Shown one piece after another: positions 1-64,000 of a stretch of DNA of 64,000 bases. This DNA comes from Stropharia rugosoannulata (Eukaryota > Basidiomycota > Agaricomycetes > Agaricales > Strophariaceae), in the NCBI GenBank assembly GCA_028532985.1, contig JANCIK010000002.1:1054001-1118000 (forward strand), written 5' to 3'. The notes below the pieces were generated by a model that saw only the letters and a program-made list of their open reading frames with translations, did no database searches and was not told the DNA's origin. Position numbers and translations under genes: made by a program. Positions within the stretch are counted from its first letter, which is position 1. Every line of letters starts with the position of its first letter.

Positions 1-2825
1 CGCGGGATCTGGATGATCGTCTTCTGCCTTAACTGACAGACAGGACATGTTTTCACATACCAGTAGACATCCCTTTCCAACTCAGGCCACCAGAAGCGCT
101 CGGCTAGCAGTTTGCGCGTAGCGTACGCTCCTCTGTGCCCCAAGCTGTCATGTGCTGAGCGCAGCATGCGTGTCCGCTGCGCCTGATCTATCACCAACTT
201 ATGCGCGTCATCTATGGATCTCCGGTACATCCGCCCATCCTTGTCTAAGAAGAAGTTACGAGCATTCCTCGTAAAGTTCTGATATTCCCGCTCCGTCATG
301 CCTTTAGGCCTAGTGGTTGGATTCTGCAACCAGTAGCGTATCGTCGGCAATTTCTCATCCATATCTTTTCCTGCAGACGTCCTGTTGCGCTCATCGTACT
401 CTTCATCCTCCAGATCCTTTATTCTGGAGTCGGGTATCGCATGCGCTAGTATGAATTTCTCTAAGTACTCGCGCTGCGCGAGCGGCACACTCTCTTTCTG
501 TATGAAGTCCCGCACGGCCCGCTTTTCCGCTTCCGTCTCTTTCCGTGCGTGCTCGAGCTCCTGCTGGAAACAGCCTATAGAGCGCGCTTCTGGTAACTTG
601 CGCGCAGTGGGACCTTCAAACAACTCGTTGAGGAGTCCTGTATATAGATACCCTCCGCGATCATCGATCTGTTCCTTGAATTCCTCAAAGTCCAGGGGAT
701 CTGGGTCATCTTCATAGACTTTCTCATATTCGAGCGGTCCCACCTCCTGATCATCATCTTCTTCGGAGTGCGCGTACGCCTCATCTCCAGGTTGCCCTTC
801 CCTACTCGATAAACCATCCGCACCAAAGGTTTTGCCCGCAACATGTTTCAACTGGAAGTGATACATAAGTATTTTATCTATCCAGCGATTAATAGTCGCA
901 TTAGGGCCCATGCCCGGATTATCCAACATGCCCTTCAGGTATTTGGCATCCGTTTCCACCACCAGCTTGCGCGCACCGATGAGCCAATAATAACAGGCTT
1001 GTAGCGCACGTAAGAGTCCATACAACTCCCGTTTGGGCTGTGAGAAGCGCTGCTCGCGTTCCATTAACAGTATTGATCCGAAGCGCGCATATACCCTCTT
1101 CTTCGAATCTTGTGGGTCCTGCTGATAAATATAGAACCCTACCGCACGCCAGGATGTGTCTACAGCCAAAGTAATCGGCCCTGGCAATGTGTAGTCCAGT
1201 GGTTTCACGCAATGTGCGTTGCGCGCACCGTCTTTCAGCGAGTCCATGCTAGCTTGCTGAGCGGGCCCCCACTCAAAGGGCTCTTTCCCACGCAATAGCC
1301 GCTGTATGTGCTCTGCGCGCTTCGCGTAATCCGAGATGTAAATCCGTAGCAGACCCATTGTACCCATGAATGCGCGCACATCACTGATGTTCTTGCATGC
1401 CCCCCAATTGAGGATTGCATGCACTTTATCAGGTGCGGGCTTGCGCCCTTCGTACGTGCACAAGTGGCCCACTACTACTATCTCAGCCGCGCACAGTATG
1501 GACTTTTTTCCACTAAATGTTCCTCCCGAGTACTTCATGCGCTGCACTATTCTGTTGACATTCAACATGTGCTCCCACACGAATCTCCTTATTCCCTTAT
1601 TCTCTGGTATCGTCTCATATCCTCCTCCTTCTAACTCATAGCGCGTTTTAGGTCCCCTAATAGGTACATCGTCTATATAGGGCTCTGTAACTTCAGGTAT
1701 TTCATCGTGTAATATATATGCGACATCCTCATGAAAGATGGGTACAGAGTTTGTCCATCCCATAGGTAGGGTTACTAAGCGCAGCGCACCAAACGGCGTC
1801 TGGAATGTAGTCAGGTCTCTAGAGGACTCCGCTAACAGCCGCTCATCGTACCCAACATACAAGTCCAGGATGCCCCCACATGCGCGCCCCGCAAAGTGTT
1901 CCGCTAGACTCTCTGCTGCTGGAGGTAGTCCTGAATGTGCAATGGTTACCGCATTTAACGGTTCAAGACTGTGCACAATTCTGAACGAGACCCCATCTTT
2001 CTTAGTCACTGTAAACCAGCGCGACCGGTACGACGAGCTCGAGGGCTCATACGTGCCTGCGCGAATCTTGGTGGCGATGAATTCACATACGCGCTCATAC
2101 ATCCCAGGTGGTATTGGAATGTTCTTCAATACCCAAGGCGTGTGCTCTACAGTGGGAATATCTACTGGAGGGAAGAAGTCCGTCCGGAATCTACCCTTCT
2201 CTGTGTCATCCCACGCGAACGCCTCATTCTGTTGCATGAAGCCTTGATGCACCAGCTTGCGCTCCTCGGACCACAGGAAATCCCCTTCATGCGCCTTGTC
2301 AATCCCTTCCATGCGCTCAGCGGTGTACCGACCTGTAGGTACGAAGTCTGGCGGATGTGGTGACAATCGCGGCATGTCCTTTAGTGGGTCTCCTTTTATC
2401 TCCCTCACTATTCTAAACTTCTCTGGTAAATCTTGATAAACGGGCCTGACTTTCTCAGCCACTGGCTTATACTTCTTTCCTGCAAGCACCGTAACGGTTG
2501 TGGCATTCTTGCCAGTCAAGCGCTTACGCGTTACTCCTCGTCTCTTACTAGGGACCTGTTCCTCGTGCGATGCACGGAACTGCCCTCTAGGTTCTCCTTT
2601 GACTACTTCTTCCTTGCGCCATTCGCGCTGCTGAAAATATTTGTATATTCTTTCTTTTTTATTATCCTCCATCTTTGCTTCATGTACTGCTTGAGCCATG
2701 TATACATCCCTGAGCTCAGCGCTCCCAAACCGCTTCTTATTCTTTGGTAGCGCGTACCCCGCTATCTCTATTTTCCCCGTGCGATCATCTCTGTCAAACA
2801 TCAACACGACCTCTCCTTGACGCAT
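1..2825 (-). CDS. Gypsy pol polyprotein (RT, RNase H, integrase N-terminus), element A, partial
   Basis: I translated this frame by hand. It is open without a stop from an ATG at 2825 to the window edge (about 941 codons). In order it shows an RT with the catalytic LDLYVGYDERLL segment near residue 320 and YIDD near 383, an RNase H with VDTSWRAVGF near 553 and ETDAKYLKGML, an acidic linker of about 150-200 residues, and an HHCC integrase zinc finger (HDSLGH...CPVCQ, about residues 890-930). The integrase catalytic core lies beyond the edge. The ATG overlaps the stop of the protease frame (TGATG), so pol is probably made by termination-reinitiation or frame change. This is a retrotransposon polymerase that copies element RNA to DNA and integrates it. 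It appears coding-intact here, but the upstream gag of this copy is interrupted by element B. Confidence 0.9.
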   Translation of the reverse strand, partial: MRQGEVVLMFDRDDRTGKIEIAGYALPKNKKRFGSAELRDVYMAQAVHEAKMEDNKKERIYKYFQQREWRKEEVVKGEPRGQFRASHEEQVPSKRRGVTRKRLTGKNATTVTVLAGKKYKPVAEKVRPVYQDLPEKFRIVREIKGDPLKDMPRLSPHPPDFVPTGRYTAERMEGIDKAHEGDFLWSEERKLVHQGFMQQNEAFAWDDTEKGRFRTDFFPPVDIPTVEHTPWVLKNIPIPPGMYERVCEFIATKIRAGTYEPSSSSYRSRWFTVTKKDGVSFRIVHSLEPLNAVTIAHSGLPPAAESLAEHFAGRACGGILDLYVGYDERLLAESSRDLTTFQTPFGALRLVTLPMGWTNSVPIFHEDVAYILHDEIPEVTEPYIDDVPIRGPKTRYELEGGGYETIPENKGIRRFVWEHMLNVNRIVQRMKYSGGTFSGKKSILCAAEIVVVGHLCTYEGRKPAPDKVHAILNWGACKNISDVRAFMGTMGLLRIYISDYAKRAEHIQRLLRGKEPFEWGPAQQASMDSLKDGARNAHCVKPLDYTLPGPITLAVDTSWRAVGFYIYQQDPQDSKKRVYARFGSILLMEREQRFSQPKRELYGLLRALQACYYWLIGARKLVVETDAKYLKGMLDNPGMGPNATINRWIDKILMYHFQLKHVAGKTFGADGLSSREGQPGDEAYAHSEEDDDQEVGPLEYEKVYEDDPDPLDFEEFKEQIDDRGGYLYTGLLNELFEGPTARKLPEARSIGCFQQELEHARKETEAEKRAVRDFIQKESVPLAQREYLEKFILAHAIPDSRIKDLEDEEYDERNRTSAGKDMDEKLPTIRYWLQNPTTRPKGMTEREYQNFTRNARNFFLDKDGRMYRRSIDDAHKLVIDQAQRTRMLRSAHDSLGHRGAYATRKLLAERFWWPELERDVYWYVKTCPVCQLRQKTIIQIP

Positions 2826-4102
2826 CAAATCATCGAGGATTGAAAATCCTGATCTGCGTTAGGGTTTTCCGTTGTGCCAGGGTCCTGCAATTTAGGTTCG
2901 CGCTGCACAATCTTGGGACCGCACCCTCGGTTATAGGTGGGTACTACCAGCTTGCGCTGTGTGTTGGGATCAGTGAGCGTAAGCTCAACCGTTCCATCGC
3001 CGCGCGTCTTCACATTGCTCTCTGTGAGGATCTCGAACGGCCGGCCCAAGAGTACCTCGTAAGCTGCTGCACTGATGACATGCACTTGTAAATACACTGT
3101 CAGTCCGTTAAACACAAACGGTACGTTGCGCGCTAAGCCCTTGGTGGATTCCACCTGCTTATTCGCGCTCTGCATTCGTATAGTGAAGTCCGGGTCCCAA
3201 CTAAGTCCTAAGCGCTCAGCGGTGTCCTGTGCCATTGACACAATCTGCGACCCACTGTCGAGCAACGTCTCTGCGTGTCCCTTGCCGTTGATGAGCGGAA
3301 ATACCGCCTTTAGATGGTGCGATTCGCGCGCCACAATAAGTCCCTTAGGCTTTTCGCCTGGCTGCAGAGTCGAGACGTACTGCTCGTACGGGTCTTCCAT
3401 GATGATGGTCCCCGGTTGCAGTCCGCTGCGCTCATCTGAGCAAGTAAGGAAAGTGGCCACTGGTAGCTCGTCCATCTGCATAAACTCCTCTTCCTCTTCC
3501 TCCTCTGCTAACCGCGCGATAGCCTCATCTACTTCACGCTCTTCTTCATCGTAGTCTAGTTGTAGTACGCGCATCGTATTCAGATCCAATGGTACCTTTC
3601 TCGGTACTATGCGCTCAACGAACTTTCTTCTGAAACCTGCAGTTGATATGCCTAACAATTGGCCCTGCGTGATCTCAATTTTCTGGTTTTCTAAGTGTTT
3701 GAGGACTGCGTCAGCCTGCACCTCATCTTCGATAGGTGTGCGCAGCTTATAGGCCAGCTTCCTCTTCTCTACTACAGGTATAGGCTCTTCCCTAACCTTA
3801 GGTTTTACTTTCTCTGGTACGCGCAGCGGAGGTACCATTACATATGGCACTGCTGCTGGTCGTGCACTAGGCCCAGCCTTTGCAGGAACCTCGAACACTA
3901 CTTTCTTCTTTACTGGTGCGCTGCGCGCACCTTGCTCCTCCACTACTTCTCGCAACTCATCTTCCTCCTCATCACTCGCGTCCTCAACTGATGCTCTGGG
4001 TATATTCTTGATTGGTAACTTCTTGTTTGCGCCCTCCGGGTTCTTGGGTTTATCAGAGCCACTACGCATAACTCTGCCCGCGTTTCCCTTCATCAGACTC
4101 AA
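2825..4102 (-). CDS. Retroelement aspartic protease frame, element A
   Basis: A frame of about 425 codons between gag and pol. The middle is acidic (Glu runs) and the C-terminal third carries a retropepsin-like core: LLDSGSQIVSMA near residue 280 with the catalytic Asp in D-S-G, and a downstream LLGRPF segment typical of the second half of such proteases. The first codon of the open frame is TTG; the first ATG is a few codons later. It overlaps the end of gag in the -1 frame, so it is more likely reached by -1 frameshifting at GGGTTTC (4105-4111) or by reinitiation than by its own promoter. It is near-identical to the copy at 62648-63925. The role is cleavage of the Gag and Pol precursors. 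Confidence 0.85.
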   Translation of the reverse strand: MSLMKGNAGRVMRSGSDKPKNPEGANKKLPIKNIPRASVEDASDEEEDELREVVEEQGARSAPVKKKVVFEVPAKAGPSARPAAVPYVMVPPLRVPEKVKPKVREEPIPVVEKRKLAYKLRTPIEDEVQADAVLKHLENQKIEITQGQLLGISTAGFRRKFVERIVPRKVPLDLNTMRVLQLDYDEEEREVDEAIARLAEEEEEEEFMQMDELPVATFLTCSDERSGLQPGTIIMEDPYEQYVSTLQPGEKPKGLIVARESHHLKAVFPLINGKGHAETLLDSGSQIVSMAQDTAERLGLSWDPDFTIRMQSANKQVESTKGLARNVPFVFNGLTVYLQVHVISAAAYEVLLGRPFEILTESNVKTRGDGTVELTLTDPNTQRKLVVPTYNRGCGPKIVQREPKLQDPGTTENPNADQDFQSSMI

Positions 4103-4684
4103 TCGAAACCCTGACTGAGCGCAGCGTCGCGTTCGGCTTTCATAGTCGCTATTAGCTGACGCTGTTCCTCTATCACCTCTTCAGGCGTCTTCGCCGATGT
4201 GCGCTCCTTCAGGAACGCCTTCTTACTCTCTAACTCTTGCTGAAGTGCGCGTATCTGCTCCTCATATGCCTCGTCCAAGGAACTGGCCGGTTGGTACATC
4301 TGCGAGTATACCATGCTAGGAGGCATACTCATGTACGAGGGATGGACGGGTGCCATATATGCTTGCTGCGCGGGCTGCCCGTTCTTCTTATGCCATTCGT
4401 CAACGCGCTCTTTGATCGCGCGCGAAGGGTCCCAAGGTATCGATGACCCATCGGGTAGCTGTAAGCGCCCCGCCTCCGTGATGACAATCCTCCCCGCTGA
4501 CAAGTCTTGCTGCCTTACGATGCACTCAGCAACCACATGTCCCGTCTGCTTGCAGTAGAAGCAGCGAGGCTCCGGGCGTTGTTGGTATTGGAAGGGCCTA
4601 GGTGGCGGTCCACCGAAACCCGGTGCGCTCATGGGCATCATGGGGGCTACTGGTTGTACAGGCACCGACATCGGTGCGGCGCGC
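4099..4684 (-). pseudogene. gag of element A, 3' part, cut off by the insertion of element B
   Basis: This is the C-terminal part of Gag. It has one CCHC zinc knuckle (CFYCKQTGHVVAEC, C-x2-C-x4-H-x4-C), a Pro/Met/Tyr-rich stretch and a Glu/Lys-rich C-terminus that probably forms a coil. The frame matches the last third of the uninterrupted Gag at 60699-62651. It ends abruptly at 4684, where the LTR of element B begins; its N-terminal partner is at 16227-17597. The two halves meet at a GCGC run in the intact copy, so this is a simple insertional break without other loss. An apparent open frame that extends to 4719 is only LTR sequence read by chance. Confidence 0.9.
4105..4111 (-). promoter_or_regulatory. 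Candidate -1 frameshift heptamer GGGTTTC at the gag/protease junction
   Basis: Read on the minus strand, G GGT TTC fits the X XXY YYZ rule in the gag reading frame, and the gag stop follows after one codon (GAT TGA). The protease frame is -1 relative to gag, which is the direction such a site gives. The same heptamer in the same place occurs in the second copy (62639-62645). Activity is an inference; I did not evaluate a downstream pseudoknot. Confidence 0.5.
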
Positions 4685-5651
4685 TGTGAGGGGCTGGGGC
4701 TGGCCCCTCGTGAAAACATGAAAAACCATAAGGTTCAGAACATAGATACACAAGAAGCGACATATCCGCCATAACGATCGGAAACTACTATCGGAAACTG
4801 AAAGAACAAGAAGAAGCACGAAATATGAAGACTGAGATATGAAGATGCAAGTTTATTCGAAGATATGAAATATGTACATGATGAAACAAGAAGACAAGCA
4901 CAAGGAAGACTCAAGATGTTATTACAACTCAATGGCAGATCAAGAAAGACAACAGCATCAGAGCAATATTGGACTTCTGATGCCGATAACATCAGATCAA
5001 TATTAACAATCTGATGTAACTATGGACCCACAAGGGAGTCAATCACATGGAAATACTCATACATACGACCTGGGACATATATGGCAACGGATTCCGACGA
5101 TATGCAAGGGTTTCCGACGACATGCAAGCGTGTGGTAGCAGAAAGCAGAAGTATCTCGATATAAACACAAGGGACATAGGTGTGGAAAGAGGGTCGGAGG
5201 AGATGTGTGTTTAGGGGAGAACATGGAGTTGATCCGGCCGCAGGAAGATCTCTTGTGCTTGGGGGTTTGGTTTCCGAAGATAAGGAAATTTGTGGCCAAG
5301 ATATGAAGCATGCTGTAGTACAGCATGGTTTCCGACGAGATAAAGTCAGCATGGGCGGTCGGATCTTCGTGGATGTATATGGTACGATCTGGGCATGGCA
5401 ACCAGACGGGTATTTAAGGAGTAGAATATCTCTGTACTTCTCCAGCTTCCTTCAGGGTTAAATTCTACCTACACACATCATACCAGTTCGCATCGGAAAC
5501 CATTGTTTAAACCTCGTACACTGGAAGCTCCTTGTTATAAAACAAGTAAAACCTTTTCAACGTGCTATCGTTGTACACACGTTGCCTTCGCACATTGTGA
5601 ACTATAGAGACAGGCTTTTCAGACCAGTCCTACCCAACTTCGCACCTCACA
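4685..5651 (+). repeat. 5' LTR of element B
   Basis: The 967-bp LTR has the short inverted termini TGTGAGG/CCTCACA. A TATA-like TATTTAAG at 5411-5418 is the likely core promoter. A 6+6 bp hairpin (CTTGTT...AACAAG) lies at 5531-5546 in the presumed R/U5 part. The exact 8-mer TCGGAAAC or its complement occurs six times (4778, 4791, 5110, 5270, 5328, 5493), and a one-mismatch copy lies at 5090. Small open frames inside the LTR recur in the other LTR and are not credible genes. Confidence 0.93.
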
Positions 5652-5654
5652 ACG

Positions 5655-5672
5655 TGGAGCCCACCGCGAGGG
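5655..5672 (+). promoter_or_regulatory. tRNA primer binding site of element B
   Basis: Three bases after the LTR, an 18-base segment starts TGG and would pair with the CCA-tailed 3' end of a tRNA. The same 18 bases follow the LTRs of both element A copies. I did not identify the tRNA species. Confidence 0.75.
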
Positions 5673-5841
5673 TCTACAGTTCACAATAGATCCATCTGTT
5701 CCAGACCGTCGGATAACTCGTCAACTTGCTGCAGAATTTGCTATACTCCTACAACCTCCTGAAGCACCCATCAAGAGAAGAAGGAAAAGACCGACACCGT
5801 CAGGAAGCCAAATATCTTCAGTACTCAGCCATATATCGGAA

Positions 5842-7824
5842 ATGGATCACGGAATCGAAGCAAACCCTTTTGAAGTTCAAACCGTGGCGCCCAAAGTCAA
5901 GCCTTACCCAAATCGCAACTCAAAAGATGCTCCATCGTTTACAGGACCCACTACTCCTTTACATCGATACCTAGAGGACATCGAGGAATTATGCAAAGAC
6001 AGGGGAGACACATTGGATATCACACGGATTACAAAAACCCTGTGGTATGTGGATTACCGATACCATGAAACATGGAAGAATATTCTAGATGAAAACAAAT
6101 CCTGGAAGGAGAATAAACAAACATTACTGGAATATTTCCCTGGGTTGGATTCGCTCTACAAATACTCAGTCAACGATCTGCATAAATTAATACAGAAGTT
6201 TTCGAGCAAACCCATGGATAATCAAGAACTTCTAGCAGAATATCATTGTGAATTCATGATTATAGCTACTTATCTGGAGAAGGAGCAATTATCATCAAGA
6301 GACGACATCAACAGAAACTATGTTCTAGGTCTTCCAAAAGAATTCAGGGCGAAGGTTCTTACTCAATTAACGGCTGAAGACCCGAAGCGGAAACCGGGCC
6401 TGGTTCATGATTATCTTCAAGTTAATCGAGCGGCTCGATATGTTCTTCAAGATAACGCTTATTCTGACAGGTATGGCCTTGAAGACACACCTCGTGAACG
6501 GACGAAAACCGAAGAAACTGCTCTTGAGCTCATGCTAAGGAAAATGACATCGGAATTAGGATCAATAAAGATGTTCATGCAAGGCCAACCTAATACATCT
6601 TTTCCGACGCAAGAAAGACCTATGTATCGTTCCACTCCGCGCTACGCCCCTGGTTGCTTGTTTTGCGGAGACATTAATCATATTATGAGGTCTTGCAACT
6701 TGCCGGATGAATTTATAAACAAGGGAATCATCAAACAAGGACCGAATGGTAGATTCACAATGGCTAACGGCGACTGGATCAATGGAACTGGAACAATAAA
6801 AGAAAGGATTGAAAACATCCCCAAACTGCAACGTGCTCGAGATGGACCCCCTCACCTGTCGCCAGCTACCACGATGATGTTTTCCTGTACTACGGCTGAA
6901 ACCTTGTTTAATTCTTCCAGTAAACTCGAAGAAGTCGACAAAGAAATCGGTGAGGTTTATCTGAAGACAAGGTCTTCGCCCCAAGACAAACCTGGACCAG
7001 GCAAAAACTCATCTGCTTATGAAAAAATCCCTGAAGTCGTGATTACCGAAAGGAAATCAGAAAAGACAATACCAGAAGCACATGTAAGATTTGAACCGGC
7101 TAAAGGACCCCAGTACAGATTCACCTCAGGAGCGGAAAATCTGGATCTTCTTAAGAAAGTCATATCAAAATCTTTGGATGCAGAAATTACTATTTCTCAA
7201 AGAGAGTTGTTGGCTATTTCTGGAGAACTTCGGAAATATTTCAAGGAAACAACTACACCAAAGAGAATTCCGACGGTTAGCTATGTCCATGGTGAAGAAA
7301 ATGAAGGGTCTTATGTGCTACAATTCGCTTCGGAAAATGGGCCATCAGATAGAGTCCTTTTGACGGCTTCTCCCCTTATGAAACTCAGGGTGATACCCGC
7401 GTTGCTAAACGGTGAATTCACGGCGGAATGTGTCTTGGACCAAGGATCGGAAATCATGGCAATGGACAAGCGCATATGGAGGAAACTGTCTCACAATATA
7501 AACCCAGAAAGGAAAATATATATGGAGTCTGCCAACACGGAATTATCGCAAACGGATGGAATGTGCGAAAACCTTAAAATCACTATTGGAAGCCTTGAAC
7601 TCTATTTTCAAGTACATGTCGTGGATAAAGCCCCTTTTCAAGTTCTGATAGGACGACCGTTCTTTGTGTATACTGGATGCACTACTAGGGATTATACAAA
7701 TGGCGACCAGGAAATCACTTTGACTTGCCCCAACACGCAGAAGGTGGTTACTATTCCAACTCAGCCCAGGAATAAGGTTTCCGAAAAAGAGTCAGCGGAT
7801 TTTCCAGAATCCCGACTGAATTAA
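5842..7824 (+). CDS. Gag-protease polyprotein, element B
   Basis: A 660-residue frame. The start is well supported: from the presumed transcription start near 5440 to 5841 there is no ATG at all, so this is the first AUG. The N-terminal half has a retrotransposon Gag character, with a helical, charged region similar in layout to Gag of element A. A CCHC knuckle (CLFCGDINHIMRSC) lies near residue 272. The C-terminal part is a retropepsin-like domain with VLDQGSEIMAMD near residue 532 and a second half ending in LIGRPFF. The active-site triad reads D-Q-G where D-T-G or D-S-G is usual. Unlike element A, gag and protease are fused in one frame. It ends 14 bp before pol. Role: particle protein and precursor processing. 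Confidence 0.9.
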   Translation: MDHGIEANPFEVQTVAPKVKPYPNRNSKDAPSFTGPTTPLHRYLEDIEELCKDRGDTLDITRITKTLWYVDYRYHETWKNILDENKSWKENKQTLLEYFPGLDSLYKYSVNDLHKLIQKFSSKPMDNQELLAEYHCEFMIIATYLEKEQLSSRDDINRNYVLGLPKEFRAKVLTQLTAEDPKRKPGLVHDYLQVNRAARYVLQDNAYSDRYGLEDTPRERTKTEETALELMLRKMTSELGSIKMFMQGQPNTSFPTQERPMYRSTPRYAPGCLFCGDINHIMRSCNLPDEFINKGIIKQGPNGRFTMANGDWINGTGTIKERIENIPKLQRARDGPPHLSPATTMMFSCTTAETLFNSSSKLEEVDKEIGEVYLKTRSSPQDKPGPGKNSSAYEKIPEVVITERKSEKTIPEAHVRFEPAKGPQYRFTSGAENLDLLKKVISKSLDAEITISQRELLAISGELRKYFKETTTPKRIPTVSYVHGEENEGSYVLQFASENGPSDRVLLTASPLMKLRVIPALLNGEFTAECVLDQGSEIMAMDKRIWRKLSHNINPERKIYMESANTELSQTDGMCENLKITIGSLELYFQVHVVDKAPFQVLIGRPFFVYTGCTTRDYTNGDQEITLTCPNTQKVVTIPTQPRNKVSEKESADFPESRLN

Positions 7825-7838
7825 CACGGTCGGGAAAG

Positions 7839-10800
7839 ATGTTCATGTTAAATATAGTGCACGAGAAACGACATGAACAGCACAAGAAGGATATTCCTTC
7901 AGCACTATCATTTGGACGATTTATAACTCCCTTATTCGCAGCAAGAATAGATGATGAAAGAGGATCATCATATCACGAAATATACCCTACTAATTTTAAT
8001 TTTGAAGTTTCGGCCAGATTTATCGGCCAATGTTTACAGAAGACTTATGCTTACTCTTTTCAACAAAGAGCACTAATAATAAAAGCCAGGAAAAAATATA
8101 AACCTGTGGCGAGACGGACGTTTCCTGTGTCAACTACGCTTCCCGAAGAATATTGTGTTATTAGAAGAATTCCATCGGATCCTCTGGCTAATATGAAACC
8201 GTTACCTTTTAAAGTGGACCATATTGAACCAGGAATACGCTATACTAAAGAACGAATGGACGCCTGGAACATAAATGAAGATGGCTTCTTGACACCGGAT
8301 GAAGCTCGTCTAGTTCAATGGATCATTAAAGAACATGAGATGGGATTCGCCTGGAATGAGATGGAGAAAGGTGCCTTCAGAGAAGACTATTTTGAACCAC
8401 TAAAGATACCCGTTGTACCGCATGAACCATGGGCGGAAAAACCGATACCGATACCTCCAGGCATCGCTAAAGAAGTCACGAGAATTTTTCAAGATAAAGT
8501 CGCAAGCAAAGTATATGAACCTTCTAGTTCACCTTATCGGTCCAGGATCCTATATGTGCCAAAGAAAAGCGGAGCAATACGGGTAGTGCATGACCTGAGA
8601 AGGTTGAATGCAGTAACCATAAAAGACTCAGCTCTACCGCCAGTTGTAGAACTCTATGTGGAATCTTTCGGTGGAAGAACTATCTATGCCATGTTTGATT
8701 TGTTTGTAGGATTTGACCATCGGGTTCTTCATCAAGATTCAAGGGATTATACTACATTCTCTTCGCCTATCGGAAACCTGAGATTGACCCGTCTACCACA
8801 AGGATTTACAAATTCGGTTCAAGTCCAACAAGGAGATGTGTCATTTATCCTGGAGCCGGAGATTCCTGAATTTACAGCACCTTTTGTGGACGATGTACCG
8901 GTCAAAGGACCACGATCTTATTATCAAGATGAGAATGGGGTCTATGAAACGGTTTCCGAAAACCCTGGTATCAGAAGATTTGTCTGGGAACACTTGAACA
9001 ATGTACATCGCATTATTCAAAGGATACAGCATGCGGGAGGAACCTTCAATGCCTCGAAATCCTTTTTGGCTGTACCAAGAATTAATGTTGTTGGCCATAT
9101 GTGCAGCATTCAAGGAAGGACGGTTGATGAGTCAAAAGTCAGAGTTATCAGGGATTGGAAACCTTGTGAAAACTTGACAGAAGTTCGCTCATTCTTGGGA
9201 ACATTGGGTGTAATGCGTATCTTTATAAAAGATTATGCAATGCATTCAAGACCGTTAACTGAACTAACAAAGAAGGACGTTGAATTCACATGGGGACAAA
9301 GAGAACAAGAAGCAATGGACAGTTTAAAGTGTCTCTTAATTCAGTCTCCAGCATTAACGGCATTGGACTATGAATCCGAAGGACAGATAATAATGGAGGT
9401 GGACTCAAGCAACATAGCTGTGGGTTTTATTTTATCTCAGGTTAAAGAAGACGGAAAGGAACATCCTGCGCGGTTTGGTTCTATAACTTGGAACGAAAGA
9501 GAATCAAGATACTCACAAGCTAAGATCGAGTTATATGGCCTATTTCGCAGCCTTAGAGCGTATCGGATATACCTGGTTGGAGTGGAAAACTTGATAGTCA
9601 GGACTGATGCGAGTTACCTCAAGGGAATGTTAAACAACCCCGATATACAACCTAATGCTACGATAAATCGCTGGATAGCCGCCATACTTTTGTTTGACTT
9701 CAAGCTAGAACACGTCCCTGGAAAATCACATTCACCAGACGGTTTGTCAAGAAGGAGACGATCAGAATTAGATCCTCAAGAAGATTCCGAAGAAGAAGTA
9801 GAAGACTGGATCGACAGGGCATGTGGCTTCGGAATCTGGGTCTTAAACAAAAATGACGATCGGAAATTCACTCACATGTCCATGGTACAGAAGAAAATAT
9901 CGGGATCGTCTTTGTCTTACAAGGCTATGGTACTTATTGCAGCTATATCGGTACCTCACCGTTCGGAAATTACTACAACGCTTAAGTTACCGGTTTCCGA
10001 CAGAGGAGCTGACATGGATGAGGAATTAAAGAAGGTCAAAGAATTTCTAGGCGACCCCGAAAGACCCGCATGGATTCGCACAAGAAAGGAGTACGACTGC
10101 TTCCTCAAGAAAGTAAGGCAATTCTTCATACTGGACGGAAAACTATGGAAAAGGTCCGACGATGGTGAACATAAACAAGTGGTACAACAAGAAGATAGGC
10201 TTCGGATACTCCAAGAAGTACACGATAACTTAGGACATAAGTCTTATTTTACTGTGTGGAATAGGCTCACGAAGCGTTTTTGGTGGCCTAACATCAGTAA
10301 TGATCTTACGTGGTATTTGAAGACTTGCGATATATGTCAGCGACAGTCAAGGGTAAAGAACCTCATTCCGCCAACGGTAGCTCGTCCATTGTCGCTATTT
10401 GTCAAGGTTCATGCGGATACTTTCTTTATGCCCAAAGGAAAAGGGGGAAAACATCTCTGTCTTCATCTACGATGTTCACTTTCGGGAATGCCTGAAGTTC
10501 TGGCTGTAGCATCGGAAAACCATACGGTTATAGGAGAATTTCTGTTGGATGTTATGTCGCGATGGGGAGCTATGGCTATTATCGTGACAGACAATGGTAC
10601 ACCTTGGGTTAAAGCCGTGAACTATTTGGCGGAAAAATATGGAATCTACCACATCAGAATTTCGGGATATAATTCGCAGGCGAACGGCTTGATTGAAAAA
10701 CGACATCTCGATGTTAGGGAAGCAATAGTCAAGACTTGTGAAGGCGACTTATCAATATGGCCACTAATTCTCCGATTTGTTTTATGGGCTGAACGTGTTA

Positions 10801-11375
10801 CAGTACAAAAATCAACTGGTTATACTCCCTACTATATCGCGCACGGAGTGGAACCATTATTCCCATTTGACATCACTGAAGCGACCTTCATGTTTCCCGA
10901 TCAAGTTGAAATGATTTCCGAAGAAGAGCTAATAGCACGAAGAGCTATAATGCTGCAGAAGCGACCGGAAGATCTTGAAAGGGTCAAGGACAAAGTGGAG
11001 CAAGCACGGCTGAGGCAAGCTCGTTATTTTGAGCAATACAATAAGCATCGCATCGTGTTACAAGATTTCGCACCAGGTACTTTGGTCCTAGTCAGAAATT
11101 CACCAGTTGAAAAATCACTTGATCGGAAAACAAAACCGCGATACTTTGGGCCTCTAATGGTGTTACGACGAACGAAAGGGGGGTCTTACATCTGCGCTGA
11201 ACTCAGTGGAGCCGTATCCTACAAGAGATTCGCCGCATATCGCCTAATACCTTATATATCAAGAGAACCGCTTGAAATCCCATGGGAACTATTGTCTCAA
11301 CCCAAGGATCTAATTGAAGGCATGGTACGCGAAGAGGTACCTGAGGACTCGCAAGTGGCGCCTGATGATGAATAA
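7839..11375 (+). CDS. Pol polyprotein (RT, RNase H, integrase), element B
   Basis: An uninterrupted frame of 1178 residues. The RT has FDLFVGFDHRVL near residue 285 and FVDD near 348. RNase H has EVDSSNIAVGF near 520, IELYGLFRSL and RTDASYLKG near 587. The integrase has an HHCC finger (HDNLGH...CDICQ, about 795-835) and a D,D-x34-E type core (HADTFF about 859, TDNG about 917, LIEKRH about 952). A C-terminal module with KPRYFGPLMVLRR resembles the GPY/F region. Order RT-RH-IN places it in Ty3/Gypsy. It sits in another frame than gag-protease, 14 bp downstream of that stop. I see no frameshift heptamer, so it may use reinitiation. It appears intact. Its segments closely parallel pol of element A, so both belong to one lineage. 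Confidence 0.93.
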   Translation: MFMLNIVHEKRHEQHKKDIPSALSFGRFITPLFAARIDDERGSSYHEIYPTNFNFEVSARFIGQCLQKTYAYSFQQRALIIKARKKYKPVARRTFPVSTTLPEEYCVIRRIPSDPLANMKPLPFKVDHIEPGIRYTKERMDAWNINEDGFLTPDEARLVQWIIKEHEMGFAWNEMEKGAFREDYFEPLKIPVVPHEPWAEKPIPIPPGIAKEVTRIFQDKVASKVYEPSSSPYRSRILYVPKKSGAIRVVHDLRRLNAVTIKDSALPPVVELYVESFGGRTIYAMFDLFVGFDHRVLHQDSRDYTTFSSPIGNLRLTRLPQGFTNSVQVQQGDVSFILEPEIPEFTAPFVDDVPVKGPRSYYQDENGVYETVSENPGIRRFVWEHLNNVHRIIQRIQHAGGTFNASKSFLAVPRINVVGHMCSIQGRTVDESKVRVIRDWKPCENLTEVRSFLGTLGVMRIFIKDYAMHSRPLTELTKKDVEFTWGQREQEAMDSLKCLLIQSPALTALDYESEGQIIMEVDSSNIAVGFILSQVKEDGKEHPARFGSITWNERESRYSQAKIELYGLFRSLRAYRIYLVGVENLIVRTDASYLKGMLNNPDIQPNATINRWIAAILLFDFKLEHVPGKSHSPDGLSRRRRSELDPQEDSEEEVEDWIDRACGFGIWVLNKNDDRKFTHMSMVQKKISGSSLSYKAMVLIAAISVPHRSEITTTLKLPVSDRGADMDEELKKVKEFLGDPERPAWIRTRKEYDCFLKKVRQFFILDGKLWKRSDDGEHKQVVQQEDRLRILQEVHDNLGHKSYFTVWNRLTKRFWWPNISNDLTWYLKTCDICQRQSRVKNLIPPTVARPLSLFVKVHADTFFMPKGKGGKHLCLHLRCSLSGMPEVLAVASENHTVIGEFLLDVMSRWGAMAIIVTDNGTPWVKAVNYLAEKYGIYHIRISGYNSQANGLIEKRHLDVREAIVKTCEGDLSIWPLILRFVLWAERVTVQKSTGYTPYYIAHGVEPLFPFDITEATFMFPDQVEMISEEELIARRAIMLQKRPEDLERVKDKVEQARLRQARYFEQYNKHRIVLQDFAPGTLVLVRNSPVEKSLDRKTKPRYFGPLMVLRRTKGGSYICAELSGAVSYKRFAAYRLIPYISREPLEIPWELLSQPKDLIEGMVREEVPEDSQVAPDDE

Positions 11376-11634
11376 CAAGTTTCCGACAACGCTTACACAA
11401 CCTATATTTCTTAATGGAGCTTCAACAGTTTCAAGTTCATTTCTTCTCATTTGTTAAATAAACTCTTTTTCTTTTAGGTTATGTTTCTGTTTTTACAAGA
11501 TTATGAAATTATTGCTTTCAAACTTAAATGTGCATGACCAAGACAATTTATTGACTACAAGATACTATGACAATATGGTTTCCGACGAAGGGTGAAGGGA
11601 AATACAACAAGAAGAAATACATATAAATCCCCTT
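11376..11634. other. Convergent gap between sense pol and antisense gene 1
   Basis: An AT-rich 259-bp gap where pol (plus) and antisense gene 1 (minus) end tail to tail. It holds two exact GTTTCCGA motifs (11379-11386 and 11578-11585) and likely 3' ends of both transcripts. No gene is seen. Confidence 0.6.
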
Positions 11635-12630
11635 TTACCTCCTGCGGAATCTGTTGATTTCCCCGGACATTTTACGGATCTCCTCAATACGCTCCATCGA
11701 TAATTCCACCAGATCGCGAAGTCGATTTTCCATGTCAGAGTAATGTCGCAAGTTTCTTTCGCAAAGGCCGTCTAGTTCTTCGAGCCCATTTGCTGGGTCT
11801 GCGGTCGTTTGCCATTCGCGGAAATCCCGCACCAACTGCGTATAGGGTTCATACGATGGTAAACCCTCAATAGGGTTGCTGGAACTGGCGCTGGGACTGG
11901 AACGCGTAATGCCTGTGGAACAAGGTTACCGAAATTTGTTAAAGAAAGGGAATTGTAATTGCTCACCTGAAGTTCCTTCGCCGACATCCTTTGGGTTCAC
12001 GACGTTGGATTCCGTGTACTCGACAACATGTGTCGCATCAAAGAAAGGAAATGGACCGTCATCCTCAATTTGCATAGGGCTAGCTAGCGCTTCGGGGGAG
12101 GTTACTTCGTTGACCGCATCGTTTGCTTCAAGTTCGTCCACGTCTTCGGCCTCGTTGTTCTGGTCGCTGTCGCTCTCGTCATCACTATCTTCTTCGGGGT
12201 TTGGGTGGACTGTGCGCGACCGTTGGTCGTAGGCGAAATCGCTGCCGGCTAATGCACGGGTCAAGTAATCTCCCGGCTGCTGTTTCTAGATTATAGGTGG
12301 TGCCATCAGCAAGAAAGTGACCAAGAAGACAATAAGGAACTTACACATGCGGCGGTATTGTTGCTGCAGTTTTTCTTATCAATCTTGCAGTTGGTGCACG
12401 CTCGGCTCCAACGTGGGGTATATCGCAAAGTGCACATATAGCTGGGGTGGCTCTTGCACCACGAACACCTCTGGATCAATGTTTTTAGAGCAACGGAAAC
12501 TCGATATGTTAAAGTTACTTACTTGGTCGTACTCATACCATCCTTCTGCGAGGCCAAGAATTTGCGGAGCGGCCCAGCGCATGTCAATTTCGTAGGTGGA
12601 AGCGGGACGAGCGGTACGACGAGGAGGCAT
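11635..12630 (-). CDS. Antisense gene 1 of element B: Zn2Cys6-like cysteine-cluster protein, 4 exons
   Basis: Manual reconstruction on the minus strand: exons 12630-12523, 12470-12345, 12285-11967, 11912-11635; introns of 52, 59 and 54 nt with GTAAGT, GTAAGT and GTGAGC donors and AG acceptors. Splicing gives one 276-residue frame. Residues 38-78 hold C-x2-C-x7-C, an 11-residue linker, C-x2-C-x6-C and one more Cys, which resembles a fungal Zn2Cys6 DNA-binding cluster. A strongly acidic stretch follows, and the C-terminus is an amphipathic coil (METs, Leu/Ile heptads). A TATA-like box (TATAAAAA, minus strand) lies at 12694-12701 and a TCGGAAAT at 12731. The likely role is a nuclear DNA-binding regulator encoded by the element; function is inferred, no close family is recognised. 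Confidence 0.75.
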
Positions 12631-13249
12631 GTTTTGAGTAGATGGTGGATGAGGGAAGAAAGAATGGTGAAAGCATGAGTGGAATGGGCAGGGTTTTTAT
12701 ATTCTTTTAGGACCACGGTTCAGCGCGCTTTCGGAAATCGGCTAGCTTTGAATGGGTTCGGCACCATGCGCGGATGGCACTATGAAGAAACCGATAGAAT
12801 GCTGTGGATTCTTCTCTATGACTCGGTCCTATATGCTGGACAATTGGGCTGCCTTTACTGGAACTGCGATAAACTTCGACGCGAATCTTGTTCGGATTTT
12901 CTATTTTTAGGTCGGAAATCACCGTGGCTCATGTTCTGGAAAGCGGCGTTGCCTAATCAAGTATGACGGCATGATGGCGCCGGTTTTATGGTGACATGCT
13001 GTGCTGCTTTAGGGAATGGTGTTACCTCTTTTGTCTGCCGTCGGGTTGTTGTTGCGGCAATGCTCTGGGCCGCCGCGGATTTTCAACTGGCTTTTTCGGC
13101 CGTAATGGCGCATGTGTAGGCTGGGCAGCTTGTTCAGTTTCACTTCGGCATCTTCCTTTTTCATTCGGCCTTTTTCGGCATCGTATGGCAACGTCAAATT
13201 TGTGTGCGGAAATCTATCATAATGGGTTTACATCTATGGGCAGCTGTGT
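12631..13249. promoter_or_regulatory. Upstream region of antisense gene 1
   Basis: A 619-bp gap between antisense genes 1 and 2. It contains the minus-strand TATA-like box at 12694-12701 and TCGGAAAT motifs at 12731 and 12912. Two minus-strand open frames of 62-71 codons are not supported by splice or promoter signals. Probably promoter and 3' UTR space. Confidence 0.45.
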
Positions 13250-13760
13250 CTATGCCTGTTCGGCTTGTTTTTCAATCCAGTCCCTCCATCTCTCCACTCC
13301 ATCTATGGTGAAGTCAGTCTCGCACAAGTAACAGTGGCGGAAACCTTGCGACTGCTTCTCAGCTGCTTTGAGTAGGCTTAATGCCTTATCCTGCTCGCTG
13401 TCTACAAGAACGGCTCCGTATTCACTCATGATCCGGCGAAGCAAGAGTAATGTCCACGATGACCTGGGTCGAAATTGTTTTGCGGATATATAATCTTCAA
13501 AATGGTCATTCTGTGCAGAATATGTATTGTCAATTGGGTCTGATTTCAACAGGACAAGTGGGTCAACTTACAATATAATGGCACATGGCGGCAAGTGTCC
13601 GATGTGTTTCCATCGTGTCTGTTGCGGAATGAGATAGCATTTGATCGGATAACAATTGGTCTATGGTGGGCCGAATGGCATGCTCTAGGACCTGCATGAT
13701 GTCCGTCGGATTCTTCACAGCTGTGGTCAATAACATGGTGAATCGAGTGGTGGTGCTCAT
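13250..13760 (-). CDS. Antisense gene 2 of element B, 2 exons, unknown function
   Basis: Exon 1 is 13760-13572 and exon 2 is 13510-13250. The 61-nt intron has a GTAAGT donor, a CAATTGACAATAC segment that could hold the branch site, and a CACAG acceptor. Joining keeps one frame of 149 residues. The N-terminal half is helical and hydrophilic. The C-terminal half has a basic patch (KQFRPRSSW), a Cys pair (CYLC) and a Trp-rich end (ERWRDWIEKQ). A TATA-like TATAAAG (minus strand) lies at 13792-13798, about 32 bp upstream of the ATG, and TCGGAAAA (minus) lies further upstream at 13881-13888. I do not recognise a family. Without the intron the frame stops at once, which supports the splice model. 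Confidence 0.6.
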
Positions 13761-13902
13761 TTCTGGTGTTTGGACAGACTAGTTGCCTTCACTTTATACA
13801 GAGTTCAGGCGCTGGGCTACTTGGCATTGGACGATCTGGGCGCAGGGCTACATGTCACTTGTCTGGAGATTATCTAGATATTTTCCGACAGCCGGTTGTC
13901 GG

Positions 13903-14391
13903 TTATGGGTCGCCTACTCTGCACACACATGCCTGCTGATACTGGAAGAAAACATCGTCCATGTGTTCCTTGATTTCGGGTATCTCGTGCCCGGTGTATC
14001 CAAATGCCATCGTCATGTATCGCATACGCATTAACACCCTCAATTCGATCATGGTGATTTGCTCGTTAGGCGATTGATGTATGGCTACATGCTGACGACC
14101 ATGCCATGCTATATACTATGATTGTGTTAGGGCGGCACGTCGCCTGGAGAAGTTGCTTACTGCTATAGTTTGTCCTAGGAACAAGAAGGACTGGAGATCG
14201 GTTATGACAGGCTGCAAGTTGAGTGTGTCAAGCTGGAGTATTCGTGTGTATTCGTATTCTAGGGCGTCGACGAAGGGATCAAGGCAATGTTTGAAGACAT
14301 ATGGGATCGGAAATCGCGATCGGAAATTGTTTAGATCGGTGGGCAACTCAAGCACTAAGGATTGAAGATATAGACGCAAAGGTGCCTGCAT
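13903..14391 (-). CDS. Antisense gene 3 of element B, 2 exons, unknown function
   Basis: Exon 1 is 14391-14161 (77 codons) and exon 2 is 14115-13903. The 45-nt intron has a GTAAGC donor, a CCCTAACAC branch-like site and an ATAG acceptor. The joined frame gives 147 residues without a domain I recognise. The N-terminal part is Leu-rich and could form helices; the second exon is Met/His-rich (MRMRYMTM). A TATA-like TATATAAA (minus strand) at 14429-14436 lies about 38 bp upstream and overlaps the last codons of antisense gene 4, so the two genes are packed very closely. Reading exon 1 through the intron stops soon after. Confidence 0.55.
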
Positions 14392-14429
14392 TGTGGGTGC
14401 TATGGAACTATCTACTAGTGCTCTACGCT

Positions 14430-15173
14430 TTATATATCCATCTCTCGCACCGATGTTCGGAATCTGGCATGTGGACGCTGGGAGGGCACGGCCGTTTGAA
14501 GATGAAAGATCGCCGCTGGGATTTCTTCGATATCCGATGTGTCTTCAGGTGTTGCGGCTGGCCTGAATGCTGGCAGGTGTTCTTCAAGGGGGTCTTCGGC
14601 TTTGACGCGGTTTGAAAACTGTATCCACCAGCGACTGGTGCTGTCCAATTCATTAAATTCTTTGAAGTCGACTTGGTTCTCCTTAGTTGTGTCGGCAGTG
14701 TCTTCAGCATATAGCGCCATGAACCGCAGTATGGTCGACCAGTACTCGAATCCTTCATGATCCTCCATCGGAAACATCTCCAGTAAATGCCTGGCACTTG
14801 CGCTTAGGTAACGGCACTCAGGTGGAATCATGCGCTCAATCTCGCGCTCATTTGACGGCCGCATGTTGACGCGAGAGCATAGCAATAAGCGCTGCGCGAT
14901 TATTAGCAGGGTTAGTTGAGAAACGGTTCGAGGGCTTACCATGTGATCAAGGTGATCATGAACGTATGCTTCCACTTGCGCATGGTCGATTATGTTCAGT
15001 TCTCGTACGCTGCGGGTGCAGATGTCCTTGTAGATGGCGAGGCATAGGATTTCATGTTGGTGACGGATGGTCAACGCAAATTCACGCATGGTTGTTGGTA
15101 CAACGAATGCATGGCTTCGGTTTCCTGGAGCAAAACAGAGCGAGCGAAATATTCTTTCTGCTGCGGGGTCCAT
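14430..15173 (-). CDS. Antisense gene 4 of element B, 2 exons, unknown function
   Basis: The start is the ATG at 15173 (MDPAAERIFRSL). An open frame continues upstream into the LTR but the promoter argues for this start: a minus-strand TATA-like TATAAAT at 15206-15212 lies about 33 bp upstream, directly preceded by an exact TCGGAAAC (15214-15221). A 48-nt in-frame segment, 14892-14939, has a GTAAGC donor, CTAAC branch site and GCAG acceptor and is probably an intron; removing it gives 231 residues. Reading through it gives 247. The protein is helical with many Arg/Glu/His residues and no recognised domain. This gene is the most LTR-proximal of the four antisense genes. Confidence 0.6.
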   Translation of the reverse strand: MDPAAERIFRSLCFAPGNRSHAFVVPTTMREFALTIRHQHEILCLAIYKDICTRSVRELNIIDHAQVEAYVHDHLDHMVSPRTVSQLTLLIIAQRLLLCSRVNMRPSNEREIERMIPPECRYLSASARHLLEMFPMEDHEGFEYWSTILRFMALYAEDTADTTKENQVDFKEFNELDSTSRWWIQFSNRVKAEDPLEEHLPAFRPAATPEDTSDIEEIPAAIFHLQTAVPSQRPHARFRTSVREMDI

Positions 15174-15205
15174 GGTGCTTGATGGCGACGACGCTTTTGG
15201 CCAAA

Positions 15206-15221
15206 ATTTATAGGTTTCCGA
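15206..15221 (-). promoter_or_regulatory. Antisense core promoter: TCGGAAAC motif abutting a TATA box
   Basis: On the minus strand the 8-mer TCGGAAAC (15221-15214) is followed one base later by TATAAAT (15212-15206), about 33 bp before the ATG of antisense gene 4. The 8-mer is the same one that is repeated in the LTRs. Regulation through this site is an inference. Confidence 0.5.
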
Positions 15222-15250
15222 CCACCCAGGAGGGTGGTGTTTTAAAAGTT

Positions 15251-15259
15251 GGGGGGAGA
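15251..15259 (+). promoter_or_regulatory. Polypurine tract of element B
   Basis: A run of nine purines (GGGGGGAGA) abuts the first base of the 3' LTR. This is the expected plus-strand primer site of an LTR retrotransposon. Confidence 0.8.
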
Positions 15260-16226
15260 TGTGAGGGGCTGGGGCTGGCCCCTCGTGAAAACATGAAAAA
15301 CCATAAGGTTCAGAACATAGATACACAAGAAGCGACATATCCGCCATAACGATCGGAAACTACTATCGGAAACTGAAAGAACAAGAAGAAGCACGAAATA
15401 TGAAGACTGAGATATGAAGATGCAAGTTTATTCGAAGATATGAAATATGTACATGATGAAACAAGAAGACAAGCACAAGGAAGACTCAAGATGTTATTAC
15501 AACTCAATGGCAGATCAAGAAAGACAACAGCATCAGAGCAATATTGGACTTCTGATGCCGATAACATCAGATCAATATTAACAATCTGATGTAACTATGG
15601 ACCCACAAGGGAGTCAATCACATGGAAATACTCATACATACGACCTGGGACATATATGGCAACGGATTCCGACGATATGCAAGGGTTTCCGACGACATGC
15701 AAGCGTGTGGTAGCAGAAAGCAGAAGTATCTCGATATAAACACAAGGGACATAGGTGTGGAAAGAGGGTCGGAGGAGATGTGTGTTTAGGGGAGAACATG
15801 GAGTTGATCCGGCCGCAGGAAGATCTCTTGTGCTTGGGGGTTTGGTTTCCGAAGATAAGGAAATTTGTGGCCAAGATATGAAGCATGCTGTAGTACAGCA
15901 TGGTTTCCGACGAGATAAAGTCAGCATGGGCAGTCGGATCTTCGTGGATGTATATGGTACGATCTGGGCATGGCAACCAGACGGGTATTTAAGGAGTAGA
16001 ATATCTCTGTACTTCTCCAGCTTCCTTCAGGGTTAAATTCTACCTACACACATCATACCAGTTCGCATCGGAAACCATTGTTTAAACCTCGTACACTGGA
16101 AGCTCCTTGTTATAAAACAAGTAAAACCTTTTCAACGTGCTATCGTTGTACACACGTTGCCTTCGCACATTGTGAACTATAGAGACAGGCTTTTCAGACC
16201 AGTCCTACCCAACTTCGCACCTCACA
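15260..16226 (+). repeat. 3' LTR of element B
   Basis: A direct copy of 4685-5651, of the same length, with one base difference noted by eye. It carries the same six TCGGAAAC-type motifs and the same TATA-like element (15986-15993). It is followed by GCGC, which matches the four bases before the 5' LTR. Confidence 0.93.
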
Positions 16227-17597
16227 GCGCGCAGCCATGACATTGCGAATAATGTCCTCTAATTCCTTCTTACTCGACTCCTTCGACTTTGCCACCATCT
16301 TCTCTACTAACGATAAGGTATCCTTGAAGGAGGCGACGAACCCTTTCAGGTCCTCGATCTCTCCGCGCAGCAAACCAACATCCGCGGCCTCAGTCTTGAT
16401 GGCGGGCACCGGCATAAGTCCATCAGTGCTATCGCGCCCTAGGCTCAGCGTAGTGCTTGGGTTCTTGGTGCGGGCCATTTGTTCCGCCATCTCGGCTACT
16501 TGTTTGAGAGGGTACATGTCCTCGGTGCGCGCTTCTACCGTCACCCCAGTAGGTGCGGTGAACTGTATATTGCGCTCAGTCAAGAACTTGTCGAACGATG
16601 CGCGCGTCACGTAATCAATGTCCAGTTTATTAAACAATCGATCCCTGAACCCCGCAGTGAGACTATTGGTGAAGTAAGTCACCAAGGTATGATTCGCGAG
16701 CAGGGTAGGCGCCTTCGTGAGCTTAGCGGCCTCGGCCAAGAATGCGCGCTTAAAGTCCAGCAACACCTGGAGGTCTTCCTCCGAGATGCGCTGATTCTCC
16801 TTGCAGAGCTTCTTGAGCCGCGCAATGGACCCTGTCTGAATGCTGATCACCTCTGGGTACTCGTTGAGAATCATTTTCTTGAGCTCCGCGTACCCCTTGG
16901 TATCATAACCTGGTAAATTCTTCCACTCCTCCGCCGTCTGCATGGGTACATATTTGGTTACATATCCTCTCTTCTCATCGTCCTCCGTCACCTCCGCGCG
17001 CTTAAACCAATCCTCCAGGTCCTCGAAGTACCGCGGCAGCTCATCGCGCTCTGCAGCAGGATCAAAGCTCGGCGCGCCGCGCGCACCGCGGACTGGCATG
17101 GACATGTCCTTAGGCATAGTTTCTGATTCTCGTGGGGGTGTATTTCGTTCGCTTTCTGAGAGATCTGACAAGTCTCCTTCAAATATATCTCTCGCTACGC
17201 GCTCTGCTTCACTTTCGCTATTTTCCGCCGTGCGCTGCGCGGATGTCTTAGCAGTTCCAAATACTTCCGAGAATGGAGGAGGGGTGTCTTGGGTAGCTTG
17301 GCTATCAGAAGTACCGAATGGTGTGGTTTCAAGTGTAATATCACCGTCCACTAATTGGTCTTCTGATTCAATGCCAGATGGTGGTCCCCAAAATCCACTA
17401 GTCCCTACTCTTAATTCCGAGTCGCTTTCGGTGAGCGCACCTGGAATGCGCTGCGCTAATCCCTGAGTCTCGATCTGCAACTGCGCTTCCTCCCTCGCTC
17501 TTTTCTTTGCTTTTCTGTCTCGCGTCGGTGTAATTACCAACGGCTCTACCAGCTCAGCGTCTTTCTTGCTCCTCGTGGTTCTCTCGCGTGAAGGCAC
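16227..17597 (-). pseudogene. gag of element A, 5' part, cut off by the insertion of element B
   Basis: This is the N-terminal two-thirds of Gag: a basic start, a Ser/Glu/Pro-rich acidic region, then the folded Gag core (ELPRYFEDLEDWFKRAEV and on), ending at the element B LTR. The frame has no in-frame ATG until 17117-17115; the first codon of the usual open frame reads GTG, so the real initiator may be a near-cognate codon further upstream or the ATG at 17117. The same feature is seen in the intact copy. No frameshifts or stops lie within the fragment, so the break is solely due to element B. Confidence 0.88.
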
Positions 17598-17781
17598 CGT
17601 TCCAAAGGATGGTCTGGCTTCTTCTGGCTCGGCGAGCGATGAAGGCGCAGGAAATTTGCCTCGCTTGTTACTCGTCCCCGTTTTATTTGAAATTTTTGTA
17701 ATTTATTGTAATAGGCGCAAGCCGTAGTTCCCGAAACACTAATTGAGATTTCTGAACCTTCCCCTCGCGGTGGGCTCCAGA
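17598..17781 (-). other. Leader of element A with tRNA primer site
   Basis: This is the sequence between LTR and gag. The 18-base primer site is 17762-17779 (minus strand, starting TGG two bases after the LTR). It is the same 18-mer as in element B. The remainder is AT-rich and contains no ATG on the sense strand. Confidence 0.7.
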
Positions 17782-18991
17782 TGAGAGGTCTACTGCGTAG
17801 CTAGACTCGAAATCACGAAACACAACACACACACACACACCCAGCGGAGCGAGATCCTATCTTTTAGATCGAGCGAACGCCCTCAACTAAACGGCTAGTA
17901 TAATCTTTGCTCTGCTCTGGTTCCCGGTCTGGGCGTGCGATGCGCGCACCTCGTGTCCTCTAGTCTTTGTAATAGCAAGTAGTGCCTGCAAGTTCGTTTG
18001 TAAGGAGGGGTTTAATTCTAGTAAATCTCGGATAGAGCCCGGTTGCTAGTGGCGTGCGCTAGGCAAAATGATAAATGAAATAAGTTGTTTTAGCGAACGG
18101 CTTCGCTGCGCGCACTTCCGGGTCCGGTGACCTCGTGCGATGCGCGGACTCTCCAAAGTCCAACAATCCAAGACTCTCCAAAGTCTTTCACCCGGCGGTG
18201 CAGTCTCACAGTCTAAACACTACAGTGCGAGTTTCCGTACACGGTTGTACTGACTCCTCACTGAGCTCTCCAAAATGACCCGGTGGCCAGAAGCTATCCA
18301 AAACTCCTATGATTCACAAATACTTCACAGTTAAAACCCTAACAAAAGCTAAACACAGCCCGCTGACGGCCTGGGACAGAACCCAGCACACAGATCTAGT
18401 GGGTAGACAATTGCTTAAATTACTATAGACAAGGATACAGGTTTATATGCGATGCGCGCATGTGTACTAATAATAAGGTAAAGTAAATACTAGCAACGCG
18501 CCAAAGGTCCGCGCGCATCCGGGCTTCCCTTCAAGTGTCCCGATCCCTTGGCATTCGCTGCGCGCATGTCGTTCGTTCCCTCGGGCTTTTGCGCGTCTCT
18601 TTTGATGCGCGCCGCCACGGTCACATGATGTGTGGACTTAGGCAAATTCTGCCTTTGCGATGCGCGCACATGAGATGCGCGCACAGCCCTTCACACCGCC
18701 CTTAGTACTCGCTCAGCTGTACTCACACCGCACTCCGCTGGTGCTTAACCGTTCTACGCCTCTTCAATCGCTCGCACGGATGACCAGACTATGCACTTTA
18801 GACTGTGCAGCTCGCTGACCGATCCCTCTCGCAATACGGTGCGCGCAGGCGCTTGTAGTCATAAAGCGCGCTGATAGCTATAGACTACGAGTCAGGCTTC
18901 ACTCTAGTCCCTCTGTGTTTTCCCACGCGCAGCTATTCCACCAATGGGACTTTGGAATGTTTACACCCGTAGCCAAAAAGCAGCCCTGTCA
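17782..18991 (-). repeat. 5' LTR of element A (minus-strand orientation)
   Basis: About 1,210 bp, starting TGACAGGG (at 18991) and ending CTCTCA before the primer site. The ends were defined by comparison with the copy at 59300-60514. A TATA box (TATAAAC, minus strand) lies at 18441-18447. The palindrome TGCGCGCA occurs seven times (17941, 18107, 18453, 18559, 18661, 18676, 18840). A short (CA)n run lies near 17825. The LTR interrupts the 3' end of gene Z. Confidence 0.85.
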
Positions 18992-20512
18992 ATGTTGGCG
19001 GTGTGCTCCGTGGGTACGGATGTCTCTGGAAGAACCTCAGGTTCTTGCTCCGGGATGCCTGTACTTTCGGAGCCCACATCGGGCGCAATGATCTCCTCGG
19101 GGTCGACCGATCTAATAGGACCATTGTCGGGTGCATTTGCCTTTGAAGGCTCGTTTTCTGGCCAGGGACTGGGTGGCACCCGTGATGTGCACGTTGATAA
19201 ATTGCCGTGCTCGTCCGTATTTGAAGGGTCTGGGATGGCCACCTTGTCGTGTTCTTGAGCTCGGGTGGGGGTCATTGACACGTCCATATCCTCTTCTGTC
19301 GGTGGGGGGATCGCGTATTCATCCAGGGCATCTTGGGCTTGAATGTCCGGGACCATATTGGACGCACTTTCAGAGTCAGTCAAGATGACGCGGCTTCGGA
19401 CCGACCTCCACGATGCGCCGAGTCACCGCGCCGCTGAGCATCCCACTTTTGTCGCAATTTGAGATATTGCCTCAAAGTTATTGTTTACTTGCTGGGCTAT
19501 TTGATGCAAGCGTTTTCCTTGACTGACTTGTTCGTCCATAACCTGCGAAATATCGTCCAAAACCGCTCAAACGTCCACCAGTGTTTTCACCAATACTTCA
19601 CCCAGTGTCGATGGCATGGATTCCGATGTTTTGCCGTCGAAATATTCTTCAAGTGGCTTAAGGAAATCTCCCAGCTGTGTGCTAAGGCCAATGTCGGACA
19701 AGCCGGGTCGGGGCCGAGCTGAAGTAGATGGTCGCGCCGGCCTGGATTGTTCTACCTCTTTCTTCGTCGTCCTTGGTTGCCTGACTGGTGGTTTCTTGTT
19801 GGGTCTAGACTGGGTCCGTGGAACCCACTCGGTAGCATCTTCCCCCTCCTCGATTTCTTCGCCCTCGTCGGTCATGTCCGATTCGGAGTCGGTCATCGGT
19901 GAGCTGTCATAGCCGTCGTCTGTTATGACGTTGGTCTTCATCGTTCCACTAACTTGAGCATCATCGACCTCGCACTTGACTTTCATTTTCTTGCAATGCA
20001 TACAGGCGATAAGGCCTCCACGCTGCTTCTCGTATTTCAAGCGCTGGTTGAGGGTATGCTTATCAGGATAAAAGCAGCCGTGAGATCCCCTTGCGCAGCG
20101 TTTGCAACGTTCATGGGCGGCAACAATACGGGAGTGCCTCCGGGCCTTCGCCCTCTCCAATGGCGCGTAGTCGGGTGCGTTGTCATCGTCAGCGGTCGTG
20201 TCATTCCACTTCTGTCGCATTGACTTCCTCGTAATACGAGACATACGCCTCGGAACCTCTGGCTCGTGGCTGGTGCTGGCATTTGCAATCCAAACTTCAG
20301 GTTTGACGTTTCGTTTGGGCGCCCGACTAATTTGTTTCTTGTGTGGAATCACAATGTCGACGGTTCCGTCCACCATTTCGACGTCATGCTCCTCTCCCTC
20401 TGGATCCTGTACTTCGTCTGCCTTTGCGGACTCAATCGGCAGTCTCGGAGGGGTATGGCTCGGAGGGCCGACGACCTTCACCGGAGTCGGCGCCGTCAGA
20501 GGATTTGTACTA

Positions 20513-20557
20513 CCTCCGACTTGTGTACCTCCGACTTGTGTACCTCCGACTTGTGTC
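20513..20557 (-). repeat. Three 15-bp tandem repeats within gene Z
   Basis: Three near-perfect copies of a 15-bp unit encode the (G)TQVGG repeats near the start of the fifth exon. They are in frame and probably length-variable. Confidence 0.8.
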
Positions 20558-20649
20558 TCGTTTTCGTCCCGGTCGTCCTCCGAGCCAACAGTCGGCTTCA
20601 ATTTAAACACCTATCAAGCTCGTTAACAAATGTCTGAGTACGATCCGTA

Positions 20650-21973
20650 CTCGTGCTCATCAAAAGTGATGGGAAACATGTGATTTGCATGCACCCATTT
20701 CTCCTCGCCCTTAAACCATTTTCCTCATATCTCACGAAAAGCTATAGTGTAGTGCACAAATTTTTGAAAAGTAATTGATATATGTACATACTATGTATCT
20801 AGAGCTTAAAATCGAGTATGACCACCTTTTGCAGCCTTGACAACTTGAATGCAATCAGGCATCCTAAAAATATGCTTGTTAATGTCGAAGATGGGTAAAT
20901 TCTCCCATTCTTCGAGAATGGCCTGGCGAAGCTTGTCAACAGTTGTTGGAGCATGGGAACGTGCTCGCAGGCAATTTTTAAGCTCCAGCCAAACTGGCTC
21001 AATGGGGTTGAGATCTGGAGAATTTGGTGGATGGAACATGAGGGGAATGTTATGATCATTAAACCACTTTAATGTCGATTTTGCTCAATGTGAAGGGGCC
21101 CCATCTTGCTGGAATTTTACCCCTGGTCGCAGTGCTTCCATATCTTTATAAAACTGTGTCAAAACTCCTTCCAATACTTGTGTCTGATACCGAGAAGTAT
21201 TCATCCCTCCACCTTTTCCTCCTGGATATTCCAACACCAGAATTGGTCCCTTACGGCCTTCAGCAATGCATGCCCAGACCATAACTCTCACAGGAGACTG
21301 TTTGAATGTCGGTATCAAGCAGTTTTCCTTGTATTCTTCATCTGGGCGTCTAGTAACGTAGATTCTTCCGCAGTCATCACCGAGATAAATATAGCACTCG
21401 TCTGACCAAATGCAGCGTTGCCAGTCCTTCCACGAGAAAGCCTTGTAAGACTGGGCCCAATGCATGCGCAGTTGTTTATGACGCTTCGTGAGAAATGGGA
21501 CCTTCCGAGCAACACGATGGTGCAAGCCTGACCTTTCGAGAACGCGAGAAACTGTTGAATAACTGACTTTTGGGTCCATATTGTTTCCAAGCTCGGAAAA
21601 ACCTGCATGCCGGTCTTTGAGTGCATTTCGAGTAAGTAATTGTTTTCCCTTCTCGGTAAGCTTCTCAGGACGGCCAGAGCGCGGGAGGTTCTCTGTTGAG
21701 CCAGTGTTTTGGTAGCGCTTCCAAATCCGGTCTCCGCTTGAAGACGAAATTCCAACAAGTCGGCTTGCTTCACAAGGTGTTTTCCCAGCAATTATGGCTC
21801 CGATGAGTTGGTTCTTTTTTTCAGATGATATTTCAGTGCGCCTAGAAGAGTTTTGTGGCATTAGAAGCTGAGAAGTGGTGGTTTGAATGTCAAGAAGTCA
21901 TGTTGAATTATGTGTGTCTACGACAGGAGCGCTTAAAGTGTCACGTGTTCCCATCACTTTTGATGAGCACGAG
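20650..21973 (-). mobile_element. Tc1/mariner transposon inside an intron of gene Z
   Basis: The 1,324-bp element has 26-bp perfect terminal inverted repeats (20650-20675 and 21948-21973, starting CTCGTGCTCATC) that continue imperfectly, and is flanked by TA on both sides (20648-20649, 21974-21975), the hallmark target duplication. It contains one transposase frame. Removing the element and one TA restores a 46-nt intron with GTGAGT donor, GTTAAC branch-like site and GATAG acceptor. Confidence 0.92.
20806..21861 (-). pseudogene. Tc1-type DD34E transposase with one in-frame TGA
   Basis: The frame starts at an ATG at 21861, with an N-terminal paired-like helix-turn-helix region followed by a GRPxKL-type linker. 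The catalytic residues are visible: WSDE (first Asp), QQDGAPSH (second Asp) and NPIEPVW (Glu), with 34 residues between the second Asp and the Glu. A single TGA at 21085-21087, just after QQDGAPSH, interrupts an otherwise continuous frame of about 351 codons. The codon could derive from CGA. As it stands the product would lack the catalytic Glu and be inactive, but the TIRs are intact, so the copy could still be moved by a transposase from elsewhere. Confidence 0.88.
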
Positions 21974-22775
21974 TATACTCACCTTCCTATGCCTCTTTTT
22001 CCTTTGCTCGGCATCAAGTTCAGCCAAAGTCTCCCAACTGTCAACATCTGGAAAATATTGCATAAAGTTGGGTCTTCAAAATTGTCTCTTTGGCTTACTG
22101 ATTTCTTTTTCCTTTCCCTTTCCTTTCGACTCCTTCCGTAACTTGGTCTTCGTTTTTCCTTTCGCCGCCTTTGCAACAACCTTCGCTGCTGCAGCAGCAC
22201 TGCCTTCTCCTTCGGTGGCCTTCGCTTTGCCTTCATTGCCTTCCTTTGCGTCCTGTGATGCTATTGCTGTTCTATTTGTACCTGGGGCTTGTTGGAACCA
22301 TGTCGGGATGTTGTGATCTATGTGCGACCATTATGAGAACATATATATACGGTTTGTAGAGCACTTACCGCCAAACAAACTCTCTCTTGCCACCCCTAGC
22401 TCTCCTTGTTGCATAGTGAGCATCGTTTTCATACCCAATGACATTCGCGTGCTCAGATCGTTGAACAACATTGATTTCTTCGATTCCGACAGTGAAAGGC
22501 CGTAGTGATACACGTAGTCGACGATCGTCCATCCGGTGGTCGCCCTATTTTTCTTTGTCCGACGGAGCTGAATTAGAACACGCCGAATACACGCGTTAGT
22601 GAGTGATATTAGGATCTAATAAGATGGTACTTACCCTGGATGAACGCTCATAGATGCTATTCCATTCCCCCTCCAATGCGGTCCTATCTCGGCGCACCCA
22701 CATATCGACCAACGACTTGTGAAATTCGGCCCATGACACGAGGAAAGCCTGGTCAGTATTCATCAAGGACGACAT

Positions 22776-23090
22776 TTTATGATCGGGGTGTGAGCGGAGG
22801 TATGAACAGATAGATGAGGCCAAGGACGGGATGAATGAGTGAGAGGGAGCGGAGGCGCGCGACGCGACGGCGTGGAGAAAAAGATTGTTACAAGTTGAAA
22901 CCGGCAGCGATCCGAATATTTCAACGGCAGCCAAACAGGGCCAAAGTGCGTCATCTGACCAGGATATTGCCGGTATCCTCGGGTGCACTCCGGCATCTCC
23001 CCGGTATCTCCAGCATGTCGGCATACCTCCGACTGGCAATTGATAAATACTGTCCTTTCCAGTTCTTACTTTCGTGTAACCAGTTTCTAA
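22776..23090. promoter_or_regulatory. Shared promoter region between divergent genes Z and Y
   Basis: A 315-bp gap between the head-to-head starts of gene Z (minus) and gene Y (plus). A TATA-like ATAAATA at 23043-23049 precedes gene Y by about 42 bp. The region contains inverted GTATCTCC/CCGGTATC-type GC-rich elements. The part from 22857 on is kept in the inverted copy. Confidence 0.5.
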
Positions 23091-24372
23091 ATGGCACATC
23101 GTACGTGATACATATTGATGGAATGGTGCATATTATAATGTATGATGTAGGCAACTTAAAAAGAAAGGCTAGCCTCCTGGAAGAAAGTAGTGATGATGAA
23201 ATCGAGGTTTCCAGTCCGATTCCAATCCCGGGTTACAAGGATAACATATCACTAATGGTTGAAGAAAGCAGCGATGACGAGATCGAAGTATCAAGCCCAG
23301 TAAGGATCGTCGACATCGACGACGATTTGCTTGAAATTTCGAGTCCAAGAGCAATCACAACTGTCCTACACGTGTCCGACTCCGATGAAGCAATCAGACA
23401 ACCTCCACGCAGTAATCGGTTTGGTCAAAATAAAAACAGTGAATTTACGGTATACAAAGATGCTCAAGCTCAACTTTCTACGGGCCTGGACACAACAGCT
23501 ATACCCAAGAAGACTATCAGACAACCTAACATTGACTCCGACTCCCTACCGCTTCCGAAGTTCCCTGTCTTCAATTTGGATCAAGTAACAGACATTGCAT
23601 CAGCAATTCCCATTTCATACGTAGGTCCTCGCTATGGAATAATTATAGGAGTATATCTAACTGTCCATTAAGACCTGCCCATGGGAAGATATCTGCGACA
23701 CCTCAAAAATGATTGATGATATGGACCTTGGACCGGATTTCCAAACAAAATTATCAGTGTTAACCAATGCCCGAAAACAGCAATTCTTGATGGAAAAAGC
23801 ATGCTGGGAACTATGTATAGACAGATTGCAAAGATTATCCGTCCTTCAATGTCAACTAGTAGCAGAGACGGAAAAGTTGGAGTAGAAGTTTCCCAACCAT
23901 AGCTATTGATCGTATGCGTAAAAATTGTGTTCGGGGCCGAGCCGACCTTGTCCGGATGGTCGGGTGTGCGATATGTTTCTCTAAAGATTGACAATGAAAT
24001 TATTGACAAGTAGGCTTTTATACGCTCGTAAGGCATATTCAAAATGGTCCCGATACTTTATTTGACGAGGGCCATACAGCAGAAGTCGAGGAAGGTGGGC
24101 TATGATGGGGCACCGACAGTCGGTGCTGTCGGTGCTTTCGGGGCTCCGACTGGCATGGTGTCGGGACCTCACCGGGATGTGACTGTGGCTGTGAGCCTGG
24201 ATTCCAGCAGAATGGAGCCGTAGGCCACGGTACATAGTTAGAAACCGGTTCCGTCCGTTAGGTACGGTCAATACCTTAAAATAGATTCCTCAGGAACAAG
24301 ACTATAGTGTATAGTATATATTTAGATCCTGGTTACACTATTATGTACGGTACCAGGGGACTGTTCTATGTG
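22857..24372. repeat. Left arm of a 1.5-kb inverted repeat carrying gene Y
   Basis: The reverse complement of 57783-59299. I saw only a one-base length difference (four G versus three G near 23936). It ends at GGTACCAGGGGACTG...TATGTG. Beyond this both arms abut different positions of the HET array unit, so the end is a real element or rearrangement border. A hairpin-prone CACCGACAGTCGGTG is at about 24101-24115. From 23886 to 24372 I see no gene. Confidence 0.9.
23091..23885 (+). CDS. Gene Y: small protein with duplicated acidic SIM-like motifs, 3 exons
   Basis: Reconstruction: exon 1 23091-23100 (ATGGCACATC), intron of 50 nt (GTACGT...GTAG), exon 2 23151-23620, intron of 52 nt (GTAGGT, CTAAC branch, TTAAG acceptor), exon 3 23673-23885. 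The joined frame has 230 residues. Near the N-terminus a basic NLKRKAS stretch is followed by two copies of EESSDDEIEVSSP and a related DDLLEISSP, which look like SUMO-interaction or CK2-phosphorylation motifs. The C-terminal 70 residues form a probable coiled coil with several Cys. The likely location is the nucleus; no family is recognised. A second, apparently identical copy is at 58271-59065. An upstream open frame that skips exon 1 has no promoter support. Confidence 0.6.
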
Positions 24373-26529
24373 CGAAAACACAAGGCAAAAGTAGGGAGAT
24401 CTTACAGTCAGCACCCGAAACCAAAAAATCGCGAAAAACGCGTACATCTCTCCCCAGAACAGCAGAAAGCGCGTCGGTATTCGCACGTGTCCACGAGAAT
24501 CAGGGATATCCATTCACCTCGAGGAAGAGGCGCGCAGGATGAGAGAGGTGTTGACTGGCGCGCGAGATGGCCGGGATGGAGACAGGCGGGCACTGTTATG
24601 GGATAGGGGTGTGCAAGGTGTTTGGCAGAGTGTCAGGGACGGGCATCTCGATGGCGGGGTAAGGCTAGGTGCGCAGGCGGGTAGTTGTGTCATCGTGGTT
24701 CGTCCAAACGGTAACAGAGGCAACGGCGGCAGCTGTTCATGTTGTCCGGAATCTCCGGCCCGCCCGTCTGCCATGTCCGAAGGCCGTCGGGATGGGGGCA
24801 GGAGACAGGCAGGCGCACGCAGGGGCTCGGAGTTGATATCTACTCACAAGCGTAGCTCATCCCATCCGCGGCTCCGTTCATTTGCTACCATGGTAAGCTT
24901 CTCAACGCTCACATAGCACCACGCCTGCCCGTGTCAGCCCTTCTCACCAACTCAGCCCGCTGTCCTGCCAACTCCACACCTCACTGCGTCCACCATGACA
25001 CTTCTCGCCCGAGGTTATCAATGCATGCCACGGCTCGACAGTGTTCCAGATACTCAAGGACAAGCCTGACACGCTCGCCGCATAGCGCACTTCCCGGCTG
25101 TGCTCAAGGAATGCAGTGAGTTTTGTTTCCTTTTATCTTGCGTGCCGTGCCTCCAGGCTCCTCACATGCTCTCTTTGTCCTGAACGCTGGACTTCTGGCC
25201 GTCTCCGTTTGCAGCCCCGCTCTTCCACGTCCGCCCCGTCCGCCGCCTTTCGTGCTGCTGCCTCTCCCGCTGCCGGATTACCAATGCATGCACCGTCTGC
25301 TATAAAATATTTATGGATCTACCTGTCCACGCACTCTGAATTGCTCCGACTCGCGTGCCCTCCACGCACCCTCAATCCATCCGTCCATTCCTTCTCATCT
25401 CATCTCGACACGTCAATTCATATTCATCCCCATCTGTCCCATATCTTGTCAAGACCGCAAATTGACTGCAAATCTATGCTACCCGTTGCTATTCCCTTCT
25501 TCTTTCAGTGGCCTTCTGGCTCACCAAAAGCACAGATAGGTGTTATACGCTTACAGTACAGGTCATCTACTGCACGTACTGCAGCAGGCCGGATTGGACC
25601 CATGTTTTGCAGACCGAGTTCTTCACCATACGCACTGGCGGGCGGTACACATTTCATGCACATACTCTTCCTGTGTTTCTGCTATTGGCAGCATGTCTGG
25701 ATGCCACCTGCTCTCCATACCTTTGCATAGGGCGCAATACCTTGCCTTACCACCAATACACTATCCACATTTGACATTTACAGAACTCAAGATTGTTAAC
25801 GCTGTACTAAGTAAGCCATGTCTTTGTTCTATTTCATTTTTACTAACTTCTCGTTTTAAGCAACACTGTCGCGCACCGCGAGCTCCCAACATTAGTTTCT
25901 GTGAACAAATCAATTCACCCGCTCACTCCAGCGTCTGCTAGTATGCTATTCCAAATGTAAAAGGTGCGGTACTCATTCCTTCGGATCCTTCTTTGACTGA
26001 CCATATCCAACGATTATATCGATGACCGTATGCGGAAGTGTCGTCCCGGATCTGCATGCGGATATAGGGCGTGAGGCAAGTACACGTGTCGTGGAGGGGG
26101 TTGGGCTAACGATGCGATGCACAGATGGGATGGAGAACATCTACGAGAATGCGAGGAACCGAATGCGGCCAAACTATTGAATGGAACCTACGGATGAACG
26201 GGAAGAGTAGATGGGTGATCCGCAACGCGTCGGTGACCTTATATATGTTTATTGGGTGGGCAGGGTGCTGAGCTGCGGCTGGTGGAGGACAGGGTAGGGG
26301 TACCCAGAGTCTGGGAAATGTCATTGTTGATGTGGGGATGCAAGATATTGGACAGATGTTCAGTCGGGTAGCCGTCCGAATTGTCTCGTCATTGTGGTCT
26401 CTGCAAAAACATCCGAGCCAACGGCGCGCCCTTGCATTCCACTGCCGGTCCGCGCTTGGGTTATTCCTCATACTCATCTGTTTTCAATGTTCAATGTTCA
26501 ACACTCACCCGTGTATTTGCATAGATGAC
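24373..26529. other. Unit 1 spacer
   Basis: This is non-coding as far as I can see. It resembles the spacers at 32151, 40355 and 50575. At about 24935-25115 it contains a degenerate piece of exon 1 of the mitochondrial-type gene (the part around TTCTCGCCCGAGGT...CTCAAGGACAAGCC). Short open frames here differ between units and are not conserved as proteins. Confidence 0.6.
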
Positions 26530-28036
26530 CTCATTGTAAGAAAATAAAATGAATTGTTTGCTTAGACTGTGTTCTGCACACACAAATCCCCAGACATGCA
26601 CCAAAGCCAGCTACACAAGGACAAACTATCCATATCCTTGATACGGCGCGTCTGTACGCCTGAGATCTACATCCATCCGGGCATCTGGTCAGGAACTTAA
26701 CGAGTCTATGCACATAATGTCTCCAATATAAGTTTGAACTGCTAGGCAGAGCGATGCAGCTGAGCTGAAATCATGTCCTATGTCCTACAAAGACTATAAT
26801 AAAGCGTAAAACAAGATTAAAGGGTCGAGGCAGTGCACGGCACCCCAAAGTAGCTCGTGTTAATCACGGACTTGCATGCGGCCTGCTGGTAGCATAGCCC
26901 CTGCTACAAAAATAACAATGAGCAAAACGACTAAATAACTATGCCTCGAACACGGCATATCACCATTATCACATTCCACAAAAAAGAACGGTTTCTTTCC
27001 ACGATACTAATGCTCAAAATGCGAGAACTCAGATGTCCAACAGAAACTAGGTATTTGAGCATCTGACCTCCCGCAACAGCATCCAAATTTATCTGGCACG
27101 TCTCAGCTGACATCCAGCACACAGCATCTATCAATAGAAAGATCGCACGGCCAAGCTGAAGTACTTAAAGCAACTTAACCCACGATCGCAACAGTTGCAC
27201 GTTGCGCCCATCTCTTCAGACACTCAGACAGACACTTCCAACCATCCACTGTGATATTCGATGACTTCCGCAGGCTCCCAACCGCCAGGTCCAGGTGAGT
27301 AAATCGAATTATACTGCGTTTATCATCTGACAGACGTTCGCAAATAGAATCTCCAATTCCCTTGCACACGGAAACGGAATCCGCAGGTGAGATTGACCTG
27401 CGTATCACGAAAGATCGCAATATACTAAAGCTGAGAAATACATGTAGATGTCAACGGGTACGGAGAGGCTCTGTTGGGGAGCCTCGTTCGATTCTTCCAG
27501 CCTTCGACTGCAAGTGAGTATGCTATCTCGGTGCCGTGTCCTAAATGTATTAGATGGAGCACTTACATATGTCTTGAATGCAGGTTCGGATATTACACGC
27601 TTGCGCATATCTGCCGAGGGTCAACAGCTCCTGAAGACGCTTAGAAATTTCGTCAACCTAGTGGTTAATCCCGGAGTAGACAATGCAATTGAAGGCACGT
27701 CCCTATTTTCTCTGGAGCTGACGTGTCGACTGATCTTCACTATCAGACGTTGCTCCGTCACATGTCGAGGAACATTTTCATGAAGACCAGCGTGAGTAAA
27801 TTAGTTATTTAAATATTGGTCGCTTCTAACACAAATATCTTCAGCTAATGGGAGTCTCCTGGCGACTGAATCACTCTGGGAGGATGAATTTTTGCTCTTG
27901 TCTGATATGTTTGATGTGTACACATTAGTATATGGTCTGTTATTTAACCTCCGTGCCTTTAATGTAATTTAACTTTGTTGCTTCAGAACTCCCCAGAGAG
28001 ATAATCGACACAGTTAACGATTATGTATTCAACGAA
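26530..28036. other. Conserved block upstream of HET1 with exon-like segments on both strands
   Basis: This block is kept in all units (34465-35983, 44740-46241, 53020-54548). Plus-strand reading: exon-like pieces separated by GTGAGT...CAG introns lead through TTCTTCCAGCCTTCG, SDITRL...LLKTLRNFVNLVVN, ATESLWEDEFLLLSDM and ELPREIIDTVNDYVFNEMP directly into the HET frame, so the HET gene may start upstream. Minus-strand reading: pieces such as RFTHLDLAVGSLRKS and ETCQINLDAVAGG also join in frame across GT-AG introns and look like an F-box/LRR-type protein. I cannot decide between them from sequence alone; both may be relics. Confidence 0.4.
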
Positions 28037-29590
28037 ATGCCAATCCGCATGATCAGCTTTGACTCAAATGGAAACAATTGCACTCTAGTTGAACGCAGCG
28101 AGTTGGTTAGAACGATACTTGCACACATCATGTCTGATTATCCAATGGAACGGGACCTCAAACAAGAAATAAAGAGAATTTGGGACTCTGATATGATTGA
28201 TTTTTCCTTGTCATACTGCCGGTATGCCATCCTTTCGCACACTTGGTTGCGCAGCACGCCTGGGGACATCCTATTTCATGACTGGGCCAACCGCGCGCTC
28301 CCTCAGAATGCTCCTGGAAATGACAAGATCTCCAACTTCTGCTCTGTTGCAGCACATGAGTACCGCGTGCGATTTGGCTGGATGGATACTGTCTGTATAA
28401 ACAAGGAGAGTAGCTCTGAACTGGACGAGTCCATTCGGTCAATGTACAAATGGTACCAAGAGGCCGAAGTCTGCATTGCTTACCTCGCCGATACACTTAA
28501 GTTTGCCGAGATTCCAAAGGACACCTGGTTCACACGGGGCTGGACACTGCAGGAATTGATGGCGGAAACAAAAATTTATTTCTATAACCATGACTGGGCG
28601 GAGCTTTACCCTGGCCCAGACTTTACAGACCACTTGAACAATCCTGAGTTCCGTCCATCATATCGAAGTCGAAGGGCTATTCTGCCACAGATGCAGTATC
28701 AAATATTTATTGCAACATCCATTACACCCGATGAGGTGGCCCCTAGTCTTGGTGTCCGCAGGGTCCTGACTATCTCCAGAATTATGGAGCTGGCGGCAAG
28801 GCGCAAGGTGACCCGTGCGGAAGATCACATCTACTCCTTGATGGGTCTGCTTGATGTTAGCATTCCCATTGCATATGGTGAAGGGCCCGAGAAGGCATTA
28901 ACACGAATGGTTCGTGAAATTATGCTCTCCCAGCGGTATTTTTTGGATCTCTTCAACCACACCAACAAAGATTCCATTTTGCCACAAGATATCACTGACT
29001 ACATTGGACATGGCAAGACGGCTCAAGTGTGTATTGGACCAAAAACCCCACTAGTGCTTTCCCATTTGGGCGTCCACGCAACATTGATTGCGATCCCACT
29101 ATTCAAAAAAGGTTTATATCCGAACTTCCCTGCCAATAATTCTATGGATTCTATATTTTTCGGGCGTGATTACTATTCTCCACTGGACACTAGCAGCGCC
29201 TCAACTGAGTGTATTTCACGCCTTGATTTCCAATTCACTGCATGGGGCATACCGTTGAGTTACAAAAACAGCCCTCCTTTTTATTTTCTTGCAATACTTG
29301 GATCGGAAATTGATCAAGACAACGATACTCTCCGTATATCAGTTGGTAACAATGTCAGGATACGTATGTTCTCTGATTTGCCTTATCCCAACAATAAAAC
29401 TGTCAGGATATCCATTACAGATATAAAGCCCTCCAATCCAATATTTTACAACAAGTACACAGGTTTTACGGGGCCAGTGCAGATAAATCTCCCTTACAGA
29501 GGACCCAATGTATCACGTGGCATACTTACACTTACCACAGCAAAAGCAAAGAAGCTGGGTTTCAAAGTGATATCGGCTTATTTCCGTTGA
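28037..29590 (+). CDS. HET1: HET-domain protein, intact copy
   Basis: A 517-residue frame from ATG without interruption. The HET domain lies in the first half: YAILSHTWL near residue 62, FGWMDTVCINKESSSELDESI, a stretch ending CIAYLAD, and WFTRGWTLQELMA. It is followed by the ARRKVTRAEDHIYSLMGLLD and YGEGPEKAL segments that usually come after HET in basidiomycete proteins, and by a beta-rich C-terminus of unknown fold. HET domains trigger cell death after fusion of incompatible hyphae in ascomycetes; their role in basidiomycetes is less clear. It is the only one of four array copies without a disabling change. Upstream exons in the same direction may extend it at the N-terminus. Confidence 0.88.
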   Translation: MPIRMISFDSNGNNCTLVERSELVRTILAHIMSDYPMERDLKQEIKRIWDSDMIDFSLSYCRYAILSHTWLRSTPGDILFHDWANRALPQNAPGNDKISNFCSVAAHEYRVRFGWMDTVCINKESSSELDESIRSMYKWYQEAEVCIAYLADTLKFAEIPKDTWFTRGWTLQELMAETKIYFYNHDWAELYPGPDFTDHLNNPEFRPSYRSRRAILPQMQYQIFIATSITPDEVAPSLGVRRVLTISRIMELAARRKVTRAEDHIYSLMGLLDVSIPIAYGEGPEKALTRMVREIMLSQRYFLDLFNHTNKDSILPQDITDYIGHGKTAQVCIGPKTPLVLSHLGVHATLIAIPLFKKGLYPNFPANNSMDSIFFGRDYYSPLDTSSASTECISRLDFQFTAWGIPLSYKNSPPFYFLAILGSEIDQDNDTLRISVGNNVRIRMFSDLPYPNNKTVRISITDIKPSNPIFYNKYTGFTGPVQINLPYRGPNVSRGILTLTTAKAKKLGFKVISAYFR

Positions 29591-29867
29591 AGGATGGTAC
29601 ATTTTGGGTTAGTTTAAAAACATGTGCTTGTTATAATACCAGAGGCATTCAATATTAAGTCATTATCATAATTTTTTCCATGACGAAGCGATTGATAACA
29701 AGGGTAAGTCATAGTCATATTTTCAGGCCACCAAGACAGCACTATCACTCCGGGCAGCCGCACGAACATCTTTGGCAGGCTGAAAATAATAAAAGAAAAT
29801 AAGAAAAACAATAAAGAACCTATAAAACTGAATTGATTTCATGTTTTATCAAATGTTATAAGCCAGC
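29591..29867. other. Conserved 3' flank of HET1
   Basis: An AT-rich segment nearly identical behind all HET copies, probably the 3' UTR. A minus-strand frame of 65 codons here is identical in units 1 and 2 but is degraded in units 3 and 4, so I do not call it a gene. Confidence 0.5.
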
Positions 29868-30801
29868 CTACCTTGTCTGACCCCGGCCAGGGCATACTTC
29901 GCGCCCGCCCACATGCGCAACCCAACTCTCGCCCTTCTTAATCGCACAGTATCCTCACGGCAGGTACAACCATCCCACCATCTTAGCCAGCCGTCCCGAA
30001 AACTCGACGCCTCGCCGCCCCCACCGTGGCAGTTCTCAATCTTGCCCGAGGTAGTCAACGTGCTGCACACCTCGACGATGTTCCAGATGCTCAAGAATAA
30101 ACCAAATGCATTTGCTGCGATGGTGCGCTTTGCGGCAGTGCTTGAGGAAAGCTGCTGCAAGCATTGGCGTGTTTTTTTCGTTTTCATTCTCGGTCATGTT
30201 GAACTTATATATATTGTACTTTTCATGTATGTATGTATGTATCTCTTTCGTTTGTTTCATTGTACTTTGGGTAACTCTGTACTACCTGTGTGTACTCTGC
30301 TCGTCCATCCCGAATACTGAAACAAGACTCGAATCATCTGTCTCTGTTTGCTGCTACCTTTCTTTTATTTTTATCATGACCTCCGCCCTTGGCACTTGCA
30401 CATTGGCCTGCTCTCCCACGTCCACCTTTCCTCTTGCACCGCTCAGTGCTTCTTAGCTTAACAAGGACCTGCCCAACGTCATTTGCGACCTAGCCCATGT
30501 CTTCCAGGCCGCGGGGCTAGATCTGACCGACACGGTGAGGTCAGAGTTGCAGTAGGGAGTCATGCAGGCCGTGTACGTACATAGGCGGCGCTGATAAATG
30601 GACCTGCATGTTTTTCGGATGTATGCAGCTGAGGTGCGCGCAACACTGCGTCTGTTGGATCACTCACCAAGTGAAGGGCAGGCACGGGAGCGTTCATATC
30701 AGGAACGTGGATGTAGTGCATGGAAACTGATTTTATTTTGCCTATAGAAACTCATGCAAGAACTACATACCGACGATTCCCCATGTTTGTCCCAGGCCTG
30801 A
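29868..30801 (+). pseudogene. Degenerate copy of the mitochondrial-type small gene, unit 1
   Basis: This is homologous to the three-exon gene at 41179-42387. The exon 1 counterpart keeps a frame through PPPPWQFS...PEVVNVL...FQMLKNKPNAFAAM to VLEES. Exon 2 (starting after CTTCTTAG near 30457) keeps NKDLPNV...AAGLDLTDT. Exon 3 (after CTATAG near 30747) keeps KLMQELHT then diverges to a stop. The original start is replaced by ATG TTA TAA; the first in-frame ATG left is at 29913, so a shortened product is possible but the targeting part is damaged. Confidence 0.5.
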
Positions 30802-32150
30802 GCAGATATCCATTGTATATCCTCTCACACGATCTCAAAATTCCGCATGGCATCATTCCTTTTAGGACATTTACACAACCTAGCCTATCACTGTTGCGCA
30901 TATACATAGCGCGGTCTTCTCAGCACGTTCGAAAAATCAAGCACGGAAGGCCTAGACGATGGACATGACAAGAATGTGGTTGGACCGGGGCTCCTCAAGG
31001 ATGCACAGGTCGGGGGTCAGACTGGAAGATTGGGGCCAGGGGTTGAGCTGGGTTGAGGTGGGTGGGTTAATGGCGCCTAGACCGGGGTAGGTGGGAGGTT
31101 AAATGAAACTTGAAAGGAGAGGGCGGCCGGCTGATGGTGAGGAGGAAGTAAACCAGATAAATGTGACGAATGTAGGCATGCATGCAGCGTGAGGTGGAGA
31201 CTCGAGAGCGGGCAAGTGGACCAGTGTGCGACAAGGGGACCTGCAGACTCGGAGTGGGAGAGATGTTGAACTGATCGGGGGGACGTGCTACTGCGAGGGA
31301 GCAACAGTTAGCGAATGGACGTGAGAGTACGCTGAAGAATGGGGACCCGGAGACATGCGAGAGTGAGCCAGGAACCAATGTTGTGACTGTTGAGAACGGA
31401 CAGTCAGCAAACAGACGAGGTACATGCTGTAGTCCAGGACAGACTGAGTGAAACGCCTGAGCTGGTCAGCGTCGACGATGTGGGTAGTGGACAAGCCGGA
31501 CAGGTAGAACATAAATGGAAAGTTAACAAGAGCAGGACAGAGGGGGACGCCAAAAATGGCGGCCGGGAGGTGTATGCAGATGGGTCCACACGAAGATATT
31601 TCCAGCTAGGGCAACTTAAGAATGGCTTTATACAATGAATAAGAGCAACGTGAGCAGTGAAAACACAATCAAGGAGTGAAAAGTGAGCAAACGAAGGGTC
31701 AGTTGTGTTGCAGTTATGCTCATTCTATTTCTCTTTTTTATGACCACTCGTTTGTTTCGGAGTACCCCAGGTCGAGATATCGAGAAGCCAGACGAGGGCA
31801 ATCGAGCAGAAACTGAGACAGGGCAGTGGAATTACACAAACATAGTGCTGCTGTACTCGAGCACATTCGCATGCACGCCGAGCGCCTCGGGTTGAGCACG
31901 ACGAGAGACGGCTGCTACCATGAGAGGGTCATAGCAAAGTGGAGGACGCGGGTGATAGTGGGCGCAGCTGATCTGGAGAGCAGGACAGGAGAATGGGGGC
32001 GGCACTGGAGAGAGGACGATAGGGAACAACGGGGAAGTGCTTGCGCAGGCAAATGTTGCATTGGTGGGGGCAGGCGGTGGACCGAGGAAGGCGAGGAGTG
32101 TATGTATATGTGTCCATGTCTAGGTTATGCAATGAATAGAAAGCATAAGA
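30802..32150. other. Unit 1 distal spacer
   Basis: GC-rich, array-repeated DNA. Related stretches lie at 38720-40354, 49005-50574 and 57165-57782. I see no supported gene; small frames in several phases are not conserved in phase between units. Confidence 0.6.
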
Positions 32151-34464
32151 AAACACAAGGCAAAAGTAAAGAAGATCTTACAGTCAACACCTGAAACCAA
32201 AAAATGCCCCCAAAATGCGTACATCTCTCTTCAGGACAACAGCAAGTGGGTCGCGTCCTTGAGTCACGGATCCATTCGCCTCGAGGAGGGGCCTACACGG
32301 AAAGAGCGGCGCGCAGGACGAGCGGGCTGGAGCCAGACAGGCACTGTTCTGGGACGGGGGCGCGCAAAGGGGCGCGCAGGCAGTCAGTTGTGTCATCATA
32401 GTTCGTGCAAACATCAACGGCGGCGGCTGCTGTTCATGTCGTCCGGAATTGGCGGCCCGTTTGGCCGCGATGTCCGAAGGCCGGTCGGCGGGATGGGGGC
32501 GGGAGACAGGCGAGCGGATGTGGCAGGTGGGAGGCAAATGTGCGAGGGCAATGACCGAGGCCTGCAGTTGATCCCTATTCACGAGCGCGAGCATCAGGTG
32601 AAGGGCCGCGATGCGTGAGGTCAGCGGGATACAAGGGAGGTGGCAGGCGCATGGGTGTGACAGGCGAGGCAATGGGTAGCGACATGATATCATGGAGAGG
32701 GAACGGCAGAACGCAGGCCGAGATCAGGCGGCAACAACGTTGGGTGGGCGCCCGGGGTACGGCATTGCTGATTGAAGATGGTCTGGACGAGCGTGGCCTT
32801 GGTCATGAGTTGGAGGTAGTGGACAGAGAAGGAAGTTCACGCATTCATAGTATTCAACCTCTGTTCGGACTCAGGCCGATCCGTTCACATGCTACCTCAT
32901 TCTATCTCTTAATTTCTGTCTATATTGTACCTTTTTTAGTTCTATTTTGCTCTGGCTCGTTTTACCTTGCATGCAGTACCTCCCCGCTCATATGCTCCCT
33001 CTGTCCTGGCCCACTAGTCCAGCCACTCCGTCTGCCGCCTCTTATGCTGCTGCCTCTCCCGCCTCCGGATAACTAATGCAATCCACCGTCTGCCATGTGG
33101 ATCTACTTGTCCACGCACACTGAAATGCCGCGACTCGCCTGCCCTCTGCACGCACTCAATTGCTCCATTTATCCTCATCTCATCTCGACACGTTGACACA
33201 TTCGTCCCCATATGATCTTGTCAAGCCCGCAAAACCATGTTCCCTCTCTCCCCCCTCGCTATTCCCTTCTTCCTCCAGAAGGCCAGTCCGGCCCTCAGCA
33301 CTAAGAGTGGTAGATGATTTGCATTGTAAGTGTTCAACGTTCAACATCCATCTATGCATCTGGATAGACCTTTTTCAGCCGTCCTTCTACCATACGCACT
33401 GGCGGCGGTACTCATTTCATGCAGACCCTCTTTCCTTGTGTTTCTGCTACGGGCGCCAGCTGCTCTCCTTACAAAATTCAAGATTGTTGATGCTGCACTA
33501 CGTACGTAAGCCATATTTTTGTTCTGTTCACTAACTTCCTCTCGTTTTAATTCGTTTTCCAGGCTGGAATGCGAATGCTTTGCTCACCCGCCGTCCCGAA
33601 GTAAGTACTCCTTCACACAGACACCTGTACGCGTCAGTATCGCCAGCCGCGAGCTCCTTCAACTCCGAAATCAACTTTCTGAGTCACTCGCCTAGTCCAC
33701 CATATGCTAATATTAATTCCAAACAGGAAAGCTGCGGTACCCATCCATCCCAATTCGTGATCTAAGTGTTGTGGGGCGTATAGAACATGCTGCCTTCGGG
33801 CTCAGCGCATGCACGTACATCCTGGAAGTTTTGACTCACCATCTGCCAAATTTAAGTGTGTGGTACATAGCACTATCTTTGCCGCACTGCGAATGTCGGT
33901 GAACGTATGCAGAAGTGTCGTCACGAACCTGCGTGTGCGTGTAGGATGGGAGGCAAGGACACACGCCGAGGAGCAGGTTGCAGCGACGACACGATGAGCA
34001 GATGGGATGGAACCGTCTACGGGGATGGGACGCGTTCCCAGGTCGCGTGTTGGCTAGACAGACAGCACGAACGAAGCCGGTCGGATTGTTGAATGGGATC
34101 TTACGGCATGCGGGCGCCCGTTACGGGTGAACGGTGGGATGGGGAAGAGTAGGTGGGCAATACAGGACATGTTGGCGACCTCATACACGTTTATTGGGTG
34201 GGCGGGGTATTGAGTGGGCAAGAGGGATGCAGCTGGCGGAGGACAGGGTAGGGGTGGGCAGCTTCTGGGAAATGTCGATGAGAAGCAAGGTATTGGGAAG
34301 ACATTCAGTTGGGTAGCCGTCCGGATTGTCTCATCATCGTGGTCTCTGCACAAATGGCGAGTAAACGGCGCGCCCACTCGCTGTCCGGGTGCACCAGGCC
34401 GCACTGGCATTATGATCTTACTCGTCTGCTTTTAGCATTCAAGTACTCACCCGTGTATTGCACA
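32151..34464. other. Unit 2 spacer
   Basis: No gene is seen. From 33231 on it belongs to a tract that is identical, as far as I compared, to 51785 onward in unit 4. Confidence 0.6.
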
Positions 34465-35617
34465 GACGGCCTTATCGTATAAAAATATAATACATTGTTT
34501 GTTTAGACCGTTTTATGTACACACAAATCCCCAGACATGCGCCAAAGCCAACTATGCAAGGACAAACTATCCATAAGTCCTTGCTTAAGACGCGTCTGCA
34601 CACCTGAGCTCCATACATCCATCGGGGCATCTGGTCAGAAACTTAACGAGTCTATGTACATAATGTCTCCAATATAAGTTTGAACTGCTGGGCAGAGCGA
34701 TGCAGCAGAGCTGAAATCATGTCCTATGTCCTACAAAGACTATAATAAAGAGTAAAACGAGATTAAAGGGTCGAGGCAGTGCACGGCACCCCAAAGTAGC
34801 TCGTGTTAATCACGGACTTGCGTGCGGCCTGCTGGTAGCATAGCCTCTGCTACAAAAATAACAATGAGCAAAACGACTAAATAACTATGCCTCGAAAATG
34901 GCATATCAGCATTATCACATTCCACGAAAAAGAACGGTTTCTTTCCACGATACTAATTCTCAAAATCCGAGAACGCAGACGTCCAACAGAAACTAGGTAT
35001 TTGAGCATCCGACCTCCCGCGACAGCATCCAAATTTATCTGGCACGTCTCAGCTGACATCCAGCGCACGGCATCTATCAATAGAAAGACCGCATGGCAAG
35101 AAGTACTTAAAGCAACTTAACCCACGATCGCAACAGTTGCACGTTGCGCCCGTCTCTTCAGACACTCATACAGACACTTCCAACCATCCTCTGTGATATT
35201 CGATGACTTCCGCAGGCTCCCAACCACCAGGTCCAGGTGAGTAAATCGAATTATAATGCATTTATCATCAGACAGACGTCCGCAAATAGAATCTCCAAGT
35301 CCCTTGCACACGGAAACGGAAACGGAATCAGCAGGTGAGATTGACCTGCGTATCACGAAAGATTGCAATATCCTAAAGCTGAGAAATACATGTAGATGTC
35401 AACGGGTACGGAGAGGCTCTGTTGGGGAGCCTCGTTCGATTCTTCCAGCCTTCGACTGCAAGTGAGTATGCTATCTCGGTGCCGTGTCCTAAATGTATTA
35501 GATGGAGCACTTACATATGTCTTGAATGCAGGTTCGGATATTACACGCTTGTGCACATCTGCCGAGGGTCAACAGCTCCTGAAGACGCTTAGCAATTTCG
35601 TCAACCTAGTGGTTAAT
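33231..35617 (+). repeat. 2,387-bp tract shared without seen differences with 51785-54171
   Basis: With a constant offset of 18,554 bp, every frame and segment I compared is the same; mismatches appear at 33230/51784 and 35618/54172. Outside the tract units 2 and 4 differ in many places. This indicates recent gene conversion or a recent duplication. Confidence 0.8.
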
Positions 35618-35983
35618 CCCGAAGTAGACAATGCAATTGAAGGCACGTCCCTATTTCTCTGGAGCTGATGTGTCGACTGATCTTCACTATCAGACGTTGC
35701 TCCGTCACATGTCGAGGAACATTTTCATGAAGACCAGCGTGAGTAAATTAGTTATTTAAATATTGGTCGCTTCTAACACAAATATCTTCAGCTCATGGGG
35801 CTCTCCTGGTGACTGGACCACTCTCGGCTGAAGATGAATTTTCCCTTTTTTCCAATTTGGCTGATTTGTGCCTACCATATGGTGCGCTGTTAACCTTCTA
35901 TATGTTTACTCTAATTAAATCTTGTTTCTTCAGAACTTCCCGGAAAGCTAATCGACGGAATCAACAATCATGTATTCAACAAA
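34465..35983. other. Conserved block upstream of HET2
   Basis: The counterpart of 26530-28036, with the same exon-like and splice-like segments on both strands. Its first part is inside the tract shared with unit 4. Confidence 0.4.
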
Positions 35984-37531
35984 ATGCCAATCCGCCTGAT
36001 CAGGTTTGACAAAAATGGAAACAATTGCACTCTAGTTGAACGCAGCGAACTGGTTAAGATTATTCTTGCGTGAATAAAGGCCCACTATACCTATACATTG
36101 GAACATGAACTTAAACGACACCAAACAAGGCTTAGTAACACATCTTTTTGGATCCAAGAATACTGCGGGTATGCTATCCTCTCGCACACCTGGCTGCGCA
36201 AGACGCCCGGAGACATCCTATTTCATGACTGGGCCAACCGCGCACTCCCCCAAAACACCCGTGGAAATGACAAGATCACAAACTTCTGCTCAGTGGCCGC
36301 ACGCGAGCATGGCGTGCGATTTGGCTGGATGGATACTGTCTGTATAAACAAAGAGAGTAGCGCTGAACTGGACGAGTCCATTCGGTCAATGTACAAATGG
36401 TACCAAACAGCCGAAGTCTGCATTGCTTACCTCGCCGATACACTGGAGTTTGCGGAGATCCCAAAGGACACCTGGTTCACACGAGGCTGGACGCTGCAGG
36501 AATTGCTGGCGAACAGCAAGATTTATTTCTATAACCGTGACTGGGCGAAGCTTCACCCTGGCCCAGACTTTACAGAACACTTGAACAATCCCGACATCAG
36601 TTCATCATATCTAATGGACATCCTGCCAGAGATACAGTATCAAATATTTGTTGCAACATCCATTACACCCGCTGAGGTGGCCCCTAGTTTCGGTTCCCGC
36701 AGGATCCTGACTATCTCCAGAATTATGGAGCTGGCGGCAAGGCGCAAGGTGACCCGTGTGGAAGATCACATCTACTCCCTGATGGGTCTGCTCAATGTTA
36801 GCATTCCCATTGCATATGGTGAAGGGCCCGAGAAGGCATTAACACGAATGATTCGTGAAATTATGCTCTCCTGGCCGTATTTTCTGGATCTCTTCAACCA
36901 CACCAACGGATATTCCATTTTGCCACGAGATATCACTGACTACATAGGATGTAGCAAGATGGCTTGACTGGTTGTTGTACCAAAAACCCCACTGGTGCTG
37001 TCCCATTTAGGCATCCACACAACATTGATTGCAATCCCACTATTCAAAAAGAGTTTATATCCGGACTTTCCTGCCAATAATTCTATGGATTCTATGCTTT
37101 ATGGGCCTAATTCCTATTCTTCACTGGACACTGACAACGCCTCAACTGAGTGGATTTCACGCCTTAAGCTCCTACTCAGTGTACAAAGCATAAAGTTGGA
37201 TGACGAAGACAACCATCCTTTTTATTTTCTTGCAATACTTGGATCGGAAATTGATCAAGACCACGATACTCTCCGTCTATCAGTTGGCGACAATGTCGGG
37301 ATACGTGTGTTCTCTGATTCGCCTTATCCCACCAATGAAACTGTCAGGATATCCTTTACAGATATAAAGCGGCCTAATCCATCATTTCTCATCAAGTACG
37401 TGCATTTTAAGGGGCCAGTGCCGATAAATCTCTCTTACAGCGGACCCAATGTATCAGATGGCATACTTACACTTACCACAGCAGAGGCAAAGAAGATGGG
37501 TTTCAAAGTGATATCAGCTTATTTCAGTTGA
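35984..37531 (+). pseudogene. HET2: HET-domain gene with two nonsense codons
   Basis: This is aligned codon by codon with HET1, HET3 and HET4. A TGA at 36071-36073 replaces the TGT seen in HET3 and HET4, and a TGA at 36965-36967 replaces the CGA seen in HET4. Between the stops the HET domain is complete (YAILSHTWLR, GWMDTVCINKESSAELDES, WFTRGWTLQELLA). Downstream translation from the ATG at 36098 would still give about 289 residues containing most of the HET domain, but this is speculative. The remaining 178 codons match the HET1 C-terminus. Confidence 0.9.
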
Positions 37532-37799
37532 AGGATGGTACATTTTGGGTTAGTTTAAAAACATGTGCTTGTTATAATACCGGAGGCATTCAATATTAAG
37601 TCATTATCATAATTTTTTCCATGACGAAGCGATTGATAACAAGGGTAAGTCATAGTCATATTTTCAGGCCACCAAGACAGCACTATCACTCCGGGCAGCC
37701 GCACGAACATCTTTGGCAGGCTGAAAATAATAAAAGAAAATAAGAAAAACAATAAAGAACCTATAAAACTGAATTGATTTCATGTTTTATCAAATGTTA

Positions 37800-38719
37800 T
37801 AAGCCAGCCTACCTTGTCTGACCCCGGCCAAGGCATACTTCGCGCCCGCCCACTTGCGCAGCCCAACTTTCGCCCTTGTTAATTGCACAGTATTCTCGCG
37901 GCAGGTACAACCATCCCACCATCTTAGCCAGCCGTCCCGAAAACTCGACGCCTCGCCGCCCCCACCGTGTCAGTTCTCAATCTCGCCTGAGGTAGTCAAC
38001 GTGCTGCGCACCTCGACGATGTCCCCGACGCTCAAGAATAAACCCAATGCGCTTGCTGCAATGGCGCGCTTTGCGGCGGTGCCTGAGGAAAGCTGCTGCA
38101 AGCATTGGTGTGTTTTTTCATTTTCATTTTCGGTCATGTCGAGGTTATATATATTGTACTTTTTATGTATGTATGTATCTTGTTTGTTTCGTTTTACTTT
38201 GGATAACTCTGTACTACTTACGTGTACTCTGCTCCTCCATCCCGAATACTGAAACACGACTCATCTGTCTCCGTTTGCCGCCACCTTTCTTTTATTTTTA
38301 TTTTGACCTCGGCCCTTGCACGTTGGCCTGCTCTCCCACGTCCACCTTGCCTCTCGCACCGCTCAGTGCTTCTTAGCTTAACAAGGACCTGCGCAACGTC
38401 CTTCCCGCCCTTGCCCATGCCTTCCAGGCCGCGGGGCTAGATCTGACCGACACGGTGAGATCAAGAGTCGCAGTAAGAAGTCGGAGTCGAAGGGGACAGA
38501 CGGAACAGTGTGTTATGTATTGGGTAGGCGGCGCTGATGAATAGACCTTCATGTTTTAACACTGCATCTGTTGGATCGCTCACAAAGTGAAGGGCAGGCA
38601 CCAGAGCGTTCATATCAGGAACGTGGATGTAGCGCATGGAAACCGATTTTATTTTACCTATAGAAACTCATGCAAGAACTACATACCAACGATTCCCCTG
38701 TTTGTCCCAGGCTGAGCAG
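37800..38719 (+). pseudogene. Degenerate copy of the mitochondrial-type small gene, unit 2
   Basis: It follows HET2 at the same distance as in unit 1. The exon 1 part (PPPPCQFSISPEVVNVLRTS) is readable, exon 2 (NKDLRNVLPALAHAFQAAG...) and exon 3 (KLMQELHTND) are recognisable, and the initiator is missing. A one-base difference after exon 3 shifts the tail relative to unit 1. Confidence 0.5.
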
Positions 38720-40354
38720 ATATCCATTGTATATCCTCTCACACTATCTCAAAATTCCGAATGGTATCATTCCTTTCAGGACATTTACCCAGCCTAGCCC
38801 AACACCGTTGCGCATATACATAGCGCGGTCTTCTCAGCGCGTTCGAAAAATCAAGCATGGAAGGCCTAAACAATGGGCATGACAAGAATGTGGTTGGACC
38901 GGGGCTCCTCAAGGATGCACAGGTCGGGGGTCAGACTGGAAGATTGGGGCCAGGGGTTGAGCTGGGTTGAGGTGGGTGGGTTAATGGCGCCTAGACCGGG
39001 GTAGGTGGGAGGTTAAATGAAACTTGAAAGGAGAGGGCGGCCGGCTGATGGTGAGGAGGAAGTGGACCAGATAAATGTGACGAATGTATGCATGCATGCA
39101 GCGTGAGGTGGAGACTCGAGAGCGGGCGAGTGGACCGGTGTGCGTCAAGGGGACCTGCAGACTCGGAGCGGAAGAGATGTTGAACTGATTGAGGGGACGT
39201 GCTACTGCAAGGGAGCAACAGCTAGCAGCAAACGGACGTGAGAGCACGCTTCTAGATAGGCTGCAGAAGGGCGGGTAGGGGCGAGTAGGGGCATGTTGAG
39301 CCCTTCAGTGGGTGTGCATGAGCTATTGGAAAGATCGGGCCAAACGGGGGAGGGAAGTAAGGACTCTGTAGAATTAAGTATGTTCGGGTTAATCGGAGTG
39401 GCGGGCGACGTAGGGGGGAAGAAAGGGGGCCCGGAGACGTGCGAGAGTGAGCCAAGAACCGACGTTGTGACTGTTGAGAACGGACAGTCGGCGAACGGAT
39501 GAGGTACATTCTGTAATGCCCGGGGACAAAGCAAGCAGACTGAGCGAGACGGCTGACCTGGTCAGTGCAGTGAGCGGACAGTCGGCGAATGGACGAGGTA
39601 CATTCTATAATCCGGGACAGACTGAGTGAGACGCCTGGGCTGGTCAGCGCCAAGGATGCGGGTAGTGGACAAGCCGGACAGGTAGAACATGGAAAGTTAA
39701 CAAGAACAGGACAGAGGGGGACGCCAAAATGGCGGCCGGGAAGTGTATGCAGATAGGTCCGCAAGAAGATATGTCCAGCTAGGGCAACTTAACAATGACG
39801 TTATGCAATGAATAAGAGCAACGTGAGCAGTGAAAGCGCAATCAAGGAGTGAAAAGTAGAGCAAGACTCGTAGTGAGCAAACGAAGCATTGGTCGTCTTG
39901 CAGTTATGCTCATTCTATTGCTCTTTTTTATGACCACTTGTTCGTTTCCGGGTACCCCCAGGTCGAGATATCGAGAAGCCAGACGAGGGCCAACGAGCAG
40001 AAACAGGGACGTAATAAACATAGTGCTGCTATACTCGAGCTCATTTGCATGCGTGCCGAGCGCGTCGGGGTCGCTAGTTGAACACAACGAGAGACAACTG
40101 CTACCATGAGAGGGTCATAGCAAAGTGGATGATGAAGGTGACAGTGGGCGCGGCTGATCTGGACAGCAGGACAGGAGAATGGGGGCGGCACTGGAGAGAG
40201 GACAATGGGGAACAAGTTGAACAACGGGGAAGTGTTTGCGCAGGCGAATGTTGCATTGGTGGGGGCAGGCGGTGGACCGAGGAAGGCGAGGAGTGTATGT
40301 ATATGCGATGAATGGAAAGTGTAAGAGCAACCAGGCAGGTCGCAGCATGCCTAA
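38720..40354. other. Unit 2 distal spacer
   Basis: Repeat-type DNA matching 30802-32150 with an extra segment (about 39240-39480) that is also present in units 3 and 4. No supported gene. Confidence 0.55.
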
Positions 40355-41178
40355 GATCTTACAGTCAGCACCCGGAACCAGAAAATGTGTGAAAAAATGG
40401 GAAAATCACATACATTCCTCCTCAGGACGGCAGCAAGCGCGTCGGTATTTGGGCGTGTCCTTGAGTATGAGGTATATCCATTCGCCTTGAGGGCAAGCTT
40501 ACACGGACAGAGCGGCGCACGGGATGCGAGAGGTGTTACCAACTGGCGCACGGGACGGGCGGGCTCGAGCCAGGCAGGCACAGTTCTGAGACCGGGGTGG
40601 GAAGAGGGCCGGTCAGAGAGTCAGGTGCAAGCATCTCATTGGCGGGGTAAGGCTAGGCGCGCAGGCAGGCGGTTCAAGGTTGTGTCATCGTGGTTCGTGC
40701 AAACAGTAATATCAACAGCGGCGGCTGTTGTTTATGTCGTTCGGAATTGCCGGCCCGTTTGGCCGCGATGTCCGAAGGCCGGTCAGGGGCGGGAGACAGG
40801 CGAGCAGATGAGGTCTGGAGTTGATCTCTGCTTGCGAGCGCGAGCATCAGGTGAAAGGACGCGACGCATGAGGGCAGCGAGATGCGAGAGAGGCGGCAGG
40901 TGCATGGGTGTGACAAGCGAGGCAAGGAGTAGCGACACGATATCACGGAGAGAGGAGACAGAACGCAGGGGCGGCCGAGGGCAGGCAGCAGCGATGATTA
41001 TATGCACATTAGGTACAGCATTTCTAGTTGAAGATGGTCTGGACGAGCGTTGCCTTGGTCATGAGTTAGAGGTAGTGGACAGAGAAGGCAGTTCACGCAT
41101 TCAACGTTCAACCTCTGTTCGGACTCAGGCCGATCCGTTCACATGCTACCATAACTAACTGCTAGAGGAGTGCAGTGC
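40355..41178. other. Unit 3 spacer before the mitochondrial-type gene
   Basis: Spacer homologous to 24373-24930 and 50575-51230. No supported gene. The last 200 bases probably include the promoter of the gene that follows. Confidence 0.5.
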
Positions 41179-42387
41179 ATGATGATGCGTTCTGCCCGCC
41201 TACCCCGCCTGACCCCGGCCAGGGCCTACCTCGCGCCCTCGCGCCTGCTCAGCTCTCCTTCCGCCCTTCTGCACACCACGGCGCCCTCCCGGAAACTCGG
41301 GTCCTCCCACCGCCCCAGCCCGCCATCCCGGCAACTTCACACCTCGCTCACCCGGCACATCTCACCGCCCCCGCCGTGGCAGTTCTCGCCAGAAGTCATT
41401 AACGCGCTACGTACCTCGACCGTGTTCCAGACGCTCAAAGACAAACCCGAAGCGCTCGCTGAGATGGCGCGCTTTGCGGCCGTGCTGGAGGAGAGCAGTG
41501 CGTCCTTTCACCTTTTCAGTCATGTTGCTGCACTTGTGCTTACTCTTTGTTACTATATTTCATTCATTCTTTTGATTCTTTCATTCACTCCCTCTCGGAT
41601 TGTTCTCCCTTTTCGTGATTTCCGCTCCCCGTGATTTCCGCTCCATGTGCTCCTGCCGACTATCATGTTGCCTGCTTACCCGCTCCGCCCACTCAATCCA
41701 TAACCATCGGGTTGCCTTCTTAATCTCCACATCTCCACTCATCTGTTGCCCCCTTCCTGTCTGACCGCCTTCGCTTGCTCCCCTGCTATGCTCAATTAAC
41801 CAAACATCCCACTTACCGTCAACCAACGCTTTGGCCAACCTACATTATGTCGACTCCTCGCCGACCCGCTTCCCCATACCCCATCGCGGCCCTGTACCCA
41901 TCTCTCCTCACATCCCCTCCTTGTTCTCATCCCCGTCCTTTTGTACTCATCTCCATGCCCCATCCCCCATGCTGTCCCCGCACCCAGGTCCTGAGACAAC
42001 GCTCTCTGGGTCCTTCACGGACTTTCGCAGCATGGCGAAGATGCTGCTGAACAAGGACGTGCGCGACGCCATGCGCGACCTCGCCCAGGCTTTCCAGACC
42101 GCGGGGCTTGACCTGACCGATACGGTGAGTCTGGGACTTGAATCCGAGTCAAGTGGGGTACATATTTGCGGGAGTGAAATCGGACCTCTGTGGTTGGGTG
42201 GGTGGTTATGGGAAGGAGCGGAGGATGCATTTCACTCGGGGTATATGCAGTTGTTCTGAACGGCTAGAGGACTGACTTCACTTGTTTACAGAAATTAATG
42301 CAAGAGCTGCAAGACCTGGCAGCACTCGCTAAGAAGGCCGCGGACGACAATGCTGACAGGAGAAATGGTGAGGGGGCGAAGGAGTAG
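41179..42387 (+). CDS. Small protein with mitochondrial-type presequence, 3 exons, intact copy
   Basis: Reconstruction: exon 1 41179-41497, exon 2 41988-42124, exon 3 42292-42387; introns of 490 nt (GTGCGT...CCCAG) and 167 nt (GTGAGT...TACAG). Exon lengths keep one frame of 183 residues. The start has three consecutive ATGs. The first 70 or so residues contain many Arg, Ser, Leu and His but no Asp or Glu, as in a mitochondrial targeting sequence. The mature part is helical: FSPEVINALRTSTVFQTLKD, MARFAAVLEES, MLLNKDVRDAMRDLAQAF and KLMQELQDLAALAKKA. I do not recognise the family. It appears to be the source or best-preserved member of the copies behind each HET gene. The first intron is long for this genome. 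Confidence 0.7.
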
Positions 42388-44739
42388 GTCGCAGCGAGGC
42401 TATTTGCATGGGGTGAGTGGGTTTTGAATTGGAGAAGAGGAAGCACCTGGAGTGGGATGGGGAGGACAGGCAGTAGGGTCACGGATGGACAACTTCAAAA
42501 GCGAATGTCAGCTGAGGAAATAGCAGAAACAATGGCTTGCGCTGCGTACCTTGCTGTGAGTACGAGCATCGTGGTGCGTGGGGAGAGAGGGGGAGATACT
42601 CCAGAAGGGGGGAAGCAGAGTAAGGGTCAATATATGCAGCCAGTGTCCAGTGTGAGTGCTGCTATTCAGAGTGCAGAATCGTAGTCCAGTGCCGGTTGTC
42701 TACGCTGAGGTTGAGGGGTGCATGAAGTTGGTGCAATACATATGTTAAGCTTCCAGGTGCATAGGCTGTGTGCAAACGGTAGGCCGTACTTTGCCTATGA
42801 AGCTGGGTACGGACTCTGCGTCGCGTCTGTCAACAGTCACTGGTCAAGGTTTTGGGGCGACGTAGACGTCCTGATGGCGGGGTAAGGCTAGGTGCGCAGG
42901 CGGGCGGATGTAGGTGGGAGGCGAATGCACGAGGGAGATGACCTTTCTGCTTGCAAGCGCAAGCATCAGGTAAAGGGACACGACGCGTGAGGTCAGCGGG
43001 ATGCGAGAGAGGCGGCAGGCGCATGGGTGTGACAAGCGAGGCAAGGAGTAGCGACACAATATCACGGAGAGAGGAGACGGCAGAACGCAGTGGCGGCCGA
43101 GCGCAGGTGGCAGCAACGATTGTATGTGCATTGGATACGGCATTGCTGGTTGAAGATGGTCTGGACGAGCGTGGCCTTAGTCATGAGTTGGACAATATTC
43201 CATCCTTGCCTTAGTTATGGTAGAGTCCGAACAAACTTCTCTGCGCGCACCATGCCTGGTAGTGTGCCCGAGGTAGGCGGGATACAAGGGAGGCAGCAGG
43301 CGCATGAGTGTGACAAGCGAGGCAAGGGCCCCGACCTTCCGGTTCTCTCACCGATCCCTGCAACCCCCGCTATAGCCTATGACACTTCTCGCCCAAGATC
43401 ATCAACGCGCGGTGCAGCTCAAACGTGCTCCAGATGCTCAAGGACGAGCACAAAACGCTCGCCGTGTAGGGCGCTCAGGTGCAGTTGTGCTAGAGGAGTG
43501 CAGTGTGTTCTGTTTCCTTTTCGTTCATGTTGTGTTTGCTCATTCCATTTGTTGATTTCTGCCGGTATTCTGCTTTTTTAGTTCTATTTTGCTCTGGCTC
43601 ATTTTATCTTGCATGCCGTGCCTCCCCGCTCACATACTCCCTCTGTCCTGAAGGATGGACTGCGGGCCATCTCCGTTTGTGGCCCTGTTCTTCTACGTCC
43701 GCTCCGTCCGCTGCCTCTTGTGCTGCTGGCTCTCCTACCTCCAGCTAACCAACGCATCCACCGTCCTGTCCACGCGCCCCACTCTTCCCTTGTGTTTCTG
43801 CTGCTGGTGCCAGCTGCTCTCCTTACAAAAAAAGTCAAGATTACTGATGCTGAACTAAATAAGCCATGCAGCTCTTTCAGCTCCGACATCAAATTTCTGT
43901 GGATAAATCAAGTCACTCGCCTAGTCCACCGTACGCTAATATGAATTCCAAACATGAAAGCTGCAATACCCATCCATCCCAATTCGTGATCTAAAGCGTT
44001 GTGGAATGTATACAGAACACGTTGCCTTCGGGCTCAGCTCATGCACATACAGCCCGGAAGTTTTGACTCACCATGCGCCATATATAGGTATCTGGTACAT
44101 AGCACTATCTTTGCTGCACTGTGAATGTTGGTGAACGATGGGAAAGTGTCGTCCCGAACCTGCGTGTGCGTGTAGGATGGGAGGCAAGTACACGCGCCAT
44201 GGAGCGGGTTGCGGCGACGACGCGATGCGCAGATGGGATGGAACCGTCTATGGGGATGGGACACCTTCCCAGGTCGCAGGTCGGGCATCGTCTGTACAGG
44301 CATCGCAGCCGAACACGGTCAAACTGTTGAATGGGACACTACGGCATGCGGGCGCCCGTTACGGGTGAACAGTGGGATGGGGAAGAGTAGATGGGCAATA
44401 CGGGACGCGTCAGCAACCTCATACACGTTTATTGGGTAGGCGGGGTGTCGAGCAATGAGTGAGCGCAAGGGCTGCGGCTGGCGGAGGGCGGGGTAGGGGT
44501 GTGCAGTGTCTGGGAAACGTCGATGATGGTGCAGGGATGCAAGGTGCTGGGAAGACGTTCAGCTGGGTAGTTGTCTGGATTGTCTCATCATCGTGGTCTC
44601 TGCAAAAACAGTGTCATTCGAGTCAACGGCGCGCCCACTCGCTGTCCGGGTGCACTGGGCCGCGCTCGCATTATTCCTATGATCTTACTCGTCTGCTTTC
44701 AACATTCAAATGTTCAACGTTCAACACTCACCCTTGTAT
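42388..44739. other. Unit 3 spacer after the mitochondrial-type gene
   Basis: It contains a second copy of the spacer part seen before the gene (about 42930-43190 compared with 40830-41060), and at about 43375-43500 a broken fragment of exon 1 of the same gene (CTTCTCGCCCAAGATCATCAACGCGC...). No other gene is seen. Confidence 0.55.
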
Positions 44740-46241
44740 TGCATAGACGGCCTTGTCATATAAAAATATGATACATTGTTTGCCTAGACCGTGTTCTGTA
44801 CGCACAAATCCCCAGACATGCCCCAAAGCCAAAGCCAGCTACGCAAGGACAAACTATCCATAAGTCCTTGCTTAGCGCGCGTCTGCACACCTGAGCTCCA
44901 TACATCCATTGGGGCATCTGGTCAGGAACTTAATGAATCTACATAATGTCTCCAATATAAGTTTGAACTGCTGGGCAGAGCGATGCGGCGGAGCTGAAAT
45001 CATATCCTATGTCCTACAAGGACTGTAATAAAGAGTAAAACAAGATTACCGGGTCGAGGCAGTGCACGGCACCCCAAAGTAGCTCGTGTTAATTGCGGCC
45101 TGCTGGTAGCATAGCCTCTGCTCCAAAAATAATAATGAGCAAAACGACTAAATAACTATGCCTCAAACACGGCATATAAGCATTATCACATTTCACAAAA
45201 AAGAACGGTTTCTTTCTCCATTATACTAATTCTCAAAATGCGAGAACTCAGACGTCCAACAGAAACTAGGTATTTGAGCATCCGACCTCCCGCGACAGCA
45301 TCCAAATTTATCTGGCACGTCTCAGCTAACACCCAGCGCACAGCATCTATCAATAGAAAGTACTTAAAGCAACCTAACCCACGATCGCAACAGTTGCACG
45401 TTGCGCCCGTCTCTTCAGACACTCAGACAGACAATTACAACCATCCTCTGTGATATTCAATGACTTCTGCAGGTTCCCAACCGCCAGGTCCAGGTGAGTA
45501 AATCGAATTATGATGCATTTATCATCAGACAGACGTCCGCAAATAGAATCTCCAAGTCCCTTGCACACGGAAACGGAAACGGAATCAGCAGGTGAGATTG
45601 ACCTGCGTATCACGAAAGATCGCAATATCCTAAAGCTGAGAAATACATGTAGATGTCAACGTGCGCGGAGCGGCTCTCCTGGCGAGCCTCATTGGATTCT
45701 TCCAGCCTTCGACTCCAAGTGAGTATGCTACCTCGATGCCGTGTCATAAATGTATTAGATGAAGCGCTTACATATGTCTTGAATGCAGATTTGGATATCA
45801 CACGCTTGTGCACATCTGCCGAGGGTCAACAGCTCCGTAAGACACTTAGAAATTTCGTCAACCTAGTGGTTAATCCCGGAGTAGACAATGCAATTGAAGG
45901 CACGTCCCTATTTTCTCTGGAGCTGATGTGTCGACTGATCTTCACTATCAGACGTTGCTCCGTCACATGTCGAGGAACATTTTCATGAAGACCAGCGTGA
46001 GTAAATTAGTTATTTAAATATTGGTCGCTTCTAACACAAATATCTTCAGCTAATGAGACTCTCCAGGCGCCGGAATCACTCTCTGCTGAAGATGAATTTT
46101 CCCTTTTGTCCAATTTGGCTGATTTGTACCCACCATTTGGTGTGCTGTTAACCTTCTATATATTTACTCTAATTAAACATTGTCGCTTCAGAACTTCACA
46201 AAAAGATAATCGATGCAGTCAACGATTGTGTATTCAACAGA
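44740..46241. other. Conserved block upstream of HET3
   Basis: The counterpart of 26530-28036. In this unit the short minus-strand intron of the other units loses its GT donor (GTACCC becomes GCGCAC near 45660), while the plus-strand splice sites remain. Confidence 0.4.
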
Positions 46242-47783
46242 ATGCCAATCCGCCTGATCAGCTTTGACATAAATGGAAACAATTGCACTCTAGTTGAACG
46301 CAGCAAACTTGTTAAGATTATTCTCGCGTGTATAAAGGCCAAATATGCATCGGCAGATAAACTTGAACTAGGAATAAGACAGGCTTGGAATGATGTACCT
46401 ATTTTTATCGAGAAGTACTGCAGGTACGCCATCCTCTCACACACCTGGCTGCGCAGCACGCCCGGAGACATCCTTTTTCATGACTGGGCCAACCGTGCGC
46501 TTCCTCAAAACACAGCTGGAAATGCTAAGATTGCCAACTTCTGCTCTGTCGCAGCACGCGAGCACGGCGTGCGATTGGGCTGGATGGATTCTGTCTGTAT
46601 AAACAAGGAGAGTAGCTCTGAACTGGACGAGTCCATTCGGTCAATGTGCAAATGGTACAAAGGAGCTTATGTTTGCATTGCTTACCTTGCCGATACACTG
46701 GATTTTGCAGAGATCCCAAAGGATACCTGGTTCACCCGAGGCTGGACGCTGCAGGAATTGCTGGCAAATGAAGAAATTTATTTCTATAACCATGTCTGGG
46801 CGAAGCTTCACCCTGGCCCAGACTTTAAAGAACACTTGCACAATCCCAAGTTCAATTTACTGCATGAATATACCGCAATCCAACCGGAGATGCAGTATCA
46901 AATATTTATTGCAACATCCATTACACCCAGAGAGTTCCTTGATTTCAATTTCGACAAGGTCCCAATCTGCAGAATTATGGAGCTGGCAGCATGGCGCAAG
47001 GTGACCCGTGCAGAAGACCACATCTACTCCCTGATGGGTCTGCTTGATGTTAGCATTCCTATTGCATATGGTGAAGGACCCAAGAAGGCATTAACACAAA
47101 TGGTTCGTGAAATTATGCTCTCCTGGCCGTATTTTCTGGATCTCTTCAACCACACCAACGGATATTCCATTTTGCCACGAGATATCACTGACTACATAGG
47201 ATGTAGCAAGATGGCTTGACTGGTTGTTGTACCAAAAACCCCACTGGTGCTGTCCCATTTAGGCATCCACGCAACATTGATTGCAATCCCACTATTCAAA
47301 AAAGGTTTATATCCGGACTTCCCTGCCAATAATTCTATGGATTCTATGCTTTATGGGCCTAATTCCTATTCTCCACTGGACACTGGCAGCGCCTCAACTG
47401 AGTGGATTTCACGCCTTGATCTCCTACTCAGTGCACAGAGTATAAAGTTGGGTGACGAAAACAACGCTCCTTTTCATTTTCTTGCAATATTTGGATTGGA
47501 AATTGATCAAGACCAAGATACTCTCCGTCTATCAGTTGGCGACAATGTCGGGATACGTGTGTACTCTGATTCGCCTTATCCCCCCAATAAAACTGTCAGG
47601 ATATCCTTTACAGATATAAAACCCTCTGATCCATTATTTTTCAAGAGGTACCTCGGTTTTGAGGGGCCAGTGCGGATAAATCTCTCTTACAGTGGACCCA
47701 ATGTATCAGATGGCATACTTACACTTCCCACAGCAGAGGCAAAGAAGATGGGTTTCAAAGTGATATCAGCTTATTTCCGTTGA
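46242..47783 (+). pseudogene. HET3: HET-domain gene with one nonsense codon
   Basis: The frame is open from ATG for 325 codons and ends at TGA 47217-47219, where HET4 has CGA. After the stop the frame continues with the usual 178-codon C-terminal part to 47783. The HET domain itself is complete (YAILSHTWLR, LGWMDSVCINKESSSELDES, WFTRGWTLQELLA), so a truncated HET-only protein is possible. The shared position of the stop with HET2 suggests a common ancestor of units 2 and 3, or conversion between them. Confidence 0.9.
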
Positions 47784-48054
47784 AGGATGGTACATTTTGG
47801 GTTAGTTGAAAAACATGTGCTTGTTATAATACCGGAGGCATTCAATATTAAGTCATCATCATAATTTTAGCCATGACGAAGGGATTGATAACAAGGGTAA
47901 GTCATAGTCATATTTTCAGACCACCAAGACAGCACTATCACTCCGGGCAGCCTAACATCTTTGGCAGGCTGAAAATATTTAAAAAAAACAATAAAAAACA
48001 ATAAAGAAACTATAAAACTGAATTGATTTCATGTTTTATCAAATGTTATAAGCC

Positions 48055-49000
48055 AGCCTACCTTGTCTGACCCCGGCCAGTGCATAATTTACGCCTGTCC
48101 ACTTGCGCAGCCCAGCTCTCGCCCTTGTTAATCGCACAGTATCCTCACGGCAGGTACAACCATCCCACCATCTTAGCCAGCCGTTCTGAAAACTCGACGC
48201 CTTGCCGCCCCCACCGTGTCAGTTCTCAATCTCGCCCGAGGTAGTCAACGTGCTGCGCACCTCGACGATGTTCCAGATGCTCAAGAATAAACCAAATGCA
48301 TTTGCTGCGATGGCGCGCTTTGCAGCAGTGCTTGAGGAAAGCTGCTGCAAGCATTGGTGTGCTTTTTCATTTTCATTTTCGGTCATCATGTTGAGGTTAT
48401 ATATATTGTACTTTTCATGTATGTATGTATCTATTTCGTTTGTTTTCTTTTACTTTGCATAACTCTGTACTACCTGCGTGTACTCTGCTCCTCCGTCCTG
48501 AATACTGAAACACGATTCATCTGTCTCCGTTTGCCGCTACCTTTCTTTTATTTTTATTGTGACCTCGGCCCTTGCATGTTGGCCTGCTTTACCACGTCCA
48601 CCTTGCCTCTCGCACCACTCAGTGCAGCTTAGCTTAACAAGGACCTGCGCAACATCATTCGCGACCTTGCCCAGGCCTTCCAGGCTGCAGGGCTAGGTCA
48701 GATCGACACAGTGAGGTCAAGAGTTGAGTCAGAGTCAAAGGGGACGGACGGAATAGTGTGTTATGCAGGACGTCACGTACATAGGCGGCTCTGATAAATG
48801 GACCTGCATGTTTTTAGGATGTATGCAGCTGAGGTGCGCATAACACTGCATCTGTTGGATCGCTCACGAAGTGAAGGGCAGGCACCGGAGCGTTCATATC
48901 AGGAACGTGGATGTGGCGCATGGAAACCAATTTTATTTTACCTATAGAAACTCATGCAAGAACTACATACCGACGATTCCCCTGTTTGTCCCAGGCTGAG
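48055..49000 (+). pseudogene. Degenerate copy of the mitochondrial-type small gene, unit 3
   Basis: It has the same layout as in units 1 and 2. A frame from about 48202 keeps PPPPCQFSISPEVVNVLRTS and the following helix. It is almost identical to the unit 4 copy from about 48220 onward. The N-terminal targeting part is broken. Confidence 0.5.
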
Positions 49001-50574
49001 CAGATATCCCTTGTATATTCTCTCATACGATCACAAAATTCTGCATGGCATCATTCCTTTTAGGACATTTACACAACCTAGCCTATCACCGTTGCGCATA
49101 TACATAGCGCGGTCTTCTCAGCGCGTTCGAAAAATCAGGCATGGAAGGCCTAGACAATGGACATGACAAGAATGTGGTTGGACCGGGGCTCCTCAAGGAT
49201 GCACGGGTTGGGGGTCAAACTGGAAGATTGGGGCCAGGGGCACTTTGAGGTGGGGGTGGGTGGGTTAATGGCGCCTAGACCGGGGTAGGTCGGAGGTTAA
49301 ATGAAACTTGAAAGGAGAGGGCAGCCGGCTGATGGTCAGGAGGAAGTAGACCAGATAAATATGACGGACGTAGGCATGCGTGCAGCGTGAGGTGGAGACT
49401 CGAGAGCGGGCGAGTGAAACATTATGAAACAAGGGGAGCTGCAGACTCGGAGCGGGAGAGATGTTGAACTGATTGAGGAGACATGCTACTGCGAGGGAGC
49501 AACAGCTAGCGGCAAACGGACGTGAGAGCACGCTTCTAGATAGGCTGCAGAAATGCGGGTAGGGACGGGTAGGGGCATGTTTTGCCCTTCAGTGGGTGTG
49601 CATGAGCTATTGGAAAGATCGGACCAAACGGGGGAGGGAGGTAAGGATTCGGTAGAATTAGGTATGTTCGGGTTAATCGGAGTGGCGGGCGACGTAGGGG
49701 GGAAGAAAGGGGGCCCGGAGACGTGTGAGAGTGAGCCAAGAACCGACATTGTGACTGATGAGAGCGGACAGTCGGCGACTGGATGAGGTACATTCTGTAG
49801 ACTGTGATCCGGGACGGAGCAAGCGGACTGAGCGATATGCCTGACCTGGTCAGCACAGTGAGCGGGAAACGCGCAAAGCTGCAGGTAGTGGATAAGCAGG
49901 ACAAGTAGAACATGAATGGAAAGTTAACAAGAGCAGTACAGAGGGGGACGCCAAAATGGCGGCCGGGAAGTGTATGCAGATGGGTCCACACGAAGATATG
50001 ATATGTCCAGCTCGGGCAACTTATGAATGGCATTATGCAATAAATAAGAGCAACGTGAGCAGTGAAAACGCAATCAAGGAGTGTGAAAAGTAGTGCACGA
50101 CTTGTAGTGAGCAAACGAAGCATTGGTCGTCTTGCGGTTATGCTCATTCTATTGCTCTTTTTTATGACCATTCGTTTGTTTCGGGGTACCCCAGGTCGAG
50201 ATATCGAGAAGCCAGACGAGAGCCAACAAGCAGAAACTGGGACATAATAAACATAGTGCTGCTGTACTCGAGCTCATTTGCATGCGTGCCGAGCGCGTTG
50301 GGGTCGCTAGTTGAGCACAACGAGAGACGGCTGCTACCATGAGACGGTCATAATAAAGTGGATGACGCAGGTGACAGAGGGCGCGGCTGATTTGAACAGC
50401 AGGACAGGAGAATGGGGGCGGCACTGGAGAGAGGACAATGGGGAACAAGTTGAACAACGGGGAAGTGTTTGCGCAGGCGGATGCTGCATTGGTGGGGGCA
50501 GCGGGTGGACCGAGGAAGGCGAGGAGTGTATGTATATGCGATGAATAGAAAATGTAAGAAAACACAAGGCAACC
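49001..50574. other. Unit 3 distal spacer
   Basis: Matches 38720-40354. No supported gene. Confidence 0.55.
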
Positions 50575-53019
50575 AGGCAGCCCGCAGCATGCTGATCAGT
50601 CAGCACCCGGAAGCAGAAAGTGTCTGAAAACATGGGAAAATCACGTACATTCCTCCTCAGGGCGGCAGCAAGCGCGTCGGTATTTGGGCGTGTCCTTGAG
50701 TATGAGGTATATCCATTCGCCTCGAGGACGAGCCTACACGGAAAGAACGGCGCGCGGGATGAGAGAGGTGTTGACTGGCGCTCAGGACGGCCGGGATGGG
50801 GACAGGCGGGCACCGTTCTGTGACGGGGGTGGGCAAAGTGTTGGGCAGAGAGCCAGGTGCAGGTGTCTCGATGGCGGGGTAAGGCTGTGCAGGCAGGCAG
50901 GCGGTTCAAGGTTGTGTAATTATGGTTCGTGTAAACGGTAACATCAACAGCGGTGGCTGTTGTTCATGTCGTCCGGAATTGCCGGCCTGTTTGGACGCGA
51001 TGTCCGAAGGCCAGCCAGCGGGATGGGGGTGGGAGACTGGCGAGCGGATGTGGCAGGTGGGAGGCAAATGTGCGAGGGCAATGACCGAGGCCTACAGTTG
51101 ATCCCTATTCAAGAGCGCGAACGTCAGGTGAAGGGACGTGATGCGTGAGGTCAGCGCGGCTGGCGCATGGGTGTGACATGTGACAAGCGAGGCAAGGGCC
51201 CCGGCCTTCCGGCTCTCTCACCAATCCCTGCAACCCCTGCTATGCCACTTCTCGCCCGAGGTCATCAACGCGCAGTGCAGCTCAAACGTGCTCCACATGC
51301 TCAAGTACGAGCACAAAACGTTTGCCGCATAGCACACCTTGCAGCCGTGCTAGAGGAGTGCAGTGTGTTCTGTTTGCATTTTGTTCATGTCGTGTTTACT
51401 TATTCTATTTCCTGATTTCTGCTGGTATTCTGCTTTTTTTTTTTAGTTCTATTTTACCCTGGCTCATTTTATCTTGCATGCTGTACCTCCCCGCTCACAT
51501 GCTCCCTCTTTCCTGAACGCTGGAATGCTGACCGTCTCCCTTTGCGGCTCTGATCTCCTACGTCCGCTCCGTCCGCTGCCTTTTGTGCTGCTGGCTCTCC
51601 CGCCTCCAGCTGACCAATGCATCCACTGTCTGCCATGTGGATCTACCTGTCCACGCGCCCCGACTCGCATGCCCTCCAGTGTCCACATGCCCTCAATCCA
51701 TCCATTCATTCCCCTTCATCTCATCTCGACACGTCGATCCATATTCATTCCCTTATGCATTTCATATGATCTTGTCAAGCCCGAAAAACCATGTTCCCTC
51801 TCTCCCCCCTCGCTATTCCCTTCTTCCTCCAGAAGGCCAGTCCGGCCCTCAGCACTAAGAGTGGTAGATGATTTGCATTGTAAGTGTTCAACGTTCAACA
51901 TCCATCTATGCATCTGGATAGACCTTTTTCAGCCGTCCTTCTACCATACGCACTGGCGGCGGTACTCATTTCATGCAGACCCTCTTTCCTTGTGTTTCTG
52001 CTACGGGCGCCAGCTGCTCTCCTTACAAAATTCAAGATTGTTGATGCTGCACTACGTACGTAAGCCATATTTTTGTTCTGTTCACTAACTTCCTCTCGTT
52101 TTAATTCGTTTTCCAGGCTGGAATGCGAATGCTTTGCTCACCCGCCGTCCCGAAGTAAGTACTCCTTCACACAGACACCTGTACGCGTCAGTATCGCCAG
52201 CCGCGAGCTCCTTCAACTCCGAAATCAACTTTCTGAGTCACTCGCCTAGTCCACCATATGCTAATATTAATTCCAAACAGGAAAGCTGCGGTACCCATCC
52301 ATCCCAATTCGTGATCTAAGTGTTGTGGGGCGTATAGAACATGCTGCCTTCGGGCTCAGCGCATGCACGTACATCCTGGAAGTTTTGACTCACCATCTGC
52401 CAAATTTAAGTGTGTGGTACATAGCACTATCTTTGCCGCACTGCGAATGTCGGTGAACGTATGCAGAAGTGTCGTCACGAACCTGCGTGTGCGTGTAGGA
52501 TGGGAGGCAAGGACACACGCCGAGGAGCAGGTTGCAGCGACGACACGATGAGCAGATGGGATGGAACCGTCTACGGGGATGGGACGCGTTCCCAGGTCGC
52601 GTGTTGGCTAGACAGACAGCACGAACGAAGCCGGTCGGATTGTTGAATGGGATCTTACGGCATGCGGGCGCCCGTTACGGGTGAACGGTGGGATGGGGAA
52701 GAGTAGGTGGGCAATACAGGACATGTTGGCGACCTCATACACGTTTATTGGGTGGGCGGGGTATTGAGTGGGCAAGAGGGATGCAGCTGGCGGAGGACAG
52801 GGTAGGGGTGGGCAGCTTCTGGGAAATGTCGATGAGAAGCAAGGTATTGGGAAGACATTCAGTTGGGTAGCCGTCCGGATTGTCTCATCATCGTGGTCTC
52901 TGCACAAATGGCGAGTAAACGGCGCGCCCACTCGCTGTCCGGGTGCACCAGGCCGCACTGGCATTATGATCTTACTCGTCTGCTTTTAGCATTCAAGTAC
53001 TCACCCGTGTATTGCACAG
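50575..53019. other. Unit 4 spacer
   Basis: It contains a fragment of exon 1 of the mitochondrial-type gene at about 51228-51361 and, from 51785, the tract shared with unit 2. No supported gene. Confidence 0.55.
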
Positions 53020-54171
53020 ACGGCCTTATCGTATAAAAATATAATACATTGTTTGTTTAGACCGTTTTATGTACACACAAATCCCCAGACATGCGCCAAA
53101 GCCAACTATGCAAGGACAAACTATCCATAAGTCCTTGCTTAAGACGCGTCTGCACACCTGAGCTCCATACATCCATCGGGGCATCTGGTCAGAAACTTAA
53201 CGAGTCTATGTACATAATGTCTCCAATATAAGTTTGAACTGCTGGGCAGAGCGATGCAGCAGAGCTGAAATCATGTCCTATGTCCTACAAAGACTATAAT
53301 AAAGAGTAAAACGAGATTAAAGGGTCGAGGCAGTGCACGGCACCCCAAAGTAGCTCGTGTTAATCACGGACTTGCGTGCGGCCTGCTGGTAGCATAGCCT
53401 CTGCTACAAAAATAACAATGAGCAAAACGACTAAATAACTATGCCTCGAAAATGGCATATCAGCATTATCACATTCCACGAAAAAGAACGGTTTCTTTCC
53501 ACGATACTAATTCTCAAAATCCGAGAACGCAGACGTCCAACAGAAACTAGGTATTTGAGCATCCGACCTCCCGCGACAGCATCCAAATTTATCTGGCACG
53601 TCTCAGCTGACATCCAGCGCACGGCATCTATCAATAGAAAGACCGCATGGCAAGAAGTACTTAAAGCAACTTAACCCACGATCGCAACAGTTGCACGTTG
53701 CGCCCGTCTCTTCAGACACTCATACAGACACTTCCAACCATCCTCTGTGATATTCGATGACTTCCGCAGGCTCCCAACCACCAGGTCCAGGTGAGTAAAT
53801 CGAATTATAATGCATTTATCATCAGACAGACGTCCGCAAATAGAATCTCCAAGTCCCTTGCACACGGAAACGGAAACGGAATCAGCAGGTGAGATTGACC
53901 TGCGTATCACGAAAGATTGCAATATCCTAAAGCTGAGAAATACATGTAGATGTCAACGGGTACGGAGAGGCTCTGTTGGGGAGCCTCGTTCGATTCTTCC
54001 AGCCTTCGACTGCAAGTGAGTATGCTATCTCGGTGCCGTGTCCTAAATGTATTAGATGGAGCACTTACATATGTCTTGAATGCAGGTTCGGATATTACAC
54101 GCTTGTGCACATCTGCCGAGGGTCAACAGCTCCTGAAGACGCTTAGCAATTTCGTCAACCTAGTGGTTAAT
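51785..54171 (+). repeat. Partner of the 2,387-bp identical tract
   Basis: The counterpart of 33231-35617; see that entry for the comparison. Confidence 0.8.
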
Positions 54172-54548
54172 TCTGGAGTAGACATTGTAACTGATGGGTG
54201 AGAAGGCACGTTCCTATGTTTTTCTACAGTTGACATGTCGACTTATCTTCGCTATCAGACTTTGCTCCGTCACATGTCAAGGAACATCTTCATGAACACC
54301 AGCGTGAGTAAATTTGCAGTTGAAATATTGGTCGCTTCTAACACAAATATCTTCAGCTCATGGGGCTCTCCTGGTGACTGGACCACTCTCGGCTGAAGAT
54401 GAATTTTCCCTTTTTTCCAATTTGGCTGATTTGTGCCTACCATATGGTGCGCTGTTAACCTTCTATATGTTTACTCTAATTAAATCTTGTTTCTTCAGAA
54501 CTTCCCGGAAAGCTAATCGACGCAATCAACAATCATGTATTCAACGAA
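53020..54548. other. Conserved block upstream of HET4
   Basis: The counterpart of 26530-28036. Unlike the other units, this one keeps about ten extra bases containing GGTGAGA near 54197, which would supply a GT donor for the intron ending at CTATCAG; units 1-3 have GGCACG at that place. Confidence 0.4.
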
Positions 54549-56014
54549 ATGCCAATCCGCCTGATCAGTTTTGACAAAAATGGAAACAATTGCACTCTAG
54601 TTGAACGCAGCGAATTGGTTAAGATTATTCTCGCGTGTATAAAGGCTGACTATGCATCGGAACATGAACTTGAATTAGAAATGATATGGTGTTATAATAG
54701 CACATCTGATTTTACCGAGAACTACTGCAAGTACACCATCCTCTCGCACACCTGGCTGCGCAGGACGCCCGGAGACATCCTATTTCATGACTGGGCCAAC
54801 CGCGCACTCCCCCAGAACACCCGTGGAAATGACAAGATCACCAACTTCTGCTCAGTGGCCGCACGCGAGCACAGCGTGCAATTTGGCTGGATGGATACTG
54901 TCTGTATAAACAAGGAGAGTAGCTCTGAACTGGACGAGTCCATTCGGTCAATGTACAAATGGTACCAAGGAGCCAAAGTCTGCATTGCTTACCTTGCCGA
55001 TACACTGGAGTTTGCGGAGATCCCAAAGGACACCTGGTTCACACGAGGCTGGACGCTGCAGGAATTGCTGGCGAACAGCAAGATTTATTTCTATAACCGT
55101 GACTGGGCGAAGCTTCACCCTGGCCCAGACTTTACAGAACACTTGAACAATCCTGAGTTCTGTCCATCATATCAAAGTCAAGGGGGTATGCTGCCACAGA
55201 TACAGTATCAAATATTTGTTGCAACATCCATTACAACCGATGAGCTGGCCCTTAGTTACAGTTCCTGGAGGAACCTGACTATCTGCAGAATTATGGAGTT
55301 GGCGGCAAGGCGCAAGGTGACCCGTGCAGATAATCACATCTACTCCTTGATGGGTCTGCTTGATGTTAGCATTCCCATTGCATATGGTGAAGAGCTCGAT
55401 AAGGCATTAACACGAATGGTTCGTGAAATTATGCTCTCCCGGCCGTATTTTCTGGATCTCTTCAACCACACCAACAAATATTCCATTTTGCCACGAGATA
55501 TCACTGACTACATAGGATGTAGCAAGATGGCTCGACTGGTTGTTGTACCAAAAACCCCACTGGTGCTGTCCCATTTAGTATGGAATGTATATCTTCATGG
55601 GGGACTTCATATTCTCCACTGGACACTGGCAGCGCCTCAACTGAGTGGATTTCACACCTTGAGTTCCTAGTGACCACAGAGTTGGATTACATGAGCGACA
55701 TTCCTTTTTTCTTTCTTGCAATACTTGGATCGGAAATTGATCCAGACCACGATACTCTCTGTGTATCAGTTGGAAACAATATTGGGATACGTGTGTTCCC
55801 TGATTTGCCTGAACGCACTAATGAAACTGTCAGGATATCCTTTGCAGATATAAAGACCCTTGATCCATCACATTTGGAATACCCAGATGCCCAGGGGCCA
55901 GTGTGGATAAATCTCTCTTACAGCGGACCCAATGTATCAGATGGCATACTTACACTTACCACAGCAGAGGCAAAGAAGATGGGTTTCAAAGTGATATCAG
56001 CTTATTTCCGTTGA
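54549..56014 (+). pseudogene. HET4: HET-domain gene with internal deletion and frameshift
   Basis: The frame is open from ATG for 373 codons to 55670. Near 55578 about 100 bp that are present in HET1-HET3 (the LIAIPLFKK...DSMLYGPNSY part) are replaced by an unrelated stretch of about 35 bp. After this the normal frame is shifted; its remainder is readable from about 55580 to 56014 in another phase. The HET domain is complete and the CGA codon that is TGA in HET2 and HET3 is still CGA here. A truncated protein with the HET domain could be produced. Confidence 0.88.
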
Positions 56015-56167
56015 AGGATGGTACATTTTGGGTTAGTTTAAAAACATGTGCTTGTTATAATACCGGAGGCATTCAATATTAAGTCATCATCATAATTTTA
56101 GCCATGACGAAGGGATTGATAACAAGGGTAAGTCATAGTCATATTTTCAGACCACCACGACAGCACT

Positions 56168-57160
56168 ATGAGCGTTTCGAAAGTGTGGGAATTGCACCCC
56201 TCCCATGAAAATGTTTGTGCCTGCCTACCTCATCTGACCCCAGCCAAGGCATACTTCGTGCCCGCCCACTTGCGCAGCCCAAATCTTGCCCTTGTTAATT
56301 GTACAGTATTCTCACGGCAGGTACAACCATCCCACCATCTTAGCCAGCTGTCCCGAAAACTCGACTTCTCGCCACCCCCACCGTGGCAGTTCTCAATCTC
56401 GCCCGAGGTAGTCAACGTGCTGCGCACCTCGACGATGTTCCAGATGCTCAAGAATAAACCAAATGCATTTGCTGCGATGGCGCGCTTTGCAGCAGTGCTT
56501 GAGGAAAGCTGCTGCAAGCATTGGTGTGCTTTTTCATTTTCATTTTCGGTCATCATGTTGAGGTTATATATATTGTACTTTTCATGTATGTATGTATCTA
56601 TTTCGTTTGTTTTCTTTTACTTTGCATAACTCTGTACTACCTGCGTGTACTCTGCTCCTCCGTCCTGAATACTGAAACACGATTCATCTGTCTCCGTTTG
56701 CCGCTACCTTTCTTTTATTTTTATTGTGACCTCGGCCCTTGCACGTTGGCCTGCTTTACCACGTCCACCTTGCCTCTCGCACCACTCAGTGCAGCTTAGC
56801 TTAACAAGGACCTGCGCGACGTCATTTGCGACCTTTCCCAGGCCTTCCAGGCCGCAGGGCTAGATCTGACCGACACGGTGAGGTCAAGAGTCACAGTAAG
56901 AAGTCAGAGTCGAAGGGCACGGACGAAACAATGTGCTATGCAGGTAGGCGGCACTGATAAATGGACCTGCATGTTTTTAGGATGTATGCAGCTGAGGTGC
57001 GTGTAATGCTGCATCTGTTGGATCACTCACGAAGTGAAGGGCAGACACCAGAGCGTTCACATCAGGAACGTGGATGTAGCACATGGAAACTGATTTTATT
57101 TTGCCTATAGAAACTCATGCAAGAACTACCCATGACTCCCTTGTTTGTCCCAGGCTGAGC
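56168..57160 (+). pseudogene. Degenerate copy of the mitochondrial-type small gene, unit 4
   Basis: Here an ATG at 56168 opens a frame through HLTPAKAYFVPAHLRSPNLA, PPPPWQFSISPEVVNVLRTS and VLEES. Exon 2 (NKDLRDVICDLSQAFQAAG...) ends at GACACG before GTGAGG near 56880. The exon 3 start (AAACTCATGCAAGAACTACC) is present but soon out of frame. The N-terminus contains Glu residues and differs from the intact presequence. Confidence 0.45.
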
Positions 57161-57782
57161 AGATATCCGTTGTATATCTCACACGATCACAAAATTCCGC
57201 ATGGCATCATTCCTTTCAGGACATTTACCCAGCTTAGCCCAACACCGTTGCGCATATGCACAGCGCGGTCTTCTCAGCGCGTTCGAAAAATCAAGCATTG
57301 AAGGCCTGAATTGGGGCCAGGGGCAGGTTGAGGGGGGTGGGTTAATGGCGCCTAGACCGGGGTAGGTCGGAGGTTAAATGAAACTTGAAAGGAGAGGGCA
57401 GCCGGCTGATGGTCAGGAGGAAGTAGACCAGATAAATATGACGGACGTAGGCATGCGTGCAGCGTGAGGTGGAGACTCGAGAGCGGGCGAGTGAAACATT
57501 ATGAAACAAGGGGAGCTGCAGACTCGGAGCGGGAGAGATGTTGAACTGATTGAGGAGACATGCTACTGCGAGGGAGCAACAGCTAGCGGCAAACGGACGT
57601 GAGAGCACGCTTCTAGATAGGCTGCAGAAATGCGGGTAGGGGCGGGTAGGGGCATGTTTTGCCCTTCAGTGGGTGTGCATGAGCTATTGGAAAGATCGGA
57701 CCAAACGGGGGAGGGAAGTAAGGACTTGGTAGAATTAAGTATGTTCGCGTTGATCGGAGTGGCGGGCGACGTAGGGAGGAAC
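57161..57782. other. Unit 4 distal spacer, truncated
   Basis: It matches 49160-49700 closely and ends where the inverted repeat begins. No supported gene. Confidence 0.6.
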
Positions 57783-59299
57783 AACACATAGAACAGTCCC
57801 CTGGTACCGTACATAATAGTGTAACCAGGATCTAAATATATACTATACACTATAGTCTTGTTCCTGAGGAATCTATTTTAAGGTATTGACCGTACCTAAC
57901 GGACGGAACCGGTTTCTAACTATGTACCGTGGCCTACGGCTCCATTCTGCTGGAATCCAGGCTCACAGCCACAGTCACATCCCGGTGAGGTCCCGACACC
58001 ATGCCAGTCGGAGCCCCGAAAGCACCGACAGCACCGACTGTCGGTGCCCCATCATAGCCCACCTTCCTCGACTTCTGCTGTATGGCCCTCGTCAAATAAA
58101 GTATCGGGACCATTTTGAATATGCCTTACGAGCGTATAAAAGCCTACTTGTCAATAATTTCATTGTCAATCTTTAGAGAAACATATCGCACACCCGACCA
58201 TCCGGACAAGGTCGGCTCGGCCCGAACACAATTTTTACGCATACGATCAATAGCTATGGTTGGGAAACTTCTACTCCAACTTTTCCGTCTCTGCTACTAG
58301 TTGACATTGAAGGACGGATAATCTTTGCAATCTGTCTATACATAGTTCCCAGCATGCTTTTTCCATCAAGAATTGCTGTTTTCGGGCATTGGTTAACACT
58401 GATAATTTTGTTTGGAAATCCGGTCCAAGGTCCATATCATCAATCATTTTTGAGGTGTCGCAGATATCTTCCCATGGGCAGGTCTTAATGGACAGTTAGA
58501 TATACTCCTATAATTATTCCATAGCGAGGACCTACGTATGAAATGGGAATTGCTGATGCAATGTCTGTTACTTGATCCAAATTGAAGACAGGGAACTTCG
58601 GAAGCGGTAGGGAGTCGGAGTCAATGTTAGGTTGTCTGATAGTCTTCTTGGGTATAGCTGTTGTGTCCAGGCCCGTAGAAAGTTGAGCTTGAGCATCTTT
58701 GTATACCGTAAATTCACTGTTTTTATTTTGACCAAACCGATTACTGCGTGGAGGTTGTCTGATTGCTTCATCGGAGTCGGACACGTGTAGGACAGTTGTG
58801 ATTGCTCTTGGACTCGAAATTTCAAGCAAATCGTCGTCGATGTCGACGATCCTTACTGGGCTTGATACTTCGATCTCGTCATCGCTGCTTTCTTCAACCA
58901 TTAGTGATATGTTATCCTTGTAACCCGGGATTGGAATCGGACTGGAAACCTCGATTTCATCATCACTACTTTCTTCCAGGAGGCTAGCCTTTCTTTTTAA
59001 GTTGCCTACATCATACATTATAATATGCACCATTCCATCAATATGTATCACGTACGATGTGCCATTTAGAAACTGGTTACACGAAAGTAAGAACTGGAAA
59101 GGACAGTATTTATCAATTGCCAGTCGGAGGTATGCCGACATGCTGGAGATACCGGGGAGATGCCGGAGTGCACCCGAGGATACCGGCAATATCCTGGTCA
59201 GATGACGCACTTTGGCCCTGTTTGGCTGCCGTTGAAATATTCGGATCGCTGCCGGTTTCAACTTGTAACAATCTTTTTCTCCACGCCGTCGCGTCGCGC
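57783..59299. repeat. Right arm of the 1.5-kb inverted repeat
   Basis: The reverse complement of 22857-24372. It is cut on its right by the LTR of the second element A copy, 82 bp before the position where gene Z would start, so gene Z is absent here. Confidence 0.9.
58271..59065 (-). CDS. Gene Y, second copy (inverted), 3 exons
   Basis: The mirror of 23091-23885: exons 59065-59056, 59005-58536 and 58483-58271, with the same splice sites and the same predicted 230-residue protein with two EESSDDEIEVSSP motifs and a C-terminal coil. The TATA-like element is at 59107-59113. No difference to the left copy was seen in the coding part. The shared promoter region is truncated by the LTR at 59300, leaving about 234 bp of upstream sequence. 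Confidence 0.58.
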
Positions 59300-60514
59300 T
59301 GACAGGGCTGCTTTTTGGCTACGGACGTAAATCGTCAGAAGTTCCCTTAAAGGGATAGCTGCGCGGGGGAAACACAGAGGGACTAGAGTTGAGCCTGTCT
59401 CGTAGTCTATAGCTATCAGCGCGCGAGCATCATGACTATAAGCGCCTGCGCGCACCGTATCGCGAGAAGGATTGGTCAGTGAGCTGCACAGTCTAGAGTG
59501 CATAGTTTGGCCGTCTGTGCGAGCGATCAGGAAAGCGTAGAACGGTTAAGCACCAGCAAAGAGTGGTGTGAGTACAGCTGAGCGGATACCAAAGGCGGTG
59601 TGAAGGGCTGTGCGCGTATCTCATATGCGCGCATCGCAAACGCAGAATTTGTCTAAGTCCACACATCATGTGACCGTGGCGGCGCGCATCAAAAGACGCG
59701 CAAAAGCCCGAGGGAATGAACGACATGCGCGCAGCGAATGCCAAGGGATCAGGACACTCGAAGGGAAGCCCGGATGCGATGCGCGGACCTTTGGCCGCGC
59801 GTTGCTAGTATTTACTTTACCTTATTATTAGTACACATGCGCGCATCGCATATAAACCTGTATCCTTGTCTATAGTAATTCAAGCAATTGTCTACCCACT
59901 AGATCTGTGTGCTGGGTTCTGTCCCAGGCCGTCAGCGGGCTGTGTTTAGCTTTTGTTAGGGTTTTAACTGTGAAGTGTTTGTGAATCATAGGAGTTTTGG
60001 ATAGCTTCTGGCCACCGGGTCACTTGGAGAGCTCAGTGAGGAGTCAGTACAACCGTGTACGGAAACTCGCACTGTAGTGTTTAGACTGTGAGACTGCACC
60101 GCCGGGTGAAAGACTTTGGAGAGTCTTGGGATTGTTGGACTTTGGAGAGTCCGCGCATCGTACGAGGTCACCGGACCCGGAAGTGCGCGCAGCGAAGCCG
60201 TTCGCTAAAACAACTTATTTCATTCATCATTTTGCCTAGCGCACGCCACTAGCAACCGGACTCTATCCGAGATTTACTAGAATTAAACCCCTCCTTACAA
60301 ACGAACTTGCAGGCACTACTTGCTATTACAAAGACTAGAGGACACGAGGTGCGCGCATCGCACGCCCAGAACGGGAACCAGAGCAGAGCATAGATTATAC
60401 TAGCCATTTAGTTGAGGGCGTTCGCTCGATCTAAGGGATAGGATCTCGCTCCGCTGGGTGTGTGTGTGTGTTGTGTTTCGCGATTTCGAGTCTAGCTACG
60501 CAGTAGACCTCTCA
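59300..60514 (+). repeat. 5' LTR of the second element A copy
   Basis: About 1,215 bp from TGACAGGG to CTCTCA. It is similar to the LTR at 17782-18991 but with clear differences in its first 300 bases. A TATA box (TATAAAC) is at 59851-59857. From there to the end of the LTR there is no ATG on the sense strand. A (GT)n run lies near 60460. Confidence 0.85.
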
Positions 60515-60516
60515 TC

Positions 60517-60534
60517 TGGAGCCCACCGCGAGGG
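60517..60534 (+). promoter_or_regulatory. tRNA primer binding site, second element A copy
   Basis: Eighteen bases starting TGG, two bases after the LTR, identical to the primer sites at 5655-5672 and 17762-17779. Confidence 0.75.
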
Positions 60535-60698
60535 GAAGGTTCAGAAATCTCAAGTAGTGTTTCGGGAACTACGGCTTGCGCCTATTACAATAAATTACAA
60601 AAATTTCAAATAAAACGGGGACGAGTAACAAGCGAGGCAAATTTCCTGCGCCTTCATCGCTCGCCGAGCCAGAAGAAGCCAGACCATCCTTTGGAACG

Positions 60699-62651
60699 GT
60701 GCCTTCACGCGAGAGAACCACGAGGAGCAAGAAAAACGCTGAGCTGGTAGAGCCGTTGGTAATTACACCGACGCGAGACAGAAAAGCAAAGAAAAGAGCG
60801 AGGGAGGAAGCGCAGTTGCAGATCGAGACTCAGGGATTAGCGCAGCGCATTCCAGGTGCGCTCACCGAAAGCGACTCGGAATTAAGAGTAGGGACTAGTG
60901 GATTTTGGGGACCACCATCTGGCATTGAATCAGAAGACCAATTAGTGGATGGTGATATTACACTTGAAACCGCACCATTCGGTACTTCTGATAGCCAAGC
61001 TACCCAAGACACCCCTCCTCCATTTTCGGAAGTATTTGGAACTGCTAAGACGTCCGCGCAGCGCACGGCGGAAAATAGCGAAAGCGAAGCAGAGCGTGTA
61101 GCGAGAGATATATTTGGAGGAGACTTGTCAGATCTCTCAGAAAGCGAACGAAATTCACCCCCTCGAGAACCAGAAACTATGCCTAAGGATATGTCCATGC
61201 CAGTACGCGGTGCGCGCGGCGCGCCGAGCTTCGATCCTGCTGCAGAGCGCGATGAGCTGCCGCGGTACTTCGAGGACCTGGAGGATTGGTTTAAGCGCGC
61301 GGAGGTGACGGAGGACGATGAGAAGAGAGGATATGTAATCAAATATGTACCCATGCAGATGGCAGAGGAGTGGAAGAATTTACCAGGTTATGATACCAAG
61401 GGGTACGCGGAGCTCAAGAAAATGATTCTCAACGAGTACCCGGAGGTGATCAGCATTCAGACAGGGTCCATTGCGCGGCTCAAGAAGCTTTGCAAGGAGA
61501 ATCAGCGCATCTCGGAGGAAGACCTCCAGGTGTTGCTGGACTTCAAGCGCGCGTTCTTGGCCGAGGCCGCTAAGCTCACGAAAGCGCCTACCCTGCTCGC
61601 GAATCATACCTTGGTGACTTACTTCACCAATAGTCTCACTGCGGGGTTCAGGGATCGTCTGTTTAATAAACTGGACATTGATTACACGACGCGCGCATCA
61701 TTCGACAAGTTCTTGACTGAGCGCAATATACAGTTCACCGCACCTACTGGGGTGACGGTAGAAGCGCGCACCGAGGACATGTACCCTCTCAAACAAGTAG
61801 CCGAGATGGCGGAACAAATGGCCCGCACCAAGAACCCAAGCACTACGCTGAGCCTAGGGCGCGATAGCACTGATGGACTTATGCCGGTGCCCGCCATCAA
61901 GACTGAGGCTGCGGATGTTAGTTCGCTGCGCGGAGAGATTGAGGACCTGAAAGGGTTCGTTGCCTCCTTCAAGGATACCTTGTCGTTAGTAGAGAAGACG
62001 GTGGCGAAGTTGAAGGAGTCGAGTAAGAAAGAACTGGAGGACATTATTCGCAATGTCATGGCTGCGCGCGCCGCACCGATGTCGGTGCCTGTACAACCAG
62101 TAGCCCCCATGATGCCCATGAGCGCACCGAGTTTTGGTGGACCGCCGCCTAGGCCTTTCCAATACCAACAACACCCGGAGCCTCGCTGCTTCTACTGCAA
62201 GCAGACGGGACATGTGGTGGCTGAGTGCATCGTACGGCAGCAAGACTTGTCAGCGGGGAGGATTGTCATCACAGAGGCGGGGCGCTTACAGCTACCTGAT
62301 GGGTCATCGATACCTTGGGACCCTTCGCGCGCGATTAAAGAGCGCGTCGACGAATGGCATAAGAAGAACGGGCAGCCCGCGCAGCAAGCGTATATGGCAC
62401 CTGTCCACCCTTCGTACATGGGTATGCCTCCTAGCATGGTATACTCGCAGATGTACCAACCAGCCAGTTCCTTGGACGAGACCTATGAGGAGCAGATACG
62501 CGCACTTCAGCAAGAGCTGGAGAGTAAGAAGGCGTTTCTGAAGGAGCGCGCATCAGCGAAGACGCCTGAGGAGGTGATAGAAGAACAGCGTCAGCTGATA
62601 GCGACTATGAAAGCCGAACGCGACGCTGCGCTCAGTCAGGGTTTCGATTGA
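60699..62651 (+). CDS. Gag of element A, uninterrupted copy
   Basis: A 650-codon frame from a GTG at 60699; the frame is open further upstream to about 60590. The N-terminal 160 residues are basic then Ser/Glu/Pro-rich and have no Met. The Gag core follows (ELPRYFEDLEDWFKRAEV near residue 188), then a coiled region and a CCHC knuckle (CFYCKQTGHVVAEC near 494), and a Gln/Glu-rich C-terminus. The initiator is unclear. The first in-frame ATG is at 61179 (MPKDMSMPV), and a near-cognate ACG with A at -3 and G at +4 lies at 60615. An out-of-frame ATG at 60949 is absent from the other copy. The site where element B sits in the other copy is here an unbroken GCGCGCGC run. Confidence 0.85.
   Translation: MPSRERTTRSKKNAELVEPLVITPTRDRKAKKRAREEAQLQIETQGLAQRIPGALTESDSELRVGTSGFWGPPSGIESEDQLVDGDITLETAPFGTSDSQATQDTPPPFSEVFGTAKTSAQRTAENSESEAERVARDIFGGDLSDLSESERNSPPREPETMPKDMSMPVRGARGAPSFDPAAERDELPRYFEDLEDWFKRAEVTEDDEKRGYVIKYVPMQMAEEWKNLPGYDTKGYAELKKMILNEYPEVISIQTGSIARLKKLCKENQRISEEDLQVLLDFKRAFLAEAAKLTKAPTLLANHTLVTYFTNSLTAGFRDRLFNKLDIDYTTRASFDKFLTERNIQFTAPTGVTVEARTEDMYPLKQVAEMAEQMARTKNPSTTLSLGRDSTDGLMPVPAIKTEAADVSSLRGEIEDLKGFVASFKDTLSLVEKTVAKLKESSKKELEDIIRNVMAARAAPMSVPVQPVAPMMPMSAPSFGGPPPRPFQYQQHPEPRCFYCKQTGHVVAECIVRQQDLSAGRIVITEAGRLQLPDGSSIPWDPSRAIKERVDEWHKKNGQPAQQAYMAPVHPSYMGMPPSMVYSQMYQPASSLDETYEEQIRALQQELESKKAFLKERASAKTPEEVIEEQRQLIATMKAERDAALSQGFD
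62639..62645 (+). promoter_or_regulatory. Candidate -1 frameshift heptamer GGGTTTC
   Basis: G GGT TTC in gag phase, one codon before the gag stop (TGA 62649-62651). The next frame (protease) is in the -1 phase and open across the site. Identical in the minus-strand copy. Confidence 0.5.
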
Positions 62652-63925
62652 GTCTGATGAAGGGAAACACGGGCAGAGTTATGCGTAGCGGCTCTGATAA
62701 ACCCAAGAACCCAGAGGGCGCAAATAAGAAGTTACCAATCAGAAATATACCCAGAGCATCAGTTGAGGACGTGAGTGATGATGAGGAAGAAGAGTTGCGA
62801 GAGGTAGTGGAGGAGCAAGGTGCGCGCAGCGTACCCGTAAAGAAGAAAGTAGTGTTTGAGGCTCCTGCAAAAGCTGGGCCTAGTGCACGACCCGCAGCAG
62901 TGCCATATGTAATGGTACCTCCGCTGCGCGTACCAGAGAAAGTAAAACCTAAGGTTAGGGAAGAGCCCATACCTGTGGTAGAGAAGAGGAAGCCAGCCTA
63001 TAAGCTGCGCGCACCTATCGAAGATGAGGCGCAGGCTGACGCAGTCCTCAAACACTTAGAAAATCAGAAGATTGAGATCACGCAGGGCCAGTTGTTAGGC
63101 ATATCGACTGCAGGTTTCAGAAGGAAGTTCGTTGAGCGCATAGTACCGAGAAAGGTACCATTGGATCTGAATACGATGCGCGTACTACAATTAGATTATG
63201 ATGAGGAAGAGCGCGAAGTAGATGAAGCTATCGCGCGGTTAGCAGAGGAGGAAGAGGAAGAGGAGTTTATGCAGATGGACGAGCTACCAGTGGCCACTTT
63301 CCTTACTTGCTCAGATGAGCGCAGCGGACTGCAACCGGGGACCATCATCATGGAAGACCCGTACGAGCAGTACGTCTCGACTCTGCAGCCAGGCGAAAAG
63401 CCTAAGGGGCTTATTGTGGCGCGCGAATCGCACCATCTGAAGGCGGTATTTCCGCTCATCAACGGCAAGGGACACGCGGAGACGTTGCTCGACAGTGGGT
63501 CGCAGATTGTGTCAATGGCACAAGACACCGCTGAGCGCTTAGGACTTAGTTGGGACCCGGACTTCACTATACGGATGCAGAGTGCGAATAAGCAGGTGGA
63601 ATCCACCAAGGGCTTAGCGCGCAACGTACCATTTGTGTTCAACGGACTGACGGTGTACTTACAAGTGCATGTCATCAGCGCAGCGGCTTACGAGGTGCTC
63701 TTGGGCCGGCCGTTCGAGATCCTCACGGAGAGCAATGTGAAGACGCGCGGCGATGGAACGGTTGAGCTTACGCTCACCGATCCCAACACACAGCGCAAGC
63801 TGGTAGTACCCACCTATAACCGAGGGTGCGGTCCCAAGATTGTGCAGCGCGAACCTAAGTTGCAGGACCCTGGCACAACGGAAAACCCTAACGCAGATCA
63901 GGATTTTCAATCCTCGATGATTTGA
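62648..63925 (+). CDS. Retroelement aspartic protease frame, second element A copy
   Basis: 425 codons, overlapping the gag stop in the -1 phase. It has the same domains as 2825-4102: an acidic N-terminal and central part, then LLDSGSQIVSMA (catalytic D-S-G near residue 281) and LLGRPF. The differences to the other copy are few and scattered. The open frame begins at TTG; ATG codons follow at 62657. The TGA stop at 63923-63925 overlaps the pol ATG. Confidence 0.85.
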   Translation: MSLMKGNTGRVMRSGSDKPKNPEGANKKLPIRNIPRASVEDVSDDEEEELREVVEEQGARSVPVKKKVVFEAPAKAGPSARPAAVPYVMVPPLRVPEKVKPKVREEPIPVVEKRKPAYKLRAPIEDEAQADAVLKHLENQKIEITQGQLLGISTAGFRRKFVERIVPRKVPLDLNTMRVLQLDYDEEEREVDEAIARLAEEEEEEEFMQMDELPVATFLTCSDERSGLQPGTIIMEDPYEQYVSTLQPGEKPKGLIVARESHHLKAVFPLINGKGHAETLLDSGSQIVSMAQDTAERLGLSWDPDFTIRMQSANKQVESTKGLARNVPFVFNGLTVYLQVHVISAAAYEVLLGRPFEILTESNVKTRGDGTVELTLTDPNTQRKLVVPTYNRGCGPKIVQREPKLQDPGTTENPNADQDFQSSMI

Positions 63926-64000
63926 TGCGTCAAGGAGAGGTCGCGTTGATGTTTGACAGAGATGATCGCACGGGGAAAATAGAGATAGCGGGGTACGTGC
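63925..64000 (+). CDS. Start of pol, second element A copy (partial)
   Basis: The ATG at 63925-63927 overlaps the protease stop (TGATG). The 25 codons visible (MRQGEVALMFDRDDRTGK...) match the start of pol at 2825 on the minus strand, with one replacement. The rest is outside the window. Confidence 0.8.
   Translation, partial: MRQGEVALMFDRDDRTGKIEIAGYV

Follow-up and report, generated by a model that had tools for sequence, protein, structure and literature searches.

Extra genes in antisense orientation are known from plant LTR retrotransposons, and the relevant passages of PMC7264820 describe their function as undetermined. In Grande (gene23), RIRE2 and Retand, all of the Tat lineage, the antisense ORFs lie between pol and the 3' LTR, and a promoter has been reported upstream of Grande gene23 (passages of PMC7264820 and PMC11963269). 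We describe here a Ty3/Gypsy element in the window (the whole 64,000-nt stretch of Stropharia rugosoannulata DNA that was analysed) in which four genes, A to D, lie on the minus strand between pol and the 3' LTR. Place, orientation and conservation in many copies are shared with the Tat-lineage ORFs as those passages present them, as is a suspected DNA-binding or nuclear role, here for A; our case differs in that the host is a fungus, that there are four genes, and that these contain five needed introns and one optional intron. Introns are not mentioned in the main text of PMC7264820 or PMC11963269. TRP28 (PF04195), found in the Retand antisense ORF, is absent from A to D (Pfam at E up to 10).

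HBZ, a bZIP protein, is encoded by a spliced mRNA that starts from the 3' LTR. In HTLV-1 it represents an antisense retroelement gene with a nuclear regulatory product (a passage of PMC11963269). By comparison, the fungal element has four genes, internal TATA boxes and a Zn2Cys6-like cluster, with zero Pfam matches. The third system, VANDAL, is a DNA transposon. Its Arabidopsis anti-silencing protein VANC has conserved and highly variable regions and is accompanied by a dense, short, family-specific word, which lies mainly in non-coding tandem repeats and in one orientation (passages of PMC5735166). Gene A, like VANC, has conserved and variable regions and a dense family word, TCGGAAA, some pairs of which are held by other repeats; unlike the VANDAL words, TCGGAAA is dispersed on both strands (20 plus, 15 minus), and the gag and pol ORFs together contain 14 distinct sites. 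An env-like third ORF lies on the sense strand after pol, whereas the four constrained ORFs here are antisense. A full-text search of open-licence papers gave no described fungal case among the matches listed, and the word "antisense" is absent from the main text of the fungal Ty3/Gypsy survey PMC3248453.

In its LTRs, its gag and its RT-RNase H-integrase order the element resembles the fungal Ty3/Gypsy elements treated in passages of that survey. The paired LTRs differ by 1 mismatch inside 967 bp (BLAST). A target-site duplication is present, the flanks reading GCGC against an uninterrupted gag copy; with the GC repeat at the flanks, a duplication of 4-6 bp is possible. The gag ORF matches PF13352 (DUF4100) at E 7.3e-9 and an ORF of the neighbouring Gypsy element at 36% across 138 residues; we infer its protease-like label. 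In pol, RT_RNaseH_2, RT_RNaseH and Integrase_H2C2 score above the Pfam cut-off, and the order RT, RNase H, integrase is that of Ty3/Gypsy, with RVT_1 below the cut-off. An Rfam scan of 4600-16400 gave no matches, and a tRNA search across the window found none.

Table 1. Features of the element, in window positions; strands are relative to the window.
Feature	Position	Strand	Description
5' LTR	4685..5651	+	967 bp, ends TGTGAGG...CCTCACA; BLAST of LTR pair, ends read
3' LTR	15260..16226	+	BLAST of LTR pair, ends read
gag + protease-like ORF	5608..7824	+	stop to stop; ORF listing
pol ORF	7776..11375	+	domain order as in Gypsy: RT, RNase H, integrase; Pfam
Gene A	11635..12630	-	spliced frame of 276 codons (276 aa), 3 introns; Zn2Cys6-like cluster, acidic middle, charged C-terminal segment
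Gene A introns	12522-12471, 12344-12286, 11966-11913	-	52, 59, 54 nt
Gene A exon 2	12470-12345	-	codes for Zn2Cys6-like cluster
Gene B	13250..13760	-	spliced frame of 149 codons (149 aa); intron 13571-13511, 61 nt
Gene C	13903..14391	-	spliced frame of 147 codons (147 aa); intron 14160-14116, 45 nt
Gene D	14430..15173	-	spliced frame of 231 codons (231 aa), 247 aa unspliced; intron 14939-14892, 48 nt
TATA box, gene A	12696..12701	-	71 bp upstream of ATG (71-75 in copies); 24/24 copies
TATA box, gene B	13793..13798	-	21/24 copies
TATA box (TATATA), gene C	14431..14436	-	overlaps stop codon of gene D; 24/24 copies
TATA box, gene D	15207..15212	-	24/24 copies
TCGGAAA sites	4685..16226	both	35 (20 plus, 15 minus)
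TCGGAAA sites by region	4685..16226	both	6 per LTR; 14 in 5652-11375; 9 in 11376-15259
Hypervariable block	11500..12660		extent close to that of gene A plus its 3' flank

Once spliced, each of A to D reads uninterrupted from ATG to stop, which bears out the four minus-strand genes and the coordinates proposed in a first-pass annotation of this DNA. That annotation had also claimed that each intron restores a reading frame. This holds for A, B and C, whose five introns are required for open frames; it does not hold for D, whose intron has a length divisible by three and contains no stop; D is therefore open with or without splicing, and no frame is restored. Likewise, the TATA-like boxes it had placed 30-70 bp upstream of the genes lie at such distances for B, C and D, while that of A starts 71-75 bp upstream. 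A box was scored as TATAWA at most 80 bp upstream of the ATG; the chance of TATAWA in 55 bp of this DNA is 0.033, and somewhat higher for 80 bp. A TCGGAAA site (15215-15221) lies two bases away from the gene D box. Among 24 aligned copies, splice sites are kept in 72/72 introns of A, 24/24 of B and 23/24 of C, and the in-frame intron of D nevertheless keeps its GT-AG ends in 24/24. When the window copy is set against four group representatives, 10 of the 12 comparisons of A introns show differences of 0.24-0.40, and the GT...YAG ends are kept in all 12. Splicing does not remove minus-strand introns from the plus-strand genomic RNA of a retrotransposon. They survive in it, and antisense orientation thus lets the element retain intron-bearing genes through its RNA cycle.

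The set A to D is present in 24 aligned element copies, the window copy included; judged by position, a cassette of their own is missing from 4 of the 30 close RT copies (at least 94% identity; 104 of 310 candidates scored). For any single gene, the number of broken copies among the 24 ranges from 4 to 9. In 5 of the 24 copies, pN/pS is 0.24 for A (bootstrap range 0.20-0.29), 0.29 for B (0.15-0.51), 0.19 for C (0.09-0.38) and 0.09 for D (0.05-0.16), with 0.11 for pol. Pooled across all pairs, broken copies included, the coding frames give 0.25, 0.28, 0.24 and 0.13 for A to D; pol, there represented by 21 of 24 copies, has a median of 0.12 and a pooled value of 0.27 that is raised by bad stretches. 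The control frames mostly give 1 to 3 across all pairs, with lower values in frame +1 of B (0.64) and reverse frame 0 of B (0.65) and C (0.69), and in reverse frame +1, which shares the third codon positions (A 0.36, B 0.35, C 0.40, D 0.21). From these values the coding contrast is clear for A, C and D and modest for B. A to D can be spliced, occur in most copies and evolve under purifying selection.

These findings bear on the remaining claims of the first-pass annotation. The search for other copies and the selection check among them that it had proposed came out in its favor for the 24 aligned copies, with the cassette-free RT copies and the broken single genes as results against it, and its view that the ORFs are not a chance set is upheld by the cassette in the copies and the constraint on all four genes; chance ORFs are ruled out by the kept splice sites, pN/pS and the frame controls. 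Its description of a multi-gene antisense cargo in a fungal element needs one correction: since A to D are common to most copies and constrained, they are element genes, and "cargo" is the wrong word. The separate promoters that it had inferred for these genes are putative, their support being the conserved TATA boxes. A passive cargo of a single copy is ruled out by the presence of the set in other copies. The element represents a Ty3/Gypsy family whose own gene set has four minus-strand, intron-containing genes.

Gene A is likely to encode a DNA-binding protein, as judged from its Zn2Cys6-like cluster. The cysteines are arranged as C-x2-C-x7-C-x11-C-x2-C-x6-C, in agreement with the six-cysteine pattern C-x2-C-x6-8-C-linker-C-x2-C-x6-8-C, which 0 of 200000 shuffles of the protein contain, and they are invariant in 19/19 aligned A proteins (19 of the 24: 15 intact plus L027-L030, with the last exon ended at the end of the window model). 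Basic residues lie inside the cluster, residues 106-145 include 17 acidic and zero basic residues, and amino-acid change falls mostly in this acidic middle, outside the cluster. Zn2Cys6 factors typically recognise CGG as their half-site. Cysteine spacing, basic cluster residues, acidic region and a CGG-containing candidate site are thus like those of Gal4-type Zn2Cys6 factors; unlike them, A has no Pfam match (PF00172 is absent even at E up to 10), no NCBIfam match and no PDB match, a PDB profile search with the cysteine exon returning nothing. The predicted structure of this exon (pLDDT 51.5) was too poor for a fold search.

TCGGAAA is the most over-represented 7-mer in the element, with 35 sites against 2.5 expected, and the rest of the window holds 4. 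The gag ORF contains 6 sites and the pol ORF 9, one being shared in the overlap. Synonymous-codon shuffles expect 1.0 (gag) and 1.1 (pol), and 0 of 1000 reach the observed number in either ORF, which rules out a codon-usage effect. Among copies the word is retained at 86%, against 62% for region-matched CpG 7-mers (0 of 5000 draws equal it), where stretches of unrelated DNA in some copies counted as losses for motif and controls equally; in pol alone its retention is unexceptional (137 of 5000 draws reach it). Genome-wide there are 130 motif pairs, against 26 for the reversed pattern. Among 93 pairs listed with their letters, 68 are the exact LTR or cassette pair of the element family and 25 are not, other repeats holding TCGGAAA pairs too. 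The link between gene A and this word is circumstantial.

We tentatively favor a reading, somewhat short of an even chance, in which each of A to D would be transcribed from its own TATA promoter and A, a putative DNA-binding protein that combines a Zn2Cys6-like cluster with an acidic, activation-type region, would bind TCGGAAA in the LTRs, gag-pol and the cassette. Such binding may activate or un-silence its own family, the LTR promoter and the antisense genes alike, with B, C and D possibly assisting; a variable acidic region beside fixed cysteines and a fixed word would then suggest a changing host partner, not a changing DNA target. A bolder form, which we regard as possible and rather doubtful, is self-recognition: A would read the 35 TCGGAAA sites as an address and free or activate only its own family, as an independent fungal counterpart of VANC, and a similar pairing of word and reader may exist in other Gypsy families (such as that with dispersed TGCGCGCA). 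With measurable protein constraint, introns, a likely DNA-binding protein and a dense DNA word in one antisense gene set, the purpose of antisense retrotransposon genes becomes directly testable, as binding of A to TCGGAAA and switching on of the element. If true, this would be the first fungal and the first retrotransposon analogue of sequence-specific anti-silencing among the literature matches listed.

Alternatively, though we think it unlikely, A to D are real element genes that act in, for example, particle assembly, nuclear entry or target choice, and a host transcription or silencing factor reads TCGGAAA. A host reader would suit the observations that A fits no known family, that TCGGAAA counts are similar in all A groups, so that the word does not co-vary with A, and that a dispersed word of its own, TGCGCGCA, also marks another Gypsy family in the window; however, TCGGAAA is not enriched in the 47.8 kb to the right of the element (4 against 5.4 expected) and is absent from the 4.7 kb to the left, and it would have to be by coincidence that one element combines a Zn2Cys6-like cluster with a word containing CGG.

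Gene A is also hypervariable. Measured over 60-bp segments between 11100 and 12840, pairwise diversity averages 0.11-0.30 inside the hypervariable block and 0.02-0.08 outside it, except for 0.11 at 12720. The dS of A (0.78) is far above that of pol (0.10), B (0.12), C (0.12) and D (0.17), a contrast that would fit self/non-self or copy-number control, with A variants as specificity types under frequency-dependent selection and differing types ignoring or excluding each other. Also in keeping with this, A distance is weakly tied to that of D (Spearman 0.19), C (0.17) and the LTR (0.15), which suggests reassortment (B 0.42, pol 0.28 and 0.35); in this comparison unrelated DNA in the stretches taken from L018, L024, L027, L028 and L031 inflates the pol rows for groups IV and V as well as the LTR rows for group III and L031, and L017 is left out. 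We nevertheless consider specificity types improbable: the divergence takes in introns and synonymous sites and could be the product of recombination with an older element lineage alone, and the amino-acid change spares the cysteine cluster for the most part. Relaxed constraint as the mere source of the variability is ruled out by that same divergence of introns and synonymous sites.

It is very improbable that what matters is the minus-strand RNA, acting on the element by way of double-stranded RNA, with the ORFs secondary; the conserved TATA boxes do lie antisense to the genomic RNA, and such functions are discussed for plant antisense ORFs in a passage of PMC7264820, but all four genes are constrained at the protein level and their intron splice sites are conserved. 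That a single element passively took up host genes is scarcely credible, for although intron-containing genes resemble host genes and LTR elements are able to transduce genes (a passage of PMC7264820), all four are constrained across copies, their homologues in the genome sit in this element family apart from one isolated C relic, and an exon-wise protein search of the genome found no single-copy host orthologue with the same intron positions.

Pfam (at E up to 10) and NCBIfam gave no match for any of A to D. Searched against 5.8 billion proteins, neither A (746 candidates) nor D (162 candidates) had a match at E 1e-3, while pol, as a positive control in the same collection, had 1340 matches among 7992 candidates scored, the nearest of these being 84% identical and the named pol relatives listed being from Agaricomycetes; the absence of A and D relatives from this collection is weak evidence. 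Scans of viral contigs with a pol relative, D and pol found no relative. Unspliced D is predicted to be helical at low confidence (pLDDT 41.9), too poor for a fold search. By RT identity the relatives of the element include Gypsy families at 51-54% and at about 62%. One family at about 62% carries an antisense gene, E (L037:2583-1947), at 2 genome places, too few for a selection test; its frame stays open with any of 13 alternative GT-AG introns, among them one of 49 nt. When A to E were compared with one another by BLASTP, the best E between different proteins was 0.47.

The Ty3/Gypsy element is bounded by LTRs of 967 bp with one mismatch between them and has inserted into gag of a different Gypsy element; the empty site is visible in a second copy of that gag, which is uninterrupted. 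Between pol and the 3' LTR, the sequence agrees with the four minus-strand genes (A-D) that the first-pass annotation had placed there, and removal of GT-AG introns gives each an uninterrupted frame. Restoration of a frame by every intron, as stated there, does not hold for D: its intron is in frame and open, which allows an alternative reading of 247 aa.

Coordinates of features (window positions unless a locus or contig is named)
Feature	Position	Strand	Remarks
Gene A	11635..12630	minus	introns 52, 59, 54 nt; 276 aa
Gene B	13250..13760	minus	intron 61 nt; 149 aa
Gene C	13903..14391	minus	intron 45 nt; 147 aa
Gene D	14430..15173	minus	intron 48 nt; 231 aa
TCGGAAA site	15215		adjoins D TATA box; kept 20/23
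TCGGAAA site	12731		upstream of A; kept 13/23
TCGGAAA site	12912		upstream of A; kept 23/23
Uninterrupted gag, neighbouring Gypsy	60594-62651		empty site
TGCGCGCA stretches, neighbouring Gypsy family	59447-60351, 17941-18841, also 1-4684, 60594-64000		
Zn2Cys6-like protein	19567-20610	minus	outside element
ORF	21085-21897	minus	
Near-identical ORFs	22835-23671; 58485-59318	plus; minus	278; 277 residues
Four paralogous ORFs	27968-29590, 36074-36967, 46173-47219, 54480-55670	plus	
Gene E	L037:1947-2583	antisense	195 residues; intron 49 nt
3' LTR next to E	about L037:2620-3353		edges inferred from repeat matches
Gene C relic	L036:3001-3111		
LTR pair word, four times	G000:C5:693784-710594		about 5.6 kb apart

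A DNA search of the 48 Mb genome with the cassette (the stretch holding A-D) covered it whole at 19 places, the window's included, and at four more recovered its first 2989-2996 bases with a diverged end of A. Together with another copy that is split in two, these form the 24 aligned copies; five loci (L032-L036) were excluded from the counts: two that look like the ends of a single interrupted copy, two copies with deletions, and a relic. RT of 94% identity or more occurs at at least 30 places (104 of 310 candidates scored), and a cassette match lies near 26 of the 30 listed, judged by position; at C9:2770951 and C6:777631 the match is 7.6 and 8.5 kb off and was assigned by position alone. 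The other four have no cassette of their own by position: nothing matches within 12 kb of C1:141287, C12:1643177 or C5:703085, and the sole match that close to C5:708684 sits behind another RT copy. The four may be deletion derivatives. The homologues of A-D found in the genome all fall within this element family, except for one isolated, diverged relic of C (87% over 111 bp), which has two TGA in its protein match and no other element part detected in the surrounding 6.1 kb. Elsewhere, fourfold recurrence of the family's LTR pair word suggests a run of shortened copies.

The core inference of the annotation, that these are not chance ORFs, proved right, and the observation is real. GT-AG sites are kept in 72/72 introns of A, 24/24 of B, 23/24 of C and 24/24 of D, and frames are whole (ATG start, no stop or shift) in 15, 20, 19 and 18 of the 24 copies, respectively; A is also open in three more copies, L028-L030, where it ends outside the model. 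Across all copy pairs, broken copies included, pooled pN/pS is 0.25, 0.28, 0.24 and 0.13 for A-D and 0.27 for pol, and median dN/dS is 0.16, 0.27, 0.21, 0.10 and 0.12 (21 copies for pol). With one copy per A group, that is, per sequence type of gene A (5 copies), pN/pS becomes 0.24 for A (bootstrap 0.20-0.29), 0.29 for B (0.15-0.51), 0.19 for C (0.09-0.38), 0.09 for D (0.05-0.16) and 0.11 for pol (0.08-0.16). Control frames lie above the coding frame throughout, and for B the reverse frame sharing third positions comes close to it (0.35 vs 0.28). The TATA boxes are conserved in 24/24 (A), 21/24 (B), 24/24 (C) and 24/24 (D) copies. Judged from sequence, A-D have a function within the element, and the set is best regarded as its four accessory genes.

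Sense-orientation introns tend to be lost from genomic RNA, and minus-strand introns are invisible to that RNA's splicing, a logic on which laboratory retrotransposition reporters also rest. Minus-strand placement would let intron-bearing genes persist through the element's RNA cycle; the antisense orientation and the intron retention of A-D could both be accounted for together, because minus-strand introns would escape genomic-RNA splicing. In a Gypsy family at about 62% RT identity, an antisense gene E, an ORF pair joined by a GT-AG intron, sits between the pol stop and the 3' LTR; its splicing is ambiguous, since twelve other GT-AG choices also leave the frame open. E was found at two places of the genome and has no detectable similarity to A-D in protein comparison. 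These data hint that this Gypsy group habitually carries antisense genes, which differ from family to family. Antisense ORFs are described for plant elements (PMC7264820, PMC11963269), as is VANC (PMC5735166, PMC10398659; meeting report PMC12859917). A term search for "antisense" gave nothing in the main text of a fungal survey (PMC3248453) or in a Laccaria survey (PMC3411680), and searches of open-licence full text showed no described fungal case of such a gene set, its absence not being proven.

Gene A is set apart by its variability. Mean dS among copies is 0.78 for A, 0.12 for B, 0.12 for C, 0.17 for D and 0.10 for pol, and the diverged block (about 11500 to 12660) is close to the limits of A. 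A introns of the window differ from those of four group representatives by 0.24-0.40 in 10/12 cases and by 0.11 and 0.07 in the remaining two, with GT and YAG ends retained in 12/12. Pairwise A distance, in a comparison in which some rows contain unrelated DNA, is weakly related to that of D, C and LTR (Spearman 0.19, 0.17, 0.15) and somewhat more to that of B (0.42) and pol (0.28, 0.35); from the weak correlations, A types therefore seem reshuffled against the rest of the element. Either old A types have been maintained by selection or an older lineage donated A through recombination.

The predicted A protein has the layout of a DNA-binding regulator. The cysteines of its cluster, C-x2-C-x7-C-x11-C-x2-C-x6-C (residues 38-71, all within exon 2), are invariant in 19/19 aligned proteins, and the general pattern arose in 0/200000 shuffles of the protein. 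Identity to the representatives is 88-97% over residues 1-36 and 37-78, 33-65% over 106-185 and 73-91% over 211-276; residues 106-145 hold 17 acidic and 0 basic residues. A had no match in any profile library searched, and its fold model is poor. Outside the element, a protein with another Zn2Cys6-like cluster (C-x2-C-x6-C ... C-x2-C-x6-C) matches PF00172 weakly (E 0.11, under cut-off).

TCGGAAA (wider consensus about RTCGGAAACC) is the element's most over-represented 7-mer, found 35 times (20 plus, 15 minus) vs 2.5 expected; the 47.8 kb to the right hold 4 vs 5.4 expected, and it is absent from the 4.7 kb to the left. Within the ORFs of gag and pol there are 6 and 9 sites, one common to both in the overlap, vs 1.0 and 1.1 in synonymous-codon shuffles, where 0/1000 reached the observed count in either. 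Of the site-copy cells for the 23 sites inside the alignment, 86% are kept vs 62% for region-matched CpG 7-mers (0/5000 draws, which take no account of the copies' shared ancestry). Retention is 88% vs 50% in the cassette (0/5000) and 88% vs 71% in the LTRs (7/5000); in pol it is not exceptional (83% vs 70%, 137/5000). Same-orientation pairs at most 30 bases apart number 130 genome-wide vs 26 for the reversed pattern; 68 of the 93 listed with letters are, by hand count, exact LTR or cassette pairs of the family; among the remaining 25 are close variants of such pairs as well as pairs that recur in other repeats. Tentatively, and at slightly less than an even chance, gene A may act on TCGGAAA.

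A different word is dispersed through the neighbouring Gypsy family: the palindrome TGCGCGCA, which is dense in the family's 5' stretches. The 7-mer GCGCGCA occurs 25 times in 6958 bases vs 1.3 expected, each full palindrome counting twice, and two of the family's ORFs hold 5 each, where synonymous shuffles give 1.2 and attain the observed count in 2 and 7 of 1000 cases. Four diverged paralogous ORFs with a common stretch like ILSHTWLR.TPGDILFHDWANRALPQN are, by eye, presumably akin to HET-type incompatibility genes, and the minus-strand ORF at 21085 we take, also by eye, to resemble a Tc1/mariner-type transposase. Two near-identical ORFs that point in opposite directions and are separated by about 35 kb are probably two copies of one repeat.
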